A stretch of 64,000 nucleotides of DNA from positions 248,001 through 312,000 of the forward strand of contig NZ_AP024897.1 of the NCBI RefSeq assembly GCF_024529975.1, written 5' to 3'. How positions within the stretch are numbered: position 1 is the first letter of the stretch; every line of letters begins with the position of its first letter. The position numbers were made by a program, and so were the translations under genes. This stretch comes from Vibrio quintilis (GTDB lineage: Bacteria; Pseudomonadota; Gammaproteobacteria; Enterobacterales; Vibrionaceae). Below the pieces are notes generated by a model that saw only the letters and a program-made list of their open reading frames with translations, searched no databases and had not been told where the DNA came from. Positions 1 through 64,000 of the stretch are shown here, piece by piece.

Positions 1-745
1 TCTGTTTCAGCGTACTTTTTCCGACTGTGTTTGTGACTGAAGCTGAAATTTTCTTCAGAATCTCATCGGTTAACTCCGTTTCGACCGGGGAAGGAGAGCC
101 CGCTAAAATGACATGCCACCCGGAATGATGGGCATGCTCTATCACCTGAGCGTAGCCTTCCGGTGTCCAGTTTTTATATTTTTTGCTGGCACCGGCAACA
201 ATCACCAGATTCTTTTTTTGAGAATTCAGCTGATTGGATGCCCATTGTTTTTCTTCGTCTGAATAGCTGATCGTCCATGCAGGCTTGACATCTTTCACGC
301 CCAGATGCTGAGCAAAAGCGAGAAACCCATCCAGTACATGAGGCTGCTCGGGTGAGGGTACTTTGACATTGGTAAACAGTGTCTGAAAATCCTGACTCCG
401 TTTGGCATCAAACCCCAGCTTGTACCTGGCCTTTATTCCCACGGTAAGCAGACTTGCCCGAATTGCATACTGCATATGGAGCAGCGCATCAAAACGGCGG
501 CCTTTTAACTGCTTCCAAACCTGTTTGTATGCCTGCCAGCCCTGTTTTTTATCGAAGACAATGACATCAACACCCGGGAGATCACCAATCAGCTGTGCTT
601 CCAGCTTGCCTGTAATCCAGGTAATACGGGTTTGTGGCCAGTTGCGTTGAATTGCCTGAACCGCCGCGATCGCATTACACACATCACCAATGGCGGAGAG
701 ACGTAAAATGCAGACAGAACGGGGAGGAGATTGAAATAGTTCCAT
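1..745 (-). CDS. ADP-heptose:LPS heptosyltransferase family protein (GT9), partial
   Basis: The gene runs off the left edge, so only about 248 N-terminal residues are present. My translation starts MELFQSPPRSVCILRLSAIG and contains the GT9 features LRLSAIGDVCNA near the start (sugar-acceptor loop) and VIVAGASKKYKNWTPEGYAQ around residues 180-200 (start of the nucleotide-binding half). Family members add heptose to lipopolysaccharide core at the inner membrane. It lies 65 bases downstream of ugd on the same strand, in a run rfaD-ugd-heptosyltransferase, which fits a core LPS gene block. ATG at 745 is the first ATG after the ugd stop; its Shine-Dalgarno sequence is weak. Whether it is waaF-, waaC- or waaQ-like cannot be settled from half a protein. 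Confidence 0.85.
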   Translation of the reverse strand, partial: MELFQSPPRSVCILRLSAIGDVCNAIAAVQAIQRNWPQTRITWITGKLEAQLIGDLPGVDVIVFDKKQGWQAYKQVWKQLKGRRFDALLHMQYAIRASLLTVGIKARYKLGFDAKRSQDFQTLFTNVKVPSPEQPHVLDGFLAFAQHLGVKDVKPAWTISYSDEEKQWASNQLNSQKKNLVIVAGASKKYKNWTPEGYAQVIEHAHHSGWHVILAGSPSPVETELTDEILKKISASVTNTVGKSTLKQ

Positions 746-810
746 ATCATCTGGATGAAAGTGCAGAAAAAAGTGATTATGCCAGAATTTCTGCTGAGAA
801 GAAAATGAGC

Positions 811-1977
811 TTAATCTGAGCCAAACAGATCTCTGGTATAAACTTTATCGGCAACATCTTCTAAAACACCGGCCATGCGATTGGATATGATGATGTCGGA
901 TAACGCTTTGAATTCATCCAGATCAGTGCTGACTTTTGAATGATAAAAGTGTGTATCGGATAATAATGGTTCATAAATAATGACTTCAACACCTTTTGCA
1001 TGCAGGCGTCTCATGATGCCTTGCACCGAAGATTCTCTGAAGTTATCTGAGCCGGATTTCATGATCAGACGATAGATTCCCACGACTTTCGGCTCACGCT
1101 GCATAATGCTTTCAGCGACAAAGTTTTTTCGGGTCTGATTCGCTTCAACAATCGCTCTGATCAGATTATTCGGAACGCTTTGATAGTTCGCAAGTAACTG
1201 TTTGGTATCTTTAGGTAAACAGTAGCCGCCATAACCGAATGACGGATTATTGTAATGATGGCCGATTCTGGGATCTGAGCAAACGCCTTCGATGATTTGC
1301 CGGGTGTCCAGATGATGGGTTTCTGCATAACTGTCTAATTCGTTAAAATAAGCAATGCGCATCGCTAAGTAAGTATTGGAAAACAGCTTAATTGCTTCGG
1401 CTTCAGTCGAATCTGTGAAAAGAATGGGGATGTCTGTTTTTATGGCACCTTCAGACATTAATCCGGCAAATTTTCGGGCTTTTTCGCTGTCTTCTCCAAC
1501 GATAATTCTTGATGGGTGCAAATTGTCATAAAGTGCCTTGCCTTCGCGCAGAAATTCCGGAGAAAAGATCAGATTATTATGGCCTGTCTGGTGTTTGATT
1601 CTTTGCGTAAAACCTACCGGAATCGTTGATTTAATAATGATTGTCGCCAGCGGATTGTATTCAATGACATCCTGAATCACGGATTCGACAGATGAAGTAT
1701 TAAAATAGTTGGTTTGCGGGTCATAATCCGTCGGTGTCGCAATAATGATAAAGTCAGCATTATCATAAGCTTCAGCAGGATTGAGCGTTGCTTTGAAATC
1801 GAGTTCCCGGGTTTGCAGGTAGGACTCGATGTCTTTATCAGCTACCGGAGATTGTTTGTTATTTAACAGAGATACTTTTTCCTCAATAATATCCAGTGCG
1901 ATAACCTGATGATTCTGAGCCAGTAAAATGGCATTTGATAAACCGACATAGCCGGTTCCGACAACGGCAATTTTCAT
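811..1977 (-). CDS. ugd: UDP-glucose 6-dehydrogenase
   Basis: Makes UDP-glucuronate from UDP-glucose with two NAD+ in the cytoplasm, a precursor for capsule, O-antigen or lipid A sugars. At 388 residues it equals the usual short bacterial Ugd. The N-terminal Rossmann motif [11 protein letters not shown], the central [16 protein letters not shown] segment and the active-site cysteine in [14 protein letters not shown] are all present. I chose ATG at 1977 because it directly precedes [11 protein letters not shown] and has GAGG nine bases upstream; an upstream in-frame ATG would add 11 unlikely residues. It sits between rfaD and a heptosyltransferase on the same strand, probably as one transcript. 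Confidence 0.95.
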
Positions 1978-2069
1978 GGAATATAACCTCATCTCTTTGC
2001 TGGTTAACAAGCAAAGATGCCCGTAACTATCACGGACATCATGAGATCAGGTTATGAGCGAAATATGAA

Positions 2070-3011
2070 CTACTGATTAATGATTTGTAAATATTCTGCG
2101 ACGCCTTCGGCGACGGTTTTGAACTGAATATCACAGCCAGCCTGACGCAGTTTGGTTAAGTCAGCCTGAGTGAATTCCTGGTACGCGCCTTTCAGATGTT
2201 CAGGGAATGGAATGGTTTCGATCTGTCCCTGTCCGTGATATTGAATCACAGCTTTCGCAACTTCTTCAAATGATTCTGCCCGGCCTGTACCACAGTTAAA
2301 AATGCCTGATACGCCATGCTCAAGGAACCAAAGGTTCACTTCACAGACGTCACCGACATAGATAAAATCGCGGATAAAGTGTTCACTGCCTTCAAATAAT
2401 TTAGGGTTTTCACCTGCATTCATCTGGTTATTCAGATGGAATGCAACGGATGCCATTGAGCCTTTATGATTCTCTCTGGGACCGTAAACATTGAAATATC
2501 TGAACCCGGTAATCTGAGAGAGTTTCTCACCATGCGTTTCTGCATCCTGCCACAACCGGCGGACATAAGTGTCGAAGAGTTGTTTTGAATAGCCGTAAAC
2601 GTTGAGTGCACCTTCATATTCCGGTGATTCAATGAATGTTTTTGTTTCACCGTAAGTTGCCGCAGAGGAGGCGTACAGAAACGGGATTTCCCGGTCCAGG
2701 CAATAATGAAGAAGCTCTTTTGAATACTCATAATTGTTGAGCATCATATATTTGCCGTCCCACTCTGTGGTCGCGGAACATGCACCTTCATGAAAAACTG
2801 CTTCAATGGGTCCGAAGTCATCACCGGCCATGATTTGGGTCAGAAAGTCATCACGATCCATGTAATCGGCAATATTTAAATCAACCAGATTTTTAAATTT
2901 CTTTCCATCTTTCAGGTGATCTACAACCAAAATATCGTCAATCCCCCGGTTATTCAGTGCCTTGACAATATTGCTGCCAATCATGCCTGCACCACCCGTT
3001 ACAATGATCAT
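2070..3011 (-). CDS. rfaD: ADP-L-glycero-D-manno-heptose 6-epimerase
   Basis: Epimerises ADP-D-glycero-D-manno-heptose to the L,D form used for the LPS inner core. Extended SDR protein of 313 residues: NAD motif [11 protein letters not shown] at the N-terminus, a serine in [11 protein letters not shown] and the catalytic YGYSK. ATG at 3011 is preferred over 3026 because it gives the family-typical MIIVTGG start and has AGGA five bases upstream. In vibrios this gene (also called gmhD or hldD) commonly marks one edge of the O-antigen/capsule locus, which agrees with the polysaccharide genes that begin on the opposite strand about 300 bases away. Confidence 0.95.
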
Positions 3012-3176
3012 GTTCCTATCCTTCATCGAATGTAAGTACTGTTATCTAGTATAACGAATCTGTATCTGGTTGTAATTGCAGATATACCCAACGACCTGGA
3101 GAGACAGTACTCAGTTGGATTTGTTGACTTCTGATGTAAGGTGTTGATTTGCAGATGTCGCGTTTACGTTGACAAT

Positions 3177-3218
3177 ATATACCCAAACAACCTGCATCTT
3201 CAGGTTGTTTGGGTATAT
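3177..3218. repeat. Perfect 18-bp palindrome of the TATACCCAA repeat family
   Basis: Arms ATATACCCAAACAACCTG (3177-3194) and its exact complement (3201-3218) enclose a 6-base loop. The same sequence forms the ends of the 200-bp element at 48210-48409. The surrounding 3012-3309 interval between rfaD and the first plus-strand gene holds no other convincing gene; an open frame across the repeat is only an upstream extension of the next gene. Confidence 0.85.
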
Positions 3219-3309
3219 TGGCTTATCTGCGTTGAGTTCAGACAATTATTTCTATAAATTGGGACGCGGTTTATCGACCCGTAATCCCCAAATCCGGAGG
3301 TATGAATTG

Positions 3310-4269
3310 ATGATGAATGTGGCCGTTATTTTGTCGGCATATAATGGTGAAACTTATTTACGAGAACAAATTGATTCAATTCTTACTCAGTCATATCAAA
3401 ATTTTAAGCTCTATATTCGCGATGACGGGTCGCAGGATCAGACCCGGAAAATTCTGCAAGACTACGAAGAAAAAGATGCCAGAGTGACAGTTTTCTGCGG
3501 AGAAAACGTGGGTTGTATCCACTCTTTTCTGCTCGCAGCAAAGGATGTTGATGCGGATATCTATCTGTTTAGTGATCAGGATGATATCTGGATGAAAGAG
3601 AAAATCGCCTGGGCTGTTACGTATTTTGAACAGCAAGACTCCTCAATACCACAGCTATACCATTCTGATTTATGTGTTGTAGATTCCCGTATGCAGAAAT
3701 TGCATGACTCTTTTATGTCATATCAGGGACTGGATGCGGCGGATGCAATGCAGAAAAAGACCCTCTTTATCCAAAACTTTGTTGTGGGCTGTTCGATGGC
3801 TGTCAATAAATGTTTACTTGAGCGCCTTTTTATCAAGGGTATACCTGAAGACATTGCCATGCATGACTGGTGGATGGCTTTAATTGCAAGAACTCAGGGG
3901 CAGATGTATTTTGACTCCAGGGCCACTCTGTTCTATCGCCAGCATGAGCGTAATGTGCTTGGGGCACAGAAAAGATCGTTGGCGACTTATATCCGCGCTT
4001 TGGTTTCCGGTCAGGGAATCAAGCGGTTTGTGAAATTCAGAAGCTTAGCTGCAGCGCAGGCAGAATCTTTCCTGAAAACTTATCAAGCGTACCTGACCCC
4101 GGAGTATCAATCAGATTTAAAGGCGGTTTGTTCACTGGGGGAGAAGCAAGGCTTAACCGGCGTATACCGGTGTTTTTCTTCAGGGATTTACCTGCAGGGC
4201 ATATGTCGTAATCTGGCGTTAATTTATGCTGCATTTTGTGATTATCTGCTGTGTTTTAAGCATAGATAA
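3310..4269 (+). CDS. Family 2 glycosyltransferase
   Basis: A GT-A fold inverting sugar transferase of 319 residues. Visible motifs are VILSAYNGE at the start, IRDDGSQDQT (nucleotide-sugar binding) and the DXD-like SDQDDIW around residue 90. This combination is common in rhamnosyltransferases of polysaccharide loci, but the donor cannot be read from sequence. The start at 3310 has GGAGG nine bases upstream; a longer frame from 3169 is rejected because it would translate the palindromic repeat. It opens the plus-strand polysaccharide block and precedes the dTDP-rhamnose genes by about 120 bases. Confidence 0.85.
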   Translation: MMNVAVILSAYNGETYLREQIDSILTQSYQNFKLYIRDDGSQDQTRKILQDYEEKDARVTVFCGENVGCIHSFLLAAKDVDADIYLFSDQDDIWMKEKIAWAVTYFEQQDSSIPQLYHSDLCVVDSRMQKLHDSFMSYQGLDAADAMQKKTLFIQNFVVGCSMAVNKCLLERLFIKGIPEDIAMHDWWMALIARTQGQMYFDSRATLFYRQHERNVLGAQKRSLATYIRALVSGQGIKRFVKFRSLAAAQAESFLKTYQAYLTPEYQSDLKAVCSLGEKQGLTGVYRCFSSGIYLQGICRNLALIYAAFCDYLLCFKHR

Positions 4270-4391
4270 TGTCCAGGGTGTCGTTTTGCACACCGCTTTC
4301 TTTTGCTGGGATAAATCGTTAAGATGTACGGCCTTAAAGGGCAGACCTGCAGTTGCAGGTTTGTGTCGTCAGAAAAAAGAAAAGGTGTATT

Positions 4392-5474
4392 GTGCGAATT
4401 TTAGTCACTGGTGGTGCAGGCTTTATCGGCTCTGCAGTTATTCGGCATTTGATCAAAGATACAGAGCATGAAGTACTGAATCTGGATAAACTGACTTATG
4501 CCGGCAATCTGGAATCTTTGAAAGAAATTCAGGACTCAGAGCGATATTGCTTTGTTCACGCTGATATTTGTGACGCTGCTGCCATGAAGCAGACTCTGGA
4601 GTCATTCCAGCCCCAAATCGTCATGCATCTGGCTGCTGAAAGTCATGTGGACCGTTCAATTGACGGACCGTCAGCATTTATTCAGACAAACATTGTTGGC
4701 ACCTATACGTTACTGGAAGCTGTCAGAAACTACTGGTCATCACTGTCTGAGAAAGAACAGCAACAATTCCGTTTTCATCATATCTCGACTGATGAAGTCT
4801 ATGGCGATTTACCGCATCCGAATGATTCTGCTTCCGGTTCCCCTTTACCGCTTTTCGAAGAAACAACCGCTTACAAGCCAAGCAGCCCTTACTCTGCTTC
4901 CAAAGCATCGAGTGATCATTTAGTCAGAGCATGGCACCGGACTTATGGTTTACCAACGATTGTGACCAACTGTTCGAATAATTATGGTCCTTATCATTTC
5001 CCTGAAAAACTGATTCCGCTTGTGATTCTCAATGCACTTGATGGCAAACCTCTGCCTGTTTACGGAAGTGGTGACCAAATCCGGGACTGGCTGTTTGTTG
5101 AAGACCATGCCAGAGCTTTGGTATTGGTTGCGACTCAGGGCGAAATCGATGAAACCTATAACATCGGTGGTCATAATGAAAAACAGAATATCGAAGTGGT
5201 GCATACCATTTGTGACATTCTGGATAAGTTCGTTCCCAAAGAAACTTCCTATCGTGAACAAATCCGCTTTGTTGATGATCGTCCGGGACATGACCGTCGT
5301 TACGCGATTGATTCAGGGAAAATTGCCAGAGAACTGGGGTGGAAACCGGTCGAGTCTTTTGAATCCGGTATTATGAAGACTGTTCAGTGGTATCTGGATA
5401 ATATGGACTGGGTTGAACACATTCAAAGTGGTGATTATCAGGACTGGATTCACCAACAGTACGGAGAGAAGTAG
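4392..5474 (+). CDS. rfbB: dTDP-glucose 4,6-dehydratase
   Basis: Second step of dTDP-L-rhamnose synthesis: converts dTDP-glucose to dTDP-4-keto-6-deoxyglucose. 360 residues, SDR fold with [12 protein letters not shown] at the N-terminus, [12 protein letters not shown], the DEVYGDL motif with the catalytic acid pair region, and [10 protein letters not shown]. The GTG at 4392 is the likely start (AAAGG six bases upstream; gives the family-typical short lead before the NAD motif). The stop codon abuts the ATG of rfbD, so the rhamnose genes are translationally close-coupled. Confidence 0.95.
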
Positions 5475-6371
5475 ATGACGATTCTGCTATTCGGAAAAAA
5501 CGGCCAGGTGGGTTGGGAACTACAACGAGCTCTGAGTTATTTTGGTGAAGTGATTGCGTTGGATTCTGACAGTCCGGATTATTGTGGTGATTTCTTGAAC
5601 CCGGCAGGTATTGAGCAGACGATTCTGGATATCAAGCCGGATGTTATCGTTAACGCCGCGGCTTATACGGCAGTTGATCAGGCGGAGTCTGATCAACAGA
5701 CTGCAATGATGGTGAATGCGGATACGGTTGGTGTGATTGCAAAAGCGGCTCATCAGGTGAATGCTTTACTGGTTCATTATTCAACGGATTATGTTTTTGA
5801 TGGCTCAGGCGAAACACCGAGGCAGGAAACCGATGCCGTTGCGCCTTTGAATGTGTATGGACAGACGAAACTACAGGGTGAAGAACTGATTCGTCAGCAT
5901 TGCCCCAAACATCTGATTTTCAGAACCAGTTGGGTCTTTGCTTCCAGAGGCAAAAATTTTGCCGGGACCATGCTGAAATTAGCGCAGGAACGGGAAGTTT
6001 TATCTGTTGTGGCTGATCAGCATGGTGCACCAACCAGTGCGGAACTCCTTGCCGATTGTACAACGCTGGCTATCAGACATAGTTTTGACAACCCGGATTG
6101 CTACGGGCTTTATCATTTAGTCGCGAAAGGTGAAACAACCTGGTTTGAGTATGCTAAATATGTCTTTGAAGTCGCGCGGGAATCCGGTGTTGAGCTGGCG
6201 GTGAAAGAAGTGAAGCCTGTAGCGACGTCTGAATTTCCTGTGCCAGCTCCCCGTCCCGGGAATTCGCGGTTAAATACCCGACATTTTGAACAAACATTTC
6301 ATCTGAATTTACCTGACTGGCGGTTAGGTGTAAGTCGGATGCTTGCAGAAACATTAGGATCAACATCATGA
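5475..6371 (+). CDS. rfbD: dTDP-4-dehydrorhamnose reductase
   Basis: Final reduction giving dTDP-L-rhamnose. 298 residues; N-terminal [17 protein letters not shown] binds NADPH, with [23 protein letters not shown] and the catalytic [10 protein letters not shown] in the family order. It starts directly after the rfbB stop and its final TGA overlaps the rfbA ATG, so rfbB-rfbD-rfbA-rfbC form one tight operon. Confidence 0.95.
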
Positions 6372-7246
6372 ACAGAAAGGGGATTATTTTAGCGGGTGGT
6401 TCAGGTACCCGGCTTTATCCTGTGACAATGGCAGTCAGTAAGCAACTGTTACCTATTTACGACAAGCCAATGATTTATTATCCGCTGACAACGCTGATGT
6501 TGGCTGATATCCGTGAAATATTGATTATCAGCACACCTCAGGACACACCTCGTTTTGAACAATTGTTAGGGGACGGTAGCCAGTGGGGGATTTCCCTTCA
6601 GTATGCGGTTCAGGAAAAACCTGAAGGCTTGGCTCAGGCATTTATTATTGCGGAAGAATTTCTGAATGGCGCTCCGAGTGCTTTGATTCTGGGCGATAAT
6701 ATTTTCTATGGTCATGATTTGCAGAAGCAGCTTGAAACCGCGGCTGCTCAGAAAGATGGTGCAACTGTCTTTGCTTATCATGTGACGGATCCTGAACGTT
6801 ATGGTGTGGTTGAATTTGACCCGGAAGGGCGTGCCGTTTCATTAGAAGAAAAACCAGCGCAACCGAAGAGTAATTTTGCGGTGACCGGGCTTTATTTTTA
6901 TGATCATCAAGCGGTTGAAATCGCGAAAAGCCTGAAGCCTTCAGCCAGAGGTGAATTCGAAATTACAGATCTGAACCGGATTTATCTTGAACAAAACACC
7001 CTTTCCGTTGCAAAAATGGGGCGTGGATTTGCGTGGTTTGATACCGGAACGCATGAAAGTTTAATTGGGGCCAGTAACTTTATTCAGACGATTGAACAGC
7101 GTCAGGGACTGAAAGTTGCCTGTCCTGAAGAAATTGCTTACAGAAAAGGTTTTATCAGTAAAGAGAAAGTCCTTGAGTGTGCCCGGACTTTGGCAAAAAA
7201 TGCGTATGGTCAGTACCTGATGAGAATCACTGAGAGAGACGATTAA
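6368..7246 (+). CDS. rfbA: Glucose-1-phosphate thymidylyltransferase
   Basis: First step of dTDP-rhamnose synthesis: dTTP plus glucose-1-phosphate to dTDP-glucose. 292 residues, the usual length. The nucleotidyltransferase signature [14 protein letters not shown] lies at residues 7-20, then ISKQLL-type loop [26 protein letters not shown], and [13 protein letters not shown] near the C-terminus. ATG overlaps the stop of rfbD. Confidence 0.96.
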
Positions 7247-7247
7247 A

Positions 7248-7781
7248 ATGAAAGCAATTCCAACTGAAATTGAAGATGTATTCATCATCGAACCTCAGGT
7301 TTTCGGCGATGATCGGGGTTTTTTCTTTGAGAGTTTCAATCATCAGAAATTTGAACAGGCGATTGGCCAGACAGTCGAATTTGTCCAGGACAATCATTCC
7401 CGTTCAATCAGAAATGTGGTCAGAGGACTACATTATCAGGCTGAGCACGCTCAGGGGAAGTTAGTCCGTTGCGTTTTGGGTGAAGTGGTTGATGTTGCCG
7501 TTGATATCCGGAAAGATTCTCCGACGTTTGGCAAAGTGGTTACCGTCAACTTAAGTGCGGAAAATAAACGGCAACTGTGGGTTCCTGCGGGTCTGGCTCA
7601 CGGATTCAGTGTGCTGTCTGATGTGGCTGAGTTTCTTTACAAAACCACAGATTATTATCATCCGGAGTCTGAGCGCTGTATTGCGTGGAATGATCCTGAC
7701 TTGAATGTTGACTGGCAAATCACAGGCGAGCCTCAACTTTCTGAAAAAGATAAGAAAGGTTGTGCTTTCTCATCGATTTAA
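7248..7781 (+). CDS. rfbC: dTDP-4-dehydrorhamnose 3,5-epimerase
   Basis: Third step in the rhamnose pathway, a cupin-fold epimerase. 177 residues with PQVFGDDRGFFFESF at the start, the catalytic histidine in VRGLHYQ, KLVRCVLGEVVDVAVDIR and PAGLAHGFSVLSD. It begins one base after rfbA. Completes the pathway whose product is presumably used by the rhamnosyltransferase candidates in this window. Confidence 0.96.
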   Translation: MKAIPTEIEDVFIIEPQVFGDDRGFFFESFNHQKFEQAIGQTVEFVQDNHSRSIRNVVRGLHYQAEHAQGKLVRCVLGEVVDVAVDIRKDSPTFGKVVTVNLSAENKRQLWVPAGLAHGFSVLSDVAEFLYKTTDYYHPESERCIAWNDPDLNVDWQITGEPQLSEKDKKGCAFSSI

Positions 7782-7794
7782 GTCACTTAAGCAT

Positions 7795-7817
7795 CTGTCA
7801 TACGTTCTGTATGACAG
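7795..7817 (+). other. Hairpin between rfbC and wzm
   Basis: CTGTCATAC and its complement form a 9-bp stem with a 5-base loop, 13 bases after the rfbC stop. No T-tract follows, so it is more likely an RNA-stability or partial termination element than a full terminator. Confidence 0.5.
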
Positions 7818-7832
7818 CATGCAGGAATAGAT

Positions 7833-8618
7833 ATGTTGATTTCCGCTCAGTATTTTTCTTTATTTAAATCGATGGTTCGCAGAGAAATTCAGGCAAAGTA
7901 TCAGGGAACTTTGCTTGGTTTTTTGTGGAATCTGGTCACGCCGCTTTTGATGCTGGCGATCTATGCGACGGTGTTTTTGGCTGTATTTAAAGCAAAATGG
8001 CATATGGCCGATCAGGCTCAGGCTGATTATGGATTAATGTTATTTATTGGTATTTTGACGCATGGCTATATGGCTGAGGTACTGACTGCATCAAGCAATG
8101 TCATTCGCAATAATACCAATCTGATTAAAAAAGTTCGCTTTCCGGTTAAAATGTTGCCGCTGGTAACGATTGCCAGTGCGGGTGTGAATTATTTACTCGG
8201 TCTTTGCATGGCTTTCGTTTACGGTTTAGCTCAGGGATATATTCATCAGTTTCAAGGGTTGATTTACCTTCCTCTGATTATCGCAGTTTACGTGGTGACA
8301 CTGACTGCTATCTCCTACCTGGTGGCAGCTCTGGGTGTCTTTCTTCGTGATATTTCTCAGATGATGCCGGTATTAATTACTGTATTATTATTTACCAGTA
8401 CAGTATTCTTCTCGGTTCATTCTGCGCCAGATATGCTGGTGAAAATTATTTATCTGAATCCGATCAGTCCTGTTGCGGATTCGATTCGGGATATTTTATA
8501 TGGATATGCCCCCGACTTTAAACATCTGTTTTGGTTATTTGTTGTAAGCGTGCTGGGGTGTGTTTTTAGTTACAAACTGTTCTGTCGTTTAAGACCTGGT
8601 TTTGCAGATGTCTTATAG
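7833..8618 (+). CDS. wzm: O-antigen ABC transporter permease
   Basis: ABC-2 type membrane subunit that moves undecaprenyl-linked polysaccharide across the inner membrane with the ATPase Wzt. 261 residues, with about six hydrophobic segments and family features near the N-terminus (REIQAKYQGTLLGFLWNLVTPLLM) reported here in part: REIQAKYQGTLLGF. The matching ATPase gene is not adjacent as usual; it lies 12.7 kb downstream at 21332, beyond a type II secretion operon and its putative substrate gene. AGGA lies six to ten bases before the ATG. Confidence 0.92.
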   Translation: MLISAQYFSLFKSMVRREIQAKYQGTLLGFLWNLVTPLLMLAIYATVFLAVFKAKWHMADQAQADYGLMLFIGILTHGYMAEVLTASSNVIRNNTNLIKKVRFPVKMLPLVTIASAGVNYLLGLCMAFVYGLAQGYIHQFQGLIYLPLIIAVYVVTLTAISYLVAALGVFLRDISQMMPVLITVLLFTSTVFFSVHSAPDMLVKIIYLNPISPVADSIRDILYGYAPDFKHLFWLFVVSVLGCVFSYKLFCRLRPGFADVL

Positions 8619-8645
8619 ATCGATTGAAACAGCTGGCGGGGATAT

Positions 8646-10310
8646 ATGCGATTAGGTGAGCTTCTTAAACAAAAACTTCTGATCACCGATGAAGATATCG
8701 ATCAAATATTATTGTTACAGGAAAATGCCAGTATCGGGGAACGAGCCAGATTTGGCGAACTATGTGTTTCCCATGGTTTGTGTTCTGAGCAGGATGTTCT
8801 GCTGGCATTATCAGAACAACTGGAAATACCGGTGCTTGCCGATGTGATTGAGCAGTATTGTGATGGTGATTTGCCTTCGAATGAACTGGCACTGGATATG
8901 TTCCCGGCTGAGTGGTGGCAAAGGCAGCAGGCATATCCCCTTTATCAGAATGATAAAAATGAAATCTATGTCGCTCAGGCAGATATTTGGGACGATTTTA
9001 TTTTCGAAACCATCTTAAGAGAGCATCACCTTCAGGTCATACCGGTACTGAGTTCAAACTACGAACTGAGACAACTGCTCAGTAATGTGGATGAACAACA
9101 GGCGCAAAGTGCAACCCTGAACAGTCAGGAAAGCAGTTCAGCGCCGGTGGTTAAATTTGTTAACGAATGTATTCAGCGGGCGATTAAAGAGAATGCGTCG
9201 GATATTCACTTTGAGGTGAATAAACAACAGTTTCTGGTGCGGTACCGGGTGGATGGTGTACTCCGGACGGTTGACCAGCCGGGGATGGCGCAACATGCAG
9301 CAATTCTTTCAAGAATCAAACTGATGGCCGGGCTGGATATTTCTGAGAAACGTCTGCCGCAGGATGGCCGGATCCGGGTGCGTTTATCCGGGTTACAGGT
9401 CGATATCCGGGTTGCAACCACACCCACAGTTTATGGGGAAAATGCAGTGCTGCGTTTGCTGGCGAATGAACAGCATCATACCTCCCAGCAAGTGAAAGAA
9501 CTGGATATGCTGCCGGATCAAAAAGCCATCATCCAGGAGATTATGCATAAGAAAACGGGGATCTTTTTGATTACCGGTCCGACAGGGAGCGGTAAAACGA
9601 CTTCTCTGTATACGCTCTTAGGTCAGCTGAATGATGAGCAGACCAAAATCATCACCGTTGAAGACCCGGTTGAGTACCAGATGAAAGGGTTGACCCAGAT
9701 TCAGGTTAACAGTGAAATCGGGCTGACTTTTGCCAGCGTTCTGCGTTCTGCGCTTCGTCAGGATCCGGATATTATGCTGATTGGTGAGATGCGGGATAAA
9801 GAAACTGCACAAATTGCGATCCAGTCTTCTTTGACGGGTCACTTTGTTTTATCCACCTTGCACACCAATGATGCGCCAAGCAGTTTCATTCGTTTAAAAG
9901 ATATCGGTATTCCGGATTATCTGATCAAGTCCACTGTGGTCGGCGTTATGGCGCAGCGTCTGGTTCGGCGCTTATGTCCGCATTGCCGGACACCTGATTT
10001 TTCCGGAGAACAAAAGGCGGCTCATCTTGGATTTGCTGAGGTGAATGAGAAGTGGGGCGGTTTACTCGAAAATTCTCCGGTCTGGTATCAGGCGAATGGT
10101 TGTGAGCACTGTAATGAGACCGGATATCATGGTCGTCTGGCTATTTTCGAGCTGTTAGGCTGGTCGGCTGAAGAGACTGCCGAGCTGGAGATGGAAGATT
10201 TACAGGGCGTGGTTGAAAAACAGAAAATGCGGACGCTTAAGCAAGATGCATTACTGCGGGCCGCTCTGGGCGAAACGACACTGGATGAAGTGCTGAGAGT
10301 GGTAGGCTAG
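8646..10310 (+). CDS. gspE: Type II secretion system ATPase GspE
   Basis: Cytoplasmic hexameric ATPase that drives pseudopilus assembly. 554 residues: an N-terminal GspE/MshE-type domain (about 1-150), then the ATPase core with Walker A GPTGSGKTTS around residue 311, Asp box, Walker B region PDIMLIGEMRD around 375, HTNDAPSS (His box) and a metal-binding tetracysteine CPHC (about 442) and CEHC (about 486). First gene of an operon running without large gaps to gspD at 18857. The gene order, E first and D last, differs from the classical C-D-E order. Confidence 0.93.
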   Translation: MRLGELLKQKLLITDEDIDQILLLQENASIGERARFGELCVSHGLCSEQDVLLALSEQLEIPVLADVIEQYCDGDLPSNELALDMFPAEWWQRQQAYPLYQNDKNEIYVAQADIWDDFIFETILREHHLQVIPVLSSNYELRQLLSNVDEQQAQSATLNSQESSSAPVVKFVNECIQRAIKENASDIHFEVNKQQFLVRYRVDGVLRTVDQPGMAQHAAILSRIKLMAGLDISEKRLPQDGRIRVRLSGLQVDIRVATTPTVYGENAVLRLLANEQHHTSQQVKELDMLPDQKAIIQEIMHKKTGIFLITGPTGSGKTTSLYTLLGQLNDEQTKIITVEDPVEYQMKGLTQIQVNSEIGLTFASVLRSALRQDPDIMLIGEMRDKETAQIAIQSSLTGHFVLSTLHTNDAPSSFIRLKDIGIPDYLIKSTVVGVMAQRLVRRLCPHCRTPDFSGEQKAAHLGFAEVNEKWGGLLENSPVWYQANGCEHCNETGYHGRLAIFELLGWSAEETAELEMEDLQGVVEKQKMRTLKQDALLRAALGETTLDEVLRVVG

Positions 10311-10312
10311 TC

Positions 10313-11494
10313 ATGAAACAATTTAAGTTTGTTGCACGACGCAAGGATGGCTCGCTGACAGACGGCTGGATCAGTGCTGACAGTGAACAACAGGCGCGCC
10401 GTATGCTGGCGGAACAGCAGCGGCAGGTGGTGATGCTGACGCCTTTCAAAGCCAAATCCAATAAAAAAGTCAGCCGTGAAGCATTGATCACGACATTACG
10501 TGAACTGGCAACGCTGAGAGAAAGTGGCATGGCGCTCGATCAGTGTATGGCGTCTCTGTATGAGAGTACTGAGGACGACGTATTACGGGTTGCCCTGAAA
10601 CGTTTGCATTATGATGTTGAGAGTGGTTCCAGCCTTTCTGATGCGATTGCCGCACAGCCGGAAGTCTTCCCGTTTTATGCGGCTTCAATGCTCAAGCTGG
10701 GAGAAGCCAGTGGTAAGCTCGGAGAAGCTTTATTCAGTATTTCAGAGCGGATTGAACGCGAAGAGCAACTGGTGAGTGAAGTCAAATCAGCACTGACTTA
10801 TCCGGCTTTTCTGCTCATTGTCTGTGTCGTTGTGCTCTTCTTTATGTTTATGTACGTCATTCCTAACTTTGAGACCATGGTTCAGGATGCCAGAGATGCC
10901 GGCATGCTGGGCAATCTGCTGTCTGTTTCCCGGTTTTTGAATGACAATATTACGGTGATTTCTATCGGACTGGCCGCCTTAGGCGGTGGTCTGTATTACG
11001 GCTTTCGTTATGGCTCTTTATTGCAGTCGCTGATTCAGCTGCTGACCAAAATCCCGATGTTCAGAGAATTAGTTGATGCATGGAATATTGTGCAGTTCTC
11101 AAGCAGTATGCAGCGCTTGCTTGAATCCGGTGTTGAGCTGGTTGAATCTGTGGAAATTACCCGTAACGGGATTTCTGATGAAGTGCTGAGAAAGCGTTTG
11201 GGCTACGTCGTGACCGGGGTCAGGGAAGGGAAAGGACTGGCCGATTCTCTGGGAGAGTTTGATTTATTTCCGTCGATGGTTCGTCGTTTGATTAAAACCG
11301 GGGAGGCGGGTGCATCTTTGGTCCCTTGTTTCCGGGAAATTAACAATTTATATGAAAGACGTTTGTCGAAAGGCTTAAAACGTTTTTTATCGATTTTAGA
11401 GCCGTTGGTGATTGTTGTGATGGGAGGGATCGTCGGCAGTATCATGATCATCCTGATTTCCGGCATTATCTCGGTGAATGATATTAATTTTTAA
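10313..11494 (+). CDS. gspF: Type II secretion inner-membrane platform protein GspF
   Basis: Polytopic platform protein coupling GspE to the pseudopilus. 393 residues with the duplicated T2SSF domain (about 65-190 and 270-390), typical TTLRELATLRESGMALDQCM and KIPMFRELVDAWNIVQFS segments and three long hydrophobic stretches. Starts two bases after gspE. Confidence 0.92.
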   Translation: MKQFKFVARRKDGSLTDGWISADSEQQARRMLAEQQRQVVMLTPFKAKSNKKVSREALITTLRELATLRESGMALDQCMASLYESTEDDVLRVALKRLHYDVESGSSLSDAIAAQPEVFPFYAASMLKLGEASGKLGEALFSISERIEREEQLVSEVKSALTYPAFLLIVCVVVLFFMFMYVIPNFETMVQDARDAGMLGNLLSVSRFLNDNITVISIGLAALGGGLYYGFRYGSLLQSLIQLLTKIPMFRELVDAWNIVQFSSSMQRLLESGVELVESVEITRNGISDEVLRKRLGYVVTGVREGKGLADSLGEFDLFPSMVRRLIKTGEAGASLVPCFREINNLYERRLSKGLKRFLSILEPLVIVVMGGIVGSIMIILISGIISVNDINF

Positions 11495-11510
11495 CGATTT
11501 GAGGATAGTA

Positions 11511-11942
11511 ATGAAAACAACACAAACCACACAATCCAGACAGGATGGTTTTACTTTAATCGAACTGCTTGTTGTTCTTGTTCTGATCTCTTTGCTGGCC
11601 GGACTGGTCGGGCCGAAACTGTTTAAGCAGGTTGGGTCGTCAAAGACAAAAATTGCCAATGCCCAGATTGAGCTGCTGACTTCTGCTTTAAAAACTTATC
11701 GTCTCGATATGGGGAACTATCCAACCACAGAACAGGGTCTGAAAGCGCTGATGGAAGCGCCGGATGATGAGAGTTCTTCGATGTGGAATGGCCCGTATCT
11801 GGCAAAAGACATCCCGTTAGATCCGTGGAATCATGCTTATCACTATAAGTTAAACCCTGATTATGAATTTTCTCTGTACTCTTATGGCCGGGATGACAAA
11901 GAAGGCGGTGACGGAGAAGATCAGGATGTTGGTGTGAAGTAA
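11511..11942 (+). CDS. gspG: Major pseudopilin GspG
   Basis: Major subunit of the pseudopilus. 143 residues with prepilin peptidase site and hydrophobic helix DGFTLIELLVVLVLISLLAG; Glu at +5. The C-terminal half keeps the GspG features TEQGLKALMEAP, DPWNHAYHYK and SLYSYGRDDKEGGDGEDQD (calcium-binding loop region). ATG at 11511 has GAGG six bases upstream and gives a short leader; the frame upstream overlaps gspF and is not likely used. Confidence 0.94.
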   Translation: MKTTQTTQSRQDGFTLIELLVVLVLISLLAGLVGPKLFKQVGSSKTKIANAQIELLTSALKTYRLDMGNYPTTEQGLKALMEAPDDESSSMWNGPYLAKDIPLDPWNHAYHYKLNPDYEFSLYSYGRDDKEGGDGEDQDVGVK

Positions 11943-12358
11943 TGAATCACCATCGGTTGGGAAAGCCATCAGGTTTTACTCTTATCGAATTAATCATTGT
12001 GATTGCTTTGATTGCGTTAATGAGTGCTGTTGTCGTACCAAGACTTTGGGGGAGTTATTCTCAGCTCAAGCAGAAGAAAAAGCTTGAAGCATTCTGGTCT
12101 GAAGTTCGTTCAGAAGCCCTCAAATATAATCAGGCTGGTGAGAGTTTCCTGTTTGATAGTCAACAAGAACAATGGCAGCTGCTGGCTCAAAAGACTCAGC
12201 TGGAAATTCTGCCAAACCACCCGGATGACCAGTTTGTTATCCGGGCTGATGGTTTTACTCAGCATGGTGAAGTGCATTTACTGGTTCTTCCGGAAAAAAT
12301 CAGATGGAAAATCACAATATCGATGCCTGACGGGAGTGTGCATTTTGCCCGTTACTAA
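11942..12358 (+). CDS. gspH: Minor pseudopilin GspH
   Basis: 138 residues; processing site SGFTLIELIIVIALIALM with Glu+5 and a poorly conserved C-terminal domain, as usual for GspH. Its ATG overlaps the gspG stop (TAATG), implying coupled translation. Position directly after gspG identifies it more than its sequence does. Confidence 0.82.
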   Translation: MNHHRLGKPSGFTLIELIIVIALIALMSAVVVPRLWGSYSQLKQKKKLEAFWSEVRSEALKYNQAGESFLFDSQQEQWQLLAQKTQLEILPNHPDDQFVIRADGFTQHGEVHLLVLPEKIRWKITISMPDGSVHFARY

Positions 12359-12761
12359 TCATTTAAAGCGACTCAGAGGGTTCACTTTAATCGAGGTATT
12401 AATTGCGTTAGCCATTTTATCAGCTGGTTTTGCTGTGATTTTTCCCAGCTTTCAGCAAAATATTATCGTGGGTGAAAAAATTCATCAGAGTCAGCTGAAG
12501 ATCATGACAGAGCGCTCTCTTTTTACCAAACTGAGTCAGATTAATCCGGCAAAAAAGCAAAGTGGTCAGGGAAGTTTAGGCGATGTCTATTTTAAATGGC
12601 AGGCTCGCCCAATCAGCCCGTTACTCCAGATGAAAACTGCGGGTGAGCAAATCGAAGAGTATGCACAGATGTATCGGTTTAGTGTGTCATACCATCTCGG
12701 GGGAAAAGATTTCTCATTTGAATTTGAAAAGATGGGCGTGCAGGAGACATTGCGTGGGTAG
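12345..12761 (+). CDS. gspI: Minor pseudopilin GspI
   Basis: About 138 residues with RGFTLIEVLIALAILSAGFA at the N-terminus, the most conserved GspI feature. No ATG is available close to the processing site. TTG at 12345 is preferred (GGGAG eight bases upstream); GTG at 12336 is the alternative. It overlaps the end of gspH, so its translation probably depends on ribosomes finishing gspH. Confidence 0.8.
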   Translation: MPVTNHLKRLRGFTLIEVLIALAILSAGFAVIFPSFQQNIIVGEKIHQSQLKIMTERSLFTKLSQINPAKKQSGQGSLGDVYFKWQARPISPLLQMKTAGEQIEEYAQMYRFSVSYHLGGKDFSFEFEKMGVQETLRG

Positions 12762-13458
12762 GAAGCGCACACTATCTGGCTTTACTTTAGTTGAAATGCT
12801 GGTGTCGCTGGCTATTTTTTCTGCTGTACTGTCGATCGTCATCTCCGGGCTGCATCAGGGGCAAGTTCAGTGGGAACAAGGGGCCCGGCAATTGGATCAG
12901 GCTGATTATATGATGAAGCGGCAATCCTGGCTCCGGCAGTTATTTGCTCAGGCTAATACAGCAACCTTTCGGATTACTTATGGAATGGAAGCGCCCTATT
13001 TTAACGGAAATGAACAAAGCCTGTCTTTTATTTCCGATGCTCCGATTATTTCCGGGCCGGGAACTTATGCAACTGTCAGGCTGGAGCTGCTCCCGCAGGA
13101 TAACGGGCTGTTTGAGCTTACTTTTACTCAGAAGCCTTATAGTGACCCTTATCTAAATCCCGAAGCCGATCTGAGTGATGGGGCATCACTGGTTTTATTA
13201 GAGGATATCCAAAGCTTGTCGTGGAAATATTTTCTGGCTGCGCGGACGGAGGCAACGCCAATGGAGATTACCTACAACAGGTTCACACCGCGCCCGGAGG
13301 GCTATTGGGATGATGAATATGATGCTAATTTTGAACAGGCCTTACCACAATATGTTCAGATGAATTTCAAGATAAAGAACCATCAGTATGTCTGGTATTT
13401 TGAGCTACCGGTGAAGCCTTTAGCGTTAATTCAGGAGTCTCAGATTGTTGTTAATTAA
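12754..13458 (+). CDS. gspJ: Minor pseudopilin GspJ
   Basis: 234 residues with SGFTLVEMLVSLAIFSAVLS after a short basic leader. Starts with GTG at 12754, GGAG seven bases upstream, overlapping the last bases of gspI. Length fits GspJ, which with GspI and GspK forms the pseudopilus tip. Confidence 0.85.
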   Translation: MGRKRTLSGFTLVEMLVSLAIFSAVLSIVISGLHQGQVQWEQGARQLDQADYMMKRQSWLRQLFAQANTATFRITYGMEAPYFNGNEQSLSFISDAPIISGPGTYATVRLELLPQDNGLFELTFTQKPYSDPYLNPEADLSDGASLVLLEDIQSLSWKYFLAARTEATPMEITYNRFTPRPEGYWDDEYDANFEQALPQYVQMNFKIKNHQYVWYFELPVKPLALIQESQIVVN

Positions 13459-14422
13459 GTCCGGAAATATAAAACAGTCCGGGGCCATTTTACCGCTGAC
13501 ACTCATTATACTGGCTGTTTTAACTGTGCTGGTAGGATCTCTGTTATCCCGGGGACAGGAACAGGCCGATAAAACGCTTCGCTTGAATAAGCAGTGGCAG
13601 GCTCGCCTGGCGATCAATAATGCTGAGCAACGGGTACTGTTTGCTATGATGGTCGGCGATCAGCTTCCCGGAGGCTATCAGCTTGGAGAGACATTACTCC
13701 TGACTGATTCAAGCAATACAAAACTCTCGAATAATGTTTGGGTGTCTATTCAGGATCATGCTGGATTAGTCAGTTTGAGCTTTATTGATAAAAGTGCGCT
13801 AACTGAGTTAATTCGTAGCTATATTGATGGTCCGGATTCAATCCGAATTGCCCAGTCTGTAATCGACTGGCAGTTGCCGGTAAAAGATGCGCCGTTTTTA
13901 TTTCAGGGTTCTGAAGGGCAGGCTTTGCCCCGTAATTCACCTTTCAGAAGTCTTGATGAGTTGATGCTTATTCCGGGGATTACCAGCCAAATTTATAATG
14001 GCAAAAGAAATCTGGCAGAAGAAGAAAATCCGGATAGTGATGAAAAAGAGTCATCTGAATGGCCAAAATTTGGACTTCGGGATTTATTGAGTGTCCGGGC
14101 TGCAGAGTCAGATGGGATTAATTTTTCTTCAGTACCGGATGCGATATTATCAAGGGTCTATCATGTCACGCCTTATAATCTGGATGTATTAAGACGGATG
14201 AAAAAAAGAGGAAACTGGACCGGCGTACGCCGCTTTTTAGCCAGTAATAATATTTCAACAGGGTCGGCGGATAGTGTTCCCAGTAGCTTTTATACCATTC
14301 GTTTTCAATATCAGGGAATTCAGGCTCGCGGAATTTACCGGGTGCTGCCGCGTATGCTTCCAACACCAAGGTTAATATGGTATTTTCCGGACAATTTCAG
14401 ATACTTCTCTCAATTAAAGTAA
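13445..14422 (+). CDS. gspK: Minor pseudopilin GspK
   Basis: 325 residues. N-terminal SGAILPLTLIILAVLTVLVG is a prepilin-like helix lacking Glu+5, which is the hallmark of GspK. The large periplasmic domain contains FRSLDELMLIPGIT, a helix-hairpin-helix-like segment seen in the family. Begins with TTG (GGAG seven bases upstream) and overlaps gspJ. Confidence 0.85.
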   Translation: MLLIKSGNIKQSGAILPLTLIILAVLTVLVGSLLSRGQEQADKTLRLNKQWQARLAINNAEQRVLFAMMVGDQLPGGYQLGETLLLTDSSNTKLSNNVWVSIQDHAGLVSLSFIDKSALTELIRSYIDGPDSIRIAQSVIDWQLPVKDAPFLFQGSEGQALPRNSPFRSLDELMLIPGITSQIYNGKRNLAEEENPDSDEKESSEWPKFGLRDLLSVRAAESDGINFSSVPDAILSRVYHVTPYNLDVLRRMKKRGNWTGVRRFLASNNISTGSADSVPSSFYTIRFQYQGIQARGIYRVLPRMLPTPRLIWYFPDNFRYFSQLK

Positions 14423-14437
14423 TAAACAGGTGTCATA

Positions 14438-15553
14438 GTGATTCATAAAATCCAGCGGCAATGGTGTATATGGCCAGAAGGAAGCCTTCAGGGAACAGAA
14501 CCAGAAGGCAGAGTTTCTCGCTGGGATAAAGTTGTCGGACTTATCCCTCAGTCCCGGTGTCTGTTTAAAATCTTTTATTACAATATTGAACTGATCCCAC
14601 AAAAAGATCTGGAACAATGTGTTGAGAACGAAATCTCACAGCTGACAAGCTGGAATAACCCTCACTGTTTTTTTCTGGTGAATAAAGTTGATGAAAACTG
14701 GCAGGTGATTACCTGGGTATGGGATGATGACCAGATTCAGTTTGGTTGTCCGGTTACACATAAACTTCCTGCACTTGCTTACTTTTTGGGCAGAACCAGA
14801 GCCTCCCAGGGTATTCTGTATTATTCCGAAGCTGTCAATGACAGCTCCGCTCAGGCGTGGGCCATTACCTGGAAAAATGTTTCTGTTGTTGAGCATTTGT
14901 ATCCGATGAATTCTCCGATTCATGCCCGGGTCATCAAACAGCTTTTAGATGACGAACAGGAAAGCATGTCGCTTTACTCGAATCTTGAAGATGTTTCATT
15001 GTTAGATGGATATCCGGTGAAACCGCTTCATCATCATGTCAAATCTAAAGTGATGACCAAGGCGAAATGTTCTGCACAGTTAGAGTTTGATAATCCATGG
15101 ATTTACTGGCGAACAATGCTCTGGGCGCTGTGTCTCTTTTGTGTGTATTTAGTCGCTGATGCCTCATTGTTGAAGTATGAACAGAGCCACTTTTCTGAGC
15201 TTGTGTCTCAGAAGCAGCAGACAACATTAAGTATCCAGAATCAACGTTCCCGCTATGAAGATAACAAGCGATTTGTCGAGCAGGCGATGCTGGCCAAAGA
15301 GAAACAGCAGTTTATCGCCATACTATTAGAAGAGTTGACAACAAAACTGGCAAAAGATGTCATGATTACCAAATTGACTTATGATCAGAAAAGCATACTG
15401 CTTGAAGGAACGGTACAGAATTCTACCGGCGTCTTGGAATCATTATCGAATATCTCATTTGTGAAAGAAGCACGTTTACTGGGGGAGGTTGTTCCGACCG
15501 GAAATGAGCGGCAGAAATTCAGAGCAGAAGTGTCACTCAGGGAGTTGAAGTAA
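14438..15553 (+). CDS. gspL: Type II secretion assembly protein GspL-like
   Basis: 371 residues: a cytoplasmic actin-like domain (about 1-215), one transmembrane helix around residues 222-240 (MLWALCLFCVYLVADASLL) and a periplasmic ferredoxin-like part. GspL recruits GspE to the membrane. Sequence similarity is not obvious by eye; identity rests on size, topology and position between gspK and gspM. GTG start at 14438. Confidence 0.75.
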   Translation: MIHKIQRQWCIWPEGSLQGTEPEGRVSRWDKVVGLIPQSRCLFKIFYYNIELIPQKDLEQCVENEISQLTSWNNPHCFFLVNKVDENWQVITWVWDDDQIQFGCPVTHKLPALAYFLGRTRASQGILYYSEAVNDSSAQAWAITWKNVSVVEHLYPMNSPIHARVIKQLLDDEQESMSLYSNLEDVSLLDGYPVKPLHHHVKSKVMTKAKCSAQLEFDNPWIYWRTMLWALCLFCVYLVADASLLKYEQSHFSELVSQKQQTTLSIQNQRSRYEDNKRFVEQAMLAKEKQQFIAILLEELTTKLAKDVMITKLTYDQKSILLEGTVQNSTGVLESLSNISFVKEARLLGEVVPTGNERQKFRAEVSLRELK

Positions 15554-16188
15554 TGGACGATTTTTTACAATCCCTGAGAGATGGTCAGTGGAAAGAAGAG
15601 TTATCCAGCCCACTTGTTCAATGGGGGGGATTAGTGTGTGTGTTGATTTTCTTATGGTGGGTTGGTGTCGGACCATATTATGAATGGCGGGCTGAGGTTA
15701 AATCCCGAATCGATCAGCAATATGTACGCCTGTCCAGATTACAGGTATTAGAAAACAGCCGGGAAAATATCCGGACTGAAACGAATCACTTAAACAAACA
15801 ACTTGCTGTTGCAAAAGCTGAATTACTCAAAGAAAGAACTCAAAGCCGGGCAATTTCAGCTCAGGTTGACCGTTTTGAAGATGTTTATAAGCCACATGGT
15901 CTAAAGCTGAAAGGGCGTCTGTTTGGTGAACCTGATGTCATTCCTTATCTGGGTGAAAAAGTTGAGTCGCGCTGGCGTTTACTGGGGAAAACCGATGATA
16001 TTCTGGCAATGCTTTATGACTTAGCTCATGCGAAGACTCTGATGGTTCCGGTATCTGTTCAGATCAAAAAATCGACAGAAAGGCGTCGGGGGCGTAAGAA
16101 CAGTGAAAATGCTCCTGATTACGAAATATCAATGACACTCAACAGTTATCGTTTACTCCCGATGAAAGATATAAAAAGACGTAAGTGA
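15553..16188 (+). CDS. gspM: Type II secretion assembly protein GspM-like
   Basis: 211 residues: short cytoplasmic tail, one transmembrane helix around 25-45 (WGGLVCVLIFLWWVGVGPYY), coiled coil about 50-110 and a small C-terminal periplasmic domain ending in a very basic tail. Its ATG overlaps the gspL stop. Partner of GspL in the inner-membrane platform. Confidence 0.75.
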   Translation: MDDFLQSLRDGQWKEELSSPLVQWGGLVCVLIFLWWVGVGPYYEWRAEVKSRIDQQYVRLSRLQVLENSRENIRTETNHLNKQLAVAKAELLKERTQSRAISAQVDRFEDVYKPHGLKLKGRLFGEPDVIPYLGEKVESRWRLLGKTDDILAMLYDLAHAKTLMVPVSVQIKKSTERRRGRKNSENAPDYEISMTLNSYRLLPMKDIKRRK

Positions 16189-16190
16189 CT

Positions 16191-16682
16191 ATGAATCAGA
16201 GACCTTTAATTCCTCATCCAAAGTTAATGATTTCCTTTGCCGGAGTGCTGTTATTACATCTTGTATTTACTTATCTGTCATTGTCTTATGTCGATGGTAA
16301 CGATAAAGTAATTCAGCTCTCTCCAGTCAGAGAATCTGGAACTCCGCCAGCGATAGCGCCTTCCGGGAATATTTTTTCTTTGGATCGGGTCATTGCCATT
16401 TCATCTGATGAGCAGGAAACGAAAGAGAAAAAAGAGGAGTCGGATGATTATCAGTTAGGGAGTATTGTGCGTGAAGGCAATCAAATGAAAGCTGTATTTA
16501 TTAGTAATGATAAGAGAGTCATTCTCGGCGTTGGCGAAAACTTGCCTCATACAGGCAAGGTGACACAGATTAAAGATAATTTAGTGACGACTCAGAGTGA
16601 TAATGGTGATATTCGTCACTGGCAGCTTTTCCCAACTTTTAACCCGGTTAAACAATCAGGAACGACAGGAACTAAAGATTAA
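16191..16682 (+). CDS. GspC-like inner-membrane linker (short form)
   Basis: 163 residues: an N-terminal membrane helix (about 12-32), a Pro/Ser and acidic linker, then a domain at about 95-155 (QLGSIVREGNQMKAVFISN and IKDNLVTTQSDNGDIRHWQL) resembling the GspC homology region that contacts the secretin N0 domain. No PDZ or coiled-coil domain follows, so it is shorter than classical GspC. GTG at 16185, overlapping the gspM stop, is an alternative start. Its place just before the secretin gene supports the role. Confidence 0.65.
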   Translation: MNQRPLIPHPKLMISFAGVLLLHLVFTYLSLSYVDGNDKVIQLSPVRESGTPPAIAPSGNIFSLDRVIAISSDEQETKEKKEESDDYQLGSIVREGNQMKAVFISNDKRVILGVGENLPHTGKVTQIKDNLVTTQSDNGDIRHWQLFPTFNPVKQSGTTGTKD

Positions 16683-18857
16683 ATGAGCAGAGTTATGATG
16701 AAACATCAACGCCATATCTTACGTGCTACCGTAATATTTGGGGCTAGTGTTATGTTTGGTTGCGCGAATTTTCAGCCGCTTCCCAAAGATGTAACTCCGG
16801 CTCCGGCGAAACTATCCAGTGAGAGTACGCCTGATAATCTGGCATTTGATAGCCACAAGACCAAAAATGATGAAGGCAACCTTAAAAATGGCGATTATGC
16901 TGAGTTTAAAATCAGGGATATAAAAAAAGCGCCTGTATTACAGATAGGGACTCAGCATGAACAGATGGCTGGGTTAAAGTTACCTGAAGAACCTGTGAGT
17001 TTGAATGCTGATAGTTTACCGCTTCAACATTTCATTAACCTGGCTTTGGGGGATGTTTTAAAACTGAGTTATCTGATTGATTCTGATTTAGAAAAGAAGA
17101 AGACAAAGATTACCCTGAGAGTGAATAAGCCTGTGACGGCTAAACGACTATTAGGGCTGGTGGAAGAAGCATTGCAGGTCAATGGTGTTGCTTTGGCTCA
17201 GGATGATGATCTCATTAAGGTAATTCCATCTTCAAAGGCAAGTAGTGCTGCGCCGGTGATGATGCAGGAATCTGTGAAACCTTTATTACGTTATGGAAAA
17301 GTGACAGAGATTATTCCGGTTTATTATATGGGAGTCAGTCAGGCTTCTTCGCTGGCGACGAAGTTATTCAGAGAAGGCCGGGGTGGTTCGGTTTTGATGC
17401 AGCCTCATCTCAGTTCTTTGATGGTGGTTGCTGTGCCTGATGATATTGAAAAATTTCGTGTATTGCTGAAGCAGCTGGATGTACCAAATAGTGTGTCCGA
17501 TTATATGTCCTTAGTTTCTCCCCGTTTTTTAACTGCTGGTAGCCTTGCCAGTCAGCTACAGGTCGCATTAAATGCTGCTTCTATCCCTGTTTCGGTCAGT
17601 GGGGGGTTGAACGGTGTTATTTTGAAAGTATTAAACAACGAGCAACTGATAATGACGTCAAATTCAAAAAACTGGCTGAATTATGCAGAAAATTGGGTTA
17701 AGCGGCTGGATATACCACCAAAAACCGAAGCAGAACATAAAGGTATCTATGTTTATTATATGAAAAACACCAAAGCGAAAGATACCTGGGGCGTTGTAAA
17801 AACTATTTTTAGTGATGGGAAAAGTAGTCGTACGAAAACCTCTGAAGTTGCCTCCCAGAATATTTTGGCATCCTCACAGCAACAAAATCAACGCTCAGTC
17901 ACATCTTCTGTTCAGGGAATTACCCCCGGAAATACGGGGATGAAGCAACGCCGTACAACAACAACAGAGACGATGAGTGTTGTCGGTAAAAATTATAAGG
18001 TCGTAGTTGATGATGATCGCAATGCGTTAATATTTCAGGGATCCTATCAGAATTATCAGCAACTGGTTGATTTGTTAGCTTATGTTGATAAGCGTCCCAG
18101 ACAAGTATTACTGAAAGCGACCATTGCTGAAGTTAGTTTAACTGATGCCTATAGTCTGGGGCTGGATTGGACCGATGGTGGTAAAAGTTCTGATGTGACA
18201 GGAAGTACCAGCGTGACACCGAGCGATGCTTCGAGTTATTTGAGTCTTACTGGTCTTTTCGGTGATTTTACCGCTAAGTTTAACGCATTGTTATCCAATG
18301 GTAAGGTCCAGGTACTGTCCAGCCCTAAAATATTAGCTCTGGATGGTGAGTCGGCTTCGATTGATATTGGTCAGCAGATTCAGGTGATTACCGGATCAGT
18401 CTCCGGAACCGATAGTGATTCTACTGTGACAAATACATATAGTTACATTAGTACTGGCGTCCAGCTCAACATCACGCCTTATATTAATGAAAGTGGATTG
18501 GTTCAGCTCGATATTAGCCAGGAAGTCAGCACCGCCGGAGAATCTACTTCGGGGAGTCCTCCGATTAACACGCGTTCTCTTCAGACCAGCTTTCTGGCCG
18601 ATACTGGTGAGACAGTTTATATTGGCGGGTTGATAAAAACACGTAATGAAGATACAGAACAAAAAGTGCCAGTTTTAGGTGATATTCCGCTATTAGGCAA
18701 TTTATTTACATATAAGAGTACGGCACAAACTTCGACAGAGTTGATCCTGTTAATTACCCCCTATGTGATTAAAAGTCAGGAAGAGGCTTTACTGTATACT
18801 AAAAGTTTCAGTAAAATCACAGGCTGGACTCTGTCTCCGGATATGTTGGAAAAATAG
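16683..18857 (+). CDS. gspD: Type II secretion outer-membrane secretin GspD, probable lipoprotein
   Basis: 724 residues. Signal peptide ends ASVMFGCANFQ, a plausible lipobox with Ala at +2 (outer-membrane sorting). N0 domain about 95-185, N1-N3 repeats about 200-480, then the secretin domain: VQVLSSPKILALDGESASI, GVQLNITPYIN, ETVYIGGLIKT and the signature VPVLGDIPLLGNLF. A Ser/Gln/Thr-rich stretch near 380-425 interrupts N3. A lipid-anchored secretin (as in the Hxc system of Pseudomonas) would not need a separate pilotin, and none is seen here. Last gene of the operon. Confidence 0.9.
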   Translation: MSRVMMKHQRHILRATVIFGASVMFGCANFQPLPKDVTPAPAKLSSESTPDNLAFDSHKTKNDEGNLKNGDYAEFKIRDIKKAPVLQIGTQHEQMAGLKLPEEPVSLNADSLPLQHFINLALGDVLKLSYLIDSDLEKKKTKITLRVNKPVTAKRLLGLVEEALQVNGVALAQDDDLIKVIPSSKASSAAPVMMQESVKPLLRYGKVTEIIPVYYMGVSQASSLATKLFREGRGGSVLMQPHLSSLMVVAVPDDIEKFRVLLKQLDVPNSVSDYMSLVSPRFLTAGSLASQLQVALNAASIPVSVSGGLNGVILKVLNNEQLIMTSNSKNWLNYAENWVKRLDIPPKTEAEHKGIYVYYMKNTKAKDTWGVVKTIFSDGKSSRTKTSEVASQNILASSQQQNQRSVTSSVQGITPGNTGMKQRRTTTTETMSVVGKNYKVVVDDDRNALIFQGSYQNYQQLVDLLAYVDKRPRQVLLKATIAEVSLTDAYSLGLDWTDGGKSSDVTGSTSVTPSDASSYLSLTGLFGDFTAKFNALLSNGKVQVLSSPKILALDGESASIDIGQQIQVITGSVSGTDSDSTVTNTYSYISTGVQLNITPYINESGLVQLDISQEVSTAGESTSGSPPINTRSLQTSFLADTGETVYIGGLIKTRNEDTEQKVPVLGDIPLLGNLFTYKSTAQTSTELILLITPYVIKSQEEALLYTKSFSKITGWTLSPDMLEK

Positions 18858-19236
18858 TCTTTCAAGGGTGTTTTTTTAGACTAGAATATTAGATCATGTG
18901 TCGAATTATTGGCATAGTTCGATAAGTGGGCAATTTTGTGAAAGTATTATTTTGTGTGATCAATGTCATTGTTTGGAAGTGATGTTTTCATAATTAAGCA
19001 GAATTTGTCCATTGACAAGTGCTTATTTTGTCTCGAAAATAGCACTTGCGCACTTCGGAGCGCGATCATTAATCAATGCCTGGGTTTTCTTTTTATTTTT
19101 TGGTTTAGCGGCCGAAATAATAAAAAGTTGGCATGGTGCTAAGAATAGTGCACCGAAGTTGATCAAATTGGCTGACGTATATATGTTTATGTTGGTTAAA
19201 AAAACAATGTGGATCCAAAACAAGGATATAAATAAC
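18858..19236 (+). promoter_or_regulatory. Promoter and long leader of the putative S-layer gene
   Basis: 379 bases without a credible gene. Candidates: a CRP-like half-palindrome at 18955-18970 (TGTGA, 6 bases, TCATT) upstream of a CATAAT hexamer at 18989-18994; a TTGACA at 19012-19017 with GAAAAT 17 bases later; and an inverted repeat at 19016-19048 (arms CAAGTGC..TATTTT and AAAATAGCACTTG, 6-base loop, one bulge). The inverted repeat overlaps the TTGACA promoter candidate, so it is either an operator or, if transcription starts at the upstream hexamer, a 5' mRNA hairpin. AAGGA at 19222-19226 precedes the start codon. Confidence 0.45.
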
Positions 19237-21165
19237 ATGTTAAAGAAAACTCTAATTGCTGCAGCTGTAGCTACTGTAACAGCAACACCAGCTTTTGCTG
19301 ATATCAGCTTGACTTATGGTGGTTTGCCTACAAACACTGCAACTGATATGACAACAACAACATTAGCGACTGTGACTAAGTCTAGTGTTCTGTCTTATTC
19401 GACTGCTGAAGAAGAGATTGCTACTATTTTCGGTGTTGATGGTGATTTAAAGCAAAACGGTTTTATCACTTTGCAATTGACCGGCGGTGCTACATTTAAC
19501 GAATCTGAAGTCAACCAATGGTTAACGGTTGCTGGTGCTGGTGCTGATGTTGATGCAATTTTAGCTGATCCGGCTAACCAAACTCAGTCTATCAGTATTG
19601 AGCTTCTGCTTGCGTCAACTCTTGCTGCTGATGGTGTGATCAAGACTACAGGTGGCACGCCAACTGCTGCAGATCTGAATGATGTGTTTAAATTTACTAA
19701 CACAGGTACACAGCAATACACTATCGAGCACGATATTGATGAAGATGGTACTCGTTTGCGTCTGGCTTTGAAACAAACTACCGGCACTACCAATGAGATG
19801 ATTCGTGTTGGAGCTACTACTGCTGTAACTGACGCTGATGTTGATACAGCTGCGATTGCTACCACAAACGTTGCTGATACGTGGGCGGCTTTACCTGCTT
19901 CTATTACTGGTGCCACTTTAGCTGTTATTGGTCAAGCTGGCTATGATGGTGCGGCTGATGAAACGGCTCGTGTTGCTTACCTGAGAACAGAAACTAACAC
20001 GACCACAGCTGGTCTTATCGATGATTACCTTGAAGGTATCGCTGGTGTGTATGCTGGTACAAATGAAACTTTAGTTGGTGCTGGTACAGTTGTTAACTTC
20101 AATTTACCAGAAGCAAACCAAATCTTTAATCTAGCTGGAACTTCAGGCAACGTATTCATGAAAATCGGCGCTCTGAAAAATGCATCTTATTCAGCTGATC
20201 CAGTATCAACAGCTGCTCTGTTCAAACTAGGTGATTTGTTTGAATTAACATTGACAGACTCTGGTACAGCTACAGCTCTTGTTTCGGAAGGTTTCCTGGC
20301 ATATGACACAGGTACAGACCGGGTCGCTGATGATGAAGATGTTGAAGCAGATACCTTAGATCTGAAAAACAGAACTTCTAACCAAAACCTTCAGTTAAAT
20401 AAAGTGAACTTATCTTTAACTGGTGATATGACAGCGTTCCGTGTAGATGCTGATGGTGATTTGATCCTGAAGGATGGAACTGAAACTGGTTGGACTGTTA
20501 ATTCTGATAAGACTGGTGCAACGGCTACTTTGGCATCTGACGTTTTGGAAGGTGTAGCTTCTCTGGATGCAAGCGCTCGTGGAGTGAGTACAGCTCAAAA
20601 TACTGCATGGACGAATTTAGGTAAAATCTACGTTCAAGCATCAGATAACACTACTCCAATCCCAGCTCAGTCAATTAGTGTAACAGCTTCTATTGATGGT
20701 GATGATCAGGCTACGTTTGATGATTTCTCAGATACAATCAGCAATCTGTTTGTTTTCACTCGTGATGGCATGAAGTTTGATACTATCCTGACTGGTACAA
20801 CTTCTGCGAACACTATTCATATTCGTGATATTTCTGGCACTTTACCTGAAGCTGGCGGTAAGATTTATGTGACAGTTTGGGAATACGACGCACATGCTGC
20901 TGGTGAAAGTGCAGAAAGCACTGTACTGGCTGATCGTCAGGTTATTTCTGTAACTCTGCCATCAAAAGGTGCTGTAACTCTGAACCCTGCAACTATCGCA
21001 GAGCAACTGGGTATCACTGTGAATCCTGGTCGTCAGGCACGTATGGTGTTTGAAGTTGAAACGAACCAAGGTGAAGTGGCTGTTAAGAAGAAAGACAGCA
21101 GCGGTATCGATATCCAAAACGGTACAAAAGGTGTTCACACCAACGTTGTTGACTTCACTCTGTAA
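19237..21165 (+). CDS. Putative S-layer protein, probable substrate of the adjacent type II secretion system
   Basis: 642 residues. Cleavable signal peptide MLKKTLIAAAVATVTATPAF (cleavage expected after Ala21), no cysteine anywhere, strongly acidic, rich in Thr, Ala, Asp and Val, with beta-strand-like composition and no recognised catalytic motif. Codon choice is restricted (GCT, GGT, AAC, CTG favoured), as in highly expressed genes. It has its own long leader and a strong terminator, and sits between gspD and wzt. These are the properties of secreted S-layer subunits such as Aeromonas VapA and the Pseudoalteromonas SLR4 type, which are linked to type II secretion genes; homology to either has not been tested. 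A frame from 19012 would add a non-signal N-terminus and is rejected. Alternative: another abundant secreted structural protein. Confidence 0.7.
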   Translation: MLKKTLIAAAVATVTATPAFADISLTYGGLPTNTATDMTTTTLATVTKSSVLSYSTAEEEIATIFGVDGDLKQNGFITLQLTGGATFNESEVNQWLTVAGAGADVDAILADPANQTQSISIELLLASTLAADGVIKTTGGTPTAADLNDVFKFTNTGTQQYTIEHDIDEDGTRLRLALKQTTGTTNEMIRVGATTAVTDADVDTAAIATTNVADTWAALPASITGATLAVIGQAGYDGAADETARVAYLRTETNTTTAGLIDDYLEGIAGVYAGTNETLVGAGTVVNFNLPEANQIFNLAGTSGNVFMKIGALKNASYSADPVSTAALFKLGDLFELTLTDSGTATALVSEGFLAYDTGTDRVADDEDVEADTLDLKNRTSNQNLQLNKVNLSLTGDMTAFRVDADGDLILKDGTETGWTVNSDKTGATATLASDVLEGVASLDASARGVSTAQNTAWTNLGKIYVQASDNTTPIPAQSISVTASIDGDDQATFDDFSDTISNLFVFTRDGMKFDTILTGTTSANTIHIRDISGTLPEAGGKIYVTVWEYDAHAAGESAESTVLADRQVISVTLPSKGAVTLNPATIAEQLGITVNPGRQARMVFEVETNQGEVAVKKKDSSGIDIQNGTKGVHTNVVDFTL

Positions 21166-21202
21166 TCATTCTGATTACAGACAACAAGTTAATATAAATG
21201 AC

Positions 21203-21232
21203 AAAGGAGCCCATAGGGCTCCTTTATTTTTA
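21203..21232 (+). terminator. Rho-independent terminator of the putative S-layer gene
   Basis: AAAGGAGCCC, ATA loop, exact 10-base complement, then ATTTTTAT. It isolates the S-layer gene from wzt. Confidence 0.9.
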
Positions 21233-21331
21233 TCACACTGTTAAATCATGTATTTTCTTCTGTGCGTTTTTTGCATCTTTACTGTTTTTTCCTCATAATA
21301 TTCCCCCTTTCTGTATGATAACGAAGTAGCC

Positions 21332-22648
21332 GTGATTACTGTCGAGCAAATCAATAAAAGCTTTTCTTTAGCTGCATCCCCATGGCAACGCTTGCGGGAT
21401 ACTGTCTGGCCGCAAAAATCCGGACCCCGTTTTCAGGCCCTGAAAAATATCAGCTTTATCGCAAGATCTGGAGAAACACTGGGTATTGTTGGTCACAATG
21501 GCAGTGGTAAATCGACTTTATTACAAATTATTAGTGGTGTGCTTTCAGCTGATTCTGGTCACATTCAGGTCGAGGGGCGTATTGCTGCATTGCTGGAACT
21601 TGGTTCTGGTTTTAATCCTGAATTTACCGGCAGACAGAATGTTTACTTTAATGCGCAGCTTTTAGGCTTATCTCAGCAGCAGGTTGATGAAAAGCTGGCG
21701 GATATTCTGGCATTTGCCGATATCGGAGATTTTATTGAGCAACCTGTAAAGTGTTATTCCAGTGGGATGATGTTACGACTTGCCTTTTCGGTCGTCATGC
21801 ACATTGACCCGGATATCCTGATTGTGGATGAAGCATTGGCGGTTGGCGATGATGCCTTTCAGCGTAAATGTCATGCCAAATTAAAGCAGTTACAATCCCG
21901 GGGTGTCACTTTGTTATTTGTGTCTCACTCTGCGGGTCAGGTGATTGAACTATGTGACAGAGCGATTTTACTGGACCATGGTGAATTATTAATGGAAGGC
22001 TCCCCGAAAGACGTCGTACAGCAGTATCATAAATTACTTCACTTACATGGCCCGGAAAGGAATGAATACCGGGAGATGATACAGCGTGGTTTGGCGCAAT
22101 CAAAAGCCGCAAAAGATGAAGCGGTGGATTCACGGAAAGAAAGAGCAGCATCAGGAACATTTGATCCGTCACTTCAGCCTGCGTCCAGCGTATGGTATCA
22201 AAGCCAGGGCGCACAAATTTCAGATCCGCATATCGAAAATATCAATCAAGAGCGGGTTAATTTGCTGACGGCAGGGGATGATTATGACTATGTTTACCGT
22301 ATTCATTTTGACTCAGAAGCATTTGAAGTCGGGGCCGGGATGATGATTAAAACCGTCTCGGGCTTCGAATTAGCCGGAGGCACTTCGATTCGTGATCATC
22401 AATTGAGAATTCCGTATGTGGCTGCCGGACAAAAAGTTGAAATGCGTTTTCGTTTTACCTGTCAGTTGCCAAATGGCAGTTATTTTCTGAACTGCGGTTG
22501 CTCTGCACTCGTTGAGGGTGAAAGACGTTTTCTCCATCGTGGTGTTGATGCTGCCATGTTTACGGTGATGGAGCAAAGCACGCATATGACCGGTGCCGTA
22601 GATATAATCCAATCTATTTGTAGTAAAGTGATTCATGAAACGTCCTAA
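21332..22648 (+). CDS. wzt: O-antigen ABC transporter ATPase with C-terminal carbohydrate-binding domain
   Basis: 438 residues. Nucleotide-binding domain: Walker A GHNGSGKST (54-62), signature YSSGMMLRLAF (about 142), Walker B ILIVDEALAVGDD (about 163). The extra C-terminal domain (about 270-425; DYDYVYRIHF, GAGMMIKTVSGFELAG, NGSYFLNCGCSAL) is typical of Wzt proteins that recognise the finished polysaccharide end before export. GTG start at 21332. It should pair with Wzm encoded at 7833; the two genes are separated by the secretion operon and the S-layer candidate. Confidence 0.93.
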   Translation: MITVEQINKSFSLAASPWQRLRDTVWPQKSGPRFQALKNISFIARSGETLGIVGHNGSGKSTLLQIISGVLSADSGHIQVEGRIAALLELGSGFNPEFTGRQNVYFNAQLLGLSQQQVDEKLADILAFADIGDFIEQPVKCYSSGMMLRLAFSVVMHIDPDILIVDEALAVGDDAFQRKCHAKLKQLQSRGVTLLFVSHSAGQVIELCDRAILLDHGELLMEGSPKDVVQQYHKLLHLHGPERNEYREMIQRGLAQSKAAKDEAVDSRKERAASGTFDPSLQPASSVWYQSQGAQISDPHIENINQERVNLLTAGDDYDYVYRIHFDSEAFEVGAGMMIKTVSGFELAGGTSIRDHQLRIPYVAAGQKVEMRFRFTCQLPNGSYFLNCGCSALVEGERRFLHRGVDAAMFTVMEQSTHMTGAVDIIQSICSKVIHETS

Positions 22649-23384
22649 TCTGTTTATTCTTGGTGGGCAAAAATGTGGCACCACAGCACTGGCTCATTTT
22701 CTTGGGCAGCATCCGGAAATTTTTATCGCTGAGGGAAAAGAAGCCCATATTTTTGATCATCCTGAGATAGAACCTTCTGACCATCAACAGCTTGATAGTG
22801 CATACTGTCACTTCTTCCGGGAAGGTCAGTCACAAAACTATTATTGCGATGCGACGCCAATTTATAGTTACTGGACTGATTTGCTGCCTTTCATCGCGGA
22901 TTATAGCCCCGATGCAAAAATTATTTTTATGGTCAGAGATCCGGTTGAACGGGCCGTATCACAATACATGATGGAAAGTAACAGAGGTTATGAGCGATTA
23001 CCCATGCTTCAGGCTTTTCTTAAAGAGCCTGAGCGCTTGTTGCAGGCTCAGCAAAACAGAAAGGAATGGATGTCTCCTTCCCGCTGGGCATCCTATTTGG
23101 ATCGGGGGTATTTTCAGCAACAGCTGGATGTGATTCGCTCCGTTTTTTCTGAAGATCGGCTGTTGATACTACATAATGATGATTTGCGCCATTGTCATGA
23201 TGATACACTCAGCCGGGTCTATCAATTCCTGCATGTTGAGTATTTAAAAACAGAACCCAAAACTGTATTTTCGGGAAATTACCGGAAAAAAACGATGCTT
23301 GATTATCTGGCCCGGCGATATGCCCGCTGGAAATTGAAAGATGAAATACAGTTTGTGCGCCAGTTTCGTCAATCCAACGATTAA
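22635..23384 (+). CDS. Sulfotransferase family protein
   Basis: 249 residues. PAPS-binding loop GGQKCGTTAL (10-19) and the 3'-phosphate loop VRDPVERAVSQYM (about 99-111) identify a sulfotransferase fold. Overlaps the end of wzt by 14 bases, so it is co-translated with the O-antigen exporter. Likely acceptor is a polysaccharide or glycolipid, but nothing in the sequence identifies it. Confidence 0.85.
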   Translation: MKRPNLFILGGQKCGTTALAHFLGQHPEIFIAEGKEAHIFDHPEIEPSDHQQLDSAYCHFFREGQSQNYYCDATPIYSYWTDLLPFIADYSPDAKIIFMVRDPVERAVSQYMMESNRGYERLPMLQAFLKEPERLLQAQQNRKEWMSPSRWASYLDRGYFQQQLDVIRSVFSEDRLLILHNDDLRHCHDDTLSRVYQFLHVEYLKTEPKTVFSGNYRKKTMLDYLARRYARWKLKDEIQFVRQFRQSND

Positions 23385-23395
23385 AAAAGTGAACT

Positions 23396-26300
23396 ATGAA
23401 ATCATTAATGACTGAAAATAATGCTTCTCTCCCGGAGAAATCAGCTTCTGCCCGCGTGGTCGTTGTGCTGGGAATGCACCGGAGTGGTACCAGTGCGTTA
23501 ACCAAGGCTTTGAATGTTTTGGGTGTTTCACTCAGTGAAAACCTGATGCCTGAAGGGGAGTTTAACCCGAAAGGTCACTGGGAAGATCTGGATATCGTTG
23601 CGATTAATGAACAGCTGCTTTCTCATCTTGGATTGATGTGGTTCACGCCGGTACAGCCGGAGATTGATTTTACTGATCCTGTTGTTGTCCGGTTACTTGA
23701 ACAAGCCGTTGATTTAGTTTCCCGGCGAATTCAGACCTATGCTTTATGGGGATTTAAAGACCCAAGAACACCGTTTCTGTTGCCCTTCTGGAAAGAAGTG
23801 TTTCGCCTGGGTGATGTTAAGGCTGACTATATCTTTATTCACCGGAATCCACTGGATATCAGCCGCTCATTGAACAAGAGAAATAACTTCTCTCACCGGC
23901 ACGCTTACCTGCTATGGCTTTACCATACAGCCGCTCAGTTGTCTATCCTGAAGGATGAGTCAGTCTTCTGGCTGACATTTGAACAGTTGATCACTGAGCC
24001 TTATCAAATGCTTGAGGCGCTGACCTCATTTTTATCGATTACCGGCATCGCTCAGGAAGTGATTGATGATTATTGTGAGCAGTTTATCGACCGGTCATTA
24101 AATCATAGTATGACTCAGACAGAAGCACTGCAAAATGATCCTGAAGCTTTCTATCCTGTGGTTGGATTTCATCAGTTACTTGAGCGGTTGGCGCGTCAGG
24201 AGTTATCTTTAGCGCAGTGGTTTAATGCAGAAGAAAGCAGGTTGTTGACCGAAGATCTGCCACCAGTATTGGCAGAGCAACATCAGTACTGGTTATCTGT
24301 CAGCGATATTGTGATGGCGCTGTTTCATAAAAATGTTCTGAACACCGAGTTCAGAGATCAAATCAAACATACTGAGTTAAGAAATGAACAGCTCGTGGTT
24401 GATTCACGGAACCGGCAGGCTGAGTTACAAATTTCAATCGAAAAGCTTCGCTCTGATATTAAGCAGACACATAGTCAGTTAAATGACTCGATGCAAGAGC
24501 TAGCTTTGTATCAAACCGCTTTACAAGAAGAAAAAGAGTCAAAAGCTGAATATGTAGAACAAACCCGTCAGGAGAGATTGCATCTGCAGAATGAAATAGA
24601 GCAGCACCGGCAGGCCTTGAACGCTGTCTATCACTCCACATCGTGGAAAATCACCAGGCCGGTTCGTCAGGGTAAAGAATTATTGAAAAAAGCTGCTGAT
24701 TTACCTGAATTAGTGCATAAGCATGGCGGTGTTATCAGTCTGGTTAAAAAAGTTGTCCGTGTTCTCAGACAGCAGGGGATGAGCGGATTACGTTATAAGG
24801 CGACCACAGAGCCTGTGATTGATTATGGTCAATGGTTAGCCCGTTACGGCTCATTATCTGATGAGCAGATAACTGAAATGAATAAACGGGTCGACAGTCT
24901 GGCAAATCGTCCTCTGATATCTGTGTTGATGCCAGTTTATAACCCACCGGTTGATTATCTGAAAGAAGCCATAGAATCTGTTCGTGGGCAGGTCTATCCA
25001 AACTGGCAATTATGTATTGCGGATGATGCCTCGACTGATCCACAGGTCTGGAAAACACTGACCGAATATGCAGCAAAAGATGCCAGAATTCAGATAGTTC
25101 AGCGCGAAGAAAACGGCCATATTTCTCTGACGACAAACAGTGCGCTGGCGCTGGCTGAGGGGGAGTATGTTGCGTTGATGGATCATGATGATAAATTAGC
25201 GCCCGATGCCTTGTTCTGGGTTTCTGAAGCCATTCAAAATAATGAAAATGTCGCGATGATCTATTCGGATGAAGACAAAATTACCGCCGATGGTGTGACG
25301 CGTTATGATCCGAACTTTAAGCCTGACTGGAATCCCACGTTGCTGCTGAGTCAGAATTATGTGTCTCACCTGGGGGTTTATCGCAGTGATATTGCCAGAG
25401 AGATTGGCGGCTTCAGAAAAGGCTATGAAGGCGCGCAGGACTGGGATTTTGCTTTGCGGTTTGTGGAAGCAATTAAGCGGGAGCAGATTGCTCATATTCC
25501 CCGGATTTTATATCACTGGCGGGCTATTGAAGGGAGTACCGCCGTTGATGAAGAAGAAAAACCTTATGCATTAGAAGCAGGGCTCAAAGCTGTGGAGGAG
25601 CATTTACAGCGTCAGAAAAAGTCCGCTGTCGTGTCTCAACACCCGGAACGTCATTATGCGAGAGTCGCGTATCAAATCCCGGCTCCGGCACCGTTGGTCA
25701 GTATTGTTATCCCAACCCGGAATGGTCTGGATGTCTTATCTGTCTGTCTTGAATCCGTGCTGGAGAAGACGACTTATCCGAATTACGAAATAATCATTGT
25801 TGATAATGGCTCAGACTGTGAAGAGACACTGAATTATTTACAAGATTTAGTTGAAAAAGAATCACGGGTTAAAGTGATGCGGGACGACAGCCCGTTTAAC
25901 TATTCAGCAATAAACAATAAGGCTGTTGCTGCTTCATCCGGAGACATCATCACACTGCTGAATAATGATATCGAAGTCATTACACCGGACTGGCTGACAG
26001 AAATGGTGGGTTATGCGATTCAGCCTGAAAATGGCGCAGTGGGTGCCCGGTTGTGGTATCCGGATAATACCTTGCAACACGGTGGTGTGATTCTGGTTGG
26101 CGGTGTAGCCGGACATGCTCATAAAAACCTGCCCAAAGGGATGCCAGGCTATTCTTGCCGGGCAATTGTGCCGCAGAATTTCTCTGCTGTCACAGCAGCC
26201 TGTCTGACGATTCGTAAAGAAGTTTTTGAACAGGTATCCGGGTTGAATGAAAAAGATCTGAGTGTTGCTTTTAATGATGTTGATTTCTGCCTGCGGGTTC

Positions 26301-26527
26301 AGGAAGCGGGTTACTTTAATGTCTGGACGCCTTATGCAGAGTTATACCACTATGAGTCAAAAACCCGCGGCTTAGAAGATACACCGGAAAAAATTGCCCG
26401 CTTTCAGAAAGAGGTGGAGTATATGCAAAATCGCTGGGGAACCCTTTTGCTTCAGGATCCTTGTTATAATCCAAATCTGACGCTGGCCAGAGAAGACTTT
26501 TCCCTGGCTGAAGTTCCCCGGGTGTAA
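23396..26527 (+). CDS. Sulfotransferase-like / coiled coil / double GT2 fusion protein
   Basis: 1043 residues in three parts. Residues about 20-270: sulfotransferase-like domain with P-loop VLGMHRSGTSALTKAL and WGFKDPRTPF. About 305-415: charged coiled coil ending in the HSTSWKITRPVR motif that often precedes glycosyltransferase domains. About 500-740 and 765-1030: two GT2 domains, the first with ISVLMPVYNPP, IADDAST and LMDHDDKLAPD, the second with VSIVIPTRNG, IVDNGSD and LLNNDIEVITPDW. Such chains can add two successive sugars, with the N-terminal part possibly modifying the product. Starts 11 bases after the preceding sulfotransferase gene. Confidence 0.85.
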   Translation: MKSLMTENNASLPEKSASARVVVVLGMHRSGTSALTKALNVLGVSLSENLMPEGEFNPKGHWEDLDIVAINEQLLSHLGLMWFTPVQPEIDFTDPVVVRLLEQAVDLVSRRIQTYALWGFKDPRTPFLLPFWKEVFRLGDVKADYIFIHRNPLDISRSLNKRNNFSHRHAYLLWLYHTAAQLSILKDESVFWLTFEQLITEPYQMLEALTSFLSITGIAQEVIDDYCEQFIDRSLNHSMTQTEALQNDPEAFYPVVGFHQLLERLARQELSLAQWFNAEESRLLTEDLPPVLAEQHQYWLSVSDIVMALFHKNVLNTEFRDQIKHTELRNEQLVVDSRNRQAELQISIEKLRSDIKQTHSQLNDSMQELALYQTALQEEKESKAEYVEQTRQERLHLQNEIEQHRQALNAVYHSTSWKITRPVRQGKELLKKAADLPELVHKHGGVISLVKKVVRVLRQQGMSGLRYKATTEPVIDYGQWLARYGSLSDEQITEMNKRVDSLANRPLISVLMPVYNPPVDYLKEAIESVRGQVYPNWQLCIADDASTDPQVWKTLTEYAAKDARIQIVQREENGHISLTTNSALALAEGEYVALMDHDDKLAPDALFWVSEAIQNNENVAMIYSDEDKITADGVTRYDPNFKPDWNPTLLLSQNYVSHLGVYRSDIAREIGGFRKGYEGAQDWDFALRFVEAIKREQIAHIPRILYHWRAIEGSTAVDEEEKPYALEAGLKAVEEHLQRQKKSAVVSQHPERHYARVAYQIPAPAPLVSIVIPTRNGLDVLSVCLESVLEKTTYPNYEIIIVDNGSDCEETLNYLQDLVEKESRVKVMRDDSPFNYSAINNKAVAASSGDIITLLNNDIEVITPDWLTEMVGYAIQPENGAVGARLWYPDNTLQHGGVILVGGVAGHAHKNLPKGMPGYSCRAIVPQNFSAVTAACLTIRKEVFEQVSGLNEKDLSVAFNDVDFCLRVQEAGYFNVWTPYAELYHYESKTRGLEDTPEKIARFQKEVEYMQNRWGTLLLQDPCYNPNLTLAREDFSLAEVPRV

Positions 26528-26552
26528 TCCCGGCTCATTACGTCTGAGCTAT

Positions 26553-26584
26553 ACCAATCGAGTCAATAAATTGACTCGATTGGT
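26553..26584. terminator. Perfect 14-bp hairpin after the polysaccharide genes
   Basis: ACCAATCGAGTCAA, loop TAAA, exact complement. No T-tract follows on either strand, so it may protect the transcript end rather than terminate on its own. The remainder of 26585-26765 carries the upstream region of the next gene. Confidence 0.55.
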
Positions 26585-26765
26585 TGACGGAATATTGTAT
26601 CAGTGGCTATGAAGGTAGGTTTTGTTTGCTGTGGTACAAAATTTGCATTGAATATTTTATGTAATAATACATCGTTGTTTTATGCGGTAAGTTAGGTCCC
26701 ATCTTGTATAACCAATGTTGAAAGGCTGACTGAACATTCGGTTACAGAATATAACGAGGAATGTT

Positions 26766-28304
26766 ATGAATAATTTCAAGGCACTTTTTCTGGCTACCCC
26801 ACTCATTTTATTAAATGGTTGTGGCAGTGAAAGTTCTGGTTCTGCTCCTGTCAGTAAATACAATCTTCAGTTTGTTTCACTAAAAGTTCTTGATGAAGAT
26901 GAAGTAAATAGCAATTGCGAGATTTATGGACGTAAAGAAATCTACGATACTTCAAGTGATTCATCTTCAGATGATTCTTCTTCAGATGAACCAGACTCTG
27001 TTAACGTTGTTGTCGCTCAGAAGTCAACCGGATCATTATTGACTGCGTATATCCAGGATAACACCGGAGCCGTGACAGCAACATATAATACCGCAACATC
27101 TTCAAATTGGTCTTCCGATGGTAAACTGACTATTGTTGCTTCCGACGTTCCGGCGAATGGCTATGTGACAATTACCAGAAAATTACCCGGAAGTACGACA
27201 ACTTATGCGTTAACTTTGCAGAAATCATTCCTGCAAACAAATATGACGATCAATACGGTGCTTTCTGAGGTGACTGCCGAGACTTGTGTCACGGGATCAT
27301 CTGAGTCAAAAATTTATGAGAGAACCGGTTCAATTGATCAGGATGGTGATGGTTTTGGTATCTTTGGTTTTAGTACCTTAGAAGGGATCTTCCAGGGTTT
27401 CTCAGGTCAGAGTATTGAAATGGAGTCACCAAGTTCGACTTTCCTGGCTACACGTCACGTTCGTGAGTCTGATGACTCTGCCGGAGAAATTAAGGGCTAT
27501 CGTTTTATCACTTTGGGACAAGTCAGTGAAGATTCAGCCATTGAATTGAAAACAGCTGACAGCGGTGATATGACAGGTGATATTTCATGGGTTGCCCCAC
27601 AAGATATGTCTTTAACAGCGAAAGCTGAAATGAATGTATATAAGAGCGGCACTGGGGCGCTTCACTGGCAATATCTGCCTCAGACAGGAACCGGTACATA
27701 TGGGTATGCGAGTGCTGTTGGCGGCAGTAACTATTACGTTTCCACTCAGGGAACTTATAATCAGTGGACTGTCAATGAAACACAGGCAATCTCTTCCCCG
27801 GCTAACGGGCTGGATTTATCAACCGCATTATCTGCAAAAACATTGCCAGCTGTTGCAACCAGTGAGCTGGTGAGCTGCTCAACTTCTGCTGTTGGTAGTT
27901 GCTTACAAACCTATTCAGATTTAGGGGCTTCACTAACGGCACAAAGAACTTATGTATCTATAAATAATGGCTCGGGTACCGAAGTAAAACAGGTCATATA
28001 TAGTACACCTCAAGCTCTGGTACCGATGTTATCGTTCAATGATTCTGATTTAGATAACCTTTGGAGTAACAGCTTATCTGTGAGTGAAGTTTCCTTACTC
28101 ATGGGAACAACAAGCAGTGAAGTCAAAGATATATTTACCCGTCAGTACTTTGATAGTTTTGCGGTAGCTGAGAACACATTTGATAATGGCAATAAATTCA
28201 CAGATAGTATTTCTATAGCGACACCATTAGGTGATAAGAAAGAAAATGAGAACTATCTGAAGCGTACTAATAATTTGCAGCTTCAGTACCATGAAACGAA
28301 ATAA
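26766..28304 (+). CDS. Large lipoprotein of unknown function
   Basis: 512 residues. Signal peptide ends LILLNGCGSES (lipobox LNGC). A Ser/Asp-rich stretch (TSSDSSSDDSSSDEPDS, about 60-76) forms a spacer, then a Thr/Ser-rich, largely beta-type domain with IDQDGDGFGIFGFSTL around residue 195 and two pairs of cysteines (about 175 and in VSCSTSAVGSCLQ near 370). GAGG precedes the ATG. I do not recognise the family. It follows the S-layer/O-antigen genes and ends at a strong shared terminator, so a cell-surface role is plausible but unproven. Confidence 0.75.
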   Translation: MNNFKALFLATPLILLNGCGSESSGSAPVSKYNLQFVSLKVLDEDEVNSNCEIYGRKEIYDTSSDSSSDDSSSDEPDSVNVVVAQKSTGSLLTAYIQDNTGAVTATYNTATSSNWSSDGKLTIVASDVPANGYVTITRKLPGSTTTYALTLQKSFLQTNMTINTVLSEVTAETCVTGSSESKIYERTGSIDQDGDGFGIFGFSTLEGIFQGFSGQSIEMESPSSTFLATRHVRESDDSAGEIKGYRFITLGQVSEDSAIELKTADSGDMTGDISWVAPQDMSLTAKAEMNVYKSGTGALHWQYLPQTGTGTYGYASAVGGSNYYVSTQGTYNQWTVNETQAISSPANGLDLSTALSAKTLPAVATSELVSCSTSAVGSCLQTYSDLGASLTAQRTYVSINNGSGTEVKQVIYSTPQALVPMLSFNDSDLDNLWSNSLSVSEVSLLMGTTSSEVKDIFTRQYFDSFAVAENTFDNGNKFTDSISIATPLGDKKENENYLKRTNNLQLQYHETK

Positions 28305-28320
28305 AAGCTGATTTGCTAAA

Positions 28321-28355
28321 ACAAAAAAGGAGACATTTGATGTCTCCTTTTTTGT
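28321..28355. terminator. Bidirectional terminator
   Basis: A 16-bp perfect stem (ACAAAAAAGGAGACAT and its complement) around a TTG loop, A-rich on the left and T-rich on the right, serving both the plus-strand lipoprotein gene and the minus-strand glycosyltransferase operon. Confidence 0.9.
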
Positions 28356-28410
28356 AGAAGTAACTATTTCATAATGAAGCAATGATGAAGATAATCAAGC
28401 CGGACGATAT

Positions 28411-29286
28411 TTAAGTAAGTTGATCAGGTGTAATCGCGGAAGTCACCGTGTTATCAGAATAAGTTACCGAAGTTCTTGTCGTCAATGGTTTCACTTCATA
28501 CAAAGCAGATTTTGCCGCAGTGCTTTTCCCTTTCCTGGGAATGCAGCAAAACTTCAGAACACTCATTACATGCCAGAAGAAGAATTTACTGAATAGCTTT
28601 TTACTGGCTCGTTGACGCCAGTGCAGTGCTTTCACATTCTCTGCGAGTTTAATTGATATCCCCATCGAAGAAGCTCTGCGGCTGAAATCAATGTCTTCAC
28701 AATACATAAAAAATCTTTCATCAAGGCCGCCTAGTTCCTGATACAAACTTGCTCTTAATGCCAGAAAAGCACCACTTGCCCAGTATGTTCCCTGTGTTGG
28801 CAAACTCTGGGTTTTTCGGTTGATCATTGTTGAGCGATCGCCAAATAAGTAGGTCCGGACAAACTGACGGAACTGAGGATATAAACGGATATTGTCATCT
28901 GGGACCATCCAGGAGCGCTCTAAAAATAAATTTCCTGCTATCAATTCTTTTTCCGATGTCATTAATGACATGCGGAGTTCAGGAATTGTATTGGGTGTCA
29001 GCTCTATATCAGGGTTGAATAACAGAAAATAGTCATCTTTCTGTGGTGTTAAATTTTGCAGATAGTACCGGAAATTTAAATTATTATTACGTGCAAACCC
29101 CTGAGGCTGATTATTGGATAAATAGATAATATTATTTTCCAGACAATATTCTCTCAGCTCGCGGCTTTTGGCATTATCCCGACACAGCACAACAATATCA
29201 TCAGCCTTGGCAAGCTTTTTCAAGGATGCCAGATGAATGATCATTTCAGTATGGTGATGAGAAATTGTGGATACAATAATTCGCAT
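28411..29286 (-). CDS. GT2 rhamnosyltransferase-like protein (WbbL type)
   Basis: 291 residues, GT-A fold: IIVSTISHHHTE at the start, LLFNPDIELTPN (DXD position, about 90), WASGAFLALRASLYQELGGL and FMYCEDIDFSRR (about 195-207), ending in a basic region. The pattern is that of WbbL, which transfers rhamnose to undecaprenyl-PP-GlcNAc. The adjacent WecA-like gene and the rfbBDAC set upstream make the second step of rhamnose O-antigen synthesis its most likely role. Specificity is inferred. Confidence 0.75.
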   Translation of the reverse strand: MRIIVSTISHHHTEMIIHLASLKKLAKADDIVVLCRDNAKSRELREYCLENNIIYLSNNQPQGFARNNNLNFRYYLQNLTPQKDDYFLLFNPDIELTPNTIPELRMSLMTSEKELIAGNLFLERSWMVPDDNIRLYPQFRQFVRTYLFGDRSTMINRKTQSLPTQGTYWASGAFLALRASLYQELGGLDERFFMYCEDIDFSRRASSMGISIKLAENVKALHWRQRASKKLFSKFFFWHVMSVLKFCCIPRKGKSTAAKSALYEVKPLTTRTSVTYSDNTVTSAITPDQLT

Positions 29287-29371
29287 GATTTTTGGCTATT
29301 TGTTGTCTGAATAAATTGTTTTGTTGCGCCCAAAGCGGGATTCTACTTGGACTGCAAGATTTTATCAACCA

Positions 29372-30427
29372 CTACACTTCGGAGAGCAAGACTGTTTTCC
29401 TGTTGATGCGGCTGATTAATAAGTTGACGCTAACATTGTAAAGTCCGAAAACTGTCAAAAAAGCATAAAACATGATTGAGTCGGGAATATTTTTCATATC
29501 ACAAACAATCCCTGTTCCGCTAAGTAAAACAGACACCCCTGCTAATGTAAGCAGCGTCTTTGTTTTCGATAGTCCCAGTTTCAGCAGAATATGATGAATA
29601 TGCGTTCTGTCTGCCTGAAAAGGAGATTGTTTCTTTCTTATGCGTCTTACTATTGTTGCAACCATATCCATTAACGGTATTGCAATAATCCAAAGCGCTG
29701 TAACCGGTTTTATCACTTGTAACGGTTGCTGAGTTGATTGTAGTAGAAACCAGAGAACTGTCCAGCCAATCACCATACTTCCTGCATCTCCCATAAAAAT
29801 CCGGAATCTTTTTCCCAATAATCCCATATTCAAAAGCAGGTAAGCACTCATGATTATAATTAACGAGAGACAAACGTAAGCCAGATTTACCTGACCGTGG
29901 TAAAGAAGCAGAATGGCGAGACTGGAAAAGATGATAATAGATAAAGAGCCCAGTAACCCATCAAGTCCATCAATCATATTAAATGCATTAATTGCACTAA
30001 TAACAGCCAAAATCGTTACAGGGAGATACCAGGAGGGGAAATTTAAGGAGATATCCCCGATTAAAAAACCGAAATACTGAAGCTTCAGATTGGCTCCAAA
30101 AACCATCAGTAATGCGATAAGAGTCTGTACAGCTAACCGGAATTTAATGCCAAGTCCTTTTTTATCATCCAGTGCGCCAACTACAGCCAGAATGGTAACA
30201 CCAAACATATGAACCGGTGCAGCAGGAATTAATGAGGTGTGTCGGGATAAGAAAAAAAGATAGCAAATGGTAATTGCGATACCCCCAACAATCGGTACTG
30301 AGCCCTGGTGTTGTTTACGGGCGTCCGGAATATCCACAAGACTGATGGCCTTAGCGACTTTCCTTGAGATGAAAAGTACGATGACCGAAATAAAGAAAAG
30401 AGATAAAAGTTCAATACCGTTAATCAC
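29372..30427 (-). CDS. WecA-like undecaprenyl-phosphate sugar-1-phosphate transferase
   Basis: 351 residues with about ten or eleven membrane helices. Family motifs: VPIVGGIAITI near residue 45, NMIDGLDGLLGSLS (about 145-158), GDAGSMVIGW (about 215) and DRTHIHHILLKLGLS (about 272-286), the His motif of the WecA/TagO group. It would transfer GlcNAc-1-phosphate, or a similar sugar, to undecaprenyl phosphate, starting the O-antigen that Wzm/Wzt export. Whether this is the only wecA of the genome or a locus-specific copy cannot be told here. Confidence 0.85.
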   Translation of the reverse strand: MINGIELLSLFFISVIVLFISRKVAKAISLVDIPDARKQHQGSVPIVGGIAITICYLFFLSRHTSLIPAAPVHMFGVTILAVVGALDDKKGLGIKFRLAVQTLIALLMVFGANLKLQYFGFLIGDISLNFPSWYLPVTILAVISAINAFNMIDGLDGLLGSLSIIIFSSLAILLLYHGQVNLAYVCLSLIIIMSAYLLLNMGLLGKRFRIFMGDAGSMVIGWTVLWFLLQSTQQPLQVIKPVTALWIIAIPLMDMVATIVRRIRKKQSPFQADRTHIHHILLKLGLSKTKTLLTLAGVSVLLSGTGIVCDMKNIPDSIMFYAFLTVFGLYNVSVNLLISRINRKTVLLSEV

Positions 30428-30519
30428 AAATTCAACCGCGCCCGCTTGTGTTACTAAAAAATAAATTCATTTCTGTCATACATTATTTATGTTTCCGGTT
30501 CCCGGGTGGGGTAAGGGAT

Positions 30520-31113
30520 TCACTTCTGCAACTGTACACCAATATTTGAAGTGCCTTCTTCCCTGAGTTCATCTCTCAAATCTTTGATGAGATCTACATT
30601 ATGCTCATTAGCATCTTTCAACGGGCGGAATATTGCCCATTGAACATCCCATTCAGCACAGATGGATGGGTTCTCTTTCTGATTCTCATTGGTTATTTGT
30701 AAATTGTTCTGAACTTCTTCCAGTTGTGCCACTGTGCCAACAGATATGGTACTGACCTGCAGCATGGTATCCGGCATAATTTCTTTATCAAGCAGGCAGT
30801 GTAGCGTTGCTGACAAAGCTTCACAGGCATCGATTGCCGGATAAACTGCATAAGTATCAAATTCTTCTGTCGCCGGTATGACTTCTTCCAGTTTTTCTAA
30901 CTGCCGTTCAAAGTTGATCCGGGCGTTTTTTACAGTCAGGTATTCCCAAACAGTATCGAGAATTTGCCGGTAAATGTTTGGTTCAGCATACTGTGTATGA
31001 TGACAAAACATAGCATAATTGGGATACATGCGCTCACAAAGACAAGCCATAAAGGTTACTTGTTGCCAGGAGGCTAATTTTTCAAGACGGAGTTGCAGCG
31101 GATTCTTTAGCAT
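30520..31113 (-). CDS. yjaG: YjaG family protein (DUF416)
   Basis: 197 residues from the ATG at 31113, which reproduces the family start MLKNPLQLRLEKL; in-frame ATGs at 31119 and 31128 are less likely. Closely resembles E. coli YjaG over its length (MACLCERMYPNYAMFC, YAVYPAIDACEALS). Function unknown. As in E. coli it lies next to hupA, though here a uracil-DNA glycosylase family gene is inserted between, divergently transcribed. Confidence 0.9.
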   Translation of the reverse strand: MLKNPLQLRLEKLASWQQVTFMACLCERMYPNYAMFCHHTQYAEPNIYRQILDTVWEYLTVKNARINFERQLEKLEEVIPATEEFDTYAVYPAIDACEALSATLHCLLDKEIMPDTMLQVSTISVGTVAQLEEVQNNLQITNENQKENPSICAEWDVQWAIFRPLKDANEHNVDLIKDLRDELREEGTSNIGVQLQK

Positions 31114-31189
31114 ATTCATTTTACGCATGAGTCAAAAAACACCGTGCAGTGTACTTGATAATGTCCGGAGAAAAAAGTCAGAGGAACAG

Positions 31190-31807
31190 ATGTTAGCGAA
31201 GCTATTGAAAGAAATACGTCAGTGTCGTTTATGTGAACCGGTGTTACCCCTGGGAGCCAACCCGGTCATTCAGGCCCACCCGGATGCAAAGATACTTATT
31301 GTCGGTCAGGCACCCGGAACCCGGGTTCACCGGACTTCAGTGCCGTGGAATGACCCCAGCGGTGAACGTTTGAGGCAGTGGCTTCAGATAGACCGGGAAA
31401 CATTTTATACCCCGGAAAAGATTGCCATTATGCCAATGGGGTTGTGTTATCCGGGGAAAGGGCATTCAGGTGACTTGCCGCCAAGGAAGGAATGTGCACC
31501 ACAATGGCATGGACGCGTGCTGAATGAGTTACATAATATTCAGCTGACGCTGCTCATCGGCCAGTATGCTCAGGCATATTATTTAAACGACAAGCCAAAG
31601 ACTTTGACTGAAACGGTACATGAATGGCGGCGATGGTATCCGGACTTTTTTCCGTTGCCGCACCCTTCTCCCAGAAATACGTTCTGGCTAAGGAAAAATG
31701 CATGGTTTGAGTGTGAAGTCCTTCCGCAGATTCGCCAGCGTATTCGCCTGATTTTGTCTGACGAGCCTTTATCAACCCCCGGATCTCCAAAAGTAAAAAA
31801 TGTGTAA
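31190..31807 (+). CDS. Uracil-DNA glycosylase family protein
   Basis: 205 residues from ATG 31190, chosen for AGAGGA five bases upstream; a longer frame from 31127 is possible. Motif 1 VGQAPGTRVHRTSVPWNDPS (about 40-59) and motif 3 LPHPSPRN (about 165-172) match UDG superfamily proteins of the family 4/5 type; an N-terminal CRLC pair is present but the complete four-cysteine Fe-S set of family 4 is not evident. Predicted to excise uracil or a related lesion, but activity is uncertain. Confidence 0.8.
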   Translation: MLAKLLKEIRQCRLCEPVLPLGANPVIQAHPDAKILIVGQAPGTRVHRTSVPWNDPSGERLRQWLQIDRETFYTPEKIAIMPMGLCYPGKGHSGDLPPRKECAPQWHGRVLNELHNIQLTLLIGQYAQAYYLNDKPKTLTETVHEWRRWYPDFFPLPHPSPRNTFWLRKNAWFECEVLPQIRQRIRLILSDEPLSTPGSPKVKNV

Positions 31808-31995
31808 AAACTGTCATGATACTTCAAGTTAGTATGAGCTGCTATGCATTACCGGCGAGAAAAATTGTGAGTTATTGCTCAGTTTATCGTTAAAATTTCC
31901 TTAAATTAACAAAAGAACGTCGACAAACCTTTGCCAGACAGGGTCTTTTTGCTTTAGAGTGGCTCTGGTTCGATAACATGTAGAAGGGAAACCTA

Positions 31996-32268
31996 ATGAA
32001 CAAGACCCAATTAATAGACTTCATTGCAGAAAAAGCAGATCTATCTAAGGTGCAGGCAAAGGCCGCTCTGGAAGCAACTTTAGGCGCAGTTGAAGAAGCA
32101 CTGAAAGAAGGCGACCAGGTTCAGCTAATTGGTTTTGGTACATTCAAAGTTAATCATCGCGCAGCTCGTACAGGTCGTAATCCTAAAACAGGTGAAGAGA
32201 TCCAAATTGCAGCTGCAAATGTTCCTGCATTTGTTGCCGGGAAAGCACTGAAAGAATCGGTGAATTAA
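31996..32268 (+). CDS. hupA: DNA-binding protein HU-alpha
   Basis: 90 residues, a complete [20 protein letters not shown] at the N-terminus and the DNA-binding arm [19 protein letters not shown] histone-like dimer that bends DNA and shapes the nucleoid. GAAGGGAAA lies before the ATG. Between yjaG and a yjaH-like gene exactly as in enterobacteria, which supports the alpha form. The 31808-31995 stretch upstream must hold its promoter. Confidence 0.97.
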
Positions 32269-32274
32269 TTTATA

Positions 32275-32315
32275 ATACGCCAAGGCATCACTCTTTGATT
32301 TCTTGGCGTATTTTT
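32275..32315 (+). terminator. Terminator of hupA, abutting the next start codon
   Basis: ATACGCCAAG and its complement form a 10-bp stem with a 17-base loop followed by TTTTT. The T-tract ends immediately before the ATG of the YjaH-like gene. Confidence 0.8.
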
Positions 32316-33014
32316 ATGAAACGATTTATTTTTCTTAGTTGTTTATCAATTTTTCTTTTTGGATGTTCTTCCTCTCAAAATTCTCCGTCTTTGAAAAAGC
32401 TTGAGCAGTTGTCCGGTGGTGAACGGATGGGCGATGCTGTGAGTCTTTTCTGGTACAGCGATCATGCAGGTTCTCCTTATTCCGCATCTGATTACATTCA
32501 GTCAGACTCTGATGGCGGGTATCAAACCAGTTACCGCTGGCAGGGCTCTGTATTAAAAGAATTATTTCGTGAAGGAACACAGGTTGCTTCAGAAGATATA
32601 TTAGTCCCTTTTAAAGTGCATATCCGGTTTGATAAAAATGGGGATGCGGTTTACCAACAGTACCGGTTGAATGGCAAAGTTTTGCCGCTATCGGCAGAAT
32701 TGTTAACTCAATATAAAAATCAGGCAAATGCGATTGTCGCTGCGGTGAAAAAGCAGGACAAGCAGGGGTTAGAGCTGATTCAGGGCGTATGGCATGGTGA
32801 TTATTTTGAAACCTGTTCTGGTTATGAATATGAACGGGTTGAATTCAACCAGACATTACCAAGCTTTGTGATTAATCGTTTATCCGATCTGGACAATTAT
32901 ATGGCTTTTCTTGGCAAGGTAAAAAATAACCGGGTCTATGTGGAAGAACTGCTGGTATTAGCAGATGAAGATCATAAGTGTATTGTCCGTCCGGATTTAA
33001 TCCCGGAATCCTGA
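32316..33014 (+). CDS. yjaH: YjaH-like lipoprotein (DUF1481)
   Basis: 232 residues. The signal peptide ends SIFLFGCSSSQ, a lipobox. Matches the DUF1481 arrangement (GDAVSLFWYSD near residue 45, FKVHIRFDKNGDAVYQQYR about 110). ATG 32316 is preferred over an upstream extension because it gives the correct signal peptide. Position after hupA matches E. coli. Function unknown. Confidence 0.85.
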   Translation: MKRFIFLSCLSIFLFGCSSSQNSPSLKKLEQLSGGERMGDAVSLFWYSDHAGSPYSASDYIQSDSDGGYQTSYRWQGSVLKELFREGTQVASEDILVPFKVHIRFDKNGDAVYQQYRLNGKVLPLSAELLTQYKNQANAIVAAVKKQDKQGLELIQGVWHGDYFETCSGYEYERVEFNQTLPSFVINRLSDLDNYMAFLGKVKNNRVYVEELLVLADEDHKCIVRPDLIPES

Positions 33015-33022
33015 GCATGAAA

Positions 33023-33051
33023 AAGCCGGGGTCATCTTCATTCCCCGGCTT
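33023..33051 (-). terminator. Terminator at the end of purHD
   Basis: AAGCCGGGG and its complement pair over 9 bp; on the minus strand the hairpin is followed by TTTTTC. It may also stop plus-strand readthrough from the yjaH-like gene. Confidence 0.85.
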
Positions 33052-33078
33052 ATCTGTCATGATTGACAGCTTCAGTGC

Positions 33079-34365
33079 TTATTGCTGTTCACGGGCAATT
33101 GCACGATAGCCGATGTCGCTACGGCAGAAGGCGCCGTCCCAGTCAATTTGTTTTGCAAGTGCATAAGCGCGTTGTTGTGCTTCTGATACAGAACCCCCGA
33201 GTGCGGTGGCACAAAGTACCCGGCCACCATTGGTGACAACCTGACCTGCTTTCAGTGCTGTCCCTGCATGGAAGACTTTTCCGTCAGCTGAAGTACTCTC
33301 CGGTAGCCCGGTGATGACATCACCTTTGTTGTAACTGCCCGGATAGCCGCCTGCAGCCAGCACAATCCCGACAGAAGCTCTGGTATCCCATTTTGATTCT
33401 GCCTGATCAAGCTTTTTATCCAGCGCAGCAAAACAGAGTTCAACCAGATCAGACTGCATCCGCATCATAATCGGCTGAGTTTCCGGATCGCCGAAACGAC
33501 AGTTGTATTCAATCACCTTCGGTGTGCCTTCTGCGTCGATCATCAGTCCGGCATAGAGGAATCCGGTATAAGGGTGTCCTTCCTGAGCCATCCCTTCAAC
33601 GGTGGGCTGAATCACTTGTTCCATGATGCGCTGATGAATTTCAGCCGTCACAACCGGAGCGGGTGAATACGCGCCCATCCCACCAGTATTCGGCCCGGTA
33701 TCTTTATCACCGACCCGCTTATGGTCCTGGCTGGTTGCCATTGGCAGGATATTCTTCCCATCTACCATGACAATGAAACTGGCTTCTTCACCTTCCAGAA
33801 ATTCTTCAATCACAACCCGGCTGCCCGCATCTCCGAAAGCATTGCCTGCAAGCATATCTTTGATGGCTGCTTCTGCTTCTTCCAGTGTCATCGCGACAAT
33901 TACGCCCTTACCTGCGGCAAGCCCATCAGCTTTAATGACAATTGGCGCACCCTGCTGACGAACATACGCCAGCGCAGGTTCAATTTCCGTAAAGTTTGCA
34001 TAGGCTGCGGTCGGAATATTGTGACGTGCCAGAAAATCTTTGGTAAAGGCTTTTGAACCTTCCAGCTGAGCAGCGCCTTTTGTCGGGCCAAAAATTGGCA
34101 GCCCGGCTTCCTGAAAGGCATCTACCACACCAATCACTAACGGTGCTTCAGGGCCAACAATCGTCAGGTCGATGGATTTCTCTTTTGCAAATGCGACCAG
34201 TGACTGAATGTCTTCCACATCAATGTTGACATTCTCCAGCTTCGGCTCCGAAGCTGTGCCTGCATTGCCCGGAGCAACGAATACAGTTTGAACCTGAGCA
34301 TTCTGTGCGACTTTCCATCCCAGCGCATGCTCTCGTCCGCCTGAACCGATAATCAGTACATTCAT
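33079..34365 (-). CDS. purD: Phosphoribosylamine--glycine ligase
   Basis: Second step of de novo purine synthesis (GAR synthetase). 428 residues, ATP-grasp fold: MNVLIIGSGGREHALGWK at the start, FGPTKGAAQLEGSK, IKADGLAAGKGVIV and NTGGMGAYSPAPV. ATG 34365 gives the family N-terminus. Lies 72 bases behind purH on the same strand, the usual purHD operon. Confidence 0.97.
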   Translation of the reverse strand: MNVLIIGSGGREHALGWKVAQNAQVQTVFVAPGNAGTASEPKLENVNIDVEDIQSLVAFAKEKSIDLTIVGPEAPLVIGVVDAFQEAGLPIFGPTKGAAQLEGSKAFTKDFLARHNIPTAAYANFTEIEPALAYVRQQGAPIVIKADGLAAGKGVIVAMTLEEAEAAIKDMLAGNAFGDAGSRVVIEEFLEGEEASFIVMVDGKNILPMATSQDHKRVGDKDTGPNTGGMGAYSPAPVVTAEIHQRIMEQVIQPTVEGMAQEGHPYTGFLYAGLMIDAEGTPKVIEYNCRFGDPETQPIMMRMQSDLVELCFAALDKKLDQAESKWDTRASVGIVLAAGGYPGSYNKGDVITGLPESTSADGKVFHAGTALKAGQVVTNGGRVLCATALGGSVSEAQQRAYALAKQIDWDGAFCRSDIGYRAIAREQQ

Positions 34366-34437
34366 GAAAATGCATTCCTTCATATTAAATTGGCTTACGC
34401 TCAAAGCGTAAGCCATAAAGTTGGATGAGAATAATGT

Positions 34438-36030
34438 TTAGTGTCTGAAATGACGCATACCGGTAAAGATCATGGACATTCCATGTTCATCTGCGGCAGC
34501 GATGACTTCGTCATCACGCATGGAACCACCTGGCTGAATTACACAGGTAATTCCTGCTTCAGCAGCGGCATCAATACCATCTCGGAACGGGAAGAATGCA
34601 TCAGAGGCCATGACAGAACCTTCAACTTTCAACCCTTCATCAGCAGCTTTGATACCCGCTATTTTGGCAGAATAAACGCGGCTCATCTGGCCAGCGCCAA
34701 CGCCAATCGTCATATCGCCTTTGGCGTAAACAATCGCATTGGATTTCACATATTTCGCCACTTTCCAGCAGAACAGTGCGTCTTTAATTTCTTCAGCAGA
34801 TGGATGGCGTTTTGAGACGATTTTAAGATCTTCCAGTCCAACCATACCCTGATCACGATCCTGAACCAGTAAACCGCCATTGACGCGTTTCACATCGTAA
34901 CCGGATGTTTTACCTTGCCAGTAACCACACTCCAGCAAGCGGACGTTTTTCTTCGCTGCTACAACTTCAACTGCCTGAGGTGTAACTTCCGGTGCAATAA
35001 TAACTTCCACAAACTGGCGCTCAACAATCGCTTTCGCTGTGGCTTCATCCAGCTCACGGTTAAAGGCAATAATACCGCCAAATGCAGAGGTTGGATCGGT
35101 CTGGTAAGCACGGTTATATGCAGTGAGAATGTCTTCGCCTAAAGCGACACCACATGGGTTCGCGTGTTTAACGATGACGCAGGCCGGTTCATCAAACTCT
35201 TTCACACACTCAAGTGCTGCATCCGTATCCGCGATATTGTTGTAAGACAGAGCCTTGCCCTGAATCTGCCGTGCTGTTGAAACAGAAGCTTCTTCCGGCT
35301 GACTTTCAACATAGAATGCCGCTGCCTGATGACTGTTCTCACCATAGCGCATATCCTGTTTTTTACTGAATTGCATGTTGAACGTGCGGGGGAACTGAGA
35401 CGCTTCATCGCCCTCTTTGTTCTCACCGTAAGAAGGTACCATCGTACCGAAATAGTTGGCAATCATACCGTCATAAGCTGCGGTATGTTCAAAAGCTGCA
35501 ATTGCCAGATCGAAGCGTGTTTTGTATGTCAGTGAATTCTCATTGGCATCCATTTCAGCAATGACGCGATCGTAATCATTCGCTTTGACCACAATCGAAA
35601 CATCTTTATGGTTTTTCGCCGCTGAACGAACCATCGTCGGGCCGCCGATATCAATGTTTTCAACCGCATCTTCTAATGTGCAGTCCGGGTTTGAAACCGT
35701 CGCAGCAAACGGATAAAGGTTCACGACAACCATATCAATCGGCTGAATGTCGTGTTGGGCCATGATGGCGTCGTCCTGTTCCCGGCGACCTAAGATACCG
35801 CCATGAACTTTCGGGTGCAGTGTTTTTACACGGCCATCCATCATTTCCGGGAATCCGGTGTAATCAGATACTTCTGTTACCGAAATCCCTTCTTCAGCCA
35901 GAAGACGGGCAGTGCCACCGGTAGAAAGAATATCGACCCCACGGTCAGCCAAAGCTTTGGCAAACCCGACAATACCTGTTTTATCTGAAACGCTAATCAG
36001 CGCGCGGCGAATCGGACGAGCGTTATTCAT
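34438..36030 (-). CDS. purH: Bifunctional AICAR formyltransferase / IMP cyclohydrolase
   Basis: Last two steps of IMP synthesis. 530 residues: N-terminal cyclohydrolase ([41 protein letters not shown]) and C-terminal formyltransferase ([40 protein letters not shown]). Length and ends are standard. Probably repressed by PurR through the site just upstream. Confidence 0.98.
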
Positions 36031-36123
36031 GCTTCCTGTTCCTCAAATCACGGAGTTAATCGAATGACATTGATGTCAGAATTTTGTGGCGCACATTCTA
36101 ACGAATTAAATAAAAAAAAGCTC

Positions 36124-36139
36124 GCGCAATCGTTTGGCA
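36124..36139 (-). promoter_or_regulatory. Candidate PurR operator upstream of purHD
   Basis: GCGCAATCGTTTGGCA resembles the PurR consensus ACGCAAACGTTTGCGT (11 of the central 14 positions). It lies about 95 bases before the purH ATG, upstream of a TAGAAT -10 candidate (complement of 36095-36100). Confidence 0.65.
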
Positions 36140-36167
36140 TCGCAAAAAAATCAGGAAATCATGGTTT

Positions 36168-37208
36168 TTATTCTCTGACTTCGACCATATAAGAGGTTTT
36201 TTCTTTCGGGACAAAATGACCGATTGACCAGCACTGCATGTCTTTTTGCCGGAAGAACTGCCGGATGAACTCCTCCTGACCTGCTTTGACGGCGAACATG
36301 AGTCCGCCGGATGTCTGAGGATCGCAAAGCAGGGCTTTTTGATCAGAAGTGAGTGGGCTGATTTTGTGACCATAGCTGGCGAAATTGCGATCCATGCCTC
36401 CCGGTGTACAGCCCATCCCGATGTAGTCCAATGTACCGGGAATTGACGGAATGTCTTTAAACTGAATTCTGGCTGCCAGATCAGCACCCTCACACATTTC
36501 ACTTAAGTGACCAAGCAGGGCAAAGCCGGTGACATCGGTCATGGCTGAAACAGCTTCAAGCTGAGCAAGTTCGCTGCCCGCCTGATTGAGTGTACACATC
36601 CATTTTCTTGCAATGCCACGATGTTCCGGTTTCAGTTTCGATTGTTTCTCTGCATGACTGAAAATACCAATGCCAAGGGGTTTGGTTAAGAAGATGCTAT
36701 CACCGGCCTGAGCCTGATTGTTTCGTTTGATATATTCAGTCGGGACAATGCCGGTAACCGCCAGACCAAAGATGGGCTCCGGTGCATCTATCGAGTGACC
36801 TCCAGCCAGTGCGATGCCCGCTTCCCGGCACATGCTGCGTCCACCATCAATCACCTGTTGGGCGATATTTGTTGAAAGTGTGTTGACCGGCCAGCCTAAA
36901 ATCGCAATCGCCATGATGGGTTTTCCACCCATGGCGTAAATATCACTGATGGCGTTGGCTGCTGCAATCCGGCCAAAATCAGCAGGGTCATCAACGATGG
37001 GCATGAAAAAGTCAGTGGTACTGATAACCGATGTTCCGTTACCTAAGTCATAAACGGCGGCATCGTCTTTGTGTTCATTTCCGACTAACAGATGGGGGTC
37101 ATGAAAAGCTGTCAGTTGAGTTTTCAGAATTTGATCAAGAACTTTCGGGGATATCTTGCAACCGCATCCACCCCCGTGACTGTACTGTGTTAAGCGAACT
37201 GAAGACAT
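36168..37208 (-). CDS. selD: Selenophosphate synthetase
   Basis: Makes selenophosphate from selenide and ATP, the Se donor for SelA. 346 residues, very similar to E. coli SelD: glycine-rich [11 protein letters not shown] with catalytic Cys15 (cysteine, not selenocysteine), [38 protein letters not shown] and [12 protein letters not shown] 37208 is preferred over 37256 (AAAGG upstream, family N-terminus). Divergent from selC-selA-selB. Confidence 0.97.
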
Positions 37209-37439
37209 GATGATGACCTTTGATAAATCAGAGACAGAGCTTGAAGCTAACAACATAATTCTTTGTCAGCCTGAACGGGTTGATTGATATCAACGATCAC
37301 ACATACATCTTGCTGCCACGGTCACAGGGTTGCTTATGGTTGTGATGATCTTTATCAGAATAAGCCGATGAAAAGACTCACATCCCTCTGATTCATATCA
37401 AGGAATTTGAATGATGGCTTCTTTAGCATGACGAATTGT

Positions 37440-37531
37440 GGAATGAGATGGGGTCTGGTGGCCCTCCCGGTCTTCAAAACCGATGTGAGCCGAAAAGGCT
37501 CTGGTAGGTTCGATTCCTGCCTCTTCCGCCA
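37440..37531 (+). tRNA. selC: tRNA-Sec (selC), anticodon UCA
   Basis: 92-base gene with encoded CCA. D arm GGGTC-TGGT-GGCCC (5 bp with the 4-base loop of tRNA-Sec), anticodon loop CTTCAAA with TCA at 37474-37476, long variable arm (GAGCC stem, GAAAA loop, GGCTC), T arm GTAGG-TTCGATT-CCTGC, discriminator G. The 5' acceptor strand GGAATGAG pairs with CTCTTCC only if one T is bulged, and the outermost anticodon-stem pair is C-A. Lies 82 bases before selA. Confidence 0.92.
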
Positions 37532-37613
37532 AATTAATCCCTTTTCCTGAATGACCGTATTTCGGTTGAACCCCCGGATTCCGTTAAACTGTGCAGGATA
37601 TGAGACATACGAT

Positions 37614-38987
37614 ATGACAGCGAATCACTCTGCATCTCCCCATCCATACTGGTTACCCCAGGTTGAACAACTGCTTCAGCAGGATACCATACAGCCCTGT
37701 ATTGAGGCGATCAGCCGCCCGGTTGTAACCGGGATTATCCGGCAGGTACTGGCGGATATTCGCCGATCTGAGCATTTTAAAACACAGGGCGGGCAGAATC
37801 TGGATATCACCGGCATGATTGTCAGCGCCTGTGAAAACCGGAAAAGAGATCGACAGAGCCGGGTGCTGAATGCGACGGGGATTATTGTGCATACCAACCT
37901 CGGGCGTTCTCCGGTTGATCCGCAGCTATGGCAGCAGGTGACAGAACTGAATACCGGTTACTGTAATCTGGAAATGTCATTACATGACGGTAAAAGGGGA
38001 ATGCGAAATGGCCTGTTACCGACGCTGATACATCACTGGACGGGTGCCGAAGATGCACTGATTGTTAATAACAATGCTGCTGCGGTTTATCTGATTCTGA
38101 CGGCTCTGGCATCTGGCAAAGAAGTCATTGTTTCCCGCGGGGAGCAGGTACAGATCGGCGGCGGCTTCAGAATTCCTGATATTCTCGCTCAGTCCGGGTG
38201 TCGGCTGGTGGAAGTCGGGACCACCAATATCACTACGGCTGAGGACTATCTGAATGCGGTTACAGATGACACTGCTCTGGTGCTGATGGTGCATCAGTCA
38301 AACTTCTCCATTCAGGGCTTTACTGAAGCGCCGGATATTCGTGAAGTGGCGAAAAACTTACCGCAGCATGTCCGGCTGGTGGTCGATCAGGGCTCCGGGC
38401 TGTCTGATGAAACCTATGCTGAAGGTGAAACATCGCTGCGGCAGTATTTGAATCAGGGTGTTGATCTGGTGTGCTGTTCCGGAGATAAAATTCCAGGTGG
38501 ACCGCAGGCGGGTATCATCGCCGGAAAAGCAGAATTGATCCGGACTCTGGCAAAACATCCGATGATGCGGGCCTTCCGGCCGGGACGTATTGTTTTGTCT
38601 TTGCTGGAAGCACTGCTGGTTGAAAAGCTGAATCGTTCTCCGGCGGGTGAGGGCATTGCTGAACGTCTAATCAGACGGTTACCGGAACTTGAAAACTGGG
38701 CTGATGAGCTTGCTGAACGCTGGGCACCTTATGCCCGCAAAGTCATGCTGGAAACGCAGGTCGGTGGGGGTTCTGTTCCGTCTGAAACCTACGCCGCTTA
38801 CGGCCTCGTGCTGGATCTGCCCGGAAAGCCACAGTCACATCTGGCTGCGCTGCGGCAACTGCCTGTCCCTGTGATTGGTTATATTCGTCATCAGCAACTG
38901 TATTTAAATCTGTCGACCCTGCTGGCGCATGACCGGGAGATGTTTACGGCGCAGCTCAGCGACTATTTAGATGGTCTGTCTGAATGA
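37614..38987 (+). CDS. selA: L-seryl-tRNA(Sec) selenium transferase
   Basis: PLP enzyme converting Ser-tRNA(Sec) to Sec-tRNA(Sec). 457 residues. N-terminal tRNA-binding domain (about 1-70), then RVLNATGIIVHTNLGRSP, NLEMSLHDGKRG, VNNNAAAVYL, VEVGTTNITT and the PLP lysine in CCSGDKIPGGPQAGI (about 285-299). ATG at 37614 follows the annotation of homologues; the frame is open further upstream. Directly downstream of selC. Confidence 0.96.
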   Translation: MTANHSASPHPYWLPQVEQLLQQDTIQPCIEAISRPVVTGIIRQVLADIRRSEHFKTQGGQNLDITGMIVSACENRKRDRQSRVLNATGIIVHTNLGRSPVDPQLWQQVTELNTGYCNLEMSLHDGKRGMRNGLLPTLIHHWTGAEDALIVNNNAAAVYLILTALASGKEVIVSRGEQVQIGGGFRIPDILAQSGCRLVEVGTTNITTAEDYLNAVTDDTALVLMVHQSNFSIQGFTEAPDIREVAKNLPQHVRLVVDQGSGLSDETYAEGETSLRQYLNQGVDLVCCSGDKIPGGPQAGIIAGKAELIRTLAKHPMMRAFRPGRIVLSLLEALLVEKLNRSPAGEGIAERLIRRLPELENWADELAERWAPYARKVMLETQVGGGSVPSETYAAYGLVLDLPGKPQSHLAALRQLPVPVIGYIRHQQLYLNLSTLLAHDREMFTAQLSDYLDGLSE

Positions 38988-39021
38988 TCGGCAACGAAAT
39001 CGTGTCCTGTAAGAAAATCAT

Positions 39022-39079
39022 ATTGACCATGAGTACTATTGACCATGAGTACTATTGACCATAAGAGCTATTGATTATG
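39022..39079 (+). repeat. 16-bp tandem repeat across the selB start region
   Basis: Units ATTGACCATGAGTACT (39022-39037, 39038-39053), ATTGACCATAAGAGCT (39054-39069) and a partial ATTGATTATG that contains the selB start codon at 39077. Each full unit carries an ATG that is not continuous with the selB frame. Confidence 0.85.
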
Positions 39080-40915
39080 CCAACAAGCCTTCTGACGCCA
39101 CCTGAACCTTATCACGCTATTATCGGGTTAGCGGGGCATGTCGATCATGGTAAAACCACCTTGATTGAAGCATTAACCGGCATCGTCACCAGTCGTCCCC
39201 ATGAGCAGCAACTGGGCATGACGCAGGATCTGGGGTTTGCCCATTTCTCAGATGAGGATGGCAATACCATTGGTGTGGTCGATGTACCGGGCCATGAACG
39301 CTATCTGCGCAATATGGTGGCGGGCGTCTGGCATATTAATGTGTTATTGCTGGTGGTTTCAGCGGAAGAAGGCTGCATGCCAATGACCTTAATGCACACT
39401 CTGGTTGCCAGAGCCATGGGGGTCCGGCATATCGTCGTCTGTCTGAGCAAATCGGATAAAGTGCCGGATGAGCAACTGGCAGAGACTGAAGAATTGGTGC
39501 TGGAAACCATTATGGATGCGTCTGGTATTGTGCCGGAAATCATACCGGTCAGTGCGGTCACCGGAAAAAATATCCAGCAGCTGAAAACGCTCCTGATACA
39601 ACAGGCAAAAGCTTCAGCAGAGTGTATGCAGCGGGAAAAGAGTCCGGCACTGATGTATGTTGACCGTGCATTTGTTGTCAATGGGATTGGCACGATTGTG
39701 ACCGGCACTTTAGCCGCCGGTGCTCTGAAAACCGGCGATAAACTGCGTTGTGAGCCTGCCGGAATGACGGGCGCGATTCGTTCTGTGCAGACTTATCATC
39801 AGCAAACTGACGAAGCGGTTGCAACCAGCCGGGTTGCGGTCAATATCAAAGGGCTGACCCGCAAGCAGGTCCGGCGTGGGAGTCTGTTATTTGCGCCGGA
39901 TGCGCCGGTCTCGATGCAGACACAATGTATTGTGCGTGTCCGGCAGTTTGATTTAACCACAGAAACTGTGCCTTCCGGACGCAATAAGGTGGTTGAGGTT
40001 GCATCAGGCAGCTGGCATGGCGAAGCCCGTTATATTCCGCTGCCGGACAGTGATCTCGCCCGGCTGGTTTTTTCTCAGCCGGTGCCGGTTTATTTTGGCC
40101 AGCGGATGGCCATCATCCCGGATATTAATCGCAGTCTCGTGATTCAGGGTGAAGTGCTTTGGTGTGATTTTATTCCCAGGCACCGCAAGCGGCAGATTTA
40201 TGATCACCTGCAATGCCTGCCTGAAACCCTGACCCCACAGTCGCAGCTGGATATTTTGCTGGAATTGCAGGGATTTTATCCGGTGGCGCTGCATCCCTCT
40301 GATTCCCCCGTTGCCGTGACTGAACATCAGAGACAACTGGGCGACTTTATCGTGGCTTCATCATGGCTTGAAACGATGAAACAATCTGTCATGAATATGC
40401 TGGCACCGGGGCAGACTTACAGCACCGCAGAGCTGGCTTATGCCGTGAAAACCGATGAAGCTGTGTGCGCTGAAATACTGAAGTTATTGAAAGCTGCGGG
40501 ACAGATTCATCTGAAGTTTGCTAAATGGCATGCGGGAGAAGGCAGCAGTGAAGATGATTTGCCTCCGGAGGCTCAGGCGATACTCAGGCAGGCCCGAAGT
40601 TTGGGCAAAGAAGGTTTAGAAACCAATAAAACCGATTTAGGCAAAGATAAAAAGTGGCTGCGTCAGCTGGTGCATCAAAAGTATCTGGTGGCGATTGATC
40701 AACAGATTTATTTCGATGGCGGTGTTTATCTTGATCTGGTGAAGTCTGTGGTTGCTGAGCGCCAGCCGGAAGATACGATTTCCCTGCAGGAGATTAAAGG
40801 TATTGTTGAGCTGAGCCGTAAGTACCTGATTCCGTTTGTGAATAAAATGGAGAAAGATGGCTGGCTGCGCCGGCATGAAGAGGTCCGGATTATTTTAAAA
40901 TCCTGGAAGTCCTGA
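39077..40915 (+). CDS. selB: Selenocysteine-specific translation elongation factor
   Basis: Delivers Sec-tRNA(Sec) to ribosomes stalled at UGA beside a SECIS hairpin. 612 residues: G1 GHVDHGKTT (about 20-28), GMTQDLGFAHF in switch I where typical SelB has GMTIDLGY, G3 DVPGHERY, G4 SKSD; then EF-Tu-like domains 2-3 and C-terminal winged helices (about 390-612) ending SRKYLIPFVNKMEKDGWLRR, which would bind SECIS RNA. Sequence is divergent from enterobacterial SelB. ATG 39077 is chosen over the TTG at 39071; the ribosome site is poor. Confidence 0.92.
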   Translation: MPTSLLTPPEPYHAIIGLAGHVDHGKTTLIEALTGIVTSRPHEQQLGMTQDLGFAHFSDEDGNTIGVVDVPGHERYLRNMVAGVWHINVLLLVVSAEEGCMPMTLMHTLVARAMGVRHIVVCLSKSDKVPDEQLAETEELVLETIMDASGIVPEIIPVSAVTGKNIQQLKTLLIQQAKASAECMQREKSPALMYVDRAFVVNGIGTIVTGTLAAGALKTGDKLRCEPAGMTGAIRSVQTYHQQTDEAVATSRVAVNIKGLTRKQVRRGSLLFAPDAPVSMQTQCIVRVRQFDLTTETVPSGRNKVVEVASGSWHGEARYIPLPDSDLARLVFSQPVPVYFGQRMAIIPDINRSLVIQGEVLWCDFIPRHRKRQIYDHLQCLPETLTPQSQLDILLELQGFYPVALHPSDSPVAVTEHQRQLGDFIVASSWLETMKQSVMNMLAPGQTYSTAELAYAVKTDEAVCAEILKLLKAAGQIHLKFAKWHAGEGSSEDDLPPEAQAILRQARSLGKEGLETNKTDLGKDKKWLRQLVHQKYLVAIDQQIYFDGGVYLDLVKSVVAERQPEDTISLQEIKGIVELSRKYLIPFVNKMEKDGWLRRHEEVRIILKSWKS

Positions 40916-40929
40916 CTTTCAGACAGAAT

Positions 40930-40979
40930 CACCCGCAGGGCGTGAGCTGAATCATGTACCTTCAGGTGGTCTGGGTATA
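40930..40979. repeat. Partial copy of the TATACCCAA element (right end)
   Basis: Shares CACCCG.AGGGCGTGAGCTG, AATCATG.A.CTTCAGGT and GGGTATA with the right half of the 48210-48409 element, but no left end is visible. It lies in the selB-fdhF convergent gap. Confidence 0.7.
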
Positions 40980-41074
40980 AATAGTCAGGATCAATCATAA
41001 AAAGGCGCTTTATCCGCGAAAGATAAAGCGCCGGTTCATTCCCTCAATCAATTGGCTGCGTCAGCAAATTCACA

Positions 41075-43219
41075 TCAGGCGTTTTCTACATGGGATCTCA
41101 GGCGCGACTTCATATTGCTGTATTCCGTCTGCACATAATTTTCCGCCCACAACTGATCTTCAATTGCTTCGACTTTCACCGCGCAATATTTATATTCAGG
41201 TGTGCTGGAAATTGGATCTACGTGCTCAATGGTCAGCTCGTTACAGGCGCCAATCCACCACTGGTAAGTCATATACACCACACCTTGGTTGATGCGTTCA
41301 CTGCAATTAGCGCGAGAGATGACTTTACCCCGGCGGGAGGCAATCCAGACCAGCTGCTGGTCTTTGATCCCCAGTTTTTCGGCATCGGCCGGATTCATCT
41401 GAACATAACCCGGTTCATCGGCGAGCGTCGATAACGCACTACAGTTGCCGGTCATTGAACGACATGAGTAGTGGCCGACTTCGCGGACGGTCGAGAGCAC
41501 CATCGGGTAGGCTTCATCCGGTTGTTCGAGCGGCGGACGCCACTCAGCTGCAATCAGCTGACCTTTTCCGGAAGGTGTCGAGAACTTATTGCCTTCGAAC
41601 AGGAAAGAGGTTCCCGGATGATCTTCTGTCGGACATGGCCACTGAACAGACTTCAGCCCTTCCAATTTCTCGTAGGTTGCCCCTGCATACAATGGTGCTA
41701 ATGAGCGCAGCTCATCCCAAATCTCTTTGGTATTGTTGTAATGCATCGGATAACCCATTTTCGTCGCAAGCAAACTGAAAATTTCCCAGTCCGGTTTGAC
41801 ACCTTCAGGGGGTGTGACGGCTTTGTAGAAGCGTTGGAAACCACGGTCAGCACTTGAATAAACACCTTCATGTTCACCCCAGCTGGTGGCCGGGAAGACG
41901 ACGTCTGCCATTTCAACGGTTTTGGTCATGAAGATATCTTGCGCAATCACCAGCTCCATCTTACGCAGGGTTTCGCGCATGGCGTTCAGATCGGCTTCAG
42001 TCTGGGCCGGATCTTCACCGAAGATGTAATAAGCTTTACAGATGCCTTCTTCCGCTTTATGGCCAACCTGTGTCAGGCGATATCCTGGTTTGGATGAGAG
42101 TTTCACGCCCCAGGCCTGTTCGAATTTGGCCCGGATTTCATCATTCTCAACCGACTGATATCCCGGAAACTGGTGCGGTAACATACCCAGGTCACAGGTG
42201 CCCTGTACGTTGTTCTGACCACGAACCGGCCCGCATCCGACGCCACGGCGCCCGAAGTTGCCTGTCAGCAGTGCCAGACCGGCAAGCCCGCGAACCACAT
42301 CCACAGCCTGACTGTATTGCGTCACACCCATTCCCCACAAAATCATGGCTTCAGGTGCTGCGGCATAAGTCCGGGCAGCCAGACGAACGTCTTCTGCTTT
42401 CAGTCCGGTAATGTGTTCAACTTTTTCCGGTGCGTAGTTCATCACAACCTGACGGAATTGATCAAATCCTTCCGTATATTGCTGAACATAGTCACGGTTA
42501 TAGAGTTGTTCTTCTATGAGTGTATAAGCGAGTGCATTGACCAGCGCCATATTGGAGCCGTTTTTCAGTGGCAGCCATTGATCGGCAATTCTTGCAGACT
42601 CAATTTTGCGTGGGTCGCATACAATGACTTTTGCACCTTTTGCACGTGCTTTGATGATATGTCTTGCTACAACCGGGTGAGAGTCAGCCGCGTTGTAACC
42701 GAATATGAGCAAACATTTTGTGTCTTGAATTTCAGGAATGGCGTTGCTCATGGCACCATTACCTACTGTTGTCTCCAGACCGGAGACTGAAGGCGCGTGT
42801 CACACCCTGGCGCAGTGATCGACGTTATTCGTCCCTATCACAGCACGGGCCAGTTTCTGCATGACAAAGTTCGCCTCGTTACCCGGACCGCGGGCAGAGC
42901 CTGTGGTCATGATGGCGTCGGGGCCGTACTTCTCTTTAATTGCTAACAGTTTTTCTGCTGCAAAATCCAGCGCTTCGTCCCAGGAAACAGCTTCCAGCTT
43001 CGCATCCTTTGTACGACGAATCATCGGTTTTGTCAGACGGGGTGTTAACAGGTTGGTGTCATTCAGGAAATCCCAGCCGTAATAGCCTTTCAGGCACAGC
43101 TGACCTTCATTTGTTCGTCCGTTCAGGGGCTCGGCGCTGATGACCTTGTTGTTTTCAACAACCAGGTTCAGCTTACATCCGGTACCACAATAGGGACAAA
43201 CCACGATTGATTTCTTCAT
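41075..43219 (-). CDS. fdhF: Selenocysteine-containing formate dehydrogenase H
   Basis: Molybdopterin formate dehydrogenase, a selenoprotein of 714 residues including Sec140 encoded by the in-frame TGA at 42800-42802 (HCAR-V-Sec-HAPSV; E. coli FdhF also has Sec140). Cys8, Cys11, Cys15 and Cys42 form the 4Fe-4S site. Downstream motifs match FdhF throughout: VGNGAMSNAI, GYNAADSHP, WGMGVTQY, VRGQNNVQG, STVREVGHYSCRSMTGNCSA and MTYQWWIGACNEL. Automated callers would split it into two frames (41075-42751 and 42800-43219). It is convergent with selB, and no hydrogenase genes are adjacent. AGAGG precedes the ATG. Confidence 0.97.
42771..42802 (-). promoter_or_regulatory. SECIS element of fdhF
   Basis: On the minus strand, 12 bases after the TGA, GTCTCC-GGTCT-GGAGAC forms a 6-bp hairpin whose loop GGTCT matches the E. 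coli fdhF SECIS apical loop bound by SelB. Confidence 0.93.
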
Positions 43220-43675
43220 ACATACCCTCTTTGTTTTCCATATAGTTTATGACAGCCGGGCCGGGCGATTTGGTGAGAAACGGCCCGGCCAGCATAAACC
43301 CGTTTTTAATCACGTTCACAAACCAGAATCGTGTTGCTGAAACCGGAGTGACCGTAAGAGCAGATCAATACTCAGCAGATAAATAGCACAACATATGCCA
43401 GGATTGAAGATGGAATGAAACTTAAATAACTGATTGTTTTATAAGGTAGTGTAAAAAGTAACTCAGCTCATCTCCAGCGTGTTTGTCAGGCAGATATTGT
43501 TGATTTCGTCAAAAGCGTCAGGTTTCGACATGCTCGTTTGTTCAGGTTCGCACTGCTCAGACAACCCGAATGATTCAGGTTGTCTGTATATAAGATTCTC
43601 TGAACAATCACGGCTGGTCAATTGACTTACTGGAAATCTGAGAGTGCTGGCGGGATAAAATAGCGGGATAAAAAA
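43220..43675 (-). promoter_or_regulatory. fdhF upstream region with leader hairpin
   Basis: About 450 bases without a gene. At 43255-43289 GCCGGGCCG and its complement form a 9-bp GC-rich stem with a 17-base loop, 36 bases before the fdhF start, so it would lie in the mRNA leader. At about 43548-43592 there is a degraded TATACCCAA-family palindrome. I could not identify a convincing sigma-54 promoter, which fdhF has in E. coli. Confidence 0.45.
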
Positions 43676-43699
43676 CGATCCCCGGCCGAGCGGGGATCG
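43676..43699 (-). terminator. Terminator of the 5'-nucleotidase-like gene
   Basis: CGATCCCCG and complement, 9-bp stem with 6-base loop; the minus strand continues TTTTTTAT. Confidence 0.9.
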
Positions 43700-43726
43700 G
43701 TATCACGTTAAGAGCAACGCTTCAGA

Positions 43727-45769
43727 TTAGTTTTGACGAATGATGCGTGTATCCGTCACAGATGTGTCGTCAATATCATCCGCTGTGGTAAATGGACTGG
43801 TTGTATCCGGATAGGTTGCCAGCAGGTATTCGGCCAGTGCATCCTGCTCTGTTCCTGTATCGGCAAAAGTTGCCAGCTGAGGATCATTGCTTCCCATGGT
43901 ATCGGACAGTGCGGTCTGGTTGGTACAGCTGTCGCCGGAGGCAGTACAAGGGAACGGATAGCCGTCTCCGCCTGTGCCCAGATAACCTAGTGTAACAACT
44001 TTGAACGTTCGGGTTGTATCGCCCTGTAAAGTGCCACCGGTGACGACGGTGTCATCATAGGTGCCGTCTCCGTTGGTGTCGACTGCCAGCTCAGTGATCC
44101 GCTGTCCGTCATTGCCTGCTGAAGTGCGTGCGGTCAGCGTTGGATCATAAGTGAAACGCATCCCGGAAATTTGCGGGAAGCGGCCACCGCCGTAACCGGA
44201 TGTGTCACTGGCATCAATTTCGGCGACCGTATGTTCAAAAATATCTTTGAGTTCAGCGGCTGTGAGCTCCATCGTGGTCAGTGAGTTATTGAAGGCCAGC
44301 GCCGACTGAAGATCATACTGAGAAATATCGCCTTCATTTTTGCCCGCAGCCGGATAAGCTGCTGGTGGCAGATATTGTAGGTCTTCCGCATTAGTTGAAC
44401 CCGGAGGGTAAGCAGCATAACCAATTGATGCCCGGATGCCGCCACCATTTTTGATTGAAATCTGAATACCGGAATCTGCAATTTTTGCGTACCAGAGGTT
44501 CGCATCGGCAGTCAGATCGCCCAGGTTGGTTTCCTCAGAACGGACTTCTGATTTGATACCGTTCAGGTAGACATCGGTATGGCCGACGATATTCTTCTCT
44601 GCCGCCACGATGACATCATTGATAGCCGAAACAATGTTATCAACCGCTGTATTTGCAGTGCCGCCAAGCTCTGTAACCATCTGGCTGTCACTGATGAAGA
44701 CACCACTGACGTTTTTATCGATGGTATTGGTGAGCAGTTCACCGTTTTCATCGAAACCAGCAACCAGCCGACCCAGATATTTATAATCACCGTCAACATT
44801 GACGACTGCGACATTTTCATCACTGGCAGATTTGAACAGCAGCGGATAATCTCCGGCAGATGTGTCACCGGCCCAAAGGCGGTCGGTACTGTCAGACAAG
44901 CGGGTATTTGAACCACCTGCAACGATAATATCCACATCTTTGAGCAGGGTTGCCAGTTCTTCTTCAATATCGATTCGCTGCATATGTGCCAGCAGAATGA
45001 CTTTATTAATACCGGTTGCCGTTAATGTATCGACTTTAGCCTGAATCAGTGCCGCCAGTTCGGTTGTACTGTCACTGGCTGGTAAGACTGTAATATCACC
45101 GGTGCTGGTAATCACTTCGTTGGTCGGTGTTGTTGCACCCACGATGCCGATTTTTTCACCATTGACCTCAATAATTGTCGTTGCGGCAAAGCTATGTGGA
45201 ATGGTGCTGGCGATTTGTCCATCGGTTGTGACCAGAGGTGCTGTGTTGCTGTCATCTGAGAAAATCATATTTGAACTCAGATAGGGGAAGCTGGTTCCGG
45301 GATAGGCATTATCAGCACCAACAATTGATGCGAATTCTTCGGTTCCGCCATCCAGTTCGTGGTTACCGACCGCGGATGCTTCAACGCCCATTGCATTGAG
45401 CATGGCAATATCTGCCCGGCCAACGCCTGGTGTGCCGATGCCGGCCACATTGGTCATTGAGTCATCCGCAGCCGCTTTGTAGCGGGAGCCCGGAATGTAA
45501 TTGTCCCCGGAGCTGAGGAAAAGTGTGTTATTGGGGTATTGGCTGCGCAGCGCAGCAACATTGCTGGCAAAGTTGCCTGCATTTGCCAGTGCGACTGCAT
45601 TTGAGCCATCCATATCCGCGACATGCAGCAGCTGAAGTGTGAAAGCTACATCACTGTTTTCCTGGGTTTTATCGTCATCATCGAAAGCACAACCTGCAAT
45701 GACGGTTGTGATTAGTGTTGCTGCGATGAGTTTTTTTATGTGTGTTCTCCTGAACAATGTCGGTTGCAT
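43727..45769 (-). CDS. 5'-nucleotidase/metallophosphatase family lipoprotein (UshA-like)
   Basis: 680 residues. Signal peptide ends TTVIAGCAFDDDD (lipid Cys27), so probably outer-membrane anchored. N-terminal metallophosphatase domain: LLHVADMDG (47-55), SSGDNYIPG and VGNHELDGG; C-terminal nucleotidase domain from about 400 (NLGDLTADANLWYA, IKNGGGIRASIG, LTAAELKDIFEHTVAE). In the first metal motif the usual His after D-x is Asp (D-M-D-G). Likely dephosphorylates nucleotides or related phosphates at the cell surface. ATG 45769 has GGAG eight bases upstream; the frame extends further but without a signal peptide. Confidence 0.88.
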   Translation of the reverse strand: MQPTLFRRTHIKKLIAATLITTVIAGCAFDDDDKTQENSDVAFTLQLLHVADMDGSNAVALANAGNFASNVAALRSQYPNNTLFLSSGDNYIPGSRYKAAADDSMTNVAGIGTPGVGRADIAMLNAMGVEASAVGNHELDGGTEEFASIVGADNAYPGTSFPYLSSNMIFSDDSNTAPLVTTDGQIASTIPHSFAATTIIEVNGEKIGIVGATTPTNEVITSTGDITVLPASDSTTELAALIQAKVDTLTATGINKVILLAHMQRIDIEEELATLLKDVDIIVAGGSNTRLSDSTDRLWAGDTSAGDYPLLFKSASDENVAVVNVDGDYKYLGRLVAGFDENGELLTNTIDKNVSGVFISDSQMVTELGGTANTAVDNIVSAINDVIVAAEKNIVGHTDVYLNGIKSEVRSEETNLGDLTADANLWYAKIADSGIQISIKNGGGIRASIGYAAYPPGSTNAEDLQYLPPAAYPAAGKNEGDISQYDLQSALAFNNSLTTMELTAAELKDIFEHTVAEIDASDTSGYGGGRFPQISGMRFTYDPTLTARTSAGNDGQRITELAVDTNGDGTYDDTVVTGGTLQGDTTRTFKVVTLGYLGTGGDGYPFPCTASGDSCTNQTALSDTMGSNDPQLATFADTGTEQDALAEYLLATYPDTTSPFTTADDIDDTSVTDTRIIRQN

Positions 45770-46033
45770 TCTGTCTCTCCTTGTGCCTCTTGCGACATGT
45801 TGCTTATCTGTTTTTGTTAATAAGGTCTTGAAATAACAGTATGTTCGGCATAGAGGCTGACAGTGCTCAGTGACTGTTGAATGAATTTTCAGTGACGAAG
45901 AGATTAACAGTGTGTGAAACCGGGAAAAAAGGCCGGAAAGTGAATGGCTTTTGCTGGCGGGATGAAGGCAGGCATTCGCCACCCAGGAACGCAGCCCTAT
46001 ATTTCATAAGCGCATGAATCTATCCCTGTCACT

Positions 46034-46059
46034 CTGATTTGCCATCCATGGCAAATCAG
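46034..46059. repeat. Palindrome in the 45770-46136 gap
   Basis: CTGATTTGCCAT and its complement, 12-bp arms with a CC centre, followed by TTTT on the plus strand. The 367-base gap between the two minus-strand lipoprotein genes holds no other feature that I can support apart from expected promoter sequence. Confidence 0.6.
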
Positions 46060-46136
46060 TTTTGAAATATTGCACTGCGAACCTGAATACTCAAATTGAT
46101 TCGTTATGTTTGTCTGCAGGCATGATCAGGTCAGTA

Positions 46137-47114
46137 TCACCAAGGCAGAAAAACACCTTTTTTGGTTCTTTTCACTTCCTGAATGGTGCCGTCCGGGTTG
46201 AAGTGTAAATACTCTGCGGCCACGTGACGCTGGCGTTTATCACAGGTTGAACCCGGTGTTTTCCGCCAGATATGATAAAACAAAATCCACTGGCCTTTGT
46301 AGCGGACGATAGAGTGATGGTTATTTGAACTGAGTTCTTCGTCCATGATCAGGCCACGATAAGTCCACGGACCGGTGGGAGAGGTTGCGGTGTAGTAAGT
46401 GAGTTTGCGGTTATTCTCTGGCATGGTGAAGTAGTAAATCCCCCGGCGTTTGAATACCCACGGACCTTCCATTTTGGGTTCATAACCCCCCATATCCATT
46501 TTGATGAAGTTGCCTTTAATCGCACGCATGTCATCCGCCATTTCGACCACATGATAGTCCATACCGCTGCCATGGAAATACAGATAAGCTCTGTCATCAT
46601 CGTCGACAAATAAAGCCGGATCATTGGCATAAGGAGAAGTCCATAACGGTGCGCCAATCATATCTTTGAACGGGCCGGTGGGTGAGTCACTCTCCGCAAT
46701 ACCGATGCCCATCCACTTGGTACTGTTCTCCGGATTTTCCCGGTCTTTGTATCCGGTCCCGGCCGGGAAGACAAAATAATATTTACCGTTTTTATAGGCT
46801 GCATCAGGCGCCCAGGCATAATTATCTGCCCAGCTCAGATCCTTGACGGAGAGAATGGCACCATGATCAGTCCAGTGCACCAGATCGTCTGACGAAAATG
46901 CGTGCCAGTCTTTCATCCAGAAATCTTTCTGGCACTTCTCATCATGCGATGTATAAAGGTACATTTTTCCATCGTTCCAGACATGCCCGGATGGATCAGC
47001 AGTCAGGATATCGCTGCCAAAATCTAACGGGTTCTGTGCATGAGATGTGGGAGGATAAAGACTACAGCCAGCAACAGTGCAAGCTGCGAGAATGGTGAAA
47101 AGAGTTGTTTTCAT
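46137..47114 (-). CDS. Glycoside hydrolase family 43 lipoprotein
   Basis: 325 residues. Signal peptide ends ACTVAGCSLYPP (lipobox AGC). Five-bladed beta-propeller hydrolase of the arabinanase/beta-xylosidase group: ADPSGHVWNDGKMYLYTSHD (catalytic base region), NYAWAPDAAYKNGKYYF, YANDPALFVDDDDRAYLYFH and MEGPWVFKRRG (general acid Glu). Acts outside or at the surface on arabinose- or xylose-containing glycans; substrate not determinable. Single gene; no sugar-uptake genes adjacent. Confidence 0.85.
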   Translation of the reverse strand: MKTTLFTILAACTVAGCSLYPPTSHAQNPLDFGSDILTADPSGHVWNDGKMYLYTSHDEKCQKDFWMKDWHAFSSDDLVHWTDHGAILSVKDLSWADNYAWAPDAAYKNGKYYFVFPAGTGYKDRENPENSTKWMGIGIAESDSPTGPFKDMIGAPLWTSPYANDPALFVDDDDRAYLYFHGSGMDYHVVEMADDMRAIKGNFIKMDMGGYEPKMEGPWVFKRRGIYYFTMPENNRKLTYYTATSPTGPWTYRGLIMDEELSSNNHHSIVRYKGQWILFYHIWRKTPGSTCDKRQRHVAAEYLHFNPDGTIQEVKRTKKGVFLPW

Positions 47115-47296
47115 AGATTGACCTGCGTGAGTTGATAAATCTCTGATAGATGAATTTCTGACTAAAGGAATACAAATAGAACAGAATTAATATGCAATCA
47201 GTTTAATTTATCATTGGACGTGCGGTTTTGAATCAATTTTTGTTGTTTACAGCTCACAAAATGAAGAAATGGCGGGCGGGGCAGCAGAAGGAAAAA

Positions 47297-47318
47297 GAGC
47301 CGCAATGATTTGCGGCTC
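47297..47318 (-). terminator. Terminator of satP
   Basis: GAGCCGCA and complement, 8-bp stem, 6-base loop, with TTTTTC following on the minus strand. Confidence 0.9.
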
Positions 47319-47377
47319 CTGTTGATACAGCGTTCAGAATGTTTTATCTGCGGCCAGGTTCTGTCAGTAAAAGAACG

Positions 47378-47968
47378 TTATGCAGTCAGAGGTTTCGCTG
47401 TTGTTGACGGACGCTTCTCACCGACAGGCAGAATCACGCGACCGTATTCGTTGTTCAGTACCTGAGCCATTGCGAAATAGACTGCACTTGCACCACAGAA
47501 AATTCCTTCAAACCCGGCGATAACACCCAGTTCTTCATTACCGGTAAAGTCTTTAATGGCCAGCAGTGCAAACAGTACTGTCAGAGAACCGAATACAACC
47601 TGCTTTGCGACCGGGTAGCGCAGAGAACCAATAAACATAAAGCCGGTAAAAATACCCCACAGTGCAAGGTAACACGCCATAAATTTCGCCGGGCTGGCTG
47701 GCAGACCCATTTTTGGCATGACAATCAATCCGACCAGTGTGAGCCAGAATAATCCATATGATGTAAATGCTGTTGTACCAAACGTATCACCACGTTTGAA
47801 ACACATGATCCCAACAATCACCTGACTCAGACCGCCATAAAAAATACCCATTGCTAAAATCATTGAATCGAGTGGGAAAAATCCGGCGTTATGAATGTTG
47901 AGCAGGATGGTCGTCATCCCGAATCCCATTAAACCAAGCGGAGCCGGGTTGGCTAATTTTGTTGACAT
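47378..47968 (-). CDS. satP: Acetate/succinate transporter (GPR1/FUN34/SatP family)
   Basis: 196 residues with six membrane helices. The family signature [14 protein letters not shown] lies at residues 7-20; later [20 protein letters not shown] and [11 protein letters not shown] are typical. Proton-linked uptake of acetate or succinate across the inner membrane. Stands alone between a GH43 gene and a chemoreceptor gene. AAGG precedes the ATG. Confidence 0.92.
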
Positions 47969-48209
47969 AAATAGTTACCTTCCAGTTGTCATGTCAGAAA
48001 GAGTGGAAAACGGCGCGGATTCTACATGGTTAGCGATGAAAAATACAACAATTTTATTGTTGTTAATTATTGGTTGGCGGGTGAGCTATTAAAGCTGTTT
48101 ATTTCTCACCAGCGCCAGAAGTTTTCATTGGTTGTCAGTAGGATGTTGGCTGGCGATGTTGATTTATCGGTTTTGCTTATCTATACATTAATAACTAAAT
48201 ATTAATGAT

Positions 48210-48409
48210 TATACCCAAACAACCTGAAGATGCAGGGTTCAGTGAGATTTGTCTCACAGCCAGACAAACTCACCCGAAGGGCGTGAGCTGAAAGGCACAT
48301 TTCTACGTCAAGAGAATTTGAAAGGTGGGTACATTCCTGCATTCCCTTTCCTTGAACTGCACCTTTCGGCTGCGCGCTGAATCATGCATCTTCAGGTTGC
48401 TTGGGTATA
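48210..48409. mobile_element. 200-bp MITE-like element with terminal inverted repeats
   Basis: Ends TATACCCAAACAACCTGAAG.. (48210-48234) and ..CTTCAGGTTGCTTGGGTATA (48385-48409) are complementary over 25 bases with one mismatch. No reading frame inside. Parts of it recur at 3177, 40930, 43548 and 55131. It occupies most of the satP-chemoreceptor gap (47969-48512); a target duplication is not clear. Confidence 0.75.
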
Positions 48410-48512
48410 TAATTCTTCGTATCAGTGAGGCTCGGAAAAATCAATAACTGATGTTATCAGCCCTGTGTCATAGGTAAAAAGTGTCAACAGGGTAAATAAG
48501 GAGTCTTTATAC

Positions 48513-50210
48513 ATGTTGTCCTCACTGAAAATTTCTCACAAGCTTATTTTTATTGGCCTGTTTCAGGTTGTTGCGCTCGCAATCCTCGGTATCTTTTCAA
48601 CGGTTCAGATGACTAAAGTCGGCAATGAGCTCAAAGACATTGCTGATGATCATATGCCACTGACCCAATCAATCACCTACATTACCGAGCATCAGCTACA
48701 GCAGGCGCTGACGTTTGAAAAGTTTATTTCTCATGCCTTGCTGGATGTGGTTCAGGGCCACTCTGTTCTATCGCCACTGAGTCTGAAATTACAGCAAGAG
48801 ACTGATAAAAAAATCGACGCATTACATACGGAAATTTCTCATGCGAGAGAGATGCTGATCCGGCTTGAAAAAGACGTTCATTTGCCGGACGCCAAAATAG
48901 CTTATCAGGATTTACAGGATGAATTTGCCAAAGTTGAAAAGGAATTTCTCACACTGAAACAAGCGACAAAGCGTTTTTTAGCCAAAGTTCAGCAAGGCGG
49001 GATTGAATCATCACTGCAGCAAATCAACACACTCGAAAAACTCAATGAAGACCTTGATCATCACCTGATCAGCACACTGGACGATATCCAGAATCTGACG
49101 CTTCGTTCTGTGAGGCAGGCAAAAGAAGATGAAGCGTATGCTTTGAATGGCGTGATGACGATTTTTGTCATCTCCCTGGCTGTCAGTATCCTGATTTTAA
49201 GTTTCATTGGCCTGTCGATTATCCGTCCGTTAGGATTTGTGTCTTCCCGGCTGGATGACTTAGTGAACGGCGATGGCGACCTGACGATCAGAATGCAGGT
49301 CAGCCGGAAAGATGAACTGGGGTTGCTGTCAGGAAAAATGGATCAGTTTATGGAGAAACTTCAGTCCATTCTGGGCAATGTGACTCATTCCTCCTCTAAT
49401 TTAAATCTTTGCTCTGAGTCGGCATCAAAAGTTGTACAAAACACTTTGGTGAATATTGAGAAACAGCGGCAGGAAACGGAACAGGTTGCCTCTGCAATTC
49501 TTGAGATGTCTCATGCAACTGCTGAAGTTGCCCAATATACCAGAGAAGCATCTCAGGTGGCTGGTGTTGTGAAGGATAAGGTCAGACAGGGACAGCAGTC
49601 GGCTGATAAAACCCAGGAGATCGTCCGCCAGCTTGCTGAAGATGTGGCTGCGACTTCTGAAAGTATTCATGCGCTTGGTCAGCAAACCAATAATATCAGT
49701 GTAGTTGTGGATACCATTCAGGGTATTGCGGAACAGACGAATTTGCTCGCGCTGAATGCTGCCATTGAGGCTGCCAGAGCGGGAGATAATGGTCGCGGGT
49801 TTGCCGTTGTAGCCGACGAAGTCCGCTCTCTGGCGCAGCGGACGCAAAGCTCGACGGGAGATATTCAGAAACTGGTTGAATCCTTGCAGGGTGGATCGGT
49901 GCAGGCAACAGATAAGATGAATAAAGGCTTAAGTGTGACTCAGGATGCTTTGGCTCTTGGGGAAGAAACGGCACGAATTTTTGATGAAGCCGTCGATGCA
50001 GTGGACCAGATTTCTGACTTAAATACACAGATCGCAGCCGCGACAGATGAGCAAAATACCACGTCAGGCATGATCCAGAAAGCGATTCAGAATATCAGTG
50101 ATATCGCGATTCATACCAGTAAAGATGCGACTGATGTTGAAGAAGCCAATGATGAAATTTCTGTTCATGTGGTGGCGTTAAATTCAGATTTGAGTCAATT
50201 CAGGATTTAA
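48513..50210 (+). CDS. Methyl-accepting chemotaxis protein
   Basis: 565 residues. TM1 about 10-32, a mostly helical periplasmic sensor (about 33-210, four-helix-bundle-like, with a long charged coiled coil), TM2 about 213-235 ([20 protein letters not shown]), HAMP domain about 235-290, and a signalling domain with the conserved tip [20 protein letters not shown]. Transmits ligand information to CheA. AAGGAG lies upstream of the ATG. Ligand unknown. Confidence 0.95.
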
Positions 50211-50261
50211 GCAGGAAAGTACAGCGTTGGTGATTGTCCGGATTCTCTGACCGGGTTACAG

Positions 50262-50293
50262 ATGACGTGAGCGGAAAGCCCACGTCATTTTTT
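50262..50293 (+). terminator. Terminator of the chemoreceptor gene
   Basis: ATGACGTG and complement, 8-bp stem, followed by TTTTTT. Confidence 0.9.
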
Positions 50294-50357
50294 GTGTTAT
50301 CTCTGTTTTTTTGTGTTATCACACCGCCTCAGGCGGGTGGATGATATGAGTGATTCG

Positions 50358-50765
50358 CTACTTCTCCCGGCTACCCAGAAAACACCAGGACTGGTGGTCG
50401 TCAACCCGCAGAATGCCGCCGATATTATCCGCAGGTGAGTCCATAAAGTTAAACTGAATGGTGATGTCATGCTGCCCCTGACCGCCATCCAGTGTAGTCG
50501 TCAGGGTTGGCCCTGAATCCGAGGTAAACATACAGCCGTTCAGCAGGCATTTGATGTTGCCAAGAATATTAGTACAGATAAAGCTCGCTTCAATGGGAAC
50601 CACGTCGAATGATATCTCATCATTGCCGGATGATCGTGTCCAGATGTCAGCGAGATTACTGACATCCGGAAGCGCATCTTTTGCTGCAATATCAAAGCAG
50701 AGTGCACCCATCGCTTTTTTTTCATTCGCACCATATAGGGACAGATTATAAATCATGTTTTCCAT
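50358..50765 (-). CDS. Unknown 135-residue protein
   Basis: Not recognised. Starts MENMIYNLSLYGANEKKAMG at 50765 with AGAGG about ten bases upstream; the frame is open further upstream but without a good start. Four cysteines are clustered (about 23, 74, 83, 88) with one more near the C-terminus (SWCFLG). No signal peptide or membrane segment. Beta-type composition with TLTTTLDGGQGQHDITIQFN. Possibly transcribed with the small upstream gene at 50914. Confidence 0.6.
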   Translation of the reverse strand: MENMIYNLSLYGANEKKAMGALCFDIAAKDALPDVSNLADIWTRSSGNDEISFDVVPIEASFICTNILGNIKCLLNGCMFTSDSGPTLTTTLDGGQGQHDITIQFNFMDSPADNIGGILRVDDHQSWCFLGSREK

Positions 50766-50913
50766 GCTGATATTCCTCTTGGAAATTATATTTTTAAGTC
50801 TTTTGATACGTATTGGATCGATTTTTAAATTGTTTACTGATGCAGCCGGATGCTTAACTGAATGTCTGCTGATTGGAATTTGAAGGGCTTTGAATGCCCA
50901 TAACAGGCTGCAT

Positions 50914-51057
50914 TTAAGTGTTTTTTTCTTTTTGCTGCTTATCGCTGTTGGTTTCATCAACGGGGTGGCTAAAAAACCGGGCAATGGTAGTTGCTTCTTC
51001 TGAAATGTTGATGGCAGCAAAGTGTGGTTGTAAATATCTGTCGCTTTGAAAGCTCAT
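50914..51057 (-). CDS. Unknown 47-residue peptide gene
   Basis: MSFQSDRYLQPHFAAINISE, then a short hydrophobic-aromatic stretch (ATTIARFFSHP) and a charged, Lys/Gln-rich tail. Too short for homology judgement, but it has a strong ribosome site (AGGGAG, six bases before ATG 51057) and lies upstream of the 135-residue gene on the same strand with about 150 bases between. Could be a leader, a secreted peptide or a regulator; no evidence decides. Confidence 0.5.
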   Translation of the reverse strand: MSFQSDRYLQPHFAAINISEEATTIARFFSHPVDETNSDKQQKEKNT

Positions 51058-51463
51058 ATTCTTCTCCCTGAAGGATATTGATGGAAAACCGCGACATATT
51101 ACTTCCATATGAGTATTGATTTATAAACCATAGATACATTCATGAAAATAATTGGATTAATTTGTTGATTGGTGTGTCACAGATTGAGGGTGATATCTAT
51201 ACAGGCAGACCGGTTTTTTCCCTGATTTGTCGTCATTCCTGACTCATTCGTTTTTTCATCGCTTATGTCAGACGACTTATCCTTGTGGTAGGGGGTATAA
51301 AACCAGATTGCCTGTATGAATCAATCGAACACCATTCATAATTTTATTGACACTTGAGTTAATTATAAGTATATCTATGCCTGATTTGAACGGTGTTTTT
51401 TATTTTTAAAGATAAATTTATCAAAGCCATTTGGTTTATAATAATTTTAATAGTATTTTGATT
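51058..51463. other. Gene-free AT-rich interval
   Basis: About 400 bases between divergently read genes. It must hold promoters for both sides; I see no clear hexamers, repeat or RNA structure that I would defend. Confidence 0.4.
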
Positions 51464-52192
51464 ATGAAAGTTGTTGCTATTAGTTTAAAAGATTCTCATG
51501 ACCGGCGGGCATATATGTCTGCCATACTGAATCATATCCCATTCACTTTTTTTGATGCAGAAAATGTTAAGACAGATCCTCACCATTTTATATTCTCGTT
51601 ATATAGCCGCGAGAAAGTAAAAAGGAAGAAGGGTTATGAGCTTACAATACCTGAGCTTGGGTGCTTTGCGAGTCATATATCCCTGTGGAAACAATGCGTT
51701 GAAGATAATGAGCCATACCTGATTCTTGAAGACAATATCGAGCTTGCAGGTGATTTGTCTGCTCAACTTGAAAATATTGAATCACTCGTGTCTCAGTATG
51801 GCATTGTGAAATTAGGTAATATTTTCGAACGTAAATATATAACCGTCTGTAAGATTGATGAAACATATAATCTTATTTCTAACCTGAAAGGTGCATGTGG
51901 AACATCAGCCTACGCCATCACTCCGGCCGTCGCTTCTTTGTATTTGAACAAGGTGAATGGTTTCTTTGAGCCGGTTGATGATTTCATGGACAATGAATGG
52001 CGAACCGGGCAGATCATTTACAGTTATTCTCCGCCATTACTCCGTCGCAGTGATGCAAAATCTACGATTGGACAGCGAAAAATAAAAGCGGATATCAGCC
52101 TGATAAGTAAGCTAAATATCGAAATCACCCGGTTGATGAAGCAGTACCGGAGAAAGATTTTCAACATCAGGAAAAAAGCGATATACAAATGA
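51464..52192 (+). CDS. Glycosyltransferase family 25 protein (LPS type)
   Basis: 242 residues from ATG 51464, which gives MKVVAISLKDSHDRRAYM as expected for GT25; upstream frame rejected. Motifs: ELGCFASHISLWKQCVEDNE, LILEDNIEL (ED/DXD site) and GTSAYAITPAVASLYL. The family includes LPS galactosyltransferases. Its stop overlaps the next gene by four bases (ATGA). Likely decorates LPS or a glycan, inferred from family only. Confidence 0.87.
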   Translation: MKVVAISLKDSHDRRAYMSAILNHIPFTFFDAENVKTDPHHFIFSLYSREKVKRKKGYELTIPELGCFASHISLWKQCVEDNEPYLILEDNIELAGDLSAQLENIESLVSQYGIVKLGNIFERKYITVCKIDETYNLISNLKGACGTSAYAITPAVASLYLNKVNGFFEPVDDFMDNEWRTGQIIYSYSPPLLRRSDAKSTIGQRKIKADISLISKLNIEITRLMKQYRRKIFNIRKKAIYK

Positions 52193-53103
52193 ATAAGATG
52201 AGATTAACTGAGGGTGAGAACCGTGATCTCATCAGCGTTGTCATTCCTGTTTATCAGGTTGAAGCATATCTTGCAGAGTGTTTACTTTCAGTGATGGCGC
52301 AAAGCTATACGCATATTGAGATTGTTTGTGTTATCGATGGCTCAAAAGATAATAGCTATAATATTGCCCGATATTATCAGGTGTTTGATTCCAGAATTAA
52401 AATTATCTGGCAGGAAAATCAGGGGTTATCCGGTGCCAGAAATACCGGCATTGATGCAGCTCAGGGGGATTTTATTTTCTTTCTGGATTCTGATGATTTT
52501 ATTGAGCCCGATGCAATCGAATTACTCTGTCAACACATTGACTCTTATGACATTGTCTGTGGCGGTATTTCGTGTGTGGAAGAACATACCGGTGTCAGAT
52601 ATCCCTATAAAAAGAACAGAACCATTGGCGAAATTGATTTCAGCCGGAAATTCTACGCGGTTGAGATCGCGGTCTGGAATAAGTTATACAGAACAGAACT
52701 TTTCAGGGAGATGAAATTTACCCGTGGACTCATCTATGAAGATCTGGAGTTGTACTGGCGGTTATATAGTCGTCCGGTCCGCGTGTATAGTATTGCGGAG
52801 GATATTCATCATTACCGGATTCGTGAAAATTCTATTATGACCAGGAGTTACCGCGGCGACTATACACATCAGGAACATCATATTCACATCACTCAGGTCG
52901 CCCATTCCGTCTCAGAAAAAGACCGCAGGAAAAGATACCTGTTCTATAAGTTGTGTATGAAGTTTTTAAATGATCTGGACCAGAAAGACTCACCCAAAGA
53001 GAAGTATGAACAATTTATTTACGAACAATATAAAATCAGCAGAAGCGTGACATGTTTATTGCTTATGAAGTGCTATAAGATGTTTCATCTGTTCGGTTGT
53101 TAA
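52189..53103 (+). CDS. GT2 glycosyltransferase, paralogue A
   Basis: 304 residues. VVIPVYQVEAYLAECLLSVM, VIDGSKDNSYNIARYYQV and FFLDSDDFIEPDAIELL are the GT-A nucleotide-sugar and metal-binding motifs. The N-terminal ~110 residues are almost identical to the convergently oriented gene at 53140-54015, while the C-terminal halves differ strongly. Coupled to the GT25 gene by a four-base overlap. Confidence 0.9.
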   Translation: MNKMRLTEGENRDLISVVIPVYQVEAYLAECLLSVMAQSYTHIEIVCVIDGSKDNSYNIARYYQVFDSRIKIIWQENQGLSGARNTGIDAAQGDFIFFLDSDDFIEPDAIELLCQHIDSYDIVCGGISCVEEHTGVRYPYKKNRTIGEIDFSRKFYAVEIAVWNKLYRTELFREMKFTRGLIYEDLELYWRLYSRPVRVYSIAEDIHHYRIRENSIMTRSYRGDYTHQEHHIHITQVAHSVSEKDRRKRYLFYKLCMKFLNDLDQKDSPKEKYEQFIYEQYKISRSVTCLLLMKCYKMFHLFGC

Positions 53104-53139
53104 CTTTCCCCGGATTGCAATGAACCGGGGGTGGTTTGA

Positions 53140-54015
53140 TTAAAAGTATTTATAACGAAGCTTGGATAACCGGGATTTTTTGATTTTATATCGGGTCAGA
53201 ATGTAATTTTCATAGTCCTGATATGGCGCGCCACCCGATTGCAAAATCTTTAAAAACCGGAGTGCTGATTTGTAGAAGTGATATTTTAAGGTTGGCCTTT
53301 GCACTACATGTTGGTGAGCTGAATCAATAATCTGAATATAGTTATATTGATACTGATGACCCAGATTTAAGCTCGACATGATCGAGTTACTTCTTATCCG
53401 GTAATAAAGAATATTATCTTCAATCGCATAAACCTTTAATGGCTGTGAAAAGACTTTCCAGTAAAAATCTTCATCTTCGTGGATTAGCCCGGGGATGAAA
53501 CGCAGATGATTCACAACCTCAGATCTGTACAATTTGTTCCATACAACGGTTTCAAGCGAGTAAAAACTATCCTCAATATCGATTGAGCCGGTTTTCCGGT
53601 TTTCACAAAAAGGTTCTGTGATGCCTTTGTCCTGTAGATAATTCAGAATGCCGCCACTCACGACATCATATTGGTCAATATACTGATATAACGAAGTCAG
53701 GGCGTTTTTATCAAGGTAGTCATCTGAATCAAGAAAGAAAATAAAATCGCCCTGAGCTGCTTCCAGTCCTGTATTTCTGGCACCGGATAGCCCCTGATTT
53801 TCCTGCCAGATAATTTTAATTCTGGAATCACACACCTGATAATATCGGGCAATATTATAGCTGTTATCTTTTGAACCATCGATAATACAAATGATTTCAA
53901 GCCTCTTAAACGTTTGAGTCATCACTGAAAGTAAACATTCAGCAAGATATGCCTCAACCTGATAAACGGGAATAATCACGCTGATGATGTGATTGTTTTC
54001 TGGTGAGTGATTCAC
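53140..54015 (-). CDS. GT2 glycosyltransferase, paralogue B
   Basis: 291 residues, GT-A motifs as in paralogue A (VIIPVYQVEAYLAECLLSVM, IIDGSKDNSYNIARYYQV, FFLDSDDYLDKNAL). Faces paralogue A tail to tail with 36 bases between stops. The acceptor half has diverged, so the two probably share a donor but not an acceptor. Confidence 0.9.
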   Translation of the reverse strand: MNHSPENNHIISVIIPVYQVEAYLAECLLSVMTQTFKRLEIICIIDGSKDNSYNIARYYQVCDSRIKIIWQENQGLSGARNTGLEAAQGDFIFFLDSDDYLDKNALTSLYQYIDQYDVVSGGILNYLQDKGITEPFCENRKTGSIDIEDSFYSLETVVWNKLYRSEVVNHLRFIPGLIHEDEDFYWKVFSQPLKVYAIEDNILYYRIRSNSIMSSLNLGHQYQYNYIQIIDSAHQHVVQRPTLKYHFYKSALRFLKILQSGGAPYQDYENYILTRYKIKKSRLSKLRYKYF

Positions 54016-54078
54016 AGTGTCATGCCCTTTATATTTTTATTCATATTCTCTGTCAGGTATTCAATGTCAGACGAACGA

Positions 54079-54864
54079 TCACAAGATATTATGAGTTTGC
54101 GTGAAAAATCGTTTAATTTTAGACAGCTGCCGGTGTTTTTTATAAAGAAATTTACCCAGTTTCGGGCCATAATTTTGCTTATATTTTACCTTTAGCCTGA
54201 GTTTTTCTCTCTCTTCTCCGGGAAGCCAGGATGCATCGTAATGATGAACAGAAACGGTATTCTCAGTAAAGTTCATCTCTCCATCATAAGATTTGGGACA
54301 AAAATAATCCGATGAAAAAATAGTGACCTGATGTTGTTCTGTTTCGAGTGTCTGTGTCATACCATTGCGGTTGAGCCCTAAATGTTCCAGAACGACCGTA
54401 TCGCGATTCGGACATGGCGTTGTATCGTAATCGCCCCCGGCTTTAATAAATGGTCTTTGCTCATAAGTTGACATCAATGCTTTCAGAACCGGATGATGCG
54501 GAATCGCTCCAAAACCCTGCCCCGTATTGACCAGGTGATGGTCATCAAGCTGAAAGCCGATAAATGCATCCATATCTAAAAAAGAATCCAGACCGGCGAG
54601 TAATTCCACATCCGTATCGAGATAGATTCCGCCATATTCTTCGACGACTTTCAGCCTGATGTAATCAGAAACAAACGCCCATTTTTTTGCAGCATAAGCC
54701 TCTTTTACAAACTGGCATTCATTCAGGTCAACATTGCTTTCATCCCAGCGGATAATTTCATAGTCAGGACAGAATTTTTTCCAGCTTTCAATACATTGAA
54801 GCGTCATTTCAGGCAGTTCATTACCACCGAACCAGCAATAGTGAATTTTTTTTGGAATGGTCAT
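54079..54864 (-). CDS. GT32-type glycosyltransferase (capsular polysaccharide synthesis family)
   Basis: 261 residues: KKIHYCWFGGNELPE at the start, then AAKKWAFVSDYIRLKVVEEY and GGIYLDTDVELL (DXD, about 78-89), the signature of the Gly_transf_sug/OCH1-like group. Typical in capsule and O-antigen loci. Transcribed toward paralogue B, 63 bases away. Confidence 0.9.
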   Translation of the reverse strand: MTIPKKIHYCWFGGNELPEMTLQCIESWKKFCPDYEIIRWDESNVDLNECQFVKEAYAAKKWAFVSDYIRLKVVEEYGGIYLDTDVELLAGLDSFLDMDAFIGFQLDDHHLVNTGQGFGAIPHHPVLKALMSTYEQRPFIKAGGDYDTTPCPNRDTVVLEHLGLNRNGMTQTLETEQHQVTIFSSDYFCPKSYDGEMNFTENTVSVHHYDASWLPGEEREKLRLKVKYKQNYGPKLGKFLYKKHRQLSKIKRFFTQTHNIL

Positions 54865-55265
54865 CTAATATATTCTTTCATCTGTTTGAGTTGACGGACG
54901 ATAGTCTCAGACTTTGTATTACCTTTATCTGTTAAGAGATTGCCCTCTTTTTGAACAAAGTTCAATTGGTATTTTAAACAGTGTATTAAAAAATTCATCA
55001 GGCAAGGAATTTTGTCTCATCATTCTATATTTTCGACCATATCCTGACGCGATAAACTGACTCTTTTACCTGGAAGATATGAGCCGGAATGCATCTTGAG
55101 TATTCGTTTTCTTTGCGCAGTCGCTTACAGCTTCACGCATGAATCATGCATCTTCTGGTTGCCAGGGTATATAATAATTTTGTTTCACATATTCGCCGCA
55201 CGATAACGCAGATGACGGCAAAGCAGTCATCACTTTTTAATCTGACATCACAACAGGAAAATCAG
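54865..55265. other. Intergenic region with repeat remnant
   Basis: About 400 bases. At 55131-55174 a degraded right end of the TATACCCAA element (CTTCACGCATGAATCATGCA then CTTCTGGTTGCC and GGGTATA) is visible. The rest shows no gene that I can support. Confidence 0.6.
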
Positions 55266-56216
55266 ATGGAATATTTTATTTATATCTTGCAGGACAATAT
55301 CTTGCCTGTGGGGATTTTACTGCTCATTATCATTTTGCTTCGTTCTGCGATTAAGTTCGTGCCACAGAATCAGGCCTATCTGGTGGAACGGTTCGGTAAA
55401 TTCCAGTCAACCAAACTGGCGGGCATGAACTTCATTATTCCATTTATTGATAAAGTGGCAGCGCAGAGAAGCCTGAAAGAACAGGCACAGGATGTCCCTT
55501 CCCAGTCTGCGATTACCAAAGACAATATTTCGCTGGTCGTCGATGGCGTATTGTATTTCCGGGTGCTGGATCCATACAAAGCAACTTATGGTGTGGATGA
55601 TTATGTGTTTGCTGTCACGCAACTGGCGCAAACCACGATGCGTTCTGAGCTGGGTAAGATGGAACTGGATCGCACTTTTGAAGAACGGGATATGCTGAAC
55701 ACCAATATTGTCAGTGCAATTAATGTTGCCGCGGAACCGTGGGGAATTCAGGTACTGCGTTATGAAGTGAAAGATATTGTGCCGCCAAGTTCGATTATGG
55801 AATCGATGGAAGCCCAGATGAAAGCAGAACGGGTGAAAAGGGCGCAGATTCTGGAATCGGAAGGGGATCGTCAGGCAGCAATCAATGTCGCAGAAGGGAA
55901 AAAACAGGCGCAGGTACTGGCGGCTGAAGCGGATAAAGCAGAACAGATTCTCCGGGCAGAAGGGGAAGCCAAAGCCATTATTGCTGTGGCCGATGCACAG
56001 GCCAAAGCCTTAGAAGTGGTCGGTGACGCAGCAAATACCGAGCGGGGACAGAAAGCGATTCAGCTCGACCTGGCAACCAAAGCGATTGAAGCGAAACAGG
56101 CGATTGCCAAAGAATCTTCTGTGGTGCTGCTGCCTGATCATGCCACCGATGCGACTGCGCTGGTTGCGCAGGGCATGTCGATTATTAATACACTCAACTC
56201 AAAAGCGGGCAGCTAA
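55266..56216 (+). CDS. qmcA: SPFH/stomatin family membrane protein (QmcA-like)
   Basis: 316 residues from ATG 55266 (AGGA seven bases upstream; gives the family start). One N-terminal membrane helix (about 12-32), PHB/SPFH domain about 36-195 (FVPQNQAYLVERFGKF, DVPSQSAITKDNISLVVDGV), then an Ala/Glu-rich coiled coil about 190-285. Forms large cage-like assemblies with membrane proteases in E. coli. Paired with an NfeD gene three bases downstream, as in ybbK-ybbJ. Confidence 0.93.
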   Translation: MEYFIYILQDNILPVGILLLIIILLRSAIKFVPQNQAYLVERFGKFQSTKLAGMNFIIPFIDKVAAQRSLKEQAQDVPSQSAITKDNISLVVDGVLYFRVLDPYKATYGVDDYVFAVTQLAQTTMRSELGKMELDRTFEERDMLNTNIVSAINVAAEPWGIQVLRYEVKDIVPPSSIMESMEAQMKAERVKRAQILESEGDRQAAINVAEGKKQAQVLAAEADKAEQILRAEGEAKAIIAVADAQAKALEVVGDAANTERGQKAIQLDLATKAIEAKQAIAKESSVVLLPDHATDATALVAQGMSIINTLNSKAGS

Positions 56217-56219
56217 ATC

Positions 56220-56714
56220 ATGGTCTGGGTGATAGCGCATTTTCCTGAGGTGCTGATGACTCTCGGGGTGTTGTTACTGGTGATTGAAGTTGCGGTGTTT
56301 GGTTTCGCGACTTTCATTCTGTTCTTCATTGGCCTGGCTGTTTTCCTGACCGGCCTGATGATGCAATTTGGGTGGCTGGATGTGACGATGAATGTTGCCC
56401 TCTGGTCCAGCGCTTTACTCTCATTAGGCTTAGCACTGGTGTTGTGGAAACCGCTTCATCTGCTTCAAAACCGCGCTTCATCACAGTCACCGCAGTCGGA
56501 TTTTGCGCAGCTCACGTTCCGGCTCTCCGGTGATGTGGATATGGCGTCAGATGATGTGGTTTATCCGTATTCAGGTATTGACTGGAAAGTCAGAAGTGAC
56601 AAGCCACTCAGACAAGGCCAGATGGTACGGGTGGTCAGAACGGAAGTGAGCGTTTTCTGGGTGGAAGCGGCAGAGGAAACGCCGGCCGCTCGCGAGCAAC
56701 ATGAAAACAAATGA
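56220..56714 (+). CDS. NfeD family membrane protein (YbbJ-like)
   Basis: 164 residues: three to four membrane helices in the first 90 residues and a C-terminal OB-fold (about 95-155; GIDWKVRSDKPLRQGQMVRV). Usual partner of stomatin-like proteins. Starts three bases after qmcA stop. Confidence 0.9.
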   Translation: MVWVIAHFPEVLMTLGVLLLVIEVAVFGFATFILFFIGLAVFLTGLMMQFGWLDVTMNVALWSSALLSLGLALVLWKPLHLLQNRASSQSPQSDFAQLTFRLSGDVDMASDDVVYPYSGIDWKVRSDKPLRQGQMVRVVRTEVSVFWVEAAEETPAAREQHENK

Positions 56715-56894
56715 CAACAATAATATCAGGGCGCATCATATCTGAAGCATATGATGTTCAGGGAGACAAGGCTGAGGTATAAAAAGTTAGTCAGTGAAGT
56801 TTTTCAGGGTGAGCATCAAGTCCGGGTCTTTCAATTTTTGTCATGATTGTCTGGTTCCACAAACCGCTCAAAACATCACTTTTCGCTTATGGAC

Positions 56895-56925
56895 AAAAAG
56901 GTGCAGATTAAATCCGCGCCTTTTT
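56895..56925. terminator. Bidirectional terminator
   Basis: AAAAAGGTGC and GCGCCTTTTT pair over 10 bp (one G-T) around an 11-base loop, between the convergent nfeD and lysE genes. Confidence 0.85.
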
Positions 56926-57536
56926 TAAGCCCAGACAGGGTTATTAATGATTAATCCTAAGGCAACCATGAGTAAGCATCCGGAATAGAAGAAATTCAAA
57001 CTTTTAGCATAGCATTCACTACGACTGACTCTGGACAACCAAAAGCCCATTTTTATCCAAACCAAGTGCATCGATATGTTTAATATCGCGAGCCAAATAA
57101 CCAAGGCAAAAACACCGTGTTCACCAAACGTATGTTGAGCTTGTTCGCTGAATAGCGAAAACATCAGGAATACCATCAACCAGCCCTTACTGTTAAGAAG
57201 CTGAATGATTAAACCATCAATGAACCCAAATACTTTCTCTTCTCTTTCGGCGTCAATACCTGTGCTTTTTAGAAAAGTGGTGGCTAAATAAATCAAGTAA
57301 CCAGCCCCAATAAGTTGTACTACATTCATTGCGTTCGGGTAACTCTGACTGGCCTGACCTAACCCTAAGCCAATGATGAGTGACTTGATGAAGAAAACAA
57401 GATCCACGCCAATCAAAAGCGGTAGTGATTTCTTAACTCCGGCTTTCGCACCTGATGCTGCGAATATAATGTTCGCTGGCCCCGGACTAAAAACTAAAGG
57501 AAACATCACGCCTAACCAAATCAAAAATAAACTCAT
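56925..57536 (-). CDS. LysE/RhtB family amino-acid exporter
   Basis: 203 residues, six hydrophobic segments, family start WLGVMFPLVFSPGPANIIFA and GAKAGVKKSLPLLIGVDLVF. Exports an amino acid or similar metabolite. GGAGGAGG eight to ten bases before ATG 57536 is an unusually strong ribosome site. The AraC-type gene lies 71 bases upstream on the same strand, a common regulator-exporter pairing. Confidence 0.9.
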   Translation of the reverse strand: MSLFLIWLGVMFPLVFSPGPANIIFAASGAKAGVKKSLPLLIGVDLVFFIKSLIIGLGLGQASQSYPNAMNVVQLIGAGYLIYLATTFLKSTGIDAEREEKVFGFIDGLIIQLLNSKGWLMVFLMFSLFSEQAQHTFGEHGVFALVIWLAILNISMHLVWIKMGFWLSRVSRSECYAKSLNFFYSGCLLMVALGLIINNPVWA

Positions 57537-57607
57537 TGCATCACCTCCTCCGGACTATGAAAGGAGGATATGGCATTGACTTTTATGTCTCTTGTACAAA
57601 ATTGTAA

Positions 57608-58411
57608 TCAACGAAAAATGTAGTTTTTAGGTGTGATACCGAAGGCGCGTTTGAAGTTGCGATTGAAGTGACTTTGGTCGTAAAAACCACATGCCAGCGA
57701 CGTTTCGACACAACTATTGCCACGGGCTAATAATTGTTTGGCTTTATGGGTTTTGACTAATAGCAGAAATTGATGGGGAGTGATGCCATAAGCCTGTTTG
57801 AAGGCACGGATCAACTTAAACTTAGATTGCCCGGTCTCACCTTCCAGTTGTTCAAGTGACACGTTGAGGTGCCAGTTGTCCAACAGATACTCTCTGGTTA
57901 TCCATGCACTTCTATCATCAGTTTTACCAGAATTATAGTTTGATTTGATCGAGCCATAACGAGTAAAAAGCTTCTCTAATACCACGGCAAACAGGGAGTC
58001 TTTAGTTAAATCAAAGCTGGTATTTTCAAGGGCTAAGTGCAGTTGCTTGAGCTCGGTTAATAATTCAAAATCGTGAATAACCGATGCATCCAGAACCGGG
58101 TCAACGGGAAGCCCTGATTTATCAAATTTCTGATAGATAGTCGCTAAATCGAAGTAAAACATACGATATCGCCAACCTTCATCGCAACTTGCATAACCAG
58201 TATGAATCTCAGAAGGGTTGATAGCAATGATATGGTTTTTAGGCACCACAATGTTTTGACCGCGATAGAAAAGGCCTTCCGCCCCGTCTTCGATCAAACC
58301 AATAGCGAGTTCATCATGCCAGTGTTTAGCGAACTTAAATTTGTTGTAGCTGGCGGACAACAACTCAACACCTGAAAAATATTCGTTTTGCCATATCTTT
58401 GCTGTTTCCAC
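57608..58411 (-). CDS. AraC family transcriptional regulator
   Basis: 267 residues. N-terminal cupin-like ligand domain (about 15-110; KHWHDELAIGLIEDGAEGLF) and C-terminal double helix-turn-helix (about 165-267; SLACGFYDQSHFNRNFKRAF, then GITPKNY). Probably controls the adjacent lysE-type exporter and itself. Confidence 0.92.
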   Translation of the reverse strand: METAKIWQNEYFSGVELLSASYNKFKFAKHWHDELAIGLIEDGAEGLFYRGQNIVVPKNHIIAINPSEIHTGYASCDEGWRYRMFYFDLATIYQKFDKSGLPVDPVLDASVIHDFELLTELKQLHLALENTSFDLTKDSLFAVVLEKLFTRYGSIKSNYNSGKTDDRSAWITREYLLDNWHLNVSLEQLEGETGQSKFKLIRAFKQAYGITPHQFLLLVKTHKAKQLLARGNSCVETSLACGFYDQSHFNRNFKRAFGITPKNYIFR

Positions 58412-58496
58412 TGAAGGCTCCTTAATATTCCGGTTATCAATATAATTTGCATAAAAAAATCAAACAAGCTTTGTTTGAATCATGTCTCCTTTCGCC

Positions 58497-58640
58497 AGTC
58501 CACGAATTGCGCCGCATGTGGGCGAACACCTGCCAGAGCATACAGTTGCCCGGGTATAACTGCGGTCAGTATTTGTATGAGAAATCAGAGACTTTGAATA
58601 TTTGGGTTGAGTATCTTGGGTTTGGGGAAGGTGGTGTCTG
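58497..58640 (+). pseudogene. Decayed C-terminal remnant of a tyrosine integrase
   Basis: Matches the last part of the intact integrase at 63580-63760 with substitutions and deletions: CCACGAATTGCGCCG joins to GCATGTGG, CATACAGTTGCC, GTCAGTATTTG, GAGAAATCAGA and GGGTTGAGTATCTTGGGTTT. A deletion between two TTGCGCCG copies removed the segment between HDLRR and the C-terminal helices. A 69-codon frame (58447-58656) crosses it but starts in unrelated sequence. Confidence 0.85.
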
Positions 58641-58807
58641 CCCTTTTAGTAATTAGTAAGAGTTTAGCCATTAGTAACAGTGGCTGTGATAGTTTTTATT
58701 ATTAGCATTCACATCAGATTTTATATGCACAAATAATCGTATTGACTATTCTTTTTGTAGCACGAATGCGACAACAATAACGGCAGTTATAAAAAGGAAG
58801 TGAAGTG

Positions 58808-60109
58808 ATGAAAAATGCTCAAAATAACCAACAGATCCCGAAGAGAATAAGGCAAACTGAAGTTGTTAAGCTACAAGTTGCCGGGCAAGGCGGAGTTAGT
58901 GCTGCTGGTCAAGGGAAAAGACCAGCAGATTTTATCCAGTTTGCTTGTCCGGTAAAGGCTACAGGTGTGGAACTACGTGTCATTGTCTGGCCTGATGAAA
59001 CACAAATTGTGATTTTCAATACGATAACATGGCAGGTTGTTCAACGGTTTACACAAACCAATATTGGAATCAACCCAGACCCTGGTTGCCAGTATTGGGT
59101 CAGTCTCGATACCAGCAATAGATCTATCAGCACGGGCATCGGTGAAATTCGGAAAGAGACCGAGACGCTCTCCTATCGTTTCAAAGCCGACAGCGGCGAA
59201 GACGAGAAGATTATTCACGATATGTTTCATAGCATCGAGACCATTGAGGTTTTTTTTGACGAAGAGGCTTTTGAAGCCAGTGCCTTCCGTTTTCCTGTCA
59301 CCATTCAATTGCCTCTGGCGATTATCCCGGCCAATAAACTCACAATGATGGATATCGCTGATGTCTCAGATCCAGATCAATTGACCGGGCCAAATTCTGA
59401 AAAAACCAAAGTAACTATTATCAATAACTTACCCGCTGCTTGTCAGCAGCTTTATGCAAATGTCGCAGGACAAAGCTTTCAGCTCAATACGCAGGATTTC
59501 CCTGATTTTGCCGAAGCGATCAACCATAACATTATCACTGAAGGCTGCTGGTGCCATGACAAGTTGATAGAAAAAGCAAAAGCCGATGAATTTGGCGGTG
59601 GGGAAAAAGAAACTTATTTACGCATCACTCTGGGGGAAAACTATGGTAATTCACCCGGTATTCCTTTTGTGATGGAGATATGGCCGATTGGACACCAGTC
59701 GCCCATCCATAACCACGGCGATGCCAATGCGATTATCCGCGTCTTGTCTGGCGCTATCACGGTTAATCTGTACAGCATGTTATCCAGTGTTAAGACCAAC
59801 CAAACCCCATTTAAGACAGCCACCTTCACCCAAGAGGATGTGACCTGGATAAGCCCGGGAATGAACCAAATCCACCAGCTTACTAATGAGCAAAAAGATC
59901 AAGCCTGTATTACAATTCAATGTTATCAATACAGCGATAGCAATACGCTTCACTATGAATACTTCGACTTTATTAATGATCAAGACGATAAGATTGAGCA
60001 GTTTTACCCCAATTCAGATATGAGTTTTATCAAGTTCAAAAATATTGTTAAAACTGAATGGGAAGCTGCTCAACGTCAGCACCAAAGTATGAAATGTCTG
60101 TCCTCGTAA
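58808..60109 (+). CDS. Unusual two-domain protein with C-terminal cysteine dioxygenase-like cupin
   Basis: 433 residues. Residues about 40-135 (FIQFACPVKATGVELRVIVW, WVSLDTSNRSISTGIGEIRK) recall the farnesoic-acid-methyltransferase-like beta-sandwich domain used for binding, though I hold that loosely. Residues about 270-400 look like a cysteine dioxygenase cupin: VMEIWPIGHQSPIHNHGDAN with the H-x-H pair, IRVLSGAITVNLY and SPGMNQIHQLTN with a third His. That would make it a mononuclear iron thiol dioxygenase candidate. Located between an integrase remnant and an unknown gene in an AT-richer accessory segment. GGAAG precedes ATG 58808; ATG 58808 and the adjacent upstream codon are equivalent. 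Confidence 0.7.
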   Translation: MKNAQNNQQIPKRIRQTEVVKLQVAGQGGVSAAGQGKRPADFIQFACPVKATGVELRVIVWPDETQIVIFNTITWQVVQRFTQTNIGINPDPGCQYWVSLDTSNRSISTGIGEIRKETETLSYRFKADSGEDEKIIHDMFHSIETIEVFFDEEAFEASAFRFPVTIQLPLAIIPANKLTMMDIADVSDPDQLTGPNSEKTKVTIINNLPAACQQLYANVAGQSFQLNTQDFPDFAEAINHNIITEGCWCHDKLIEKAKADEFGGGEKETYLRITLGENYGNSPGIPFVMEIWPIGHQSPIHNHGDANAIIRVLSGAITVNLYSMLSSVKTNQTPFKTATFTQEDVTWISPGMNQIHQLTNEQKDQACITIQCYQYSDSNTLHYEYFDFINDQDDKIEQFYPNSDMSFIKFKNIVKTEWEAAQRQHQSMKCLSS

Positions 60110-60133
60110 AACTTTCTCGTAAAATTTCAGGGA

Positions 60134-60158
60134 AAAAGTGGCAGCTGGGCTGCCACTT
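60134..60158. terminator. Hairpin after the cupin gene
   Basis: AAAGTGGCAGC and complement, 11-bp stem with TGG loop, 25 bases past the stop. T-richer on the minus strand. The 60110-60404 gap has nothing else that I can support. Confidence 0.7.
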
Positions 60159-60404
60159 TGATAACGAATTATATTGTATTTCATATGTCTGGCTTCCGTT
60201 TCAGTGAAGCCAGCGGATATCGCTTCATTTGCAGAAATGAAAACCACAACTGATAAATAACCTTTTAACCTGAATCAGATTTGGATTGTATATCTGGTTA
60301 CTGACAATTATTTCTGTTAGCAATAGACGTTAATTAAATTGGGAGATAAAGTTTTTTCATTTGCGTTTAAAAAGATGGGTGTTCAAATCACGCCGGAGAT
60401 ATTG

Positions 60405-60948
60405 ATGAGTTATATTGAGAAAGCGAGTTACCCAATTCGTAAGTATTCAAAACTGCCCCATAAATGCAAAGGTCAACGATGAAAAAATATTTATGGCTGA
60501 TTTTTTTGCCGGATTAATCGCTGCTGTTTATTATCTGCCTCTCTCAAATTTTGACCCTGAATTACCCAAGTCATTGCTACGTTTAAATCAGGTGCTTATT
60601 GAAAAAACGGTCAATATGCCTGAGCTAAAAGACGATTATTGGCTGGATAAGATGAGAGATAAAGCACAACCAACAATGGTTGAAAAAGAGATAGTAAATC
60701 TTGCTGATGATGCTGATATTCAACGGATTTTCTTCAACCAAAAGAAACCATATTCGCTTACCTATTATCCGGACTTCTATTACTACCTGAAAGACTGGTT
60801 CTATATTTATTCTGCTGATGATTATACAGAAGAGACAAAAGTGCCCTCGATTAAGCAAGCGATCGAGCAGCTGAGAGATAAAAGTATTTACCATTTCTGT
60901 GAACCAGCGGATCACCCACACTGGTTTGTGTGTGTCAGTGAGGACTGA
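60405..60948 (+). pseudogene. Unknown gene with apparent frameshift
   Basis: A good start (GGAG six bases before ATG 60405) opens MSYIEKASYPIRKYSKLPHK, which stops at 60482. The +1 frame continues (NDEKIFMADFFAGLIAAVYY, from about 60470) to 60948. The long frame alone has only ATG 60493 (152 residues, poor ribosome site) or TTG 60415 (177 residues). Joining the frames gives about 180 residues. It is either a mutated gene, a programmed shift, or a shorter gene from 60493. No recognised family; mildly acidic, aromatic-rich (YYPDFYYYLKDWFYIY), no signal peptide. Confidence 0.5.
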
Positions 60949-61040
60949 AGTTATTTAATTTAAAAAATAGCTTCAGCCTTCGTGGCATAGGTTGCCTGAT
61001 TTGTCTGTTGACTTCTTCATGCTCGCGGCTTCTCCCAATT

Positions 61041-61165
61041 GACACCCAGCCCCCACCAGGACTATGCTACCCGCTCACCGGCAAAATCCGGTGACGGGTT
61101 TGAGACCCCGAACATAGCACACGGCATATAAACAGATGCCAGTATTTTATGCTGGCTTTTTATAT
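61041..61165 (+). ncRNA. Candidate C4-type antisense RNA
   Basis: A strong central hairpin (ACCCG..TCACCGG with complement, about 61069-61100) is flanked by two segments complementary to the downstream leader: a' CCAG-CC-CCCACC (61046-61057) to GGTGGGCTGG (61231-61240), and b' GGTTTGAGAC..ACACGGC (61097-61125) to GCCGTGT..GTCTCAACC (61261-61290). It ends in a terminator-like GCCAG hairpin with TTTTT (61138-61160). This is the layout of phage P1/P7 C4 RNAs. Inference from pairing only. Confidence 0.6.
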
Positions 61166-61363
61166 GGCGATCTTGCGCACCTGAATTTTGTGGTTTTGTT
61201 TGATTTGTAAACTCAACTGCTCCAAATCATGGTGGGCTGGTTAAGGCTGACTTCGGTCAGGCCGTGTCCGTGTGTGCGGTAGTCTCAACCTTGTCCGGTC
61301 CACCACCCATTCTTGAGACCTCTGGGTTTTGGATTAATGTTTAACTTTCACACGGAGGCACTT
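61166..61363 (+). promoter_or_regulatory. Structured leader of the small gene, with C4-like target sites
   Basis: Holds the a and b segments described for the candidate antisense RNA and a CTGAC-TTCG-GTCAG hairpin between them. No gene is visible here. Confidence 0.5.
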
Positions 61364-61561
61364 ATGCCAGTAACAATCCCTTACGATCCACATCTTTCTC
61401 AAAAATCCCGCGAATATCTGATTCAGCTGGAAGACGCACTCAATGAGTCAGGCCAGAATAATCAGAATGCGCGTGACGTGTTACTTTACCTGAATAAGCT
61501 GATCACCATTCATGCTTCAATCGGGGAAGTGACGACGATGAAAGTGGAAGTGCCGGAATAA
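61364..61561 (+). CDS. Small protein of unknown function (65 residues)
   Basis: MPVTIPYDPHLSQKSREYLI, helical and acidic, with ALNESGQNNQNARDVLLYLN. Excellent ribosome site (GGAGG five bases before ATG 61364) and a terminator after it, so it is surely expressed as a unit. An upstream in-frame extension to 61313 is rejected. Not recognised; placed where C4-controlled phage or island genes carry their first open frame. Confidence 0.75.
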   Translation: MPVTIPYDPHLSQKSREYLIQLEDALNESGQNNQNARDVLLYLNKLITIHASIGEVTTMKVEVPE

Positions 61562-61587
61562 GATCTTGTTCGAAACTAAGTTAACCC

Positions 61588-61613
61588 AGAGCCACTGGTC
61601 TGTGGCTCTTTTT
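61588..61613 (+). terminator. Terminator of the small gene
   Basis: AGAGCCAC and complement, 8-bp stem, 6-base loop, then TTTT. Confidence 0.9.
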
Positions 61614-61686
61614 GATTTTCCTGTGCGGGTTCATCCTGATAACCCAATATGAGTCAGAAAAGCTTTTTAAACTTACGACTGAAAGC

Positions 61687-62106
61687 TTACCAGGCCATTG
61701 TCTTTGTATGATCCTGAAAGAGCTGAGACCCCGTCATGTCCGGATTCCCTTTTTTCAGCCCGGTAACCAGATCAGCTTCGCTCACTTTGTAATAATTCAT
61801 ACAGGTCGGGCAAACGATGACCTTGCCATTATCGGCAACAATTTTACGGAGTATCTCTTGCTGCTTTTTATAGGTCGCTGAATACTGCTTTGAGGCAAGC
61901 TTCACGCCGGTATCATTTAAAAAAATAGTGACCGGATGACCGCGTTCCTGCTGGGCGCGGCCAAAGCCAATCGCCATGAGTGAACGGTGACTATTCTCAC
62001 TGGTTAAATTGATAAACAAAGGATCTGTGTTTCCGGCAAAAGCGAATGTCGATGTCATACCAAACAACAAGATCGTCCACATGAAACAGAGTTTGAAGTA
62101 TCGCAT
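61687..62106 (-). CDS. DsrE-family periplasmic protein
   Basis: 139 residues. Signal peptide about 1-25 (ILLFGMTSTFAFA). Mature part has the DsrE/F-like fold pattern: DPLFINLTSENSHRSLMAI, GHPVTIFLNDTGVKLAS, and KVIVCPTCMNYYKVSEADLV with a CPTC pair. Such proteins relate to sulfur transfer, but the periplasmic position and role are unclear. AGGA lies before the ATG. Confidence 0.8.
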   Translation of the reverse strand: MRYFKLCFMWTILLFGMTSTFAFAGNTDPLFINLTSENSHRSLMAIGFGRAQQERGHPVTIFLNDTGVKLASKQYSATYKKQQEILRKIVADNGKVIVCPTCMNYYKVSEADLVTGLKKGNPDMTGSQLFQDHTKTMAW

Positions 62107-62300
62107 GGATTTTTCCTCGCGTTGTGTCTGTGAAATGTTTCTTAGTTCTATGCAATTCAGATAGAATCAATCGTATGAGTTTGCCCCCAAACATGAACCA
62201 CTGACATCAAACCACGGAGCAAATCAATACCCTTACAAGTCTAGCCGGGAAACCGGTGAGTATGCCTGGTTCAATCCGTTTTCATCGACACACAACAAAA

Positions 62301-62332
62301 AAAGCACTAACAAATTGCTCTGTTAGTGCTTT
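62301..62332 (-). terminator. Strong hairpin upstream of the integrase
   Basis: AAAGCACTAACA and complement, 12-bp stem with 8-base loop; the minus strand continues TTTTTTTGTTG. No minus-strand gene is seen to its right within 220 bases, so it may be the remaining 3' end of an interrupted host gene at an attachment site. Confidence 0.7.
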
Positions 62333-62499
62333 CAAATCAATTTTATGAAAAATGGCTTAGTTCATGCCGTATTATAACTATATGGTTTATTGTTGTTCTT
62401 TAAAATTCATGGATGTTATTTTAACTTGTTGAAAATATTGTATTTATTTTTATGTTTGTTCTTTTTTGTTCGTCGTGTATTATCGTTACACAAATAAAT

Positions 62500-62522
62500 G
62501 TGTGTATCACGGTGTGTATCAC
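62500..62522 (+). repeat. Direct repeat before the integrase gene
   Basis: GTGTGTATCAC occurs twice (62500-62510, 62512-62522) in an AT-rich stretch 34 bases before the integrase ATG; possible integrase binding or attachment sequence, or promoter elements. The 62333-62499 stretch is AT-rich with no gene seen. Confidence 0.5.
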
Positions 62523-62555
62523 AGAAGTCTATAATTTATCCAGCCAGGTGCTTGT

Positions 62556-63788
62556 ATGGCAACAACAAATAAAATTAATGATAGGTTTTTAAAATCAATT
62601 GATGGGAAACCTTACGAGGGTAAAAGTGTTCTTTCTGATGGCTCTGGATTATCTGCCCGGATTTCTAAAAATGGTGTCATTGGCTGGATTTATCGTTATC
62701 GGTTAGGTGGACGGGAGACGAATCCAAAATTATTAGGTTTAGGTTCGTATCCGGAAACCTCATTAAAGCAGGCCAGAGAAAAGCGTGATCGCTGCCGGGA
62801 ATGGCTGGATAATGGTAAAGACCCCGCAGTTGAAATGAATCTGTTAAAAGCAAGCCGACAAAACCCGGTGACAGTCAAGGAAGCGCTTGAGTACTGGCTG
62901 GAAAACTACGCGAAAGAAAACCGCAAAAACTATAAGCGGCATCAGGCACAGTTTGAACGGCATATTTTCCCTGCGCTTGGCAAGTTCCCCCTTGCTGATG
63001 TTTCCACTTCATTATGGTGTTCCTGCTTTGATAAAATCCGCCGGGGTTCGGGAAAACGGAAAGCGGCACCGGTTGCCGCCGGGTACATTTTCCAGAATTG
63101 TAAACAGGCGCTGATTTTCTGCCGTAAACGCGGTTTTGCTCTCAGCCATGCTTTAGATGATCTGATTATCAGTGATGTGGGTAAAAAGCAAGCGAAACGG
63201 GATCGCGTGTTGAATGATGAAGAACTCACGCAATTGCTTGAACTGATTCAGGGTGACAAGGTGCTTCCATACTATCAACGGCTGATCTTGTTACTCATCA
63301 TCTTTGGTGCCCGGACTCAGGAAGTGCGCTTATCCACTTGGGATGAATGGGATTTTCATCAACAACTTTGGACGGTGCCAAAAGCCAACAGTAAAACCTC
63401 TGAAATGATTATCCGCCCGATTCCGGATGCAATCATTCCTTGGTTGCTGGAACTGAAGTTTGAAACGCAGAAAACCGGTTTTGTGCTTGGCGGAGAAAAA
63501 GCACCGGAATCTGTCAGCCAGTATTGCCGGATTTTGTGGAAGAAACTTAAACATCAGGAATCATGGTCAATCCACGACTTGCGCCGGACGATTGCCACCA
63601 AGCTCAATGATTTAGGCGTTGCGCCGCATGTGGTTGATCACCTGCTAGGGCATACAGTCGCCGGGGTATCCGGAATTTATAACCGCAGTCAGTATTTAAC
63701 CGAGAAATCAGAAGCGTTAAGGATTTGGGTTGATTATCTTGGGTTTGAGGAAAGTGTTTCTTTGGGGCAGCGTGAAGGGGTAGTTTAA
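62556..63788 (+). CDS. P4-type tyrosine integrase
   Basis: 410 residues. N-terminal DUF4102-like arm-binding domain (about 1-95; LSDGSGLSARISKNGVIGWIYRYR in part), core-binding domain about 105-190, catalytic domain about 215-395 with Arg in GARTQEVRLSTWDEW, HDLRRT (His/Arg), LLGHTVAG and the nucleophile Tyr in IYNRSQY. Complete and apparently functional. It lies at the right side of a small accessory block whose left side carries a decayed copy of this gene's 3' end. Confidence 0.95.
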   Translation: MATTNKINDRFLKSIDGKPYEGKSVLSDGSGLSARISKNGVIGWIYRYRLGGRETNPKLLGLGSYPETSLKQAREKRDRCREWLDNGKDPAVEMNLLKASRQNPVTVKEALEYWLENYAKENRKNYKRHQAQFERHIFPALGKFPLADVSTSLWCSCFDKIRRGSGKRKAAPVAAGYIFQNCKQALIFCRKRGFALSHALDDLIISDVGKKQAKRDRVLNDEELTQLLELIQGDKVLPYYQRLILLLIIFGARTQEVRLSTWDEWDFHQQLWTVPKANSKTSEMIIRPIPDAIIPWLLELKFETQKTGFVLGGEKAPESVSQYCRILWKKLKHQESWSIHDLRRTIATKLNDLGVAPHVVDHLLGHTVAGVSGIYNRSQYLTEKSEALRIWVDYLGFEESVSLGQREGVV

Positions 63789-63795
63789 GCCTTTG

Positions 63796-63822
63796 GGACA
63801 GACTCTTTAATTGTGTCTGTCC
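63796..63822 (+). terminator. Weak terminator after the integrase
   Basis: GGACAGAC and complement, 8-bp stem with 11-base loop, 7 bases after the stop, followed by a modest T-rich stretch. Confidence 0.6.
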
Positions 63823-63857
63823 ATGTTATTTCTCGCTAAACGATGTAACTCACTTCT

Positions 63858-64000
63858 GTCGAGTAGACGACACTTGTTACCAAGTGCCGCCCCTCTAAGA
63901 ACCGTACGTGCAACTTTCACTGCATACGGCTCAAGCCTCCACTAAGGCATCATTGATACCCAGCAACTTATAAAGCAGTCGAAGCAGGTTCGTTCCAAGA
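63858..64000 (-). mobile_element. 3' end of a group II intron (domains V and VI), cut by the window
   Basis: On the minus strand, 63932-63899 is a 34-base domain V (GAGCCGTATGC, AGTGAAAGTT, GCACGTACGGTTC) with the catalytic AGC triad. Domain VI follows (CGGCACTTG-GTAA-CAAGTGTCG, then CTACTCGAC with the expected unpaired A), giving a predicted 3' splice end at 63858. The intron-encoded reverse transcriptase should lie beyond the right edge. Confidence 0.88.

Follow-up and report, generated by a model that had tools for sequence, protein, structure and literature searches.

A VapA-family S-layer gene, type II secretion genes and linked sulfotransferase genes in an O-polysaccharide locus of Vibrio quintilis

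The region around wzm and wzt in V. quintilis is very probably (we would say about nine chances in ten) an S-layer locus of the VapA type, that is, of the Aeromonas A-layer type, in a marine Vibrio, with a dedicated exporter and a presumed O-polysaccharide anchor. It lies in a 64-kb window, the whole stretch of DNA that was analysed, and its features are listed in Table 1. While the layout itself is known from fish-associated Aeromonas, the new observation is that a stand-alone sulfotransferase gene adjoins wzt in all 11 VapA loci and in none of 39 VapA-negative loci.

Table 1. Features of the V. quintilis locus, with positions in the window
Feature	Position	Strand	Basis
rmlB, rmlD, rmlA, rmlC, dTDP-rhamnose synthesis	4353..7781	+	Pfam
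wzm, ABC-2 O-polysaccharide exporter membrane subunit, intact, 261 aa	7833..8618	+	PF01061 (ABC2_membrane) E 5.3e-24
spsE, GspE-type ATPase with MshEN domain	8646..10310	+	profile search
spsF, GspF-type inner-membrane protein	10313..11494	+	profile search
spsG, major pseudopilin	11478..11942	+	TIGR01710 above cut-off
spsH, minor pseudopilin	11942..12358	+	N_methyl motif
spsI, minor pseudopilin, start codon uncertain	12354..12761	+	N_methyl motif in ORF 12024-12761
spsJ, minor pseudopilin, start codon uncertain	12763..13458	+	N_methyl motif in ORF 12643-13458
spsK, divergent GspK	13445..14422	+	NF037980 E 2.7e-7, below cut-off
spsL	14438..15553	+	position and homologues in syntenic loci
spsM, XpsM-type GspM	15553..16188	+	NF040576 E 1.7e-12, below cut-off
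spsN (Orf2), 165 aa	16185..16682	+	one N-terminal membrane segment, HR-like region by eye
spsD, secretin	16683..18857	+	PF00263 E 4.5e-47
vapA, S-layer protein precursor, 642 aa	19237..21165	+	NF050048, homologues, AlphaFold2 model
terminator-like hairpin downstream of vapA, 10 pairs followed by a T-rich tail	21203..21225	+	
wzt, exporter ATPase with C-terminal cap-reading domain (Wzt_C), 438 aa	21332..22648	+	PF00005 and PF14524
sulf1, stand-alone sulfotransferase	22635..23384	+	PF13469/PF00685
'WbbB'-position protein, 1043 aa: N-terminal sulfotransferase (sulf2), long helix, two GT2 modules	23396..26527	+	

Gene order in Vibrio and Aeromonas

The first-pass annotation drew attention to a 12.7 kb separation of wzm and wzt, and its coordinates hold: the gap is 12,713 bp and is filled by spsE-D and vapA. 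It was also right that these genes are normally neighbours, as wzm adjoins wzt on the same strand in all 39 of the VapA-negative Wzt_C loci of Vibrionaceae that were fetched; the separation at the VapA locus is unusual. A survey of linkage in relatives, proposed beforehand as a possible refutation, did not find the parts unlinked, with vapA followed by wzt in each of 11 VapA loci from six genera. The full order is kept in seven of the nine loci that can be judged on both sides, the window counted, and the other two are rearranged. In Motilimonas E26 and P. aquae, vapA, wzt and sulf1 stay together with the rest rearranged, and this core is also present in Salinivibrio, Photobacterium, Motilimonas and Oceanimonas loci; of the two Oceanimonas loci for which the upstream side is available, one has a weak RmlB-like match (26% identity), located downstream, and the search found no other rml gene in either.

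The A. salmonicida A450 wbsalmo/A-layer locus, as laid out in the account in PMC4483657, comprises rml, wzm, T2SS, vapA, wzt, a sulfotransferase gene and WbbB, an order identical to that of V. quintilis from rml through 'WbbB', with the same four rml genes at its head. Wzt has the same length in both, whereas VapA has 642 aa in V. quintilis and 502 aa in A. salmonicida, and wecB/gtf-2/atf-3/wbbL are not directly downstream in V. quintilis. In A. hydrophila AH-1 (O11) the S-layer T2SS genes and vapA likewise lie inside an rml/wzm/wzt O-antigen cluster, but the locus description in PMC4413209 gives a truncated wzm upstream and a complete wzm-wzt pair downstream. That exporter, S-layer and O-antigen genes form one locus, as the first-pass annotation suggested, was thus already in print for both strains, in AH-1 with a broken wzm; the annotation missed this, and it stopped at wzt, before the sulf1 and sulf2 genes. 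Published Aeromonas deletion mutants have lost the S-layer or the O-antigen. The ops octamer GGCGGTAG, placed upstream of both Aeromonas clusters in these accounts (PMC4483657, PMC4413209), has no exact match in the 64 kb and does not belong to the S-layer genes as such.

A genome taken as V. aerogenes carries the complete locus with its order unchanged, and V. rotiferianus CAIM 577 shows that order too; no description of a Vibrio VapA locus was found in the literature searched. The Pseudoalteromonas Slr4 gene, also from marine Gammaproteobacteria, resembles vapA of V. quintilis in lying directly 3' of a T2SS operon, although Slr4 is presented in PMC7821379 as a separate, newly named family.

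VapA and its secretion genes

Sequence comparison confirms the 642-aa product, put forward earlier as an S-layer candidate, as a VapA-family S-layer protein. Residues 1-642, the whole length of the protein, align to positions 1-526 of the curated NCBIfam equivalog NF050048 ('VapA family S-layer protein') with 807.5 bits (E 5.7e-243; curated cut-off 200 bits), its homologues are named S-layer or VapA proteins by their sources, and the V. aerogenes homologue is 72% identical. The protein was correctly described as cysteine-free, acidic and rich in Thr and Ala: it begins with the signal peptide MLKKTLIAAAVATVTATPAFA (cleavage site placed by eye), and the mature form has 0 Cys, a pI of 4.12, 14.8% Thr and 12.2% Ala. 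The strong expression signals claimed for it stand in part. The terminator is there, and codon bias is strongest in vapA among 18 genes measured, a set that leaves out spsH, spsI and spsJ (ENC 40.2 vs 45.9-59.3 in the others); promoter-like matches number 5, against 5.3 expected by chance. VapA is rare, occurring in five of 329 Vibrionaceae genomes including that of the window. The V. rotiferianus DAT722 homologue is reported among outer-membrane proteins, from a gel band (PMC3262767), and in PMC11410804 lattices of p4 symmetry were modelled both for VapA of V. aerogenes and for a V. quintilis protein of 642 aa, which from its length would be the present VapA or a relative.

The T2SS, previously called full, includes E, F, G, H, I, J, L, M, N and D components and a weak K, among them a secretin, a GspE-type ATPase, a GspF-type protein, and major and minor pseudopilins; the description fails for a prepilin peptidase and a recognised GspC. 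SpsE, SpsF and SpsD score above Pfam cut-offs but below the curated GspE/F/D equivalog cut-offs (341 bits for SpsD with TIGR02517, cut-off 351). SpsL matches no profile above any cut-off, and tblastn finds homologues in eight of eight other VapA loci with the T2SS region available. SpsN has no credible match in the profile search and homologues in four of these eight, and an Orf2 of 166 aa occupies the same place in the AH-1 locus description (PMC4413209); no GspC is recognised by profile in the spsE-D interval, and SpsN is a possible substitute, fitting by size, position and its one membrane segment. A prepilin peptidase gene (gspO) is absent from the locus, and the genome carries three Peptidase_A24 loci, all outside the window.

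We propose that a Sec signal peptide takes VapA out of the cytoplasm, that the dedicated SpsE-D system of this strain, using a prepilin peptidase encoded elsewhere in the genome, would then export it, and that the protein would form a two-dimensional lattice when it reaches the outside of the cell. The product of the rml-wzm-wzt-sulf1-'WbbB' genes would be an O-polysaccharide that leaves by the ABC transporter and presumably anchors VapA in this Vibrio. The rarity of VapA, the sub-cut-off E, F and D scores, the lack of gspO and of a recognised gspC in the locus, the structure search that gave VapA no convincing match along the whole chain and the two rearranged loci of nine were counted against this proposal.

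Sulfotransferases and the Wzt clade

The 3' end of wzt and the start of sulf1 share 14 bp, and a sulf1 homologue adjoins the 3' side of wzt in all ten other VapA loci (11/11 with the window). No stand-alone sulfotransferase lies beside wzt in the 39 VapA-negative Wzt_C loci, and in 324 VapA-negative Vibrionaceae genomes no match to sulf1 is better than E 3e-19. Its nearest solved chains are 3rnl, a bacterial sulfotransferase, followed by heparan-sulfate 3-O/N-sulfotransferases. In the 'WbbB'-position protein, a model of residues 1-460 has a sulfotransferase fold to about residue 270 and a single helix at 279-412 (134 residues), after which come the GT2 modules. The sulf2 domain is above the PF13469 cut-off, and the best 45 rows of its VIA-align comparison are all sulfotransferases, including Teg12/Teg14, which we take to be such enzymes. 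The same residues would form the N-terminal beta-Kdo transferase of WbbB proper, and that identity is ruled out by these two results. Counted against the sulfotransferase assignment, neither 'WbbB' of A. salmonicida nor the sulf2 ORF of P. aquae matches PF13469 at E 0.001.

In aligned-block numbering, G10, K13, G15, T16, R101 and S109 are invariant in 11 sulf1 rows, and R24, S25, G26, T27, R145 and S153 in 10 sulf2 rows; these correspond to the 5'-phosphosulfate-binding loop and the 3'-phosphate-binding R..S motif of a PAPS-dependent sulfotransferase. A sulf2 gene also lies beside wzt in eight of the 39 VapA-negative loci. Both sulfotransferase genes downstream of wzt appear to belong to the VapA unit.

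The architecture of the 'WbbB'-position protein is like that of an O-antigen chain terminator, with chain ending and a coiled coil as putative properties. In Klebsiella O12 WbbB and E. coli/Klebsiella WbdD, as summarised in PMC11231755, the terminating enzyme is at one coiled-coil end and polymerase modules are at, or recruited to, the other; these systems share with V. quintilis a Wzt with a C-terminal cap-reading module, but the terminators that this source describes add Kdo or methyl/phosphomethyl, whereas the V. quintilis domain is sulfotransferase-like. The A. salmonicida account (PMC4483657) gives the sulfotransferase no explanation in its treatment of the locus and calls the WbbB N-terminus a capsule-biosynthesis domain, where V. 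quintilis has a sulfotransferase fold.

The Wzt_C domain in the window matches PF14524 with E 2.6e-23. The 11 VapA-linked Wzts, from six genera, form one clade (support 100/99); their C-terminal domains share a mean identity of 56% with one another, and VapA-negative Vibrionaceae Wzts share 34% (sulf2-linked) or 17% (others) with them.

Possible anchoring of the S-layer

It is possible, though we regard it as doubtful, that the O-polysaccharide has a sulfated non-reducing end that holds the VapA layer. The terminator with sulf2 and the long helix would make this end together with sulf1, the dedicated carbohydrate-binding domain of Wzt would check it ahead of export, and VapA would bind it. A cap that is constant while repeat units may vary among species would account both for the persistent linkage of vapA, wzt and sulf1 and for the separation of wzm from wzt in VapA loci. 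Set against this is the AH-1 ORF table in PMC4413209, which lists no separate sulfotransferase, as well as the A. salmonicida O-antigen, for which no sulfate is reported. The S-layer genes may instead simply sit in a recombining polysaccharide island, with wzt, sulf1 and sulf2 being ordinary O-antigen genes that have no S-layer role; to this we assign a chance somewhat below even. The 11 VapA loci share ancestry and thus do not count as 11 independent tests, sulf2 is found without VapA as well, sulf1 homologues occur in Alteromonadales, Aeromonas dhakensis, A. veronii, V. metschnikovii and Photobacterium leiognathi, which may or may not carry an S-layer, and the AH-1 table fits this reading too. 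It accounts less well for the single Wzt clade over six genera, for the C-terminal domain identities, and for the intact vapA-wzt-sulf1 core in the otherwise rearranged Motilimonas E26 and P. aquae.

That sulf1 sulfates VapA itself, for instance on tyrosine before export, rather than the polysaccharide is improbable given that its closest solved chains after 3rnl act on a glycan, that wzt and a terminator lie between vapA and sulf1 and the sulf1 start overlaps wzt, and that sulf2 is found without VapA. More improbable by far is a T2SS-exported exoenzyme or adhesin in place of an S-layer subunit. The AlphaFold2 model of VapA (mean pLDDT 83.3) gave no convincing whole-chain match in a Foldseek search, the weak matches being mostly Ig-like adhesins and similar beta proteins (TM 0.1-0.25), and no solved relative was found by sequence, as might suit such a protein; the whole-length equivalog match, the strong codon bias and a Pfam search that found no domain argue otherwise, as does the tetragonal lattice measured for A. 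salmonicida VapA (Table 1 of PMC11410804).

In summary, the V. quintilis locus extends the known Aeromonas system to Vibrio. If the polysaccharide does end in a sulfated cap that Wzt_C reads and VapA perhaps binds, the cap would explain how O-polysaccharide tethers an S-layer exported by a T2SS, would account for an A. salmonicida gene that has lacked an explanation since 2015, and would suggest chain-termination chemistry beyond the types named for Klebsiella in PMC11231755.

The locus and its S-layer protein

The locus is real and well-formed; its contig measures 4.1 Mb, in a genome of 5.85 Mb. All of its genes are on the plus strand, in the order rmlB-D-A-C, wzm, spsE-F-G-H-I-J-K-L-M-N-D, vapA, wzt, sulf1 (a stand-alone sulfotransferase gene) and a gene in the position of wbbB. 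The 642-aa VapA, which the first-pass annotation had put forward as an S-layer candidate, is recognized by NCBIfam NF050048 ('VapA family S-layer protein') over its whole length with 807.5 bits, against a cut-off of 200 bits, which bears out that proposal; its closest named relative is from V. aerogenes (72% identical). The mature protein is cysteine-free and acidic (pI 4.12), as had been noted. Its predicted structure (AlphaFold2, mean pLDDT 83.3) is beta-strand-rich, and sequence and structure searches gave no convincing solved relative. As to the strong expression signals also claimed, a clear terminator hairpin lies 3' of vapA and its ENC is the lowest among 18 genes measured (40.2), but promoter-like matches around the gene are no more numerous than expected by chance (5 versus 5.3), so that the case for strong expression lies in codon bias rather than in promoter motifs.

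The description of the intervening genes as a full type II secretion system holds in part. SpsE, F, G and D are clearly recognized by profiles and the pseudopilin motif is present in SpsH, I and J, but SpsM and SpsK match weakly, SpsL and SpsN had no credible match in profile searches, and the locus has no prepilin peptidase gene, the three Peptidase_A24 loci being elsewhere in the genome. In all eight other loci with that side available, tblastn homologues of the sps genes except spsN are present with their order kept; an SpsN homologue was found in four of the eight. Five further secretins are encoded in the genome, and Sps is thus one of several secretin systems.

Features in and around the locus, and in related loci (L031, P. 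aquae VapA locus; L034, V. rotiferianus)
Feature	Position	Strand	Remark
UDP-sugar dehydrogenase and epimerase	window 811-3026	minus	left flank
vapA	window 19237-21165	plus	642 aa
512-aa lipoprotein	window 26766-28304		no Pfam match; directly past locus; homologues adjoin rml genes in V. rotiferianus and Salinivibrio
Weak glycosyltransferase match and Glycos_transf_4 (WecA-type) gene	window 28411-30427	minus	right flank
Selenocysteine tRNA gene	window 37440-37530
C4 antisense RNA	window 61225-61310
Group II intron match	window 63858-63934	minus	near window end
Sulfatase gene	L031:10194-11801		PF00884, E 2.5e-46; between wzm and sulf1
cysD, SLC13-like transporter, cysC, cysN	L034:9376-14102		downstream of S-layer locus; named by eye
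Sulfotransferase-like gene	L034:15393-16157		past cysN; named by eye

The C4 antisense RNA family is known from P1/P7-like phages, and its member here may mark a prophage.

Relatives of the locus and the separation of wzm from wzt

NF050048 matches occur in 5/329 Vibrionaceae genomes (the window genome included), in 7/394 genomes of an order-wide sample (six over the cut-off, one being the window genome) and in 4/75 Aeromonadaceae, three of which were already in the other samples. Altogether 11 genomes in six genera exceed the cut-off; the ten besides the window genome are assigned to V. aerogenes, V. rotiferianus, Salinivibrio ES.052, Photobacterium aquae, two Motilimonas, three Oceanimonas and A. 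salmonicida. Their neighbourhoods were established by tblastn, and that of the window directly. In all 11, wzt comes next after vapA, and sulf1 next after wzt (42-68% identical to the window sulf1 in the others); sulf1 lies within 14 bp of the wzt end as judged by ORF coordinates, taking a later ATG for M. pumila and O. smirnovii. The proposed wzm-T2SS-vapA-wzt order, with wzm immediately before spsE and wzt immediately after vapA, is conserved in seven of nine judgeable loci but rearranged in Motilimonas E26, where the T2SS block is inverted, and in P. aquae, where wzm lies beyond sulf1; contig ends near vapA make the upstream side of A. salmonicida and Oceanimonas CHS3-5 not judgeable. P. 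aquae also has a second wzt upstream of spsE (stretch L087), with neither wzm nor sulf2 within the 13 kb fetched.

The C-terminal cap-reading domain of Wzt (Wzt_C) was matched 47 times in 44/329 Vibrionaceae genomes, 41 of the matches belonging to 39 VapA-negative genomes. Wzm adjoins wzt in 39/39 of these VapA-negative loci fetched (all except those of genomes G161 and G167), five of them shortened by contig ends and one (L083) extending only ~650 bases past wzt.

The suggestion that exporter, S-layer and O-antigen are built from one locus is supported by published Aeromonas loci, and with the Vibrio reports is not new in kind. In A. salmonicida A450, an rml O-antigen cluster is likewise reported to hold an intact wzm and the T2SS genes ahead of vapA and wzt, with a sulfotransferase-domain protein and 'WbbB' encoded next; an in-frame vapA mutant lost the A-layer, and in-frame rmlB, wzt, wbbB and gtf-2 mutants lost O-antigen (PMC4483657). 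A. hydrophila AH-1 has a related layout, but its wzm is truncated, unlike that of the window (PMC4413209). VapA is among the outer-membrane proteins reported for V. rotiferianus DAT722 (PMC3262767), and p4 lattices of 12.7 and 12.2 nm have been predicted for V. aerogenes and V. quintilis, while for A. salmonicida the measured values are 12.1 and 12.5 nm; the V. quintilis protein listed there has 642 aa, equal in length to the window VapA (PMC11410804). The kind of locus is therefore already known, and the testable addition is anchoring.

Sulfotransferases, Wzt and the chain end

According to PMC11231755, a terminator domain carried on a coiled-coil ruler ends the O-polysaccharides of the ABC-dependent pathway, and the carbohydrate-binding module of Wzt allows export of capped chains only. 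The 1043-aa 'WbbB'-position protein (an N-terminal sulfotransferase domain, sulf2, then a long helix and two GT2 modules) resembles that scheme in architecture, a sulfotransferase standing where the terminator would be; sulf2 may produce a sulfated chain end for Wzt_C to read.

A tree of 51 Wzts unites the 11 VapA-linked proteins in a single clade (100/99). This clade sits within a 20-row group (100/100), which also contains all eight sulf2-linked VapA-negative Wzts and the second P. aquae Wzt, which falls just outside the VapA clade. Either the ATPase part (SH-aLRT 99) or the C-terminal part (96) is enough to recover the VapA group, whose C-terminal domains have a mean identity of 0.56 among themselves, against 0.34 with sulf2-only Wzts and 0.17 with all others. 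Since the VapA-negative Wzts are from Vibrionaceae only, the test carries less weight on the Aeromonas side. Wzm shows no clear parallel to Wzt: the VapA-linked Wzms fall together in 0/200 bootstrap trees, but AU p = 0.057. Wzt class goes with the presence of sulf2, which accompanies 19/20 rows of the 20-row group, all but the second P. aquae Wzt within the stretch fetched; reading of a sulfated end by Wzt_C would lead one to expect this.

The VapA-linked subclade within the sulf2 group carries the additional sulf1. With profiles derived from those loci, no sulf1 was found in the 39 VapA-negative loci or the second P. aquae wzt locus (one 16-bit match only). Whole-genome matches reach E 2.1e-70 or better in 5/5 VapA-positive Vibrionaceae; among the 324 VapA-negative genomes, matches are weak in five (E 8e-11 to 3e-19) and absent at E 1e-10 from the other 319. 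A strict vapA-sulf1 link is argued against by AH-1, whose published table has vapA but, unlike the window locus, lists no separate sulfotransferase (PMC4413209), and, depending on their gene context, by sulf1 homologues in further species: a protein search gave 138 matches at E 1e-20, and the 120 listed include proteins 37-54% identical from Alteromonadales, V. metschnikovii, P. leiognathi, A. veronii and A. dhakensis. The P. aquae VapA locus, the sole locus searched for sulfatases, places a sulfate-removing enzyme beside the sulfate-adding one.

Sulfate is seemingly absent from the A. salmonicida O-antigen (PMC4483657), which speaks against a sulfated end, although an end group could easily escape notice. 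The 11 loci are also related by descent and so do not count as independent cases. We infer that sulf1 would alter the chain end as required by S-layer binding or by the matching Wzt.
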